NCBI GenBank assembly: GCA_024277725.1
Contig: JAJRUP010000148.1
Coordinates: 1-36,857, forward strand
Direction of reading: 5' to 3'
Length of the DNA: 36,857 nucleotides
From: a bacterium
GTDB lineage: Bacteria > CG2-30-53-67
The notes under the pieces were generated by a model. It did not search any database, had not been told where the DNA came from, and saw only the letters and a program-made list of their open reading frames with translations. Positions 1 through 36,857 of the stretch are shown here, piece by piece (positions within the stretch are counted from its first letter, which is position 1; each line of letters begins with the position of its first letter). Position numbers and translations under genes: made by a program.

Positions 1-1
1 C

Positions 2-649
2 CTACCGGGTGAAAGTGGTGATCTGACCGCCGGTGTAATCCGCTGCCAACCCCTGCGGCGTGTTCAGGGGAGATGTCCCGGGTGCAAAAACAATGAGGTC
101 CTGCGTCCCTCCGGAGATCCCGGCGGTCACGTTCGAAACCTGAAAGACATAGTAGTTCGTACTGTCCTGTGAGAGGGCCATGACGACCTGTCCTTTAATC
201 AGTCCGCTTCCGGCATTCACGAAGGCCGCTGCCGCGGGTGCATTATAGGAGATAATCTCGATCGGGAGCGTGCCGCCTTCCCAGATCTCCACGGCGTCGG
301 TGTTCGAGGTGTTGCCGCCCATGCCGTTGTCCATTTGGAGGTCCGCAACGCCGTCTCCGTCCAGGTCGATCTTCCCCGGGAAACCGGCCATATACCCCAG
401 TCCCTGCTGATTCGGGACCTTGTAACCCGTCATTTGGAGGTCCCGGACAATCGAGCTGGAGGCAATCCGGAGGTTTTGCTGCATCTCCGATACACGGTCC
501 TGGACGGAAAATGACTGGGATGCCTGGATCTGAACCGAGTAGGCGGCGGCGAGCAGAATCCCCGTAACAATCAGGGTGATTAATAGCTCAACGATCGTGA
601 AACCGTCTTCTTTTCGGATATCTTCCGCAAATGTCTTATTGGACATCAT
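2..649 (-). CDS. pilW: PilW-like minor type IV pilin (short)
   Basis: The 215-residue product starts with a class III prepilin signal: a charged leader, Gly16/Phe17 as the cleavage site, Glu21 as the fifth mature residue, and a hydrophobic helix to about residue 38. The following segment (SEMQQNLRIASSSIVRDLQMTGYK) is, in its pattern of amphipathic helix and RDLQ.AGY-type motif, typical of PilW minor pilins, which help prime pilus assembly in the inner membrane. Residues 95-100 form a DxDxDG loop of the calcium-binding type. The start is one of two adjacent ATGs, preceded by AAAGGA. The gene follows pilV by 10 nt, so they share an operon. The TAG stop lies at the very edge of the window. PilW proteins usually run about 100 residues longer, so this copy may be truncated or a short variant. 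Confidence 0.8.
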   Translation of the reverse strand: MMSNKTFAEDIRKEDGFTIVELLITLIVTGILLAAAYSVQIQASQSFSVQDRVSEMQQNLRIASSSIVRDLQMTGYKVPNQQGLGYMAGFPGKIDLDGDGVADLQMDNGMGGNTSNTDAVEIWEGGTLPIEIISYNAPAAAAFVNAGSGLIKGQVVMALSQDSTNYYVFQVSNVTAGISGGTQDLIVFAPGTSPLNTPQGLAADYTGGQITTFTR

Positions 650-659
650 GACAATCCTT

Positions 660-1088
660 TCATAAAATAGTCGGGATGCTCAATGACCGGGTTGTTCCAT
701 CCACCGACCACGACACGGTCGTTGTCACCAGGTTTCCCTGCGGTTGCGCCGTCACAACGATGGTGCATCTCCCCTGCGTCAGACCGGAGAGGGCAATGGA
801 GTTTTGGAGAGCGTCATAATCGATCTGTTCCTGGCCTCCCGCCGGCCGAGTGCCGCTGTTACTCGTATCGATGTTGTTGTAATTTGCGATATTCGCAGCA
901 TTCTGAGCGATTCGTTCAAGCGCATCCTGTGCCAGGAGAGAGGCGACACTCATCTTGCTTCCGTAGCTGTTTCCTTTGACCGCCATCAACTGCATCTGGG
1001 CAACGGCCAAAAGCCCGACCGCCAGTACGATCAAAGCAACCATCACTTCAATCAATGTAAAACCGTCAGCGTTTCTGTTCTCCAGCAT
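660..1088 (-). CDS. pilV: PilV-like minor type IV pilin
   Basis: The 142-residue prepilin has the cleavage motif Gly9/Phe10-TLIE with Glu14 at mature position 5, then a 20-residue hydrophobic helix ending near MQLMAVKG. The stretch after the helix (LLAQDALERIAQN) matches the PilV pattern of helical residues after the membrane segment, and the C-terminal strand region is short, as in PilV. PilV is a minor pilin processed by prepilin peptidase and built into the priming complex at the inner membrane. A strong Shine-Dalgarno AAGGAGG precedes the ATG by a good distance. The gene is first in a two-gene operon with the pilW-like gene. A near-consensus sigma-54 promoter lies 36 nt upstream, so transcription probably depends on the PilR-type activator encoded just upstream. 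Confidence 0.87.
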   Translation of the reverse strand: MLENRNADGFTLIEVMVALIVLAVGLLAVAQMQLMAVKGNSYGSKMSVASLLAQDALERIAQNAANIANYNNIDTSNSGTRPAGGQEQIDYDALQNSIALSGLTQGRCTIVVTAQPQGNLVTTTVSWSVDGTTRSLSIPTIL

Positions 1089-1123
1089 TGTTACCTCCTT
1101 TTTTCAATTACACCTCTATTGGA

Positions 1124-1139
1124 AGCAAAGAGTGTGCCA
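1124..1139 (-). promoter_or_regulatory. Sigma-54 (-24/-12) promoter of pilVW
   Basis: On the minus strand the site reads TGGCACA-CTCT-TTGCT. This fits the consensus TGGCACG-N4-TTGCW with one mismatch and the exact GG-N10-GC spacing. The expected start site is near 1113, about 25 nt before the pilV ATG. Sigma-54 promoters need an AAA+ enhancer-binding protein; the PilR-type activator gene lies immediately upstream. Confidence 0.82.
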
Positions 1140-1232
1140 TTTCGTTCGGAAAATACAGAAAGATACAACTCTATGAAAAGATTGATCTTTTGCGGATTGG
1201 CCTTGATGAGAATCGTACCGGGGTGATCAAAA

Positions 1233-1272
1233 ACTATGTAACGGGTTACACAACTATGTAATCGATTACACA
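1233..1272. promoter_or_regulatory. Tandem palindromic boxes, likely activator sites for pilVW
   Basis: Two adjacent 20-bp units share 17 of 20 positions (ACTATGTAA....TTACACA). Each has a dyad core: TGTAAC-GG-GTTACA centred at 1243.5, and the perfect palindrome TGTAATCGATTACA centred at 1263.5. The centres are exactly 20 bp apart, about two helical turns, so two dimers would bind the same face. They lie about 130 and 150 bp upstream of the predicted sigma-54 start, the usual place for enhancer sites. Binding by the adjacent PilR-type protein is an inference. Confidence 0.62.
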
Positions 1273-1342
1273 ATCATCACGGGCACCCTGATGATTAGAA
1301 ACAGGAAATTGGGAATTTTGAAATTGGGAAACCTTCTCTTAT

Positions 1343-1407
1343 AGAGACGCAAAGTGTGCAGAGAAAAACCTTTCAGACAGGATCTACAGGATGGACAGGA
1401 TAAAAAG
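1343..1407 (-). repeat. Degenerate dispersed intergenic repeat, copy A
   Basis: Read on the minus strand, this block has repeated ATCCTG words (TTTTTATCCTGTCCATCCTG), then GAAAGGTTTTTCTCTG and TTTGCGTCTCT. The same modules in the same order, with variations, occur on the plus strand at 24719-24820, and the second module occurs at 3039-3074. It has no coding signal. Confidence 0.55.
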
Positions 1408-1505
1408 ATTAATAATGAAAGACCAAAAATAAAAATAAAAACCGATAGTCGGAAGGTCCTGAAAGTTGGCCGCTGATTGCTGTGTGCTGAGATAAGAGTA
1501 AGAAT

Positions 1506-1530
1506 ATAAAAAGCAGGCTATCCGGCCCGC
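1506..1530 (-). terminator. Rho-independent terminator at the end of pilR
   Basis: On the minus strand GCGGGC, a loop CGGATA and GCCTGC form a 6-bp stem with one G-T pair, followed directly by TTTTTATA. The pilR stop codon lies at the loop and second arm. This should separate pilR transcripts from the pilVW operon and its control region. Confidence 0.6.
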
Positions 1531-2900
1531 TCCTTCTCGAGATCGTAGTCTTTGATCTTCGTGAGAAGGGTTTTGTAACTGACCTTCAGTTGTTCGGCGA
1601 CACGGGTTTTGTTCCATTCATTTTTCAACAAAACGGCAAGAATTGCCTTGCGCTCGGCCCGTGCCGCCGCTTCAGCGGAGATTTCCTGGAGGCTTCTTCC
1701 GGCAGGTGAGGCATCCGGAGGACTTGTTTCGTCCTGATCCGGGGGAATACCCATATCCTCCAGACCGATCTTGTTTCCCGAACTCAGGATGGCGCCCCGT
1801 TCAATACAGTTCTCCAGTTCCCGGATGTTCCCTTTCCATCCATGCCGGCACAGAAGAGGAAGAACTTTGTCATCAACATGAAGCCCTTTTTTGTTCAGCT
1901 CTTTTTCATATTTTTTCACCAGGTGATCGATCAGAAGGGGGATATCCTCTTTCCGCTCACGCAGGGGGGGGATCACGATCGGAACAACGGCCAACCGGTA
2001 ATAAAGGTCCTCCCGGAAACGTTTTTGACGGATGCACTCTTCAATATCGAGGTTCGCCGCGGAAAGGATCCGGACATCGACGCGGATCGTCTGCGTACCT
2101 CCCAGTCTCTGGAGGGATCTCTCCTGAAGGACACGCAGGAGTTTACTCTGGAGTGACAGAGGCAGTTCAACGATTTCATCGAGGAAAAGGGTCCCCCGGT
2201 GGGCCAGTTCAAAGTACCCGATCTTGCGGCGGTCCGCCCCGGTGAAGGCCCCCTTTTCATGGCCGAAGAGTTCGCTCTCCAGTAATTCCGAGGGGATGGC
2301 GGCACAATTGATGGCCACGAAATTCGAATCTTTCCGATCACTCAATTGATGGACAGCCCGGGCAAAGAGTTCCTTTCCGGTCCCGCTCTCCCCCTGAAGA
2401 AGGACCGAACTCTCCGTGGCGGCAACCTTGCGGATCTTCTCCGCCACATCCCGGATGGCCGGACTCTGCCCGATGATCTCCGGCATTCCGTATTTTTTGG
2501 AAAAGGTTTCCTTGAGGAGCATATTCTCCCGCACCATCCGGCGGTTTTTCAGGGCACGACGCAACAGGATTAACAGATAGTCGGTATCGAAAGGCTTGGT
2601 AATGAAATCGAGAGCACCGATCTTCATCGCCTCCACCGCCTTTTCGATCGTTCCATAGGCGGTCATGATAATGACATCCACGAGGGAGCCCTCTTCCTTC
2701 AGCAATTGCAGAAGTTCCAGCCCGTCCATCTCCGGCATCTGGAGATCGGTCAGGATGAGGTCGACCCAGTTTTCCCGGTAGAGTTCGAGTGCCTCCGTCC
2801 CGTCCCGTGCATCAAAAACCTGGTACCCCTCCGACTCAAGGGTCTGCTTCAGCATGCATCGCATGCTCTTTTTGTCTTCTACGAGAAGAATGTTGTCCAT
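1518..2900 (-). CDS. pilR: PilR-like sigma-54-dependent response regulator
   Basis: The 460-residue protein has the three NtrC-family parts. A receiver domain spans about 1-120, with acidic residues Glu8/Asp9, phospho-acceptor Asp52, Thr80 and Lys102. An AAA+ sigma-54 interaction domain spans about 140-375, with Walker A GESGTGKE at 170-177, the sigma-54-contacting GAFTGA loop at 217-222, and Walker B LFLDE. A Fis-type helix-turn-helix lies at about 415-455. It activates sigma-54 promoters after phosphorylation, presumably by the PilS-like kinase encoded upstream. Position within a pilin locus supports pilR. The motif beside Walker B reads [13 protein letters not shown] where [12 protein letters not shown] is usual; the catalytic acids are kept. 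It ends in a terminator. Targets probably include the sigma-54 promoters of pilV and pilA. Confidence 0.87.
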
Positions 2901-2907
2901 CGATTTA

Positions 2908-3074
2908 AAGCTTTCAGCGGTCGGCGTTCAGCAGTCAGCCTGAAACGCCGGAGATGACCTTTATTTCTGCGATGCTCGGCTTCGTGGTGGTTTATTGCTT
3001 TTCGCTTTTGACTTTGGCCTTCCTTTTCCATGTACTGCTTTTCTCTGCGCCCTCCGCGTCTCTGCGGTGAATGC
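2908..3074 (+). repeat. Degenerate dispersed intergenic repeats, copy B (between pilS and pilR)
   Basis: Two short-repeat types fill this gap. At 2908-2939 a (t)cagc-rich tract (GCTTTCAGCGGTCGGCG and on) resembles the gctttcagc-type tracts common in intergenic DNA. At 2995-3074 come TTCGCTTTTGACTTTG and TTTTCTCTGCG...GTCTCTGCGGTGAA modules, which recur at 24780-24840 and, inverted, at 1343-1370. They separate pilS from pilR, which are normally adjacent. Confidence 0.55.
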
Positions 3075-3096
3075 CTGTTGTTGTGTCCTTTATTGT

Positions 3097-4440
3097 CTAC
3101 TCTATTGAAACTTCCATCGGCACCTTCTCCAACGGCAGGGAGACAATCATCAACGTCCCCTGCCCCGGATCGCTCTTCATCTGTATGTTCCCCTGGTGGG
3201 CCACAATGGTTTTCTGTGTGATCGAAAGCCCCAGTCCGGTGCCGTCCCGTTTGGTGGTAAAAAATGGCTCAAAAATCTTCTTTCGTACATCCGGTGGAAT
3301 CCCCGGTCCATTGTCCCGGATCCAGATCTCCACCCGGTCAACCATTTCTTTCACCTCAATCCGGATCTCCCCCCCCTCATCGATCGCCTGCAAGGCATTC
3401 TGGATCAGGTTTGTCAGGGACTGCCGGATCAGGGTCCGGTCCATCATGAGTGGTGGAAGGTTGTCGATTTCCAGGGTGATGTCGGCTTTTTTCTTTTCCA
3501 CTTCATCGGAGAGGATTTCCACCGACTCACGAAGCAGACCGGCAATTTCACACGCCTCCCGATTCAGTTCCGCGGGGCGGGCGAAATGGAGAAAATCGGA
3601 AAGCATGGCGTCGAAACTCTTGACCTCAGCAATAATTCCTTCCACCGCTTCCCGGAGGGCCGGGTTCCCACCGGCCTGCCGGTCGGCAAGACGAGCATAG
3701 CCGAGGATCGCCCCCAGAGAATTTCGAAACTCATGGGCGATCCCGGCCGACATCTCCCCCATGGCGGCCAGCCGATTCTTCAACTCCACCTGCCGTTGGA
3801 GTTCCTTCACTTCCGTCAGATCGGTAAAGAGAAGTGTTGCCCCGATCATTTCACCCTCCGCCCCTTTCAGGGGAGAAACATTCACCCCCAGCCATTTTCG
3901 CTCGCCGTTGGGAAGGGTCAGAAGAACTTCTTCGCGGAGGATGCGCCGGTTTTCCCGCAGGACCTGTTGCAGAATTTCCTTCATTGCCTCCGACCCCTCA
4001 AGAACCTCGTCATAAGCTTGTCCGAGGAGACCGCACCCCAGTTCCCGCCCGAAGATCCCTGCCGCCGCCTCGTTCATGGAGGTAAGTTTCCCCTGGCGGT
4101 CAAAGGCGATTACCCCGCTTACCATACTCTCCAGGATGCATTCATTGTACCTTTCCATCTGCCGGACCCGTTCCACGGCATCCTTGTGCATCTGGATCAG
4201 CTCTTTTTTCTTCTGGGTAATTTCCTGCAGGGTCTGTTGGAACGTACCAAAAACGAAGGACATCTCCTTATTGGCGCCCGGCACATGGCCTTTTTCGAGT
4301 ATCCCTTCCGATTCGGAAAGATCGAGAAATCCCTTCCGGACCTTCTGCAAGGCGTAAATCGCCAGGAGAATCACGAATAGCAGGAGCGCCACCACGATAT
4401 AAGTCGATTGAAAGATTTCGATGTTTCCCATGGATTCCAT
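3097..4440 (-). CDS. pilS: PilS-like sensor histidine kinase with PAS domain
   Basis: The 447-residue kinase has one membrane helix near residues 13-32, a linker with a probable coiled coil (about 65-97), a PAS domain at about 100-210, then a HisKA domain with phospho-acceptor His236 in the HEFRN motif. The HATPase_c domain shows N box (LIQNALQA), G1 (DNGPGIPP), F (FEPFFTTK) and G2 (GTGLGL). It should autophosphorylate and pass phosphate to the PilR-like regulator encoded 196 nt downstream. Canonical PilS has six membrane helices; this one has a single helix and no periplasmic domain. The open frame extends upstream into the prepilin peptidase gene, but that part overlaps its coding sequence. 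The chosen ATG (4440) follows GGAAGGAAGC; an ATG at 4431 is also possible. Confidence 0.85.
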   Translation of the reverse strand: MESMGNIEIFQSTYIVVALLLFVILLAIYALQKVRKGFLDLSESEGILEKGHVPGANKEMSFVFGTFQQTLQEITQKKKELIQMHKDAVERVRQMERYNECILESMVSGVIAFDRQGKLTSMNEAAAGIFGRELGCGLLGQAYDEVLEGSEAMKEILQQVLRENRRILREEVLLTLPNGERKWLGVNVSPLKGAEGEMIGATLLFTDLTEVKELQRQVELKNRLAAMGEMSAGIAHEFRNSLGAILGYARLADRQAGGNPALREAVEGIIAEVKSFDAMLSDFLHFARPAELNREACEIAGLLRESVEILSDEVEKKKADITLEIDNLPPLMMDRTLIRQSLTNLIQNALQAIDEGGEIRIEVKEMVDRVEIWIRDNGPGIPPDVRKKIFEPFFTTKRDGTGLGLSITQKTIVAHQGNIQMKSDPGQGTLMIVSLPLEKVPMEVSIE

Positions 4441-4457
4441 GCTTCCTTCCGGAACCG

Positions 4458-5216
4458 TTACACGAGGCGGAGGTACCACTCGATCAGAGAGGTCCCCCAG
4501 AAAAGACTGGCCAAGGCCCCCACGGCAAGAAAGGGGCCAAAGGGTACGGCATATTTCCGGCTTTTCTTGAAAAGAATCATCAAGGCAATCCCGACAACGG
4601 ACCCACCTAAGGCGCCCAGCATAATGGTCAGGAGCATTTTCTTCCACCCTAAAAAGGCGCCGATCATGGCGATCAGCTTGATATCCCCGCCCCCCATACC
4701 GCCGCGGCTTACGAGGGCGATAAGATAAAAGAGTCCCCACCCCAGGGCCGCCCCGGTCAGAGCATCGAGAAAATCAGGCGGCAGAACGAAGAGGCACGCC
4801 AGAAGGCCGATTCCGATACCGGGAAGACTGATCACATCGGGAATGATCTTGTGATGAAGATCAATAAAAGTAATCACCAGGAGGGCGGAAAAAAAGAGCG
4901 CATAGAGCACCATCGGACCGGAAAGGTTGAAACGGAAGTAAAGATAAAGATAGCCCCCCGCATTGATCGCCTCTACCAAAGGATATTGGAACGAAATCGG
5001 GTGTCTGCATGTACGGCATTTGCCGAACAGAAAGATCCAGCTTGCAATCGGAATGTTGTCGTAAAAGCGGATCGGGGCATTACACGCGGGGCAGTGGGAC
5101 CCGGGAAAAACGAGTGATTCCTTCCGGGGAATACGGTAGATACAGACATTCAGAAAGCTGCCGACAACGGCGCCGAAGAGAAAAACCGTAAAGGGAACGA
5201 AAGTCATGAAAGGCAT
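4458..5216 (-). CDS. pilD: Prepilin peptidase / N-methyltransferase
   Basis: The 252-residue inner-membrane aspartic protease cleaves prepilin leaders after glycine and methylates the new N-terminal phenylalanine. It shows the family hallmarks: GSFLNVCIYRIP near the N-terminus, a cytoplasmic zinc-type tetracysteine set (Cys42/Cys45 and Cys67/Cys70) in the methyltransferase part, catalytic Asp119 in FIDLHHKIIPD, and catalytic Asp178 in GGGDIKL. About seven or eight hydrophobic segments follow the usual pattern. It should process all five prepilins in this window. It starts the pilD-pilS unit, 17 nt before the kinase gene. Two in-frame ATGs (5216 and 5207) are possible and neither has a clear Shine-Dalgarno. 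A sigma-70-type promoter is visible upstream. Confidence 0.93.
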   Translation of the reverse strand: MPFMTFVPFTVFLFGAVVGSFLNVCIYRIPRKESLVFPGSHCPACNAPIRFYDNIPIASWIFLFGKCRTCRHPISFQYPLVEAINAGGYLYLYFRFNLSGPMVLYALFFSALLVITFIDLHHKIIPDVISLPGIGIGLLACLFVLPPDFLDALTGAALGWGLFYLIALVSRGGMGGGDIKLIAMIGAFLGWKKMLLTIMLGALGGSVVGIALMILFKKSRKYAVPFGPFLAVGALASLFWGTSLIEWYLRLV

Positions 5217-5264
5217 AATGTACGATTACAACACGCATGGAACAAAGGAAGTCTTCTATTTACA

Positions 5265-5292
5265 ATTATATAATGATTCCGTGATTTTACAA
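5265..5292 (-). promoter_or_regulatory. Sigma-70-type promoter upstream of pilD
   Basis: On the minus strand TTGTAA (5292-5287), a 16-bp spacer and a perfect TATAAT (5270-5265) lie about 50 nt upstream of the pilD start. The -35 box matches consensus at 4 of 6 positions. It would give pilD and pilS a promoter independent of sigma-54. Confidence 0.5.
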
Positions 5293-5347
5293 GGTTTTTT
5301 GACGGACAGCGGCACCAAGGCTCGGAACTGCACGAAGGCTACGTTTA

Positions 5348-5713
5348 TTACCAGTTGCGGGTGTTGCTGTTCGTGATCCACCAGGGCGAACCGGGATCGT
5401 TGCCGGTTCCTGCCGCTCGGGTCGCTGTCGCGGTAAACCCCACCGTGCCAGAGAGAGTTACGGTATAGGAATACTGACTTGCCGGGTCCGGCTGGAACCC
5501 CGGAAGGAGAGCAAGATTGCTGGTATAACTATTATTCTCTGCAAAGTACTGTTCCTCCAGAAGACGTAACGACTGGAGGTCGGTCCACGCTGTCGTCCTT
5601 TCCGCCTTAAGCCGATATCCGGTGTAGGTAGGGATGGCAATGGCGGCCAGGATCCCGACAATGGCAACCGTCACCATCAGCTCAATCAGGGAGAAGCCTT
5701 GCTGTCCACCCAT
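5348..5713 (-). CDS. Type IV pilin, PilE-like
   Basis: The 121-residue prepilin has a six-residue leader MGGQQG, cleavage before Phe7 (FSLIE, Glu11), and the helix LMVTVAIVGILAAIAIPTYTGY. The next part (TDLQSLRLLEEQYFAENNSYT) matches PilE-type minor pilins, which carry an EQYF..N.SYT motif after the helix. The C-terminus is aromatic (SPWWITNSNTRNW) and lacks the cysteine pair found in many PilE proteins. An upstream extension of the reading frame overlaps the preceding pilin gene and is not expected to be translated. The ATG at 5713 follows AAAGGG at a workable distance. It lies 19 nt after the second pilin gene. It may be a minor or adaptor pilin rather than a fibre subunit. Confidence 0.85.
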   Translation of the reverse strand: MGGQQGFSLIELMVTVAIVGILAAIAIPTYTGYRLKAERTTAWTDLQSLRLLEEQYFAENNSYTSNLALLPGFQPDPASQYSYTVTLSGTVGFTATATRAAGTGNDPGSPWWITNSNTRNW

Positions 5714-5732
5714 CCTCGGCCCTTTTGTCGTT

Positions 5733-6203
5733 TTACTGTTCCGTAACAACCATTTTATTGAAAACATCATTCCCCTCCCTGTCCTTCCCCGTAATTGTAA
5801 TCGCATTCCCAATTTGTAACAGGCCGATCTGTCCGTTCCCAGCCGTACCGACGACCCAAAGGGGAACTTTGTTACTCCACGGCGAGGTTTCTCCGGCACG
5901 GGCAGCAACATAGGTTGCCGCTACACCGGCCGCTTTCAGGGCTGCATTATTCATATCGCCGCTCGGCACGGAACCGTCATAATTTGTATCCACCTCGATC
6001 ATTCCGGACGGACCGGAAAAAGCGGATTGCAGCCAGAACTGCAATTCAGCCTCAGCAGCCCCCGCCGCCCCCTCAATCACCCCACGCCGTGATTGTTCCT
6101 GAAAACCTGTATACCCCGGGACCGCCACGGCAGACAAAATGGCGATGATCGCCACAACGATCATCATCTCAATCAAGGTAAATCCTTGCTCCCCGTGCGG
6201 CAT
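5733..6203 (-). CDS. Second pilin, full-length paralogue of the major pilin
   Basis: The 156-residue prepilin has leader MPHGEQG, then Phe8-TLIE (Glu12) and the helix MMIVVAIIAILSAVAVPGYTGF. It aligns with the neighbouring PilA along its whole length: FQE.SR.G, a DTNxDG loop at 72-77, ATY...R, TSPWS and a Gly-Gln-Ile-based strand. It is therefore a tandem duplicate that has diverged in the surface region. The start at 6203 has a purine-rich GGAGGGTGGAG ahead of it; the longer upstream frame runs through the pilA terminator and into pilA. The terminator between the two genes would keep its expression below that of PilA. Role as alternative fibre subunit or minor pilin cannot be told from sequence. 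Confidence 0.86.
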   Translation of the reverse strand: MPHGEQGFTLIEMMIVVAIIAILSAVAVPGYTGFQEQSRRGVIEGAAGAAEAELQFWLQSAFSGPSGMIEVDTNYDGSVPSGDMNNAALKAAGVAATYVAARAGETSPWSNKVPLWVVGTAGNGQIGLLQIGNAITITGKDREGNDVFNKMVVTEQ

Positions 6204-6221
6204 TCTTCTCCACCCTCCGGA

Positions 6222-6260
6222 ACAAAAAACAGGGGCGGACCGGAAAAACCGGCCCACCCC
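6222..6260 (-). terminator. Strong rho-independent terminator after pilA
   Basis: On the minus strand GGGGTGGGCCGG, loop TTTTT, and CCGGTCCGCCCC form a fully paired 12-bp stem (two G-T pairs), followed by TGTTTTTTG. It lies 23 nt after the pilA stop and before the next pilin gene. It should stop most pilA transcripts and let a minority read into the two downstream pilins. Confidence 0.88.
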
Positions 6261-6283
6261 TCGATCATGAGGAATACCACAGA

Positions 6284-6763
6284 TCAGTCGGCACTGACCG
6301 TCTTGGTGTACAGAACAGCACCGCTGCTGTCCGCAGCACGGATCGTGACACTGTTTCCGGACTGCGTGAGCGCAATCTGACCGGCTTTGGCCGATGAGGA
6401 TGCTATCCACAAATCAGCGGTACTCCAGGGGGATGTGTCGCCCGCAGCATTACGCATGGAAATATATGTCGTAGCTACGGCACCGTTCAGAGCCGAATCC
6501 GTAGCGTCCCCCGTACCCACAACTCCATCGCCGTTCGTATCCACCTCCACCAGTGAGTCATTCGGATTTAACGAAGCGCTCAGCCACCCCTGGATCTCCG
6601 CTGCAGCGTTCGAGGCCCCTCCTATGATCGCTCCCTTTCTGGACTTCTCCTGGAAACCGATGTAACCGGGAATGGCCACAGCGGCCAGGATCCCGATGAT
6701 CGCCACAACGATCATCAATTCGATCAGGGTAAAACCGCTTTCGCTCTTCTTGATAGTCATCAT
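6284..6763 (-). CDS. pilA: Major type IV pilin PilA
   Basis: The 159-residue prepilin has a ten-residue leader MMTIKKSESG, cleavage before Phe11 (FTLIE, Glu15) and the classical helix LMIVVAIIGILAAVAIPGYIGFQ that packs in the pilus core. The globular part is rich in Ser, Thr and Ala and contains DTNGDGVVGTGD at 75-86, which resembles a DxDxDG calcium-binding loop. No disulfide loop is present. AGGAG six bases before the first of two ATGs sets the start. It has its own sigma-54 promoter and long leader upstream and a strong terminator downstream, as expected for the most abundant pilin. The Ser/Thr-rich surface and the glycosyltransferase cluster directly upstream make it a candidate glycoprotein; that is an inference. 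Confidence 0.92.
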   Translation of the reverse strand: MMTIKKSESGFTLIELMIVVAIIGILAAVAIPGYIGFQEKSRKGAIIGGASNAAAEIQGWLSASLNPNDSLVEVDTNGDGVVGTGDATDSALNGAVATTYISMRNAAGDTSPWSTADLWIASSSAKAGQIALTQSGNSVTIRAADSSGAVLYTKTVSAD

Positions 6764-6803
6764 TTCTCACTCCTTCTGCTGTTAATATTTATAAACGAGC
6801 AAT

Positions 6804-6851
6804 TTATGAACTGTTTGCACTCACCTCCTTTACACGAATTGAATTTTTCAT
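6804..6851 (-). CDS. Possible 15-residue leader peptide in the pilA 5' region
   Basis: Downstream of the predicted pilA transcript start the minus strand has AGGAG, 8 nt, ATG and a 15-codon frame (MKNSIRVKEVSANSS) ending in TAA, 40 nt before the pilA ATG. A second strong ribosome-binding-like AAAGGAGGTGA lies inside this frame. The spacing fits translation, but the peptide has no known relatives that I recognise. It could be a leader that affects pilA translation or mRNA stability, or a chance frame. Confidence 0.3.
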   Translation of the reverse strand: MKNSIRVKEVSANSS

Positions 6852-6879
6852 CAATAATCTCCTGTTGGGATATGGTATT

Positions 6880-6895
6880 TGCAACAACCATGCCG
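6880..6895 (-). promoter_or_regulatory. Sigma-54 (-24/-12) promoter of pilA
   Basis: The minus strand reads CGGCATG-GTTG-TTGCA, matching TGGCACG-N4-TTGCW at all but two positions, with exact GG-N10-GC spacing. Expected start site is near 6870, giving a 5' untranslated region of about 105 nt. PilA is the classical target of the PilS/PilR pair. Confidence 0.78.
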
Positions 6896-7092
6896 AATTA
6901 AAACCTTTTTTGAATGAATTCTCTAACAATCAGTAATTGCTGCGTTTTTCGCCTCATACCATCCGTTTCCGGGCTACAGTCTCGCATTTGTCGCAGGACT
7001 ATTTGGGCCGATTTTTGTGCCGTCATTATCAGAGAAAAACGTTTCACCATATTATTTATCAATGAAATCAATGAGATATGATGTTGACATAA

Positions 7093-7122
7093 AATATATG
7101 AACTCATGCCGAAAAATGTCAA
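7093..7122 (-). promoter_or_regulatory. Possible sigma-70-type promoter upstream of pilA
   Basis: On the minus strand a perfect TTGACA (7122-7117), an 18-bp spacer and TATATT (7098-7093) form a plausible promoter about 330 nt upstream of pilA. The -35 is one arm of an inverted repeat with TGTTGACAT at 7082-7090, which could be an operator. It has no gene directly downstream other than the pilA leader. Confidence 0.3.
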
Positions 7123-7192
7123 CCTTCGGCTTTTTCCATTCCGGAAAATTTTGAGGAGATTATTATCCGTTTTCTTTCAGTATCCCCGTTCC

Positions 7193-8818
7193 CTAATCAA
7201 TTGCGTTCCTTTTCTGATTCTGAATCTCGTATATTTTCTCACATTTCAGCAACGCGTCATGCGCTGATTGATAGTCCGGCTTCAGTCGGACCGCCTGACG
7301 GAATTGTTCTATCGCTTTGTTAATATTACCTTCCTGCCAAAAGAGACGGCCCAGATTATAATGTGCCCTTGCCATTGCCGGATCAATAGACAAAGCCACA
7401 GTATAAAAAAACTCCGCATCTTTGTTGTTCCCTTGACTTCCCCGTATAATCCCCAAAAGATTATATACATTGGCCAGACGCGTTTGGTATTGCAAAGCCT
7501 GGAAAAGGTGTTGAGCGGCCTGCTTGTTGTCTCCTATTCTAAAAAAATACTCTCCTAATTTGGCATGCGCCACATAATTATTGTTTGTAGCGGAAGCAGC
7601 ATAGCTAAAAAGAGTAGAACCGTTTTTCCAGTATCCTAATTGATTCCATGACAAAAGCATATACATCATGACAATGATTGCAACAAAACTTTTCAAGAGA
7701 CTTTTCATGCATGCAGTCCTGCCGGCCGTATCACCTGCGAACCATGTCAATATCACAAAGAGACCGACCAGCGAGAGGTAAGTATAACGATCCGCAAAGG
7801 CCTGATTCCCGACCTGTACCAGCCCGATTACGGGGATGAGCATCACGATATACCATAGCCAACCGAAAAGAAAATAAGGGCGCTTTTGCCTCATCTTCAC
7901 TGCAGCAATCGTTACAAAGAGAAGAAAGAACGCAGCAACAAGGATCTCGACGGAGGAAAAGGCCGCCCCAGAACGTGGATAGAATACAGCAAGATTTTGT
8001 GGAAAAAACATCTTCCGGATGTATACGAAATAGCCGGCAAGGGCATTTGTTAAACGATGGGAAAAAGGATCCTGTGCCAGACTCATGACCGCTTTCCCCT
8101 GATTCTGTGCCATTACTGTCAGCAGACTGCTGACTGCAGAGAGAGCAAAAAACGGAATTTTCTCAAAGCTTGAACTCTTCGTAAACCGCTTCAAAGGCCA
8201 GAAATCAAGCAACAGCATCAACAACGGTAGAGTGACTGCCATCGGTTTTGACATGAGGGCAAAAGTGAAGAGAAGTATTGTCAGACTATATCGGGCGATC
8301 TGCTTTTCCCTGCAGCAATACCCATGATAAGCAATCAGAGTTAGGAGACTCCAGAATGCGCAAAGAAGATCTTTCCTTTCTGCAATCCACGCAACGGATT
8401 CAACATGCAGGGGGTGAACGGCAAACAGCATCGCCACAATGGCGCTCTTACATAGTTCACCCGTCATCCCTTCGAAGAGCCGGAAGAGGAGGAGTACATT
8501 CAGGAGATGCAGAAGGAGATTGATAAAATGGTGCCCTCTGGGATCGAGACCAAAGACCCGGTAGTCCAGCATATGCGAAAGCCATGTCAATGGATGCCAA
8601 TTGGCTTCATAGAATGAAGTAAATGCCCATCGAATATCATTGCATGTCATCCCTTGCTGTATATGGGGATTCTCATACACATACACATCATCATCATAAT
8701 TGACAAATCCATTTGAGAGTGACCGCCAGAAAACAATGATGGTAAGTAAGCTCAGCAATAAGACTATAAAACTATGCGGACGGAGACCACAATATCCCGG
8801 TACATTTTTCTTGCTCAT
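7193..8818 (-). CDS. TMTC-like GT-C membrane glycosyltransferase with TPR repeats (A)
   Basis: The 541-residue protein has about ten membrane helices followed by roughly three TPR repeats (from about residue 410). Near the start it carries an acidic loop FVNYDDDVYVYENP (Asp42-Asp44) after the first helix, then WHPLTWLSHMLD, HPLHVESVAWIAERKD (135-150), KPMAVTLP and ADRYTYLSLVG. These match a widespread bacterial TPR-protein family with the layout of eukaryotic TMTC O-mannosyltransferases, where the first-loop acidic residues are catalytic and the sugar comes from a polyprenyl-phosphate donor. The ATG at 8818 follows GGAAGG at 7 nt; a GTG 15 nt upstream is less likely. It is the gene nearest to pilA. 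Acceptor and sugar are unknown. Confidence 0.72.
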   Translation of the reverse strand: MSKKNVPGYCGLRPHSFIVLLLSLLTIIVFWRSLSNGFVNYDDDVYVYENPHIQQGMTCNDIRWAFTSFYEANWHPLTWLSHMLDYRVFGLDPRGHHFINLLLHLLNVLLLFRLFEGMTGELCKSAIVAMLFAVHPLHVESVAWIAERKDLLCAFWSLLTLIAYHGYCCREKQIARYSLTILLFTFALMSKPMAVTLPLLMLLLDFWPLKRFTKSSSFEKIPFFALSAVSSLLTVMAQNQGKAVMSLAQDPFSHRLTNALAGYFVYIRKMFFPQNLAVFYPRSGAAFSSVEILVAAFFLLFVTIAAVKMRQKRPYFLFGWLWYIVMLIPVIGLVQVGNQAFADRYTYLSLVGLFVILTWFAGDTAGRTACMKSLLKSFVAIIVMMYMLLSWNQLGYWKNGSTLFSYAASATNNNYVAHAKLGEYFFRIGDNKQAAQHLFQALQYQTRLANVYNLLGIIRGSQGNNKDAEFFYTVALSIDPAMARAHYNLGRLFWQEGNINKAIEQFRQAVRLKPDYQSAHDALLKCEKIYEIQNQKRNAID

Positions 8819-8840
8819 GTTTACGCCTTCCACCGGCTAC

Positions 8841-11540
8841 TCACTCAGTAAAATCGGAAGTGCTATGCCGGGATGGAGCCATTTTCCGGTCAGACTCCAG
8901 GTAGGTTCCGACATACCGTCTCAGGGCATTCAACGCCGGTTCAATCTTCTTATCCCTGGTACGATTGGGGTTTGCCTTCACCGCCTTTTCGAGAAAAACC
9001 AAGGCATTTTCATAGTTCTCAACTTTGTTGTAATAAAACCGCCAGAGCCGAAGTGCGATTTGGAAATTATCCGGGTCGATTTGGAGAATACTCCGTCCGG
9101 TCCGGATCGCCTTTGCCCGGTACGGATATCCCACCGCCTCGTAGAGGTCGTAGAGCTTCAGGAGGAGCTTCAAGTCCACGGAATTCTTATTTATGGCCGA
9201 TTCGTAGGTGCTGATCGCCTCTTTTACCCTCCCGAGTTTTACAAAGAGTTCGCCTTTTGCCACTGTTGCACCCGGATCATCTCCTTCCGCTACAAAGCGG
9301 TTCGATTTTTCCTGCAGATCCCGCATCTTCTTCAGTGCGGAGAGCCGGTCGGTGAAGGACTTATTACCTGGGTTCTGCGATACAAGTTCCTTTTCGAGTC
9401 GCATAGCTTCCTCGAAATCGAGCCCCTGTGAAAATACATCCACGGAAGTTTCAAGACACACATCGGAAGAACTCCCCTTCTCTCCGGTAAGACCTTCCGT
9501 CACCTTTAGAGCTTCCGAATACTTCCCTTGCTTCAGGAACGCCTTGGCAAGTAGGCACCGGGTCTCACAAGAGATATCTCCTGCGGCCAAGGCGGAACGT
9601 AGCCTCCTTTCAGCCTCTCTGTTATTTCCGGCGTCGAGATAGAGTTCGCCGTACAGACGATCGGCCTCCATCTCCTCCGCCTGATGACCGCCCTTTTCCA
9701 GGGCATCCAGTTTTTGTTGGAGCCGTTCCGCCCAACCGATTTTTTCCGGGACCCCTTTCAGAAAATCGTAAGATTCGAGGTCATCTCCAGCCAGTCGGAG
9801 CGCCTCACGGTACTCCTTTGCAGCCTGTTGAAACTTGAGTTCCTTGACGAGGACCTCTGCCATGTCATAATGAAATTCCGACCGGTCCGGGTGGAGAGAC
9901 AGGGCGCTCTCCATGGCCTCTTCAGCCTCATCAAGCCTCCCTTCTTCCAGATAGATTTTTGCAATATTCGGAAGATGCCCCCCCCCCTCATAGTCCGGTT
10001 GAACCTGCAGGTAATATTGGAGCGCTTTTTTATTTTCGCTCCTCATTAAGGCAAAATACCCCGCATTCATAAGGGCCATCTGGTCATGGGGATCAAGCTC
10101 CAGCGATTTTTCCGTTTCTTTCTCTCCCTGTTTGTATGCCCCCTGTTTGAAAAGAATCACGGCACGAATGGCAAAAACCTTTGAATCCCGGTAGAGTTTT
10201 GGATAAACCGCCTTTTCCAGTTCGCGCCACGCCGTCTGTTCAAGATGGACGAGATGGTAGGCGTGACCGCGGAAAAAGTGATTCACCGGATTTTCCGGGT
10301 CATGTCTCAGCCCTTCCGCCGTCAGGGCAAAGGTGTCCAACCAGTCCCGGTTACGGTCGACCGTTCGAACAAAATAGAAGGAACCGACAAGAAAACCGGA
10401 CAAAAACAACAGGAAAACCTGTGTACGTAGCCGATAGACCCTGTCCGCCAGGAGTCCCCCCAGCAGGCAGAAACCATAGGAAGGAAGATAAAGGTAATGT
10501 TCCGCCATGAGCATATGGTGCGGGATGATCTGCATTACCGGCAGAAGAGTAATAAAAAAGAACCAGACTGCAAAGGTGACAAGCCGGTGACGGCGCATCA
10601 CCAGAAAGGAGAACAACAAGAGGCCCAGGATCAGCGCCATGGATAACAGCACGGAAACATCGAGAAAGGAATGATAAAGAGGGGTCATCCGGTAATCGAA
10701 GCGGAGCACTACCGGAAAGAGAAGTTTCTTCACGTAGGCGGCTACAACAGTGAAGACGGTTGTAAAATTGGAGACCGGGTCTCCGCCCCACCACTTGATC
10801 CCTTTCGTCGTCACCATTCCGGAGGCATGTTCCAGGAAGAGAATGATATAAAGATAGCCGGCCAAGAGAAGAGCGGAGAACAGGATCACCCACTTGAAGT
10901 GCTGGAGGTTTTTCCGAAGGGATCGGCAAAAGAGCACTCCCGTCGGGACGGAAGAATCCCGTTCCTCATGTATGTCCCGAAGTATCTCGTAGGCAAAAAT
11001 CAGAAATGGGAGCGTGATCGCCATCTCCTTGGCCGAGATACCCAGAAGGTAACAAAGGACCGCACCCACATAGCAGCGTGTTCCTCCGGTCTCCCGTCCC
11101 TTCAGATAGGCCAGGAACCCCAATAGATAAAAGAGAGCGGAAAGGATGTCCCTGCGCCCCGAGAGGTAACTGACCGCCTCGGTGTGGATCGGATGAAGTG
11201 CGAAAGCGAAAGCTGTTACGAAAGACATTATATAGTTTCCGGTCAGACGTCTGGTCATCCACAGGACAACGAGGACCGTCAAGGTGTTGTAGAGTAAGTT
11301 CGACAGATGGTACCCGATCGGATTGAGCCCCCAGATGGCATAATCGACGGCATAAGAGAAGGTCCGGACCCACCGGTAGGTCAGAAGCCCGATGTTCCAG
11401 AAGGAGTGAATCGCCGGGTTCTTCTGAATCAAAACCATGTCATCGAGGACGAAACCACCAAAAATAGAGTTGAAATAAACAGCACTGGAAAGAATAATGA
11501 CAAACAAGATGAGGTACCGAGTGTATTTACGGTTCGTCAT
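8841..11540 (-). CDS. TMTC-like GT-C membrane glycosyltransferase with long TPR domain (B)
   Basis: The 899-residue protein has an N-terminal multi-span membrane part (to about residue 410) and a long C-terminal helical TPR array. Key motifs are FVLDD (Asp33-Asp34), GYHLSNLLYN, HPIHTEAVSYLSGRRD (116-131), KEMAITLP and AEHYLYLPSYG. The HP.HTEAV...GRxD and LYLPS motifs are shared with eukaryotic TMTC1-4 (CAZy GT105), which transfer mannose from dolichyl-phosphate-mannose to Ser/Thr. It would act in the inner membrane with the active site facing the periplasm. The ATG at 11540 is chosen; a TTG six bases upstream has better Shine-Dalgarno spacing. It is a clear paralogue of the next gene upstream. 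Function in pilin or surface-protein glycosylation is an inference. Confidence 0.72.
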   Translation of the reverse strand: MTNRKYTRYLILFVIILSSAVYFNSIFGGFVLDDMVLIQKNPAIHSFWNIGLLTYRWVRTFSYAVDYAIWGLNPIGYHLSNLLYNTLTVLVVLWMTRRLTGNYIMSFVTAFAFALHPIHTEAVSYLSGRRDILSALFYLLGFLAYLKGRETGGTRCYVGAVLCYLLGISAKEMAITLPFLIFAYEILRDIHEERDSSVPTGVLFCRSLRKNLQHFKWVILFSALLLAGYLYIILFLEHASGMVTTKGIKWWGGDPVSNFTTVFTVVAAYVKKLLFPVVLRFDYRMTPLYHSFLDVSVLLSMALILGLLLFSFLVMRRHRLVTFAVWFFFITLLPVMQIIPHHMLMAEHYLYLPSYGFCLLGGLLADRVYRLRTQVFLLFLSGFLVGSFYFVRTVDRNRDWLDTFALTAEGLRHDPENPVNHFFRGHAYHLVHLEQTAWRELEKAVYPKLYRDSKVFAIRAVILFKQGAYKQGEKETEKSLELDPHDQMALMNAGYFALMRSENKKALQYYLQVQPDYEGGGHLPNIAKIYLEEGRLDEAEEAMESALSLHPDRSEFHYDMAEVLVKELKFQQAAKEYREALRLAGDDLESYDFLKGVPEKIGWAERLQQKLDALEKGGHQAEEMEADRLYGELYLDAGNNREAERRLRSALAAGDISCETRCLLAKAFLKQGKYSEALKVTEGLTGEKGSSSDVCLETSVDVFSQGLDFEEAMRLEKELVSQNPGNKSFTDRLSALKKMRDLQEKSNRFVAEGDDPGATVAKGELFVKLGRVKEAISTYESAINKNSVDLKLLLKLYDLYEAVGYPYRAKAIRTGRSILQIDPDNFQIALRLWRFYYNKVENYENALVFLEKAVKANPNRTRDKKIEPALNALRRYVGTYLESDRKMAPSRHSTSDFTE

Positions 11541-11609
11541 GACCAAGGTTTCCTTTGCCGGCTTTTTCGCTTCGGTCCCCGAATCTTTTTACGCAAGCAT
11601 GAACTATCG

Positions 11610-12128
11610 TTATTCCACGATCGCTGAAAACTTAAGGCCTGTTCTGGCTGCATATTGTCGATACATACTTTTGAGATCATCCACAACCTTTTGGAGAGTT
11701 TGTGCATCCACCTGCGCAGGATTCAAGGCAAGGGATCTCTGAAAAAACCGGAGCGCTTCGGGCAGATCATGGACTTTTTTCCAGTACAGATATCCTAATT
11801 GCGTGTACGATTCTGCATCTTCCGGGAAATATATTAATGTTTGACGGTAGGCCCGAATTGCATCTCCCAGGTAAGGCTCTCCCATTAAAGCATATATCTT
11901 CCCGATTCGCCGGAGGACGGTCCGGTCTTTCCCGGCAGTTTCTTGCAAGCCAAGGAGAATCACCGCAGCCTTGTCATTATATCCGAAATCAACGAGTATA
12001 TCCGCCCACTCCAGCATTACCGCCGGACTGTTTGTGCCCTCCTTAGACCCCTTCCTGACACGGGACATCTTCTTGTAAACCTTCCTGAATGACACACTGT
12101 CCATTCCCAAATCGACCGCCCGATCAAA
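11610..12128 (-). pseudogene. C-terminal TPR part of TMTC-like gene C, cut off by an in-frame TAA
   Basis: The frame continues without shift from the gene at 12129-14312 across one TAA (12131-12129). The protein reads ...GRAIS, stop, FDRAVDLGMDS..., which is a single TPR helix pair interrupted in the middle. It contains about three TPR motifs and ends like paralogue B (a TPR ...ALRFF.RSLALNP followed by a long helix). Restored, the gene would be about 900 codons, the same as paralogue B. Re-initiation would have to use TTG at 12110 or ATG at 12104, neither with a clear ribosome binding site. It may be a decayed 3' end, a product of readthrough, or a sequencing error. Confidence 0.7.
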
Positions 12129-14312
12129 TTAGGATATGGCACGACCAAAATCCATGTCAGCACCATAGAGTCGGCCGAGATGATAATGAAACTCAGCGTT
12201 CCGGTCCTGTTGCTCAACGGCCTCTTTCATGTATTGAATGGCTTGATGGTACTCCTTCTTCTTCTCATACAACGTTGCCATCAGAGAATAAACTGCCGCA
12301 GAGACATCACCTGATGCCAGAAGCGGTTCGAGCAGTTCATAGGCGTTCCCATACCGGCCGATCTTAGAATAGGCTTCAGCCAGCAGAAGCAGACCGTTTC
12401 TGTCGTCTGGATTTACCTTGAGAATGTTTTCCGCACGCTGAAAGTGGACTGATTCAGAGCGAATCGTTTCTTCCCGGTTAGTAATCTCTGCCGAAAGATC
12501 CGTGCGAACTCTCGCGAACATCGAATATGCCTTTTCCGCCGGTCCGAATTCTCTCAACCATTCGTAACACCTGCCCAGGTTTCGGAGCAGGTTTTCATCC
12601 TGCGGCAAGTATCGAAGGAGTTTTCGGCTCTCCAAAATAATCCGCCTCGCAACACGATCCGCCTCTTCGTTATTCCACTGTGATTGGTAGATTCGAAAGA
12701 TCTGCTGCAATGCCGGGAGAAAGTAGTGTCCGGATTTGATTTTCTCGAAATAGGACAAGGCCTCTTCCTGATTCCTCATGGAGGAATAGAGACACCCCAG
12801 CACAAAATCGGCCAGGGGTGTTTCCGCCATCTTGATCGCCTTCTCTTCAAGACGGATTGCTTTCCGGTATTCTCCCCTCCTGTAGTGTATAAATCCTCTG
12901 TAAGCAACAGCTTGGGCAAAAGGTTTTTCTCCCTCCGCTGCCTGTCGGAATTCTCTTAAGGCATTTTCGTAGAGAAAGGCCTTCATGTAAGTCATTCCCA
13001 ACAATAAGTGTACCCGCTGATTTTTCGGGAAGACATGGAGATCGTCTCGGTAGATCGTGACATTGTTCTTCCAATCACGGTTCCGTTCCAAAGTTCGAAT
13101 TGAGAAAAAGGAAACGAGGAGTACAATCAGGACCAGAAATAGAGGAATCTTTTTGGGGTCTGTAGTGACGAGATGTTCATAGAAAACACCCACGAGGAGA
13201 CAAAAACCTAAAGAGGGAAGATAAAGAGCATGTTCAGCGACCAAGTCATGGTGAGGAACAATCTGCAATACGGGCAGAAGTGTTACAAAGTAAAGAAAGA
13301 TGGAGAAGGCGGCTACTTTATTTTTCCGGATACAGATCAATACAAAAAAGAGCATCAAGCCGAGAATCAACCATGCCAAAAGCACCCTCCCGTCCAAGAC
13401 TGATCGAATCAAAGGAAAAGAAAAATAATCCGCAACCAGCACAACAGGGAAAAGAGTCTTTTTGATATAGTGCAACAGGACGTACGAAACCGTCAACAAG
13501 TTCGAGAGGATTCCTCCCCCCCACCATTCAATCCCTTTTGCGGATACCATCGAGGAAGCATGCCGCAAGATAACGTAATAATAGATCGTGAGGGGAATGG
13601 AAAGCAGGAGGAAAATATAGAACCAGGAAAATTCTTTCCCCACCCTCTTGATACTACGAACAAGATCCTGGATATAACGGCTGCTGAATGGGCGATTTGT
13701 GGATACAAAGCGGGTGATGACATCGTATCCAAAAAGCAGGAGCGGGAAAGAGGCCGCCATCTCCTTGGTCAAGAGCGACGGCACGTAGCATGCAAAGACG
13801 GCATATAAATCCCGTTGCCTGCCCTGATCCCGGTAGGCAAGAAAGAATTTGAAGCCTGACAAATAAAAGAGCGTAAAGAGCACATCCCGGCGCCCGGAAA
13901 GATAACTCACAGCCTCCGTATGCACGGGATGGACGGCGAACAGGCACGCGACCCAGAAAGCCGATCCGTAATTACGGAACATCCTTCGTGAAATCGCATA
14001 GACCAGAAGGCTGTTCAGAACATGGATGAAGATGTTAGTGAGGTGATATCCGACGGGGTTTAGCCCCCAGAAGAAATAATCGAATGTATACGAGATCGTT
14101 CGGAGAGGGCGATAATCATGGAGGAAAATATCTCCAATGTTCAGCAGACTTCTGATCCGGAGATTCCCTGCGATCAACGTCCGATCGTCCATGACAAAAC
14201 CATTGTGCAGGGTGTTGATGTAAACCAGGACGCTCAATGCACAAATTACGACAATGGCGAGGCTTCTTTGAGTTCGAGTATCGTCCCTTGGATACAAATT
14301 TTGCTCCGGCAT
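12129..14312 (-). CDS. TMTC-like GT-C membrane glycosyltransferase (C), prematurely stopped
   Basis: The 727-residue product keeps the whole membrane part and most of the TPR array. Motifs: FVMDD (Asp42-Asp43), GYHLTNIFIH, HPVHTEAVSYLSGRRD (128-143), KEMAASFP, the HASSMVSAKGIEWWGG loop, and AEHALYLPSLG. It is closely similar to paralogue B over its length, so the pair arose by tandem duplication. Translation ends at a TAA inside a TPR motif, removing about 170 residues. The membrane catalytic part may still work, since the lost region is probably for substrate binding. The ATG at 14312 has a weak AGGGAT ahead of it. It follows the upstream glycosyltransferase gene by 8 nt, so it is in the same operon. 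Confidence 0.72.
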   Translation of the reverse strand: MPEQNLYPRDDTRTQRSLAIVVICALSVLVYINTLHNGFVMDDRTLIAGNLRIRSLLNIGDIFLHDYRPLRTISYTFDYFFWGLNPVGYHLTNIFIHVLNSLLVYAISRRMFRNYGSAFWVACLFAVHPVHTEAVSYLSGRRDVLFTLFYLSGFKFFLAYRDQGRQRDLYAVFACYVPSLLTKEMAASFPLLLFGYDVITRFVSTNRPFSSRYIQDLVRSIKRVGKEFSWFYIFLLLSIPLTIYYYVILRHASSMVSAKGIEWWGGGILSNLLTVSYVLLHYIKKTLFPVVLVADYFSFPLIRSVLDGRVLLAWLILGLMLFFVLICIRKNKVAAFSIFLYFVTLLPVLQIVPHHDLVAEHALYLPSLGFCLLVGVFYEHLVTTDPKKIPLFLVLIVLLVSFFSIRTLERNRDWKNNVTIYRDDLHVFPKNQRVHLLLGMTYMKAFLYENALREFRQAAEGEKPFAQAVAYRGFIHYRRGEYRKAIRLEEKAIKMAETPLADFVLGCLYSSMRNQEEALSYFEKIKSGHYFLPALQQIFRIYQSQWNNEEADRVARRIILESRKLLRYLPQDENLLRNLGRCYEWLREFGPAEKAYSMFARVRTDLSAEITNREETIRSESVHFQRAENILKVNPDDRNGLLLLAEAYSKIGRYGNAYELLEPLLASGDVSAAVYSLMATLYEKKKEYHQAIQYMKEAVEQQDRNAEFHYHLGRLYGADMDFGRAIS

Positions 14313-14320
14313 TTTTATCC

Positions 14321-15451
14321 CTATTGATCTTTCATCAATAGTTTCAGATATTTCCTGCTCATTACTTCTGCTGAAACAAGTTGGAAATCATTGTTGCCCG
14401 CTGCATGATCACCATGAAGGATTTCATCAATGATGCGAGCCAGTCCCGTGATATCTTCCGGATCAACGAAATGAAGGGTCGAAAAATGATCTGCAAGTTC
14501 GATTATACCCGAGTTCTTCGATGCAATAACATGCATGTCGTGGAAGAGCGCTTCCAAATAAACCAGGCCGAAACTTTCATAGAGTGACGGCATGCAGAAG
14601 ATACTGCATTTACGATAATATTCATTCATGGAAGACGGGGCCAATCGTCCGAGAAACACAACTTGCTCTTGAAGACCGAGAGTCTTCGTCATTCTGCTTA
14701 TTCGTTTTAGGTTTCTGTCTTTTCCCGCCACATAACACTTGATCAAAGGGTATCGGCTCCGAAGAATCTGGATAGCCCGGAGCAGAGCGGGCAGCCCTTT
14801 CCTGTAAAAATTCCCCCCCGCGAAGAATATGCTATACTTCTCTTCCGGAACTTGAGTTTTTTTCAGGGGTCTCAGGATAATGCCATTATGTATAACATCG
14901 ATCTTCCGATCGAGTTGATAATGTTTCATCAACATGTCCCTGCAGTACATAGAAACAGTCACCAGTTGTGTCATCTTGCCGTATGCCTTACGTTCCAGCA
15001 TATACATACACTTATAATAGATAGACCTCTTCGGCCAGTCCGGATAATACCGTATGTTCTCCCGGTCAACCCTGCCGAACATTGCGGCATAGAAATCATG
15101 AATTATCCCAAGGGTTTCATTCTTTCGACGGAAGAAAAGTCCTTCTCTCGCGTCCATAAAAATCACCTTGGAGGATACAGGAAGGTCGTTATCCACAAAA
15201 TAGCGGTTGATCTTCATGGAGAAAGAGACCCATCGGTGACCGGTAATGTCTAAGGGGTTTTTCTTGACAGTCCCGATTGAAACCTCTTTTTTTTTGCAAT
15301 CTATTTCCTCGCCCTCCGGACAGATCACCAGGACATTAAACGAAGCAGATAATTTTCGAAGGAGTGCACGCGCCAACGTTCCGACACCGCTTTTAATATT
15401 GCGGAGCTGATTGGTGACGAGGATAATATTTTTCTTCTCTTTAACAGCCAT
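14321..15451 (-). CDS. Family 4 glycosyltransferase
   Basis: The 376-residue protein has the GT-B two-lobe plan of CAZy GT4. The N-terminal lobe starts with a strand and a GVGTLARALL turn (acceptor side). The C-terminal lobe has VIHNGI, the FFAGGNFYRKGLPALLRAI motif that opens the nucleotide-binding lobe, and the E-x7-E motif ESFGLVYLEAL that binds the nucleotide-sugar. It is a retaining enzyme that adds a sugar to a lipid-linked or soluble glycan on the cytoplasmic side. GGAAG six bases before the ATG supports the start. It overlaps the upstream GT2 gene by 11 nt. Donor and acceptor cannot be deduced. Confidence 0.83.
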   Translation of the reverse strand: MAVKEKKNIILVTNQLRNIKSGVGTLARALLRKLSASFNVLVICPEGEEIDCKKKEVSIGTVKKNPLDITGHRWVSFSMKINRYFVDNDLPVSSKVIFMDAREGLFFRRKNETLGIIHDFYAAMFGRVDRENIRYYPDWPKRSIYYKCMYMLERKAYGKMTQLVTVSMYCRDMLMKHYQLDRKIDVIHNGIILRPLKKTQVPEEKYSIFFAGGNFYRKGLPALLRAIQILRSRYPLIKCYVAGKDRNLKRISRMTKTLGLQEQVVFLGRLAPSSMNEYYRKCSIFCMPSLYESFGLVYLEALFHDMHVIASKNSGIIELADHFSTLHFVDPEDITGLARIIDEILHGDHAAGNNDFQLVSAEVMSRKYLKLLMKDQ

Positions 15452-16376
15452 TGTATTCTTCCGGACTTCGGGAGGATCTCGGGACCTGATGGTGGATGTG
15501 CCATGTCAGGGCATTCCTGATGGCGGTCACAATTTCGACGCGTCCATGCAGAAGTGCCTGGACACATCGGTAGAGTAGACTCGCTGCCAACCAGCCAAAG
15601 GCAGGCAGCCAAAATTTGAACGGAAGATGCTTTCGGATGAAGAGTATCTTGTTTCTTGTTTTGTAGTAGGCAATTGTCCGGTTATAGTCACCTCCACTGG
15701 ATTGCGACACCTTGTGCCATATTACGGATCGAGGGTTAACTACGATACGATAGCCTGCCTTCCCGGCTCGATAACACCAGTCATCTTCCTCCCCATAGAG
15801 AAAAAAAGACTCATCCATAAGACCGATGCATTCGATGACTTCCCGCCTGATCATCAATGCGCATCCCGTGACGCTATCCACCTCCCTTAGCTCGGTTGCG
15901 GCACTCCTGTTTTTTTGGAACTTTCCGCTTCGGCCATGATAAAAAATCCAGTTAATCAGACTCCCTTCAGACCAGATTCTCTCCGGTTGGTCATAATAAA
16001 GAATCTTCGGCCCGGCAATACCTACACCCGGTTTGAAGGCAGCGAGGAGCTCCTGGAGAAAATCAGGCGATACGACCGTGTCATTATTCAGCAGAAGGAT
16101 GTAATCCGCTCCATGATCGAGGGCATATCGGATGCCGACATTGTTGCCCCCTGCGAACCCGAGATTTTCTTCATTCCGGATCAATACGACACGGGGGTCG
16201 TCTGCAACAATCCCTGCTGGCTCTTCACAAAGAATTTCCTCGGAACCATTGTCAATCAAGATGATCTTGAAATCCGGTTGTGCAACTGTTCGAAGTGATC
16301 GCAGACACTCGACTGTATCTTGCTTCCCGTTATAGTTCAATATAATGATGTATATCGACACAGGCATAAAGCGCAT
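15441..16376 (-). CDS. Family 2 glycosyltransferase (rhamnosyltransferase-like)
   Basis: The 311-residue protein is a GT-A inverting glycosyltransferase. It shows IIILNYNGKQDTVECLRSL at the N-terminus, IDNGSEE, ENLGFAGGNNVG, the metal-binding NND of LLLNNDTVVSPDFL (the DXD equivalent), CALMIRREV and the ED motif in GEEDDWCYRA. This pattern is common in enzymes annotated as rhamnosyl- or galactofuranosyltransferases of O-antigen clusters. A hydrophobic C-terminal stretch may hold it to the membrane. The start could be at 16376 or the ATG at 16367; neither has a clear ribosome binding site. It lies in the glycosyltransferase operon. Confidence 0.84.
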   Translation of the reverse strand: MRFMPVSIYIIILNYNGKQDTVECLRSLRTVAQPDFKIILIDNGSEEILCEEPAGIVADDPRVVLIRNEENLGFAGGNNVGIRYALDHGADYILLLNNDTVVSPDFLQELLAAFKPGVGIAGPKILYYDQPERIWSEGSLINWIFYHGRSGKFQKNRSAATELREVDSVTGCALMIRREVIECIGLMDESFFLYGEEDDWCYRAGKAGYRIVVNPRSVIWHKVSQSSGGDYNRTIAYYKTRNKILFIRKHLPFKFWLPAFGWLAASLLYRCVQALLHGRVEIVTAIRNALTWHIHHQVPRSSRSPEEYNGC

Positions 16377-16403
16377 CCAGTTTCGATGTCTATATCGAAT
16401 GCG

Positions 16404-17513
16404 TCATGATACAGATAGAAGGGCCGTAAGTCTCCGGCACAGGTCCGAAACCGACTCATTGATAACTTCGAGAAGACTGCAATCCACAAGAAGTTCGGTT
16501 TGATCTCTACATTGATCAATGAACTGATGGAGTTTCATTTTATGAATTGCAGGTACTCTCCTCAAGGTCGTCCCCCCCGGCAGCTCCCGCATTGCAGGCG
16601 TATCAAGGGTTAATAACGGTCTGCTGCAGGCCAGCGCCTGGAAGACCTTGTTCGGGATTACCCGTTGCGCTTTTTCCGTATCTCCGAAAATCCCGAGGCA
16701 GAGATCGGCAGCAGCAATTTCCTCGGGAAGTTTTTCATAGGGGACCCAGTCGATGAATTCGACGTTCCTAAGTTGCAGCTTTGCCACCAATGCATGGATC
16801 TCGTCCGACAACTGTCCCCGCCCGATAATCCTGAAACAAATCGACGGGTCATCCTCCAGCTCCTTTGCGGCATGAAGGATGTAGCCTATGCCGTGCAGTG
16901 GGATGAACTTGCCGTAAAATAGAACGCGGAAGAGTCCGTCGTTTCTGTCCGGTTTCTCCATGGGAAAGAAAATATCCTCATCCGCGCCGACGAAGACCCG
17001 GACGAACTTTTTACGATCTATCCCGAGCAAATCGGATATGTAATCTATGTGGGTGTTCGTGTCGAGCACAACTAGATCCGCAAGTCGGAGCGACCACCGA
17101 TCGACCTGAAAGAGACTCCGTGCGATGATGGAACCTTCAGGGAAGATCCCGCGGTCAATCACGAGGGTGTCGTAGAGCGACACCAGCGGGTTGAAAATAA
17201 GAGGACGCCTTTTGAAGAGGAGCAGCAAACGTGCGAGAAAGATATCCATCTGTCCGATGTATCCGACCATCAGGCAATCAAAGTCCCCTGCCCGGAAAAA
17301 CCGAACGGAAAGAACCAGATAGGCATAGAAGAGCCGGATAGCGACAACCAGAAGCGATCCTGCGGAGAGGAATTTGCCGGTTTTGTCCTCCTTGCGCTCC
17401 CAGAATGGAACGTGGCATTCTACCACCTCGATCCCGCTGCGGCGCAACCCCTTTATCATAATCCGGTTCCGGGGGTAGTCTTTCTCATAGGTTCCGAAAT
17501 AGCATACTTTCAT
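16404..17513 (-). CDS. Family 4 glycosyltransferase
   Basis: The 369-residue protein has a GT-B layout: N-terminal MKVCYFGTYEKDYPRN with an early hydrophobic, possibly membrane-touching stretch (LLVVAIRLFYAYLVLSVRFF, about 54-73), then VFVGADEDIFFP, FRVLFYGKFIPLHGIGYILHAA and a C-terminal lobe with VIPNKVFQALACSRPLLTLDTPA. The pattern fits glycosyltransferases of the GT4 group in surface polysaccharide clusters. GAGG ahead of the ATG supports the start. It lies 27 nt upstream of the GT2 gene and 26 nt downstream of the next GT4 gene. The usual E-x7-E is only partly kept, so donor specificity may differ. Confidence 0.8.
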   Translation of the reverse strand: MKVCYFGTYEKDYPRNRIMIKGLRRSGIEVVECHVPFWERKEDKTGKFLSAGSLLVVAIRLFYAYLVLSVRFFRAGDFDCLMVGYIGQMDIFLARLLLLFKRRPLIFNPLVSLYDTLVIDRGIFPEGSIIARSLFQVDRWSLRLADLVVLDTNTHIDYISDLLGIDRKKFVRVFVGADEDIFFPMEKPDRNDGLFRVLFYGKFIPLHGIGYILHAAKELEDDPSICFRIIGRGQLSDEIHALVAKLQLRNVEFIDWVPYEKLPEEIAAADLCLGIFGDTEKAQRVIPNKVFQALACSRPLLTLDTPAMRELPGGTTLRRVPAIHKMKLHQFIDQCRDQTELLVDCSLLEVINESVSDLCRRLTALLSVS

Positions 17514-17539
17514 AATACCTCGGTGATTCAGACGTGCCT

Positions 17540-18628
17540 TTAATGGACATATTCCCGGAGAAATGCCTCGAAGCGAGATGCGGACTTCTCCCAGGTAAAT
17601 TCCAGTATGCGTTCTCGCCCAAGCTTCGCTAAAGAGATCCGTCGCTCGTCAGAACTGAGCAATGCCAATGCGTTCTCTGCAAGTTGATCAGGTCTTCGAG
17701 ATGGTGACAGCAAGGCAGTTTCGGCGTGGATGGCATAGTCCTGTACACCACCATTATCGGTCGAAACCACTGCATTCCCGCAGGCCATGGCTTCCACTGC
17801 CGGTAAGTGCCACCCTTCCGTCCAACTGGGGCAAATATAGATAGAACTATGATTATAGATATCTTCAATCAGTACTTTTTGTGGAGGATCCTTGACATAT
17901 TGTATCCAGGAAGGTGCGTGGGACGGCCCCCGGTCCACTCCAAAAAGGATTGCCGAAATACCGGGCATTTTTTCCTTGATCAAATTCAGGCACTGGAGCC
18001 CATCACGAAACCCTTTCCATTCCATCTTGGAATATAACATGCAGATCCGGGCAGGCCGCTCTTCAATGGGTTGGGTGAGCCTGTAGATATCGAGGTTGAT
18101 ACCGTTCGGAATATGGACGACATCTTCTACATTGAATTCTTCTGCGATCTTCAAAAGCCATTTCGCAATCACAATCTTGTGTAGCGGCAAACTCCAAGTT
18201 GCATCCACCCGGTCCTTCGGCCCGTCCCATGTCTCGTAATGCTGAATAAGATAGAACTTTTCACCTTTTGCAGGAGGATAGCCGGCAACATATTCTGCCG
18301 TATCCCAGGCAGTGGCAACAACGGCGTCTGCATCGGGTACATAACATGTATCCAGCACCGGAACGTAAAGAAGCCGAACCCGCGGATCCACCGGATGCCA
18401 AGAGATTCCACGGGGATGGGTCCAGCGATCGCGCATCCAACGGATGAAGCGTCGCCCACGATCGGCGAAACTGTAGGGAGTCGGCCCGGGATGGTTGGGC
18501 CTGGATGCGGCATGCGCTACAGTAACTTCGTGACCGCGGGAAACCAGTCGGTTAGCATATTCATAAACAACCCGGTAGCCGCCACGAGGTTTCCATCCAT
18601 ATCCCGGAAGTACAAAAGTGATCCTCAT
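17540..18628 (-). CDS. Family 4 glycosyltransferase
   Basis: The 362-residue protein begins MRITFVLPGYGWKPRGGYRVVYEYANRL, with the glycine-rich N-terminal loop seen in GT4 enzymes. The C-terminal lobe has HIPNGINLDIY, a strand-turn ARICMLYSKMEWKG, and the sugar-nucleotide motif EGWHLPAVEAMACG. Its ATG overlaps the upstream flippase stop as ATGA, so translation is coupled. The longer upstream open frame overlaps the flippase gene and is rejected. It is cytoplasmic and probably adds one sugar to the glycan that the flippase exports. Specificity is unknown. Confidence 0.85.
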   Translation of the reverse strand: MRITFVLPGYGWKPRGGYRVVYEYANRLVSRGHEVTVAHAASRPNHPGPTPYSFADRGRRFIRWMRDRWTHPRGISWHPVDPRVRLLYVPVLDTCYVPDADAVVATAWDTAEYVAGYPPAKGEKFYLIQHYETWDGPKDRVDATWSLPLHKIVIAKWLLKIAEEFNVEDVVHIPNGINLDIYRLTQPIEERPARICMLYSKMEWKGFRDGLQCLNLIKEKMPGISAILFGVDRGPSHAPSWIQYVKDPPQKVLIEDIYNHSSIYICPSWTEGWHLPAVEAMACGNAVVSTDNGGVQDYAIHAETALLSPSRRPDQLAENALALLSSDERRISLAKLGRERILEFTWEKSASRFEAFLREYVH

Positions 18629-20142
18629 CTGATCCCCTGGCCAAAAACAGGACGCCACGTCCCCTCCAGCCATGCCAAAACAAAAAGACCCGTTATATAG
18701 AAAAACGAGAAAACAACAATTTTCAATGCTGCGTTTATTGTCGGTTGAGTGATTCCGACCATACGGTTTGAAATGATTATCCCTGCACCCGCAATGATGA
18801 TCGCCAGTGTTAAACTCTTGCAGGGGATGCGCCATACAATATAGTTTTTTGAAGAAAACCATATCAGGAAGGTATATAGTGCATAACTGAAGAGTGTTGT
18901 ATAACCGGCGGCAAGATATCCATATCGTGGGACCAACAGTATATTTAAGACTAAATTCGTAATTGCGCACACTCCAATCCATTTCAGCATGATGGAGGGA
19001 TGTTCCAGTAATTCCATCCCCTTGTGCCCCAACATGGATACTTGGAAAAGAATCTGTCCGGCCAAGACCGGTACAAGAATAGGATAACCTTCACGAAAAG
19101 ATCCGCCTAAAACTAAGGTGAACAAATCGTGCGCCCCGATGTAAGTTATACTTAAAAGACCGATTCCTGCCCAAAGATACCACCGGGTCATCATGGAAAT
19201 CGTCTCTTCAATTTTCCCCCGGTTTCTGCCCTCCCACATATGCATAATAATTGGGAAAGCCGCTAAAGTCACGGGAGAGCTTATCAGTCCTACCACACCG
19301 GTAATCAACGTATAATTCGCAGAATAAATTCCTACAGATGTGCTTCCTTGGAACGCTTGCAAAACATAACGATCACCTACGTTCAGCAATTGCATCGAAA
19401 AAAACCATAAAACCATGGGAATGCCATAGCGCGCAAAACGCCGCACATCCGTCTCGCGATAAAAAGAATTATCGAATCCGCCGACTTTCTTTGAAATTGT
19501 GAATATAAAAAACGGCAATAATATTGCCAATCCCAAAGCCTGCCCTAAGACAAGGAGTGCCGGATTTCTTCCTATAAGCAATATCAGAATGAGAGAAATA
19601 GCAAATTGTAATAAAGATCGAATGATCTCGAAGAATCGATACCCCCAGGGATCGAGGCTGGCAGCCATAATAGGCAACATGAGTGAATAAAGGCTTTGAG
19701 TCAACAAAAGAGCACCGGCAGCCACCCCCATGTACCCCCCCCAGACATGACTCAGAAAACCGGAGAGACCAATGCCCACGATGGACGCTGCCAAACCGAC
19801 CAGGAGTAATAAAAGCATTAAAGTAGCACGGTATGTCTCCAGTCTACCCTGTTGCTGATACTCACTGAAATATCTTCCGATCGGTTGAGCTCCCCATTCG
19901 CTGAGAATCACACACACGGGAATGACGATAGAAACAACCAAACTATACATTCCATACGCCTCAGGAACGAACATGCGCGTAAACAGAACAGGACTGACAA
20001 TTGCAATGATCGCAGGTAGCGACTTTGCAGATAAATAACGCAAAGTATCCGTAAGAAAACGATGCATGGGATGACCGAGCTTAGAGGGCCGTGAAGCTTC
20101 GAACATTGAAGACAGAGAAAAATATTTCATATATGGCCCCAT
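18625..20142 (-). CDS. Oligosaccharide flippase (Wzx/MATE-type membrane protein)
   Basis: The protein of up to 505 residues is almost wholly hydrophobic, with about 12-14 predicted helices and the N-terminal pattern SLPAIIAIVSPVLFTRMFVPEAYGMYSL typical of polysaccharide biosynthesis flippases. It would move an undecaprenyl-linked glycan across the inner membrane. The stop overlaps the next GT4 start (ATGA). The start is uncertain: ATGs at 20142, 20130 and 20067 all lack a clear ribosome binding site, and the last gives a protein starting MHRFLTDTLRYLSAKSLP. By eye this gene is richer in A and T than its neighbours, as is common in surface-glycan clusters that move between strains. Confidence 0.82.
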   Translation of the reverse strand: MGPYMKYFSLSSMFEASRPSKLGHPMHRFLTDTLRYLSAKSLPAIIAIVSPVLFTRMFVPEAYGMYSLVVSIVIPVCVILSEWGAQPIGRYFSEYQQQGRLETYRATLMLLLLLVGLAASIVGIGLSGFLSHVWGGYMGVAAGALLLTQSLYSLMLPIMAASLDPWGYRFFEIIRSLLQFAISLILILLIGRNPALLVLGQALGLAILLPFFIFTISKKVGGFDNSFYRETDVRRFARYGIPMVLWFFSMQLLNVGDRYVLQAFQGSTSVGIYSANYTLITGVVGLISSPVTLAAFPIIMHMWEGRNRGKIEETISMMTRWYLWAGIGLLSITYIGAHDLFTLVLGGSFREGYPILVPVLAGQILFQVSMLGHKGMELLEHPSIMLKWIGVCAITNLVLNILLVPRYGYLAAGYTTLFSYALYTFLIWFSSKNYIVWRIPCKSLTLAIIIAGAGIIISNRMVGITQPTINAALKIVVFSFFYITGLFVLAWLEGTWRPVFGQGIR

Positions 20143-20177
20143 GGGTCTTATTGTAGCTGTTCTTGGCGTGATAACTT

Positions 20178-21122
20178 CTAAAGTATTTTTTTAGAAATGA
20201 TTGAAGGATCTTCCCGTTTCTTGTACGTATGAACAGAGTGGATCAGCATCTCCCCCAAAAGTCCCATGGAAATGAACTGGATGCCGAGGATGATCGCGAC
20301 CCAGCCAAAGACCATGAGCGGTCGTACATGCATGGGAAGACCGATCAGCCATTGGAGAATGAACCAGGCACTCAGGAACACCCCGGGAATGAGGCAGAAA
20401 AGCCCGATCCCTCCGAAGAGATGGAGCGGACGCTTCAGGTAACGTGTCAGGAACAGAACCGTGAGCAGGTCCAGGAACCCCCGGGTGAACCGCTCCATAC
20501 CGTACTTGGAAGCTCCGTGTATGCGCGGATGATGGTCCACCTTGATTTCCGTTACGCGGAACCCCTTCCAGCGGGCCAGAACCGGGACGAAGCGGTGCAG
20601 CTCCCCGTAGAGCAGGATGTTTTCCACGACCTCGCGCCGGTAACATTTGAATCCGCAGTTGAAATCGTGGAGTTTGATGCCGGTCATCAGGGAAACCGCG
20701 CGATTGAAGATCCGGGAGGGAAGCGTCTTCCCGATCGGATCGTGCCGTTTGAACTTCCAGCCGGAGACCAGGTCGTACCCCGCCTCCAGTTTTTCGAGAA
20801 ACCGGGGGATCTCCTTGGGATCATCCTGGAGATCGGCATCCATTGTGAAAATGATCTCTCCCTGAGCATGTTCAAAACCGACCGACAAGGCAACGGATTT
20901 CCCGAAATTGTCCCGCAATTGTATCACCTTGATTCTCCCATCCTTTTCATGCAGGGCCTCGAGTTTTCCCATGGACCCGTCTCGACTCCCATCGTCCACA
21001 AAAATAAGCTCGTAGTTGTTCTGCAGGGAATCGAGTACCGTCTGGATGCCGGAAGAAAGCGCTTTGAGGCTTTCTTCCTCGTCATAGACAGGAATGACGA
21101 CGGAGATCATCGGTTTCGGCAT
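20178..21122 (-). CDS. Polyprenyl-phosphate sugar synthase (DPM1/GtrB-like GT2)
   Basis: The 314-residue protein has a GT-A domain with SVVIPVYDEEESL, FVDDGSRDGS, the DADLQDDP metal-binding motif, NCGFKCYRREV and HGASKYGMERF, followed by two C-terminal membrane helices (about 233-257 and 268-292). This is the plan of enzymes that transfer mannose or glucose from a nucleotide to a polyprenyl phosphate, such as dolichol-phosphate mannose synthase and GtrB/ArnC. The product would be the donor for GT-C enzymes in the periplasm. Three TMTC-like GT-C proteins follow in the same strand, which supports a joint pathway. It is the first gene of the cluster, with a plausible sigma-70 promoter upstream. 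Which sugar is used is not visible. Confidence 0.87.
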   Translation of the reverse strand: MPKPMISVVIPVYDEEESLKALSSGIQTVLDSLQNNYELIFVDDGSRDGSMGKLEALHEKDGRIKVIQLRDNFGKSVALSVGFEHAQGEIIFTMDADLQDDPKEIPRFLEKLEAGYDLVSGWKFKRHDPIGKTLPSRIFNRAVSLMTGIKLHDFNCGFKCYRREVVENILLYGELHRFVPVLARWKGFRVTEIKVDHHPRIHGASKYGMERFTRGFLDLLTVLFLTRYLKRPLHLFGGIGLFCLIPGVFLSAWFILQWLIGLPMHVRPLMVFGWVAIILGIQFISMGLLGEMLIHSVHTYKKREDPSIISKKIL

Positions 21123-21212
21123 AAATCACGAACTCAAAAAATTCTGAAGGAGAAGAAAAAGATCGCAGCGCATCCCCGCGGACTTTTCGCCGCCTGACCG
21201 CTAACTTATTCA

Positions 21213-21241
21213 ATGATAAAACATTTTCCGGGGATGGACAA
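21213..21241 (-). promoter_or_regulatory. Possible sigma-70 promoter of the glycan operon
   Basis: On the minus strand TTGTCC (21241-21236), a 17-bp spacer and TATCAT (21218-21213) lie about 90 nt upstream of the polyprenyl-phosphate sugar synthase gene. The match is 4 of 6 and 5 of 6 to consensus. Confidence 0.4.
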
Positions 21242-21291
21242 CAGAAAAGAATAAGGAGTGACTTTCCCAACGGGGGAACATACTCAGACGA

Positions 21292-21699
21292 TCAGGTCAC
21301 CTGTCCGTTTTCATAACGCCAGAATTCCTGCGGAGAGAGAATATCTATCTCAAATCGACTCTTTAGTACAAGCAAGTCCTTGTCACCGGTAATGATGCAT
21401 CGGCACTTCCCTGCCTTGGCGGTCCCAATGACAAGATCATCATCCGGGTCCCTGCAGACAGGCGTCTCCAAAGCAGCCGGAACGACAACCGTCATATAAC
21501 TTCGCAGCAATGAGGAAGCAGCCTCAACCTCCGGATGTGGAATCTTGATTTTTGAAATGAGCTTGTCCGAAAACTCATTCAGGATGAAATCCGATGTAAC
21601 GAGATCATGCAGCTGGGCACAATGTTCCACTAATTCCGAACAGGCGCCGCGGGAGATAAAAGAGGCAATCAGGACATTCGTATCCAGGACAATTTTCAT
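21292..21699 (-). CDS. vapC: PIN-domain toxin (VapC-like ribonuclease)
   Basis: The 135-residue protein has a PIN nuclease fold: MKIVLDTNVLIASF with Asp6, Glu42 in LNEF, the acidic group in CRDPDDDLVIGTAKAG (Asp84-Asp88) and Asp106 in ITGDKDLL. These form the metal-binding acidic centre of PIN ribonucleases. It belongs to the group annotated as putative toxin component of the PIN family. Its ATG overlaps the upstream antitoxin stop as ATGA, a usual arrangement that couples the two. When freed from antitoxin it should cleave RNA; the target is unknown. Confidence 0.85.
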   Translation of the reverse strand: MKIVLDTNVLIASFISRGACSELVEHCAQLHDLVTSDFILNEFSDKLISKIKIPHPEVEAASSLLRSYMTVVVPAALETPVCRDPDDDLVIGTAKAGKCRCIITGDKDLLVLKSRFEIDILSPQEFWRYENGQVT

Positions 21700-21914
21700 G
21701 ACAGGCGGTCAAAAACATCCTGGTCGGTATATACCCCTTCTTGTTGTGCCTGGCCAAGCATTCGCCGCCTCAGTGAACGAAAACGACCAATAAAGAGGTA
21801 GTTTTTGATCGATTTTCGGATGATTTCACTGCGGGAAAGATCTTCCGTTTCCGCGAGCTGATCCAACTCCCGTTTGATTTCTTCCGGTAGACTGATTGTA
21901 ATCGTCTGTCGCAT
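21696..21914 (-). CDS. vapB: Ribbon-helix-helix antitoxin (VapB/CopG-like)
   Basis: The 72-residue protein starts MRQTITISLPEEIKRELDQLAETEDLSRSEIIRKSIKNYL, the classical ribbon-helix-helix DNA-binding fold with the N-terminal strand and the SRSEIIRKS turn. The C-terminal half (about 45-72) should wrap around the toxin. The ATG at 21914 has AGAGG six bases upstream; the longer open frame runs into the cyclase gene and is rejected. It overlaps vapC by 4 nt. A near-consensus promoter with an operator palindrome over its -10 lies just upstream, which fits self-repression by the complex. Confidence 0.85.
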   Translation of the reverse strand: MRQTITISLPEEIKRELDQLAETEDLSRSEIIRKSIKNYLFIGRFRSLRRRMLGQAQQEGVYTDQDVFDRLS

Positions 21915-21941
21915 CGGCAACCTCTGTGGAAAAATACCGTA

Positions 21942-21980
21942 CCTGTAATAGAATATAATACAGGGTCGGGCATTTGTCAA
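21942..21980 (-). promoter_or_regulatory. vapBC promoter with overlapping operator palindrome
   Basis: On the minus strand TTGACA (21980-21975), a 17-bp spacer and TATATT (21957-21952) form a near-perfect sigma-70 promoter beginning just after the cyclase stop codon. A 23-bp imperfect palindrome at 21942-21964 (CCTGTA ... TACAGG, with matching inner bases) covers the -10 and start site. The antitoxin is a ribbon-helix-helix protein, so binding there would block transcription. Confidence 0.75.
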
Positions 21981-21981
21981 T

Positions 21982-23838
21982 TCACAAAAGAACCGCATAA
22001 ACAGGGAAGGCGCTTTCCACACCTTTGAACTTGACATCGCCGACATAATAGAGGCTGATGGTCCGGTCGAGAACCGGATCGTGGAAGAAAAGAAATCCCA
22101 TTTCCCGATCCTGTCCGGATTGCAGGGGCACAAGTTTTCTGATCGTTTCGACTGTCTGCTGGCTTAAGACAACACCCTGGTTGTACAGGTTCCCTTCTCC
22201 ATCCACGGTAACCCCGGAGATTGAACGGCCGACATTTTTCCGGTACCGGACCGTCTCCAGGAAACCGGACCGTTCCTCCTTATGTCCCAAGCTCGAAGAA
22301 AGGGATTTCACAAGATCATCAAATTCCTGTTTCTCTTTTTCATGCCGCAGGAGGTCTCCGGCGGAAGAGAGACGCCCTGCAATATTGACGTTTCTGCCGA
22401 TAACGGTCCGGTCGACAGTCTCGTCACCGGCGATAAAGTGGGCGACAAAAACCTTCCCGGAATGAATGGAAATCCCCATCTGGAATTCCGTCTTACCGGC
22501 ACTGCGCAATGCCCGGATCGTTTCCTGAACGCGGATGGCTAAACTGAGCGCATTCAGGGGGTCTTCTTTTTTCCGGCTCCCCACACCGAAGGTCACCATC
22601 ATACCGTCCCCGGTGAATTTATCGATCTCACCGCTGAATTCCCGCACGAAGGGAACGATCGGATCGAACAGGGCATAGAGCTGATCCGTCAACTCTTCCG
22701 CAGAGATGGCTTCTTCCGATTTTCGGGTAAAACCGCGCAGATCCAAAAAGACAGTGGTCACATCGCGGGTGTCGTTGAGGATCCGCCCTTCTTCAAAGAA
22801 CCGATAAAGGCTCCCGGCACTGTACAGTTCTTCGGAACGTCCCGCCTGGCGGTCGGAAAGGATTTCCACACTTCTCTTCAACAACTGAATCGCTTCATTC
22901 CGTTTCAGGGCGGAGATGAGATCCAGATAGGTCGTGCAGAGGGAGGCATAGGAAACCCCTTTTCCGCGCAACAGCCGGGAAGCGAGGATCGGCTTGCCGA
23001 CATTTTCATAATCAAGAAAGAGGTAGCGGATCACAGCGGGATGGTTCAACAGCACGGATGGGGTCGGGTCCGACAAGGATCCCATCACTCCGGTCATTGC
23101 TTCAATTTCCGCTATTCCCTTTCCCTGACGCTCCTCCATGCTCTGCCGGAGCCGCTTTCGCAGGATGCGATAGATCTCTCGAAAACCTTCCAAAGAAAGA
23201 GGAAATCGGGGATTCCGGATCCCCAGAACCTCCTCGACCGTCACCTCTTCCTCTTCCGTGGTGACACAGGGAAGTTGATCGAAGAAAACCGCCTGAAGGA
23301 GAGCATCGTGGAAATCCGCACCGAGATGAAAGGCGGCGGCTCCCTGCTTCACGGTTTCCACTTCCAGCAAAACCCGCTGATGAACCTCCGTCAGCATCGC
23401 GGAGAGGGCGGGATGGAGGAGAAATTTGTGATAAGGTTTCCGCCCACCCCGGGAGAAGAAATCCTCTACAATTTCCGCAGAAGACTTGGCAAGAGAGAGA
23501 AAAAAGAGGTTATACAGCCCGTTTCGGCGCCCCTGCAGGATCGCCTGGACCCCTGCGTTCGTCAAGGCATCACGAAGTTTTCTGGAGGCGGCCTCCCCGG
23601 CAGAGAGATCGCCGGACTCCGTGATGACTGCCGCTGTACTCTGCAGCCATTCACGGAAAAGAAGCCCAAAGGAGGCAAAAAGATCCACAAAGATCCTGTG
23701 CCGACCGTCGGCTCCTTCATCCCCATGGGGCAATCTCGGCAAAGGATACCCGAAAAGTTCGCCGATCTCCCGATCGTGAAGACGGACATATTTCAGTGAA
23801 TCGGTATCGTTTGCACTGAGTTCGAGAAGCTGCTTCAT
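21982..23838 (-). CDS. Class III adenylate/guanylate cyclase with novel N-terminal region
   Basis: The 618-residue protein carries a class III cyclase domain at about 358-500. The metal-binding aspartates are Asp366 (VFLDLRGFT) and Asp411 (DKFTGDGMM). Lys407 and Thr478 sit at the purine-specifying positions and suggest ATP, and Asn485/Arg489 in NVNIAGRL are the transition-state residues. The N-terminal half is helical, soluble and rich in charged residues, with no domain I recognise; it has no membrane segment or receiver. After the cyclase core an extra 110 residues follow (KEKQEFDDL..., YVGDVKFKGVE), the last part like the VKG-type closing strand of some cyclases. It should make a cyclic nucleotide in the cytoplasm; the input signal is unknown. 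Confidence 0.8.
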   Translation of the reverse strand: MKQLLELSANDTDSLKYVRLHDREIGELFGYPLPRLPHGDEGADGRHRIFVDLFASFGLLFREWLQSTAAVITESGDLSAGEAASRKLRDALTNAGVQAILQGRRNGLYNLFFLSLAKSSAEIVEDFFSRGGRKPYHKFLLHPALSAMLTEVHQRVLLEVETVKQGAAAFHLGADFHDALLQAVFFDQLPCVTTEEEEVTVEEVLGIRNPRFPLSLEGFREIYRILRKRLRQSMEERQGKGIAEIEAMTGVMGSLSDPTPSVLLNHPAVIRYLFLDYENVGKPILASRLLRGKGVSYASLCTTYLDLISALKRNEAIQLLKRSVEILSDRQAGRSEELYSAGSLYRFFEEGRILNDTRDVTTVFLDLRGFTRKSEEAISAEELTDQLYALFDPIVPFVREFSGEIDKFTGDGMMVTFGVGSRKKEDPLNALSLAIRVQETIRALRSAGKTEFQMGISIHSGKVFVAHFIAGDETVDRTVIGRNVNIAGRLSSAGDLLRHEKEKQEFDDLVKSLSSSLGHKEERSGFLETVRYRKNVGRSISGVTVDGEGNLYNQGVVLSQQTVETIRKLVPLQSGQDREMGFLFFHDPVLDRTISLYYVGDVKFKGVESAFPVYAVLL

Positions 23839-23857
23839 GCAACCATTCCCTTATCCG

Positions 23858-23933
23858 TTCGCTCTGAGCCGGTCGAAAGGTAACGAATCCATCCCCCCCT
23901 CATCCAAACCTTCTCCCTCGGAGAGAGGGCGGA
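23858..23933 (+). repeat. Degenerate dispersed intergenic repeats between udg and the cyclase gene
   Basis: A TTCGCTCTGAGCCGGTCG module (23858-23875) is followed by a CCCCCCTCATCCAAACC...TCTCCCTCGGAGAGAG module with an internal hairpin (TTCTCC/GGAGAG). Both resemble short repeats scattered in intergenic DNA of many bacteria. No gene is visible. Confidence 0.5.
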
Positions 23934-23961
23934 GAATTCTACCGGCCACAACGCTCCGGAC

Positions 23962-24681
23962 TCATTCCCGGTAAAGGGCCTGCACTTTCTGCATGTCTTC
24001 CCAGACGGGACGTTTCTGCTCGGGATTCCGGAGAAGATAGGCCGGATGATAGGTCGGCATGACCTGAATCCCCTCAAGTTCGTGAAATCGGCCGCGCAGT
24101 CTGGAGATGGGCGCAGTGGTATTCAGGAGCGTCTTCGATGCCGGCGCCCCCAAGGTACAGATGATCCGCGGCTGAATCACACGGATTTGCGCCTTGAGAA
24201 AAGGAATGCATTCCCGGATTTCATCCTCCCGGGGGTCCCGATTTCCCGGGGGGCGACATTTGACGATATTAGCGATATAGACCTCCTCCCGTGTCAAACC
24301 GATGGCCGCAATGATCCGGGTCAGAAGCTGACCGGCTTTCCCCACAAAGGCCAGGCCCTTCCGGTCTTCATCTGCGCCGGGGCCTTCCCCGACAAACATC
24401 AGACGGGCCCGGGGATTACCCTGGCCGAAAACGATCTTTTGCCTTTTTTCATGCAGGCGACAGCGGGTGCAGTCGCCAAGAATCGCTCGCACCTCCTCCA
24501 GGGTTTCGGCATGTTCCAGAGCATTGCCCGTCTCCGGCGGCACCGTCCCCTCTCCTGTCTCCGCCTCCTCCTGACTTCCCTTACACCAAGGCATTTCAGG
24601 CATCTGAAGGGAAAGATGGCGCTTCAGATCACCGACGATCTGCAACATTTCGTCCCGGACCAGGTTTGAGCTTCCTTCCAT
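23962..24681 (-). CDS. udg: Family 4 uracil-DNA glycosylase
   Basis: The 239-residue protein removes uracil from DNA, starting base-excision repair. It has the iron-sulfur family 4 features: Cys71 and Cys74 (CTRC), Cys142 (VKCRPP) and Cys158, which would hold a 4Fe-4S cluster; the active-site motif [23 protein letters not shown]; and [11 protein letters not shown] at the C-terminus. The first 60 residues are a poorly conserved tail with an acidic stretch, common in bacterial members. AAGGA eight bases before the ATG supports the start. It stands apart from its neighbours, with repeat-bearing gaps on both sides. Confidence 0.9.
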
Positions 24682-24700
24682 AATAATTTTCCTTCGTGCC

Positions 24701-24842
24701 TCTTTTTCTTAATCCGCCTTATCCTGTTCATCCTGTCGAAAAGGTTTGTGCTTTTGCTCTTACCTTTATTTTTCGTTATTTGGTTTTCTCTGTGTCCTCT
24801 GCGATCTCTGTGGTGAATGCTTTTCGTCTTTGACTTTGCCCC
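24701..24842 (+). repeat. Degenerate dispersed intergenic repeats, copy C (between tlyA and udg)
   Basis: The gap carries CCTTATCCTGTTCATCCTG, GAAAAGGTTTGTG, TTTTCTCTGTGTCCTCTG, ATCTCTGTGGTGAA and GTCTTTGACTTTGCCC modules. These recur in copies A (1343-1407, opposite strand) and B (2995-3074). The order of the first two modules is the same in A and C. There is no gene here. Confidence 0.58.
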
Positions 24843-25598
24843 TCAGTGCCCTTGTGCCTCTGTCCTGTCCCCTGCTTTCAAATAGATCAAAAACTCCTTA
24901 TTTCCCTTCGGTCCGAGTATCGGTGATTCAATCACGCCGGACGGTTCCAGGCCGATTTTTCGGCTGAAATTTGTAATCTTCTCCACGACCTCCTTGTGCT
25001 TGACCGGGTCGTGTACCACTCCCCGTTTTCCCACCTCTCCCTTTCCCACCTCGAATTGCGGCTTGATGAGGGCAATCATTGCTCCCTGTGGTTTCAGCAG
25101 AGGGGATACCACGGGAAGGACATGGAGCAGGGAGATGAAGGCAACATCGATCGTGATCAGGTCAAAGGGTTCCGGCAGGATCTCCGCCGTAACATACCGG
25201 ATGTTGGTCCGCTCAATGCAGACCACCCGTGGGTCTTGTCGGAGTGACCAGGCGAGTTGACCGTACCCCACGTCCAGAGCATAGACCTTTCGCACCCCTT
25301 CTTGGAGTAAACAGTCGGTGAATCCCCCGGTTGAGGCGCCGACATCGAGGGCCACCTTCCCTTGGAGAATGGGTTGGAACACTCGCAGGGCCTCTTCCAG
25401 TTTCCGGCCGCCCCGGCTCACGTAGGGGCGTCCCCCTTCACGAATCCGGATCTCGCCTTGCACTCCCACCAACGTCCCGGGCTTGTCAACCCGTTTATCA
25501 TCGACGATCACCCGGCCGGCAAGAATCATGGCGCGGGCCTTTTCACGGCTGGGCACCAGGTTCCGGTTCACAAGGAGTTTATCGATTCTCGTTTTCAT
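24843..25598 (-). CDS. tlyA: TlyA-type rRNA (cytidine-2'-O)-methyltransferase
   Basis: The 251-residue protein has an N-terminal S4 RNA-binding domain ([34 protein letters not shown]) and an FtsJ-type SAM methyltransferase domain. The glycine-rich motif is [19 protein letters not shown], followed by [24 protein letters not shown] and [10 protein letters not shown]. It should methylate 2'-OH of cytidine in 16S and/or 23S rRNA; some members are called haemolysin A. The ATG at 25598 is chosen because it begins the S4 domain; the longer frame overlaps dxs. It overlaps dxs by 20 nt, so it ends an operon with dxs, ispA and xseB. Confidence 0.92.
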
Positions 25599-27507
25599 GC
25601 TGGAAATGGATGACCGGGTCCGTTCGTTGGGAGCGCAGAAAACGATCCACCTGTCGGGCAATGCCCTTGTCGTCCAGCCCGTAGATTCTGCGCAGCATCT
25701 CCTGCGGTCCCTGTTCGACAAAAAGATCAGGCAGGCCGATCCGGTGGATTCGCACGTCAGAAAGCCCCTCCTCGGTAATGACCTCTAAGACGGCGCTCCC
25801 GAACCCACCTAAGAGGGAATTCTCCTCCACCGTGACGAAATAATTCGTCTCCCCGGCCAGTTCGCGGATCATCTTCCGATCGATCGGCTTGATGAAACGT
25901 GCGTTGATCACGGAAGCATGAATCCCTTTTTGCTTGAGCAGCCTCGCTGCACGAAGAGCCGGACTGACCGTGTGTCCGACGGCAAAGATGGCCACATCTT
26001 CCCCCAGGGACAGGCGCTCCGCTTCGCCCAGCGGGAGGGTCCTGGGATAAGGGTCAAGTTCCACCCCTTCCCCTCTGCCCCGGGGATAGCGGATCGCCGC
26101 GGGATGCCGGCAATCAAGGGCCGTCTTGATCATGTTCTGTAGCTCATTCTCATCCTTGGGGGACATCAAGACCAGGTTCGGGATATGCCGCAGATAAGAA
26201 AGATCGAAATTGCCGTGATGCGTCGGCCCGTCGTCTCCAACGAGGCCGGCCCGGTCCATGGCAAAGACCACGGGAAGATCGGGCAGACAGACATCATGGA
26301 GGATCTGGTCATAGGCACGTTGAAGGAATGTGGAGTAGATGGCCGCCACCGGTTTGAACCCTTCCGTGGCCAACCCTGCCGAGAAGGTCACGCCATGCTG
26401 TTCGGCAATCCCGACATCGTAGAACCGGTCGGGGATTTTTTCGGCAAAATACTTGAGTCCCGTCCCGCCGGGCATGGCGGCGGAAACAGCGACAATCCTT
26501 TCATCCTCGAAGGCCAGCCGGGTCAGCATCTTGCCGAAAACCTCCGTATAGGTCGGAGCACCGGCCGGCTTCCCGTGCAGGGTTCCGGTCTCCCGGTCAA
26601 AGGGTCCCACCCCGTGAAAAAGGGACGGCCTTTTTTCAGCCGGTTCGTACCCCTTCCCTTTTTGGGTGGCCACATGGACCAGGACCGGGCGGTTGAGCTT
26701 CTTGACATTCTCAAAGGTCCGGATCAGACGGTCAAACCGATGCCCCTTGATGGGCCCCACATATTCAAAACCGAGTTCCTCAAAAACCATGCCGGGAACC
26801 ACCAGTCCCTTCAGGGAGTCTTCAAGACGTTTTGCCGCCTTCAACATCGGCTCCCCGATCCCGGGGATGTTCCGGAGCAGATTTTCCACAATCTTCTGAA
26901 TGGAAACGTAGAAATCCCCCGTCATGTGACGGGAGAGATACGAAGAGAGGGCTCCCACGTTGGGAGAGATCGACATTTCATTATCATTGAGGACGATCAT
27001 CAGGTCCTTCTTCAGGGCGCCCCCCTGGTTGAGTCCTTCAAAGGCGAGCCCGGCCGTCATCGACCCGTCACCGATCACGGCAATCACCTTATGATCCTCC
27101 CCCCTCAGGTCCCTCGCTTCCGCCATTCCAAGGGCCGCCGAAATGGAGGTACTGCTGTGCCCCACCGTAAAGGTATCATAGCGGCTCTCTTCCCGACGGG
27201 GAAAACCGCTGATCCCACCGAACTGACGGAGGGTCGAAAAGGCCCGCCGTCGCCCCGTCAGGAGCTTGTGGGCATAGGCCTGGTGCCCCACATCCCAGAC
27301 AATCCGGTCACGGGGGGCATCAAAAACATAGTGAAGAGCAATGGTCAACTCCACCACACCGAGACTTGAAGAGAGATGTCCCCCGTTGGCGGAGACGGTT
27401 TGCAGGATCTTGTCACGGATCTCCGCCGCCAGGGATGGGAGTTCCTCCATCGTCAGCCCTTTTATGTCGGCAGGCGTGTTGATCCGGTCCAGGTAGGTAT
27501 AAGTCAT
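25579..27507 (-). CDS. dxs: 1-deoxy-D-xylulose-5-phosphate synthase
   Basis: The 642-residue thiamine-diphosphate enzyme joins pyruvate and glyceraldehyde-3-phosphate in the first step of the MEP isoprenoid pathway. Visible hallmarks: [34 protein letters not shown], the TPP-binding [18 protein letters not shown], the [16 protein letters not shown] segment, [17 protein letters not shown] with the catalytic glutamate, and [20 protein letters not shown]. The length is normal. It starts at an ATG that overlaps the ispA stop by one base (TAATG). Together with IspA it supplies the polyprenyl chain for lipid carriers used in glycan assembly. Confidence 0.97.
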
Positions 27508-28409
27508 TATCGGATCCTTTCCACAATGTAACCGGCAATCGCTCGCAGCGGTTCAGCGCGGGAGTCGAACTCCGCAAGGTCCGCCACGGCGGAATCGACC
27601 AGTTCGCGGGCCCGGCGCCGGGATTCGGGAATCCCGTGGAAGGCCGGATAGGTTGTCTTTCCCTTCTTCAGGTCGCTTCCCACCTGTTTTCCCAGAACCG
27701 CTTCATCTCCTTCCAGATCGAGGATATCGTCCGTGATCTGAAAAGCAAGACCGATCCGGTCTCCGTAGAGGGTCAGAGCCTGCAACGCCGATGCATCGGC
27801 TCCGCCTGCAATGGCGCCGACCCGCAGGGAGGCCCGGATCATCGCCCCGGTTTTATGGGTATGGATAAATTCCAAAGTCGGTTGATCCACCGCACGGTCT
27901 CCCTCGCAGAGGATATCGACGACCTGACCGGCCACCATACCCGATGCACCCGCCGCCGATGCCACCTCCCCCACAATCCGGAGACGGTCCTGCTCCGAAA
28001 GGGTGGAGCCTTCGACATCTGCAAGGACCTGAAAGGCATGGGTCAAAAGGGCATCCCCGGCCAGGATGGCCGTGGCCTCTCCGAAGACCTTGTGATTCGT
28101 TGCAATCCCTCTTCGGAGATCATCATTATCCATGGCGGGGAGATCATCATGAATCAGGGAGTAGGTGTGGATCAATTCGAGGGCACAGGCCGGAGGAAGA
28201 GCATTTTCCCTGTCACCGCCCAGGGCGTCACAAGCCGCCAGCACCAGAATCGGCCGGATCCGTTTTCCGCCGGCAAAGAGACTGTACCGCATGGCACGAA
28301 AAAGCGCCCCGGGAAAACGCTTTTCCGTCGGAAGACACTTCTCCAATGCCCGGTCGACCACTTCCCGGTTTTGCTTCAGGTAGGCCGTAAGATCTAAGGA
28401 CACATTCAT
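27507..28409 (-). CDS. ispA: Farnesyl/geranyl diphosphate synthase (polyprenyl synthetase)
   Basis: The 300-residue trans-prenyltransferase extends allylic diphosphates with isopentenyl diphosphate. It has [16 protein letters not shown], the first aspartate-rich motif in [31 protein letters not shown] and the second motif [15 protein letters not shown]. The length matches bacterial IspA. Its ATG overlaps the xseB stop by four bases, and its stop overlaps the dxs start, so the three are coupled. Chain length cannot be fixed by eye; the context with dxs and xseB is the usual one for farnesyl diphosphate synthase. Confidence 0.94.
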
Positions 28410-28642
28410 TCCGCCGTTGATTCGAGATCGAAGGGTTCCGCCTTCTCGTCCCCTTCGCCATCCTTCATCAGGATCTCAATCTTCTTCTCGGCTTCATTCA
28501 GTTTCTTGTGACAAAAACGGGTCAACCGGACCCCCTCCTCAAAGGCCTTCAGGGAATCTTCCAGAGAGAGTTCCTCCCCTTCCAGTTTTTCCACGATCCC
28601 CTCCAAACGTGCCAAGGCATCTTCAAAGCGTTTCTCTTTCAT
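28406..28642 (-). CDS. xseB: Exodeoxyribonuclease VII small subunit
   Basis: The 78-residue protein is the helical small subunit that binds XseA to form exonuclease VII, which degrades single-stranded DNA from both ends. It shows the conserved [32 protein letters not shown] followed by the coiled-coil-like helix [14 protein letters not shown], and an acidic C-terminal tail. It begins 12 nt after comEC, and its stop overlaps ispA (ATGA). The large subunit gene lies 3.2 kb upstream, beyond comEC and comEA. Confidence 0.93.
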
Positions 28643-28654
28643 GCGGGAATTATC

Positions 28655-31186
28655 TTACAGAACCCCCGGAGAGTCAAGGGAAAAGCCTTCCCGGAAGATC
28701 GTTACACGACAAGTTGTGCCATCCGTCTCGATATGGATCATCCCGTCCCGGTCCGTGCGTAAGAGAGATTTTCTCGGAGCAATGTATCGGAGACGCCCCA
28801 GGACTTCCGCCGCCGGATGTCCGAAGGGGTTGCAGGCACCCACGGAGATCACAGCCGCCTCCGGCCGGACGGTATCCAGGAAAATCTCCGTGGTGGATGT
28901 CCGGCTTCCGTGATGGCCCACTTCCAGAACGGTGGCCTTCAGGGCGGGACCGTACCGGTCCAGGATCGCCTTTTCCCCTTCCGCCTCGAGATCCGCCGTG
29001 TTCAGAAAAGAGAACCGTCCCAGAGTCACCTTTACGATCATGGATCCGTTGTTCACCTGGCTATGACGATTTTTCCCAAGAGGGGTTTTGCAGCGAAAGA
29101 CCTCCAGAACAACCCGCCCCCAGGGAAAGGTCGTTCTGCCGTCTCCAATATATCGTCTGGGGATCCCCTTCGCTTCAATGATCTGCCGGAAGCGACGGTA
29201 CCACTCGGAGGGAAAGGTCCGCCATCCATCCCAGACCTCACCAACGGGGAATTCCTCTAAAAGTCCCACCAGACCATTGAGGTGATCGGGATGGGGATGG
29301 GTGAGGATCATCAAATCGATTCTCCGGATCCCCAAAGTCAACAGAGCGGGAAGGATCACATTCCGGCCGACATCCCAGGACGAGGCATAGGCTCCTCCCC
29401 CGTCAATGAGTACGGTCTTTCCATCGGGCAGCACCAACAGGGTCGATGCGGCATTGCCGACATCGAGAATATCGATATGAAGCCTGCCGTCGCCCCCCCC
29501 TTTCCCCGGCCCCAAGGTGGCGAGAACAAAAAAGGCGGAAAGGACGAAAACGGAGACAACCCGGAAGGAGTGTCGCATCCGGGGAAAGGTCAGCAGAACA
29601 ACCAGGATCACATAAAAGAGAATGACCCATAAGGCGGGCGGCGGGACGACCCAGACCGGACGGAGCAGACCGGTTCCGAAGAAATCGACCCCCTGGAGCA
29701 GGAAGGTAATACCCAAAGCAGTCAGCTTTGCCGGATAAACCGCCAGAAAGGGCGACAGGAGAAAGAGGGCGAAAGTCACCATCCCGCAAGGCACGATCAC
29801 AAGTCCCGTCAACGGAACCAGGAGGAGATTCGAAAGGAGCCCGCCCAGGGGGATCCGGTGAAAGAGGATTACCGTAATCGGCAGGGTGGCGGCAAAGGCC
29901 AGAACCGTAATCGTCAGAAGCCGGATCCCCTTTGCCGTCCATTTTGCCGGCGCACGATTTTCCCGCGCCGGCAAGGGGAAAGACCCCCCGTCGGGACTCC
30001 CCTCCCCTGCAGACGGGTCGTTTTCTTCCCGGCTTCGCTCATAGAGGACCATGGCGGTAACGGCGGCGAAGGAGAGCTGAAAATCGACGGCGAAGCAGGA
30101 GGGAGGAGACCAGAGGAGAATTACAAAAGCCGCCACGAGCAGTGTGTGGAGCAGATCCCTGCTGCGTTCCAGAATCCGGGAAAGGAGGAACACCCCGATC
30201 ATGATCGCCGCCCGGATGGAGGCGGTCCTTCCCCCCACAAGGATCACATAATAGAGCAGGAAAAAGAGGGAACCGACGGCCGCAAGACGGGAGGGCATCC
30301 ACCAGAAACGGGATTCCCGGAGTAACCGCTCCGGAAGGAGAAAGCGAAAGAGTCCCAGAAGAACGGTATAGAAAAAGAGGGTGGAGAAACCGATATGCAG
30401 TCCGGAAATGGCCAGCAGATGTGCTGCACCGCCATTCGCAAACCTTCTGCGAAGATCTTCCTCCAGACCGCTTCGGTCCCCCACAACCAATGCAGGCAGC
30501 AACCTTCCCGCCTCGCTGTCCAGCCTTTTTCGAATAAAATCATGAAAGGATCGTTTCTCTTCAAACACGAATCGCACCAGGGAATTCCCACGGTTTGTTC
30601 CCAACACCACAAGGTTTTTCATTGCCGTTGTCACGGTAAGCCGGATCCCCTTCCGGGCAAGATAACCGGCATAATCGAAAGCGCCGGGATTTCCAAAATT
30701 CCGCGGTGGGAGAAAACGTCCCTGCAGACGAACCCGGTCACCGTACCGAAGGTCCCGGCGGGAATCCTTGCCGGAATCCCCTTTGGGGGCGTCTAAAAGG
30801 GTGACCCGGACCCGTCCTCGTGCTCTCCGTCCTGCACACTGTTCGGCATCCAGGATAAAACGGGTCCTTTCCGCCGAAACTTCCGGGAAGGATCGGATCA
30901 CTCCGGTGACCTCGACCGGGACCGCCGGAGAAGTCTGTAAAACCAGTGAATCCGGCGGCAGACGTTTCATGGAGAGGTTGTATCCGACGGCACCCAACAG
31001 GAAAAAGATCGCCACGATGAAGACCGGGAAAAAGGAACGGAAGCGTGGGATGCAGGCCGTCAGAAATCCCCCCGCTATGCACAAAAGGAGCTTGCCCTCC
31101 GCCATGGGGAGCATACCGGCCAGAACAATCCCGGCGAGATAAGCGGTGAATACCCAGGCGACAGGTTCGCGGTACAGCCCCCTCAC
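28655..31186 (-). CDS. comEC: ComEC/Rec2 competence membrane protein
   Basis: The 843-residue protein has the three parts of ComEC: an N-terminal OB-like region after two or three helices (VTGVIRSFPEVSAERTRFILDAEQ), a polytopic competence domain with ALVVGDRSGLEEDLRRRFANGGAAHLLAISGLHIG, and a C-terminal metallo-beta-lactamase domain with the metal motif THPHPDHLNGL, DIGN/GGA loops and VEVGHHGSRTSTT. It forms the inner-membrane channel for incoming single-stranded DNA. The start is GTG, overlapping the comEA stop as GTGA. With the type IV pilus locus in the same window this supports natural DNA uptake, although the comEA gene ahead of it is interrupted. Confidence 0.93.
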   Translation of the reverse strand: MRGLYREPVAWVFTAYLAGIVLAGMLPMAEGKLLLCIAGGFLTACIPRFRSFFPVFIVAIFFLLGAVGYNLSMKRLPPDSLVLQTSPAVPVEVTGVIRSFPEVSAERTRFILDAEQCAGRRARGRVRVTLLDAPKGDSGKDSRRDLRYGDRVRLQGRFLPPRNFGNPGAFDYAGYLARKGIRLTVTTAMKNLVVLGTNRGNSLVRFVFEEKRSFHDFIRKRLDSEAGRLLPALVVGDRSGLEEDLRRRFANGGAAHLLAISGLHIGFSTLFFYTVLLGLFRFLLPERLLRESRFWWMPSRLAAVGSLFFLLYYVILVGGRTASIRAAIMIGVFLLSRILERSRDLLHTLLVAAFVILLWSPPSCFAVDFQLSFAAVTAMVLYERSREENDPSAGEGSPDGGSFPLPARENRAPAKWTAKGIRLLTITVLAFAATLPITVILFHRIPLGGLLSNLLLVPLTGLVIVPCGMVTFALFLLSPFLAVYPAKLTALGITFLLQGVDFFGTGLLRPVWVVPPPALWVILFYVILVVLLTFPRMRHSFRVVSVFVLSAFFVLATLGPGKGGGDGRLHIDILDVGNAASTLLVLPDGKTVLIDGGGAYASSWDVGRNVILPALLTLGIRRIDLMILTHPHPDHLNGLVGLLEEFPVGEVWDGWRTFPSEWYRRFRQIIEAKGIPRRYIGDGRTTFPWGRVVLEVFRCKTPLGKNRHSQVNNGSMIVKVTLGRFSFLNTADLEAEGEKAILDRYGPALKATVLEVGHHGSRTSTTEIFLDTVRPEAAVISVGACNPFGHPAAEVLGRLRYIAPRKSLLRTDRDGMIHIETDGTTCRVTIFREGFSLDSPGVL

Positions 31187-31584
31187 GGCAGCACCCCCCG
31201 GCGGAGGATCAAGCGTGCTTTCTTCGGTCCGATCCCGGGAACCGCGAGGAGGTCATTGACATTCCGGAAGGGCCCCTCCCTTTCCCGTACGGCAATGATC
31301 CTTTCCGCCAGTTTCGGACCGATGCCCGGCAACGTACAGAGTTCCCGGCGGGAGGAACGGTTTAATGAAACGGCCGTGACAAAGCCGGTTTTCCGGGCCG
31401 GAACGCGCAATACGCTTCCGGAAAGGAGCACCGCCGACAGGTTCAATCTTCTCATGTCGGCGGATTGCGTCGACCCGCCGGCAGCGGAAATCGCATCAGC
31501 AACTGTGGTGCTCGGTGGAAAGCGGTAATCGCCCGGTTTCATCACTTCACCGATGACCCCGATCCGGCAGGACCGTTCCTTCAC
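31183..31584 (-). CDS. comEA: ComEA-like helix-hairpin-helix protein, main part
   Basis: The 133-residue frame has an SLBB-like part (VIGEVMKPGDYRFPPSTTVADAISAAGG) and a C-terminal pair of helix-hairpin-helix motifs (CTLPGIGPKLAERIIAVRE and LLAVPGIGPKKARLIL), which bind DNA without sequence specificity. ComEA holds incoming DNA in the periplasm for ComEC, which is next in the operon. The start used is a GTG with no ribosome binding site. The frame continues upstream, without shift, through a TAA (31605-31603) into a short peptide with a membrane helix, so the intact protein would be a membrane-anchored ComEA of about 182 residues. As it stands the DNA-binding part has no export signal. Confidence 0.8.
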   Translation of the reverse strand: MKERSCRIGVIGEVMKPGDYRFPPSTTVADAISAAGGSTQSADMRRLNLSAVLLSGSVLRVPARKTGFVTAVSLNRSSRRELCTLPGIGPKLAERIIAVREREGPFRNVNDLLAVPGIGPKKARLILRRGVLP

Positions 31585-31602
31585 CGGCTGAGGAGGCAGG
31601 AT

Positions 31603-31731
31603 TTACGTATCAGAGAGGGAAGAAAGAGTCCGGACAACCGAGAGAACGAAGAACAGCACGGCAAGCAGCCACAGAGCAGTCCACCGTGAAGACCGACCGG
31701 CTTCTCCGGGAAGTGCTTTCTGCGGAGGCAT
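31603..31731 (-). CDS. N-terminal anchor of ComEA, cut off by in-frame TAA
   Basis: A 42-residue frame starts at an ATG with AGGAG five bases ahead. It encodes a polar start (MPPQKALPGEAGRSSR) and one membrane helix (WTALWLLAVLFFVLSVV), then ends at TAA. The next codons in the same frame (ILPPQPVKER) run directly into the ComEA-like protein. Bacterial ComEA proteins usually start with such a helix, so this is the missing 5' end of comEA. It might also be translated as a small membrane peptide by itself. Confidence 0.72.
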   Translation of the reverse strand: MPPQKALPGEAGRSSRWTALWLLAVLFFVLSVVRTLSSLSDT

Positions 31732-31829
31732 GAAAACTCCTGTGATGTGTTTATTTCAAAAACGTACGATGGATCGTGAAGGGAGCTTTCAGGCAGGCTG
31801 GAAATTCGTTAGAAATGGAAAGAGCGGGG

Positions 31830-33176
31830 TTATCCCTCCTTGATCCGGTCCACAATACATTCCACCTCTCCACGGTGGAGACGAATGCCGATCCGTTCTC
31901 TGCGGGAAAGGGCCGCCGCATCGCGAAGAATCGGCCCACCGGGAGGACGGGTCACAATGGCATATCCCCGGGAAAGGACCTTCAGGGGGCTCAACGCTTC
32001 CAGCCGGGAAGAGAACATCTTGACGCGCTCCCGCCGGGGCAGGAGCAATCGCGGGGCTTCCCGTTGCAGTTGCATCCGGATCCCCTGAAGATGTTCCCGA
32101 AGCGCCCTTACCCGCATGCGGGGGTTGAGCACCCGCAGGGAGGCATCAACCCCCTTCACACGTTCCCGCAACAAGATCGTTCGTCCCGCAAGCCGATGAA
32201 AAAGATTTTCACTCAATTCATCCACCCGCTGCTGGAACATGCCGACTCTCCGGGCAGGCGTCACCCGCCGCCGTTCCAGGATTTCCACGTTCCGGCGGAG
32301 CCGTTCCAGAAACCGGCGGATCGCAAGATGAAGTCGTTGACCGATCCCGGTCAGCTTCTCTTCCAGTTCCACCTTGTTTTGGACCACAATCTCCGCCGCC
32401 GCCGAAGGCGTCGGGGCCCGCAGGTCCGCCGCAAAATCGGCAATGGTGAAATCGATTTCGTGCCCCACGGCGGAGACCACCGGCAGGTCGGATGCGGCAA
32501 TCGCCCGGGCAACGGCCTCCTCATTAAAAGGCCACAGATCCTCCAGGGAACCTCCTCCCCGCGCCAGGATCAGCACATCGAGGTCGCCCCGGCGATTCAG
32601 GGATTCGATCGCGGAGACAATCTCCATCGCGGCCTGCTCCCCCTGCACCCGCACAGGCGCAATCAGGATTTCCACATCGGCGAAACGGCGCCCCATAACC
32701 TGTAGGATATCCCGGATCGCAGCGCCCGTAGGGGAGGTCACCACGCCGATCCTGCGCGGCAAAAGAGGGAGCGCCTTTTTCCGTGCCGGGTCAAAGAGTC
32801 CTTCCTTTTCCAATCGTTCCTTGATCTGTTCAAAAGCGAGATGGAGGGCACCGATACCGAGGGGTTCCATATAGTCGATGTTGATCTGCAGATCGCCGCG
32901 GACTTCGTAGAGGGTCACATTTCCTTTACAGAGCACTTCCATACCGTCTTCCGGTTCAAAACGGATATACCGCTTCTTGTGACGGAAAAATACGGCCTGC
33001 ATCTGCGCTTCGGCATCTTTCAGGGTGAAATAGGTATGCCCGGACCGGGGCGTGCGGAGATTCGAGATCTCGCCGGTTACCCACTGGGAAGTGAAGGTCT
33101 GTTCCAGGGAGGTCCGGATACGGGAAATGAGTTCGTGTACGGTTAACACGCCTTCCGGCAGGGGAAGTCTTTCCAC
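31830..33176 (-). CDS. xseA: Exodeoxyribonuclease VII large subunit
   Basis: The 448-residue protein is the catalytic subunit of exonuclease VII. It has an N-terminal OB-fold (WVTGEISNLRTPRSGHTYFTLKD), then the nuclease part with VVTSPTGAAIRDIL, LARGGGSLEDLWPFNEE, VVSAVGHEIDFTIADFAADLRAPTPSAAAE, a long helical region for small-subunit binding, and LSRGYAIV at the C-terminus. The start is GTG with AGGAAGG ahead of it. It follows the YmdB-like gene by about 100 nt and precedes comEA. It matches the family in length and motifs. Confidence 0.96.
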   Translation of the reverse strand: MERLPLPEGVLTVHELISRIRTSLEQTFTSQWVTGEISNLRTPRSGHTYFTLKDAEAQMQAVFFRHKKRYIRFEPEDGMEVLCKGNVTLYEVRGDLQINIDYMEPLGIGALHLAFEQIKERLEKEGLFDPARKKALPLLPRRIGVVTSPTGAAIRDILQVMGRRFADVEILIAPVRVQGEQAAMEIVSAIESLNRRGDLDVLILARGGGSLEDLWPFNEEAVARAIAASDLPVVSAVGHEIDFTIADFAADLRAPTPSAAAEIVVQNKVELEEKLTGIGQRLHLAIRRFLERLRRNVEILERRRVTPARRVGMFQQRVDELSENLFHRLAGRTILLRERVKGVDASLRVLNPRMRVRALREHLQGIRMQLQREAPRLLLPRRERVKMFSSRLEALSPLKVLSRGYAIVTRPPGGPILRDAAALSRRERIGIRLHRGEVECIVDRIKEG

Positions 33177-33279
33177 GGGGCGCCCTTCCTAAGTGGCCCG
33201 ATTTGCAAACAGGGCGGCCTGCCTGCACGACACACAGACAAGCCCTCTCGGTGCGTCACAATATTTCCGAACAGGATCC

Positions 33280-34065
33280 CTACGAATCCTCCTCCAATTG
33301 CAGACGGCGGATCTCCCGAGCCTGCCCGGACCGGCCGTCGATATCGAGCAGCACACCACTGAGGCGGCACGGTCCCTTTGCCGTATCAAAACGTCTTGGA
33401 ATCTGATGGAGATACTTGTCGATGATAATCTCTTTCTTCACGCCGATGACCGAATTGCAGGGTCCGGTCATCCCGACATCGGTCAGATAGGCCGTCCCCC
33501 CCGGCAGAATCGTGTCATCGGCCGTCTGTACATGGGTGTGGGTGCCGAGTACGGCGCTGACCTTGCCGTCGAGAAACCACCCCATGGCAATCTTTTCAGA
33601 AGTTGCTTCGGCATGAAAATCGACAACGATGACCGCCGTCTCCTCCCGCAGTTTCGCAACGGCGGCCTCGGCCGTACGGAAGGGACATTCGATATCATAC
33701 AGAAAGACCCGTCCCATGAGATTGAGAAAAGCAACCCGTTCCCCGGCGGCGGTCGAGACAATACAGCTTCCGTGTCCCGGAACCCCTTCCGGATAATTGG
33801 CCGGACGCAGAAGCGTTGCTTCGGCATCCAGGACGGGATAAATCTCCTTCTTGCTCCAGATGTGATTGCCTGACGTAAGTACGGCAATCTCCATCGCCTT
33901 CAGCTCATGATAGAGTTTCGGCGTCAGGCCGAAGCCGGATGCGGCGTTTTCACAATTGGCCACACAAAGATCGACCCCCAACCGTGCCACCAGGCGGGGC
34001 AACATCCGGGCAACGGTTTGCCGTCCCGGTTTCCCGACAATATCTCCGATAAAAAGTATTTTCAT
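33280..34065 (-). CDS. YmdB-type metallophosphoesterase
   Basis: The 261-residue protein has the calcineurin-like phosphoesterase motifs of the TIGR00282/YmdB family: [56 protein letters not shown] and LTDVGMTGP. Members from Bacillus hydrolyse 2',3'-cyclic nucleotides and affect RNA-related regulation. The start at 34065 is chosen over an ATG at 34074 because it overlaps the rny stop as ATGA. The pairing with rny is common in bacteria and fits a role in RNA turnover. Confidence 0.9.
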
Positions 34066-35624
34066 TTCGCGCATTCCACGAAACGGCTCTCGCGGATCAC
34101 GGTCACTTTGATCTTGCCGGGATAGGCCAGTTCCTCCTCAATCTTCTTGCTGATGTCCTTCACCATCACGGCCGCCTTCTCATCGGAAACCTGTTCGTTC
34201 TCCACAATAATCCGGATCTCCCGGCCGGCCTGTATGGCATAGGACTTTTCTACGCCGTTAAAATTGTTGGCGATCTCTTCCAGCTTGCTCAACCGTTTGA
34301 TATAGGCATCGAGACTCTCCTTGCGGGCGCCCGGTCGCGCCGCAGAGAGCGCATCGGCCGCCGCCACCAGAACCGACTCCGGACAGATTGCCTCGACATC
34401 ATCATGGTGGGACGCGATGGCATTGATGACCTTCTCATCTTCACCGTATTTCTTCGCCAAATCGGCCCCGATACCGGCATGGGTCCCTTCCATCTCATGA
34501 TCCACGGCCTTGCCGATATCATGAAGCAGTCCGGCCCGTTTCGCCAGCGAGACGTTCAGGTTCAGTTCCGAGGCCATCACGCCGCAGAGATAGGCCACCT
34601 CCTTGGAATGATTCAATACATTCTGTCCGTAACTGGTCCGGTATTTCAACCGTCCGAGGAGTTTCACCACCTCGGGATGGGCATTGTTGACACCCACTTC
34701 AAAGGTCGTCTGTTCTCCCTCTTCCTGAATCAATTTGTCGACTTCCGCCTGGGACTTCTTGACCACTTCCTCGATATGGGCCGGATGAATCCTGCCGTCA
34801 CTGACCAGTGTTTCGAGGGAGCGGCGGGCCACCTCACGGCGGATCGGATCGTAGCCGGAAAGAATCACCGCTTCCGGCGTATCATCAATGATCAGGTCGA
34901 TCCCCGTGGCCGCCTCAAGGGAACGGATATTGCGTCCTTCACGACCGATGATCCTCCCCTTCATCTCATCATTGGGAAGGTTGACCACCGAAACGGTCAT
35001 CTCGGAAATGAAATCACCGGCACAGCGCTGAATCGCCAGGGCGATAATATTCTTCCCTTCTTTTTCGGCATTCTGCCGGGCTTCATCGAGGATCCGTTTC
35101 ACCATCTTGGCGGACTCGAAACGGGCTTCATCCTCCATCTCACGGATCAGCATCTCCTTGGCCTCGGCGGCCGACATCCCGGAGATCCGTTCCAGCGTCC
35201 GGACCTGTTCCTTCAAGGCCTGATCGTATTTGGCCTCTTTCTCCTGGACCCGTTTCTCAATCTTCTGCAGGCCCTTTTCCCGCCCCTTGACATCGAGTTC
35301 CTTTTTTTCAATCAGGGTAAAACGTTTCTCGATGTTTTCTTCCTTCTGCGCAAGGCGTTTCTCCCGGGACTGCAGTTCTCTCCGGACCTCCTTGGTTTCC
35401 TTCTCGAAATCGCTCCGTGCCTGATAGATCATCTCCTTGGCTTCAATACGTGCCTCTTTCAGAGATTGCTCCGCCTGTTTCCTGGCGGATGCAAGGAGTG
35501 ATGCCGCCTCTTTGTCGGCATCTTTCACCTTGCGGAAATAAAACATTCTGCTGATCACCAGTCCTGCGGAGATTCCGACGACTCCGGACAGGACGATCCA
35601 TAGGATATGATTAATGGTCGCCAC
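34062..35624 (-). CDS. rny: Ribonuclease Y
   Basis: The 520-residue membrane-anchored endoribonuclease starts bulk mRNA decay. It has an N-terminal membrane helix ([24 protein letters not shown]), a long charged coiled coil to about residue 180, a KH domain with [29 protein letters not shown], and an HD domain with [12 protein letters not shown]. The start is not obvious: no ATG lies at the family position. A GTG at 35624 gives the family length of 520, but AAGGGG abuts it. An ATT at 35615 would have an ideal-spaced AAGGGGGTG. Longer upstream frames have no membrane-helix logic. It is coupled to the ymdB-like gene. Confidence 0.94.
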
Positions 35625-35705
35625 CCCCTTCAATAGTATAGATGTATGGACGACTTCGGGGACCCTCCGCCGTCTGCAATGAAACTTCTCCAAATATTTC
35701 CCATT

Positions 35706-36857
35706 TTACGAATAGGGCCTCTTGGCTGAACGTTTCTGCCTCCGGATCCGGTCCCATCCCGAGATCCGTTCCCGGATGTTCTTCTCATATCCCTGATCCG
35801 AGGGACGATAATATCTCCGTTTTTCCGCCAGATAGGACTGAGGGACAAAATGCCCCGGAAAATCGTGTGGATAGCGGTACCCCACCCCCCGTCCCAGATC
35901 CTTTGCACCGGAATAATGGGTATCCCGCAGGAAGGCGGGGATCACCAGGGTTTTTCCCGACCGGATATCCGCCAGTGCCTGATCCACGGCGAGATAAGCG
36001 GCATTACTCTTCGGGGCCGTCGCCACATAGGTGACGGCCTGGGAGAGGAGAATACGTCCCTCGGGCATCCCGATCTTCTCCACGCTCCGCTGCACCGCTT
36101 CGGCGATGAGCAAGGCCCGCGGATCGGCATTCCCCACATCTTCCGCGGCACAAATCACAACCCGACGCGCGATGAACCGTGGATCCTCGCCGGCTTCGAT
36201 CATCCGGGCCAGATAATAGACGGCGGCATCGGGATCCGAGCCGCGCATACTCTTGATAAAGGCCGAAGCGGTATCGTAATGAGCATCTCCGTCACGGTCA
36301 TAATCGAGTGCCTTGACCTGCATCACTTCTTCCAGAACGGCTCGCGTCAACGGAATGCACCCGGCCGCAGGCACCGTGGTTGACACTGCGATCTCCAGAA
36401 CGCTCAAGGCCTTCCGGGCATCGCCGTTGGCCATCGTCACCAGGTACCCCAGAGCATCTTCGGAAAGATCCACCGGGACCTTTCCAAGCCCCCGTTCGGA
36501 ATCACTGAGGGCCCGGCGGATGATCCCCGTCAGGGCCTCACGATCAAGGGGTTTGAACTCCAGGATCTGTGACCGGGAGCGCAGAGCCGGGATCAGGGCA
36601 AAATAGGGGTTTTCCGTTGATGCGCCGATCAGCGTAATCCGCCCGCTCTCCACATCGGGAAGGAGTGCATCCTGCTGTACTTTATTAAAACGGTGGATCT
36701 CATCGACAAAGAGGATCATACCGGTCCCGAAACTCTCCCCGGCCTGGGCGACCACCTTACGGATCTCGCTCACACCGGCCGTGACGGCATTCAAGGTTCG
36801 GAAGGCCCTGCCTGTCCGCCGGGCAATCAGATGGGCCAGGGCGGTTTTCCCCGTCCC
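35706..36857 (-). CDS. rarA: Replication-associated recombination protein RarA (partial)
   Basis: The 5' end lies beyond the window. The visible 383 codons start at Walker A (GTGKTALAHLIA), continue with AVTAGVSEIRKVV, Walker B LFVDEIHRFNKVQQDALLPDVE, the sensor region LIGASTENPYFALIPALRSRSQILEF, and the C-terminal oligomerisation domain with RGSDPDAAVYYLARMIEAGEDPRFIARR and YRYPHDFPGHFVPQSYL. RarA (MgsA) is an AAA+ clamp-loader-like ATPase that acts at stalled replication forks. It ends 81 nt before the rny start, on the same strand. Confidence 0.95.
   Translation of the reverse strand, partial: GTGKTALAHLIARRTGRAFRTLNAVTAGVSEIRKVVAQAGESFGTGMILFVDEIHRFNKVQQDALLPDVESGRITLIGASTENPYFALIPALRSRSQILEFKPLDREALTGIIRRALSDSERGLGKVPVDLSEDALGYLVTMANGDARKALSVLEIAVSTTVPAAGCIPLTRAVLEEVMQVKALDYDRDGDAHYDTASAFIKSMRGSDPDAAVYYLARMIEAGEDPRFIARRVVICAAEDVGNADPRALLIAEAVQRSVEKIGMPEGRILLSQAVTYVATAPKSNAAYLAVDQALADIRSGKTLVIPAFLRDTHYSGAKDLGRGVGYRYPHDFPGHFVPQSYLAEKRRYYRPSDQGYEKNIRERISGWDRIRRQKRSAKRPYS

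Follow-up and report, generated by a model that had tools for sequence, protein, structure and literature searches.

TMTC-like GT-C/TPR proteins encoded beside type IV pilin genes are candidate bacterial protein O-glycosyltransferases

In a 36,857-nucleotide stretch of bacterial DNA (JAJRUP010000148.1, here called the window), a one-strand gene cluster encodes a polyprenyl-phosphate sugar synthase, a flippase, four glycosyltransferases, and three TMTC-like proteins that pair a predicted GT-C membrane domain with a TPR array, and it runs up to a set of type IV pilin genes. On balance, we lean toward the reading that the TMTC-like proteins are periplasmic GT-C protein O-glycosyltransferases that use a polyprenyl-phosphate sugar, with the pilins as the likely acceptor. 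In the mechanism that we propose, the ArnC/GtrB-like synthase would charge polyprenyl phosphate with a single sugar, the flippase would turn this lipid-linked sugar outward, and the TMTC-like enzymes, facing the periplasm, would move the sugar onto Ser or Thr of exported proteins, for which the products of the neighboring type IV pilin genes are the most likely candidates. In each protein, a multi-helix membrane domain holds the catalytic Asp pair as well as a Lys and an Arg or His predicted to bind the phosphate of the donor, and the periplasmic TPR array probably grips the acceptor protein. A longer lipid-linked glycan may also be assembled at this locus, by the variable flippase and the cytosolic glycosyltransferases. 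The gene content, the predicted GT-C fold, the intact catalytic positions, the synteny in a sister species, and the recurrent adjacency to pilin and pilus genes in unrelated lineages are observed; the donor, sugar, acceptor, and linkage are inferred, as is what the TPR array does.

The host genome is a MAG of 2.92 Mb with 99.4% completeness. All of the cluster genes lie on the minus strand, from 21122 down to 7193, and they are present in the order given by an earlier sequence-only reading of this DNA, which had described a synthase, a flippase, four glycosyltransferases, and three TMTC-like proteins leading on one strand to the pilins. First in transcription order is the gene for the ArnC/GtrB/DPM1-like polyprenyl-phosphate sugar synthase (20178..21122), a GT2 protein with C-terminal membrane helices. 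Among solved structures, the protein is closest to ArnC (E 1e-51), followed by GtrB/sll0501 (E 1e-40), which bears out the DPM1/GtrB-like assignment of that reading. Using Pfam, we assigned the genes that follow to a Wzx-like flippase (Polysacc_synt; 18625..20142), a GT4 glycosyltransferase (17540..18628), a second GT4 (16404..17513), a rhamnosyltransferase-like GT2 (15441..16376), and a third GT4 (14321..15451). The listed open reading frame of the first GT4 reaches 18982 and overlaps the flippase gene; its likely start is MRITFVLPGYG near 18628. The run ends with TMTC-like copies C (11610..14312; 900 codons, with one in-frame TAA), B (8841..11546; 901 aa), and A (7193..8833; 546 aa, of the HPLHVESV...ERKD type). 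Beyond a gap 3′ of copy A, and still on the minus strand, come pilA1 (6284..6763), whose pilin is the candidate acceptor, a second type IV pilin gene, pilA2 (5733..6203), and genes for a ComP_DUS-type minor pilin (5348..5770), the prepilin peptidase PilD (4458..5216), a PilS-like sensor kinase (listed at 3097..4740, the real start probably lying downstream), and a PilR-like sigma54-dependent response regulator (1518..2900), followed by minor pilins. An Rfam search of the window gave no match.

The gap between the TMTC-like run and pilA1 measures 429 bp and contains a sigma54-like site upstream of pilA1 (TCGGCATGGTTGTTGCA, 2 mismatches; 6880..6896, minus strand). Taken alone the site is weak, as shuffling the window 100 times gave as many matches in 15 cases, which places it modestly above chance. 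Given the gap and the site together, pilA1 is probably its own transcription unit with its own promoter, and a strong intrinsic terminator on the same strand (6231..6261; 13-bp stem and T tail) follows the gene. As a separate observation, the ComP_DUS-type pilin gene and a ComEC gene (28655..31186) lie less than 26 kb apart, which suggests natural competence in the host lineage.

We inspected the three copies for the motifs that the sequence-only reading had described as shared by all of them. The first-loop DD, HPxH(T/V)E(A/S)V, and (G/E)R(R/K)D motifs are present in the membrane parts of A, B, and C, but LYLPS occurs only in B and C; copy A reads ADRYTYLS. In an alignment of the membrane parts of 266 relatives, conservation was 97%/100% for the first-loop DD, 95%/99% for H-P, 90% for E, 91% for R, and 96% for K, and each of the three copies keeps all of these positions. 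Copy B has lost two other residues that are near universal among the 266, P64 and H92. The Arg that precedes TM10 in TMTC proteins (R404 of TMTC1) is Arg in copy A (ADRY) and His in B and C (AEH.LYLPS); across the relatives this position is Arg in 80% and His in 15%. All three copies have Pfam TPR matches, and in the model of copy A the TPR helices come after the membrane part. The TAA of copy C lies at 12129..12131. Since TPR sequence runs on past this stop (RAIS*FDRAV) and the part downstream of it is also encoded by copy C of the sister species (37% identity over 89 aa), we read the stop as either a recent truncation of an ancestral frame or an assembly error.

Structure prediction and comparison support the assignment of the membrane part to the GT-C fold, as the sequence-only reading had supposed. 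AlphaFold returned confident models for copy A (pLDDT 93.8, pTM 0.92) and for the membrane part of copy B (pLDDT 91.3, pTM 0.91). The best 24 Foldseek matches of the copy B membrane model were all GT-C-type enzymes, including AglB, PglB, STT3, ArnT, Pmt4, Pmt1-Pmt2, DPY19, and EmbB, most of which modify protein. Probabilities for these 24 were 0.99 to 1.00, TM-scores 0.36 to 0.55, and E-values 1.6e-3 to 0.14, and such modest E-values are expected for remote folds. With full-length copy A, TPR structures dominated the Foldseek results, which were uninformative about the membrane part. Sequence searches of solved structures using copy C or a 58-member membrane-part profile gave only TPR matches or no significant match, and the case for GT-C membership is therefore based on the predicted fold and on the Pfam matches of relatives, 14 of 58 of which matched PMT_2, 3 of 58 PMT, and 3 of 58 TMTC_DUF1736 (E ≤ 0.01 for the last).

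The motifs that define eukaryotic TMTC1-4 are established, and full-length prokaryotic homologues have been noted, such as AMJ42_05695 of Deltaproteobacteria DG_8 (PMC7801869). These homologues have the same GT-C plus TPR architecture and belong to the same uncharacterized bacterial family as the proteins in the window. Like TMTC1-4 (CAZy GT105), our proteins have a GT-C domain with a first-loop DD and a C-terminal TPR array placed on the luminal or periplasmic side (PMC7801869). Copy C also has a match to the Pfam TMTC_DUF1736 domain, which is below threshold (18.3 bits against a cut-off of 27); A and B had no match to it. We therefore call the proteins TMTC-like and do not class them as TMTC. 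They differ from the eukaryotic cadherin O-mannosyltransferases in being bacterial, in falling below the Pfam TMTC cut-off, in being linked to pilins, and in the His that B and C carry at the conserved Arg before TM10. The prokaryotic homologues were reported with neither context nor function (PMC7801869), whereas here we found such genes linked repeatedly to type IV pilus operons.

To see which parts of the locus are kept, we turned to a comparison of the phylum that covered 8 genomes/species. Sister species G001 has a syntenic block of DXS, TlyA, UDG, the cyclase, the synthase (83% identity), the second GT4 (83%), copies C (46%) and B (64%), pilA1 (81%), and the ComP-type pilin (69%). Its locus is without copy A and without pilA2, its flippase has been swapped for a very different one (24%), and its other glycosyltransferases differ, with one GT4 kept. 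This implies that the synthase, one GT4, C, B, and pilA form the constant part of the locus, and that the genes that vary are the ones expected to determine glycan structure. The set of three copies, which had been put forward as a key feature, thus lost that standing, since the sister species has two at the locus and numbers vary freely. Other genera of the phylum have the pilA operon without TMTC-like genes, and among its other genomes, some carry TMTC-like genes that lie apart from pilA and some have pilA operons lacking them. In G004, the synthase (78% identity) and one GT4 adjoining it are conserved and no TMTC-like gene was detected, implying that the synthase and GT4 pair has another use too. 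We rejected a general link between synthase and TMTC-like genes across the phylum because synthase-like genes occur in 8/8 genomes, with or without TMTC-like genes. Between the glycan cluster and the adenylate cyclase gene, the window also holds a PIN-domain toxin and ribbon-helix-helix antitoxin pair (21292..22133), which had no counterpart at the corresponding position of the sister species, where the cyclase gene ends at 4790 and the synthase gene starts at 4898 (L041).

The strongest pilus-linked cases outside the window came from other lineages. In the bacterial family f87, around G092, pilA (..QRGFTLIELMIVVAIIGILAAIAIPLYA) lies directly upstream of a TMTC-like gene, on the same strand and less than 1 kb away, in 23 of the 57 genomes, spread across 11 genera. 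The count comes from comparing gene positions between two separate scans, and among 30 short loci, more than half showed the pilin directly. By a rough chance expectation, about 0.05 pairs would arise, and the 23 pairs were inherited together and are not independent events. Lineages unrelated to f87 repeat the arrangement. Deltaproteobacterium WY3.bin34 (L057) has the order pilB-pilT-pilC-pilS-pilR-pilA-pilA-TMTC-TMTC, in which pilA and TMTC are 219 bp apart. We also found pilA-TMTC-pilD (G010), pilin-pilin-TMTC (G135), and, in Planctomycetota M_MetaBat.109 (L063), pilB-pilB-pilC-pilS-pilR-synthase-TMTC, where the synthase gene begins 6 bp after pilR and no pilin was recognized in the locus. 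At further loci (L252, i.e., G213:C7; L081; L204/L206; and L249), TMTC-like genes lie 0.1 to 0.3 kb from pilins in convergent or divergent orientation, a weaker linkage.

We then examined how far this proximity holds across the family. TMTC-like membrane parts (called at E ≤ 1e-20) occurred in 63 of 290 sampled genomes (22%), often in many copies. Proximity was counted over 140 loci (80 named and 60 sampled), with background rates drawn from the sampled regions rather than from whole genomes. A pilin motif lay within 10 kb in 16 of the 140, and this ruled out a family-wide pilin link; pilins can be no more than one class of acceptor among others. We counted 13 pilins at 9 loci within 1 kb of TMTC-like genes, or 4.35 per 100 kb against 1.29 at 1 to 10 kb, a 3.4-fold density (3.9 expected), and none in 20 control regions. 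This statistic alone is moderate because tandem pilins are not independent. Synthase-like genes were likewise denser within 1 kb (7 against about 1.5 expected; 2.34 per 100 kb against 0.51 beyond). On a FastTree tree of the 266 membrane parts, pilin-adjacent members were scattered, with 13 changes for the 20 tips that have a pilin directly upstream and 21 changes for the 30 tips with any adjacent pilin. This pattern suggests several separate origins of adjacency, on a tree whose deep branches are weak and whose adjacency labels are lost at contig ends. The sequence-only reading had expected homologues to sit near pilins; above-chance adjacency in several lineages, sometimes with the synthase, agrees with it, but about 90% of the loci have no pilin within 10 kb. 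That reading had named a fold unrelated to GT-C and homologues with no tendency to lie near pilin or surface-protein genes as outcomes that would refute it, and neither was seen. As a whole, that interpretation was partly supported.

That most of the TMTC-like loci lie away from pilins is what one would expect if these proteins were general GT-C/TPR glycosyltransferases of periplasmic or surface proteins, with pilins as one client or a bystander. We regard this as somewhat unlikely, and it is the alternative that we take most seriously. Copy numbers that reach dozens per genome fit it, and so do two further TMTC-like genes of the host genome, which lie outside the cluster and away from pilins. 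It leaves unexplained, however, why pilins are so much denser within 1 kb and why the pilA-TMTC pair is conserved over 11 genera. The pilins had been described as Ser/Thr-rich, but S+T made up 23% of the tail in pilA1, 12% in pilin 2, and 24% in the ComP-like pilin, compared with 20 ± 5% in 72 pilins, and the S+T fraction was 0.200 for pilins adjoining TMTC-like genes and 0.196 for others. As these values are not above the norm, we dropped Ser/Thr richness as support.

The content of the cluster also resembles the three-component extracytoplasmic systems (GtrA/GtrB/Gtr*, GT136), in which a synthase, a flippase, and a GT-C transferase decorate polysaccharides (PMC11127046). The cluster holds the same three kinds of protein together, its flippase being a putative transporter of the polyprenyl-phosphate sugar. 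It could thus be such a system, or a Wzx-type surface-glycan locus that lies beside pilA by chance, and we consider this improbable. Such systems use a synthase of the ArnC/GtrB type, as is present here (PMC11127046), and the Wzx-like flippase and four cytosolic glycosyltransferases are mostly swapped in G001, as in O-antigen loci. Elsewhere, the host genome encodes four Wzy_C (polymerase/ligase-like) proteins and at least three initiating transferases, so other routes of glycan transfer exist in this organism. The cluster itself, however, has neither a polymerase nor an initiating transferase among its genes, and the linkage to pilus operons recurs at loci where no other glycan genes were detected. 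Unlike the three-component enzymes, the GT-C proteins here sit beside pilin genes and bear TPR arrays, a protein-binding repeat, which argues for a protein acceptor rather than a polysaccharide. A pilus assembly or pilin-handling factor of the TfpY or PilF/PilW-like kind, with TPRs that bind pilins and a membrane domain that is no longer enzymatic, would account for the resemblance of the TPR domains to pilus-stability proteins such as PilW, and TfpY is an example of how an accessory gene next to pilA may encode something other than a glycosyltransferase (PMC11841053), but all catalytic GT-C positions are kept in A, B, and C and across the 266 relatives, which is not expected of a pure scaffold and makes this reading very improbable.

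Thus, we return to protein O-glycosylation with pilins as the likely acceptor. Adjacency to a pilin gene is not proof of an acceptor, since the assembly factor TfpY is also encoded with pilA (PMC11841053). In Pseudomonas aeruginosa, TfpO/PilO and TfpW are pilin accessory genes encoded with the pilin, and TfpW is described as a GT-C-family arabinosyltransferase (PMC11841053). The TMTC-like genes sit with a pilin in the same way (in the window, G001, the 23 f87 genomes, L057, and G010, among others), a likeness of placement. TfpO transfers O-antigen units and TfpW arabinofuranose, which differs from what we propose here. Neither TfpO nor TfpW is known to bear a TPR array. Prokaryotic TMTC homologues were already known, and so was the role, that of TfpO and TfpW, in which we propose to place the TMTC-like family. 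A search of the open-access literature found no relevant paper joining TMTC with pilin, and the novelty of the linkage is provisional because the search covered open-access papers only.

Most of what is known about pilin glycosylation comes from TfpO, TfpW, and PglL in a small number of Proteobacteria. If the TMTC-like class acts beside pilA, pilin glycosylation would extend to poorly studied groups, and a large uncharacterized bacterial family, found in 22% of sampled genomes, would gain its first proposed function. If TfpO and TfpW are a guide, evasion of phages is a possible role. The bacterial enzymes would also offer models in which to study human TMTC enzymes and the TPR arrays that these carry. 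A wider proposal, which we hold as possible but doubtful, is that TMTC-type GT-C/TPR enzymes are a widespread, unrecognized class of bacterial protein O-glycosyltransferases, tied independently to type IV pilins in several lineages, with the eukaryotic TMTC cadherin O-mannosyltransferases as a late branch of what would be a bacterial family of glycosyltransferases for surface adhesion.

Some members of the family stood out by number or by host. The expansion was extreme in one sampled genome (G290), where a first look gave 54 candidates for the TMTC-like domain. In a lake-sediment "Proteobacteria" MAG (L047; JAPLJA010000168.1), positions 1 to 13931 hold eight consecutive one-strand open reading frames matching TMTC-like proteins, and these are, by tree distance, the closest named relatives of copies B and C. 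TMTC-like genes were also present in archaea, namely, two Woesearchaeota MAGs and Halococcus morrhuae (L050, L064, and L099).

Follow-up and report, generated by a model that had tools for sequence, protein, structure and literature searches.

An in-frame TAA in a bacterial TMTC-like gene and an excess of lone stop codons in the assembly that carries it

Three adjacent TMTC-like genes and one internal stop

The window examined here, a stretch of 36,857 nucleotides of bacterial DNA, contains three TMTC-like genes side by side, as an earlier sequence-only reading of the same stretch had described. The first of the three, gene A, adjoins glycosyltransferase and flippase-type genes at 14321-21122. 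Translation of its frame from 14312 to 11610 on the reverse strand gave 901 codons, with one internal TAA and a terminal TAA (Table 1). We could confirm that the frame is otherwise open, that this is one gene with one in-frame stop inside a TPR motif, within the TPR array and with the membrane part intact, and that a single substitution can explain the stop. The restored length was also as described, at 900 residues compared with 899 for gene B from its ATG.

Table 1. Features of the TMTC-like genes in the window
Feature	Coordinates	Strand	Basis and remarks
Gene A, part before stop	12132..14312	-	ORF, 727 aa, ATG at 14312; N-terminal helix bundle (taken for membrane domain) and most of TPR array; Pfam TPR matches; sub-threshold TMTC_DUF1736 match; model mean pLDDT 84
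In-frame TAA, codon 728	12129..12131	-	Translation
First ATG behind stop (codon 9), possible but unconvincing restart site	12102..12104	-	Ribosome site judged by eye
Gene A, part behind stop	11613..12128	-	172 sense codons; weak Pfam TPR matches; coding score; match to congener C terminus
TAA ending restored frame	11610..11612	-	Translation
Gene B, intact paralogue, 899 aa from ATG	8841..11540	-	ORF, comparison with congener
Gene C, third TMTC-like gene, 546 aa	7193..8833	-	ORF, Pfam

The 172 codons behind the stop are still coding, and their openness is not a matter of chance. With a dicodon model trained without the window, this part scored 0.188 in frame, the other five frames reaching 0.072 at most; a frame open over 172 codons arose in only 11 of 20,000 first-order Markov sequences of the same composition. 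The first 150 nucleotides are not decisive when taken alone, with scores of 0.173 for the frame and 0.182 for a reverse frame and thus no clear winner. No second stop or frameshift was found in gene A; behind the TAA, all 172 codons are sense codons in frame.

In a search of 41 genomes, a single further genome of the genus was returned, G001 (hereafter called the congener), and it gave the best match outside the window's own genome (G000). The scan of genome contigs kept 80 of 125 more distant loci, and own or very near records may be absent from it. The orthologue in the congener (L030:8559-10778) encodes 739 aa from a GTG, with 287 of 624 aligned columns identical to gene A. Its frame is free of internal stops, and the orthologue of gene B comes after it. 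Around the stop site, some 160 residues of the TPR array are missing from this orthologue, whereas the C-terminal 89 residues are kept, which indicates that the length of the array varies and that the sequence beyond the stop corresponds to the conserved end of the same protein. The C termini of genes A and B had been called alike. This likeness is weak (26% over 72 aa; E, 3e-4), and it is to the congener's C terminus that the part behind the stop is clearly similar (37% over 89 aa; E, 5e-17). Some of the likeness is generic to TPRs, for this part is also matched by another protein of the window's own genome (L003) and by one from farther away (L031).

As the congener's orthologue is free of internal stops and its C terminus matches the part behind the TAA, the alignments indicate that the stop interrupts a single gene and does not mark a conserved gene boundary; a conserved split gene was rejected on the former ground. 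In this one congener, the TAA is not shared, although the stretch around the site is missing as well. The possibility raised earlier, that relatives carry the same stop together with a well-formed downstream start, thus did not hold in the single congener compared.

It is highly improbable that the arrangement is functional, with the stop read through or translation restarting behind it to give two polypeptides. In-frame stops under apparent constraint have been reported in prokaryotes (PMC7918605), and, as in gene A, the genes described there have a single stop with coding sequence on both sides. That work relied on stops shared by orthologues of at least two species, however, and the stop in gene A is not shared with the congener. 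An ATG does occur at codon 9 behind the stop, but by eye no convincing ribosome site was found in the 20 bases preceding it. Moreover, TAA also terminates 11 of the 29 other ORFs listed for the window, and across the genome all three stop codons are involved in interruptions of this kind, as described below.

Overlapping ORFs at 5348-6763, 21292-23838, and 24843-27507 were considered as further broken genes and rejected, each ORF being a gene of its own by Pfam: three pilin-type proteins in the first group; PIN, RHH, and guanylate cyclase in the second; and FtsJ and Dxs in the third. The pilin-type genes are consecutive, with overlapping ORFs, and lie at 4458-6763 beside a prepilin peptidase gene. 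The RHH/PIN pair at 21292-22133 is of the toxin-antitoxin type, and its first listed ORF overlaps the end of the guanylate-cyclase-domain gene.

The predicted protein of gene A

If intact, gene A would yield a protein of about 900 residues, with a TMTC/PMT-like membrane domain in front of a long TPR array. In the AlphaFold model of the 727 residues before the stop (built with 23 sequences), long helices run to about residue 413 and are followed by the helix pairs of the array; we take the former for the membrane domain. Across 23 homologues, nine alignment columns did not vary, including the DD pair of the first loop (D42 and D43, in 23 of 23). Gene A has both a YRP and a KE element, each of which we counted in 14 of the 23 rows. 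Together with the multihelix N-terminal domain, the first-loop DD, and the TPRs behind, these are features that it shares with the TMTC O-mannosyltransferases of the GT-C/PMT clan (PMC7801869). It differs from them in being bacterial, in lying in a polysaccharide cluster, in having His (as does gene B) in place of the Arg of the last-loop motif ERxxY, which by our count is Arg in 11 of the 23 rows, and in matching Pfam TMTC_DUF1736 below the cutoff (18.3 versus 27 bits). The 50 matches listed from a fold search of the PDB were TPR and other repeat proteins, with no GT-C enzyme among them by title, and the search is silent on the membrane domain. On these sequence features, "TMTC-like" is a fair label and gene A a putative glycosyltransferase gene; the intact protein would probably serve the adjoining surface-polysaccharide gene cluster.

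Lone stops in the assembly and in two relatives

We looked for similar lone stops in 80 contigs of the G000 assembly (780,153 bases), collecting stops with coding sequence on both sides as well as stops inside alignments to proteins of the congener or of a second relative, G002. The scans used a rival-frame filter against antisense frames. Fifteen lone stops were found in 14 other genes of these contigs, each with a domain, a homologue, or a solved relative extending across the stop. These unrelated genes encoded a nitroreductase, a response regulator, a family-2 glycosyltransferase, a TPR protein, an MlaE permease, a radical-SAM/SPASM protein, a transhydrogenase-like flavoprotein, two histidine kinases, a ThiE-type enzyme, a TPR/lytic-transglycosylase protein (two stops), a sugar-binding protein, an iron-sulfur protein, and a NagA-type enzyme. 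TAA, TAG, and TGA were all represented. The weakest case is L143 at 19394, where the spanning Pfam match is below the cutoff and the homologue is a TPR protein. Two of the fifteen (L145 at 2251 and L216 at 3774) have a nearby ATG and were confirmed by Pfam and PDB. Two places in L191 and one in L154 had no spanning match and were left uncounted, and TGA codons in rhodanese, peroxiredoxin, and YeeE-type genes were set aside as possible selenocysteine. Beyond the fifteen, a TPR lipoprotein gene on contig C50 (PrsT type, over the NCBIfam cutoff) has one TAA, and its orthologue in the congener, 67% identical, runs through the stop site.

Neither relative gave a comparable result. Barring one rhodanese TGA that is shared with G000, no lone stop was confirmed in 725,421 bases of the congener or in 233,745 bases of G002, whereas the rate of 15 in 780 kb predicts 13.9 in the congener sample. 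Before any criterion on nearby ATGs was applied, the coding scan gave 66 rows in G000, 45 in the congener, and 9 in G002. Like-for-like rows, those whose stop is followed by no ATG within 14 codons, numbered 22, 11, and 2, respectively, and those with a spanning domain or homologue numbered 11, 0, and 0, the shared rhodanese TGA being uncounted. Ten of the eleven (less the one on C50) predict about 9 in the congener. The Pfam scan covered all but four of the 22 rows (L005, L123, L125, and L153), and rows with a nearby ATG were judged by eye except for L145 and L216.

A mechanical homology rule (40 residues on each side, 10 of 40 identical on both sides, and no ATG in the next 14 codons) gave nine stops in G000, one in the congener (L234), and two neighboring codons at one place in G002 (L241); by eye, the places in the two relatives were doubtful, as was L139 among the nine. 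In the homology scan of G000, 8 of 15 stops obtained with congener queries were dropped by eye because they lay upstream of a start, at a gene end, or in a doubtful frame; with G002 queries, 2 of 7 were dropped and 2 repeat earlier ones. On the same grounds, we dropped all 10 rows (8 distinct stops) with the congener as subject and all 3 with G002 as subject. The exact rate of lone stops is thus soft, confirmation being partly by eye, but the contrast between G000 and its relatives is not. The G000 assembly has an excess of lone stops over both relatives. The earlier view of the TAA as an event peculiar to gene A finds no support in this survey, with many such stops in unrelated genes of the same assembly; the single base change stands, but its gene-specific meaning does not.

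Origin of the stops

What appeared to be the lone stop of one gene is one of many in its assembly, and this changes its meaning. The TAA would be one of many scattered single-base substitutions that chance to make a stop. We consider it probable, from the sequence comparisons, that these are consensus base errors of a fragmented assembly (252 contigs) and that the real gene is intact; we infer that the base is wrong at the TAA site. Scattered errors are suggested because many unrelated genes are hit while the relatives have no comparable load. The absence of frameshifts points the same way, since natural gene decay yields frameshifts as well as stops: in the homology-covered parts of the samples, there were no frameshift-like junctions in G000, three in the congener, and none in G002. 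Also, the confirmed stops crowd on 11 of the 80 contigs, fewer than by chance (p 0.045), which fits thinly covered stretches. With random substitution, 10 to 15 stops would correspond to roughly one wrong base in every 1.5 to 2.3 kb of coding sequence, which we judge plausible if the assembly is thinly covered.

Several observations count against consensus error. The completeness of G000 is 99.42%, with 0.9% contamination, and the other overlapping ORFs of the window are intact genes. A bacterium with real nonsense mutations in ~2% of its genes would not be exceptional. Missense changes were only weakly in excess in a comparison of two genomes (27 versus 13 in conserved context, p 0.04; 472 versus 439 overall, p 0.29), where other GC-losing changes were likewise in excess; a three-genome comparison had an overlap of one gene.

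Alternatively, the TAA may be a genuine nonsense mutation that arose recently in the population sampled, the other stops being real too and the lineage one that gathers substitutions. Gene A would then be a young pseudogene, or it would encode a protein of 727 residues, with the membrane domain retained and the last TPRs lost. This is the chief competing explanation, possible but less probable than consensus error. The stop does break an otherwise open frame, the intact paralogue B might cover the loss, and a TPR array with a portion absent does occur in the congener's orthologue, but conservation of the C terminus suggests that what is lost is important. Natural decay would also be odd as the source of fifteen stops with no frameshift-like junction. 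With regard to DNA repair, MutM/Fpg (TIGR00577) was unmatched in all six genomes from the family of the window (G000 to G005) and was matched in three others (G006, G007, and G008), which could favor real mutations, yet the congener also lacks a MutM match and shows no comparable load. MutY is intact in G000, which speaks against real mutations, and its loss was rejected as a cause. Because MutY is intact and MutM is matchless throughout the family, neither repair gene sets G000 apart.

As for the kind of change, six of the seven stops for which a homologue residue lay one substitution away (judged by eye) were of the G-to-T/C-to-A class, one was another transversion, and none were transitions; the other 8 of the 15 gave no such residue and are outside this count. 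The random expectation for the class is 0.35 to 0.41, so that the chance of six in seven is about 0.01 to 0.02, although the pattern was noticed post hoc. G-to-T is the change caused by guanine oxidation, which also occurs outside the cell (PMC12390751). It is unlikely, though conceivable, that the lone stops are real and mark a substitution-mutator lineage in the wild, within a family that lacks MutM, with mostly G-to-T/C-to-A nonsense changes and no frameshifts. Were the stops real, these data would be a sign of an environmental mutator lineage.

Coding sequences interrupted by sequencing error are known from Mycobacterium smegmatis. They were likewise broken in the deposited genome and intact in relatives, and 28 of 73 that were resequenced proved to be errors (PMC1852416). 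Those errors were insertions or deletions, miscalls being invisible to the method, whereas the cases in G000 are all in-frame stops, a difference that counts against consensus error here. Returning to the probable consensus error in gene A, reads with a sense codon at 12129-12131 are the leading expectation, because the assembly has many lone stops and none was confirmed in the congener sample. From the assembly alone, the TAA should not serve as evidence of gene loss, truncation, or readthrough.

Some further features were seen in the course of the scans. The shared in-frame TGA lies in the rhodanese domain of a rhodanese-rubrerythrin protein (L147:10692, reverse strand, in G000; L162:8627, forward strand, in the congener). 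Because SelB is present (over the cutoff in 6 of 6 genomes searched), this TGA probably encodes selenocysteine and the protein is probably a selenoprotein. In G000, TGA codons in a peroxiredoxin-like gene (L152:5435, reverse strand) and in a YeeE/sulfur-transport gene (L129:6256, reverse strand) are either selenocysteine or further lone stops. Lastly, in the congener, a frameshift-like junction in L176 near 10500 (reverse strand) was seen with both G000 and G002 queries.
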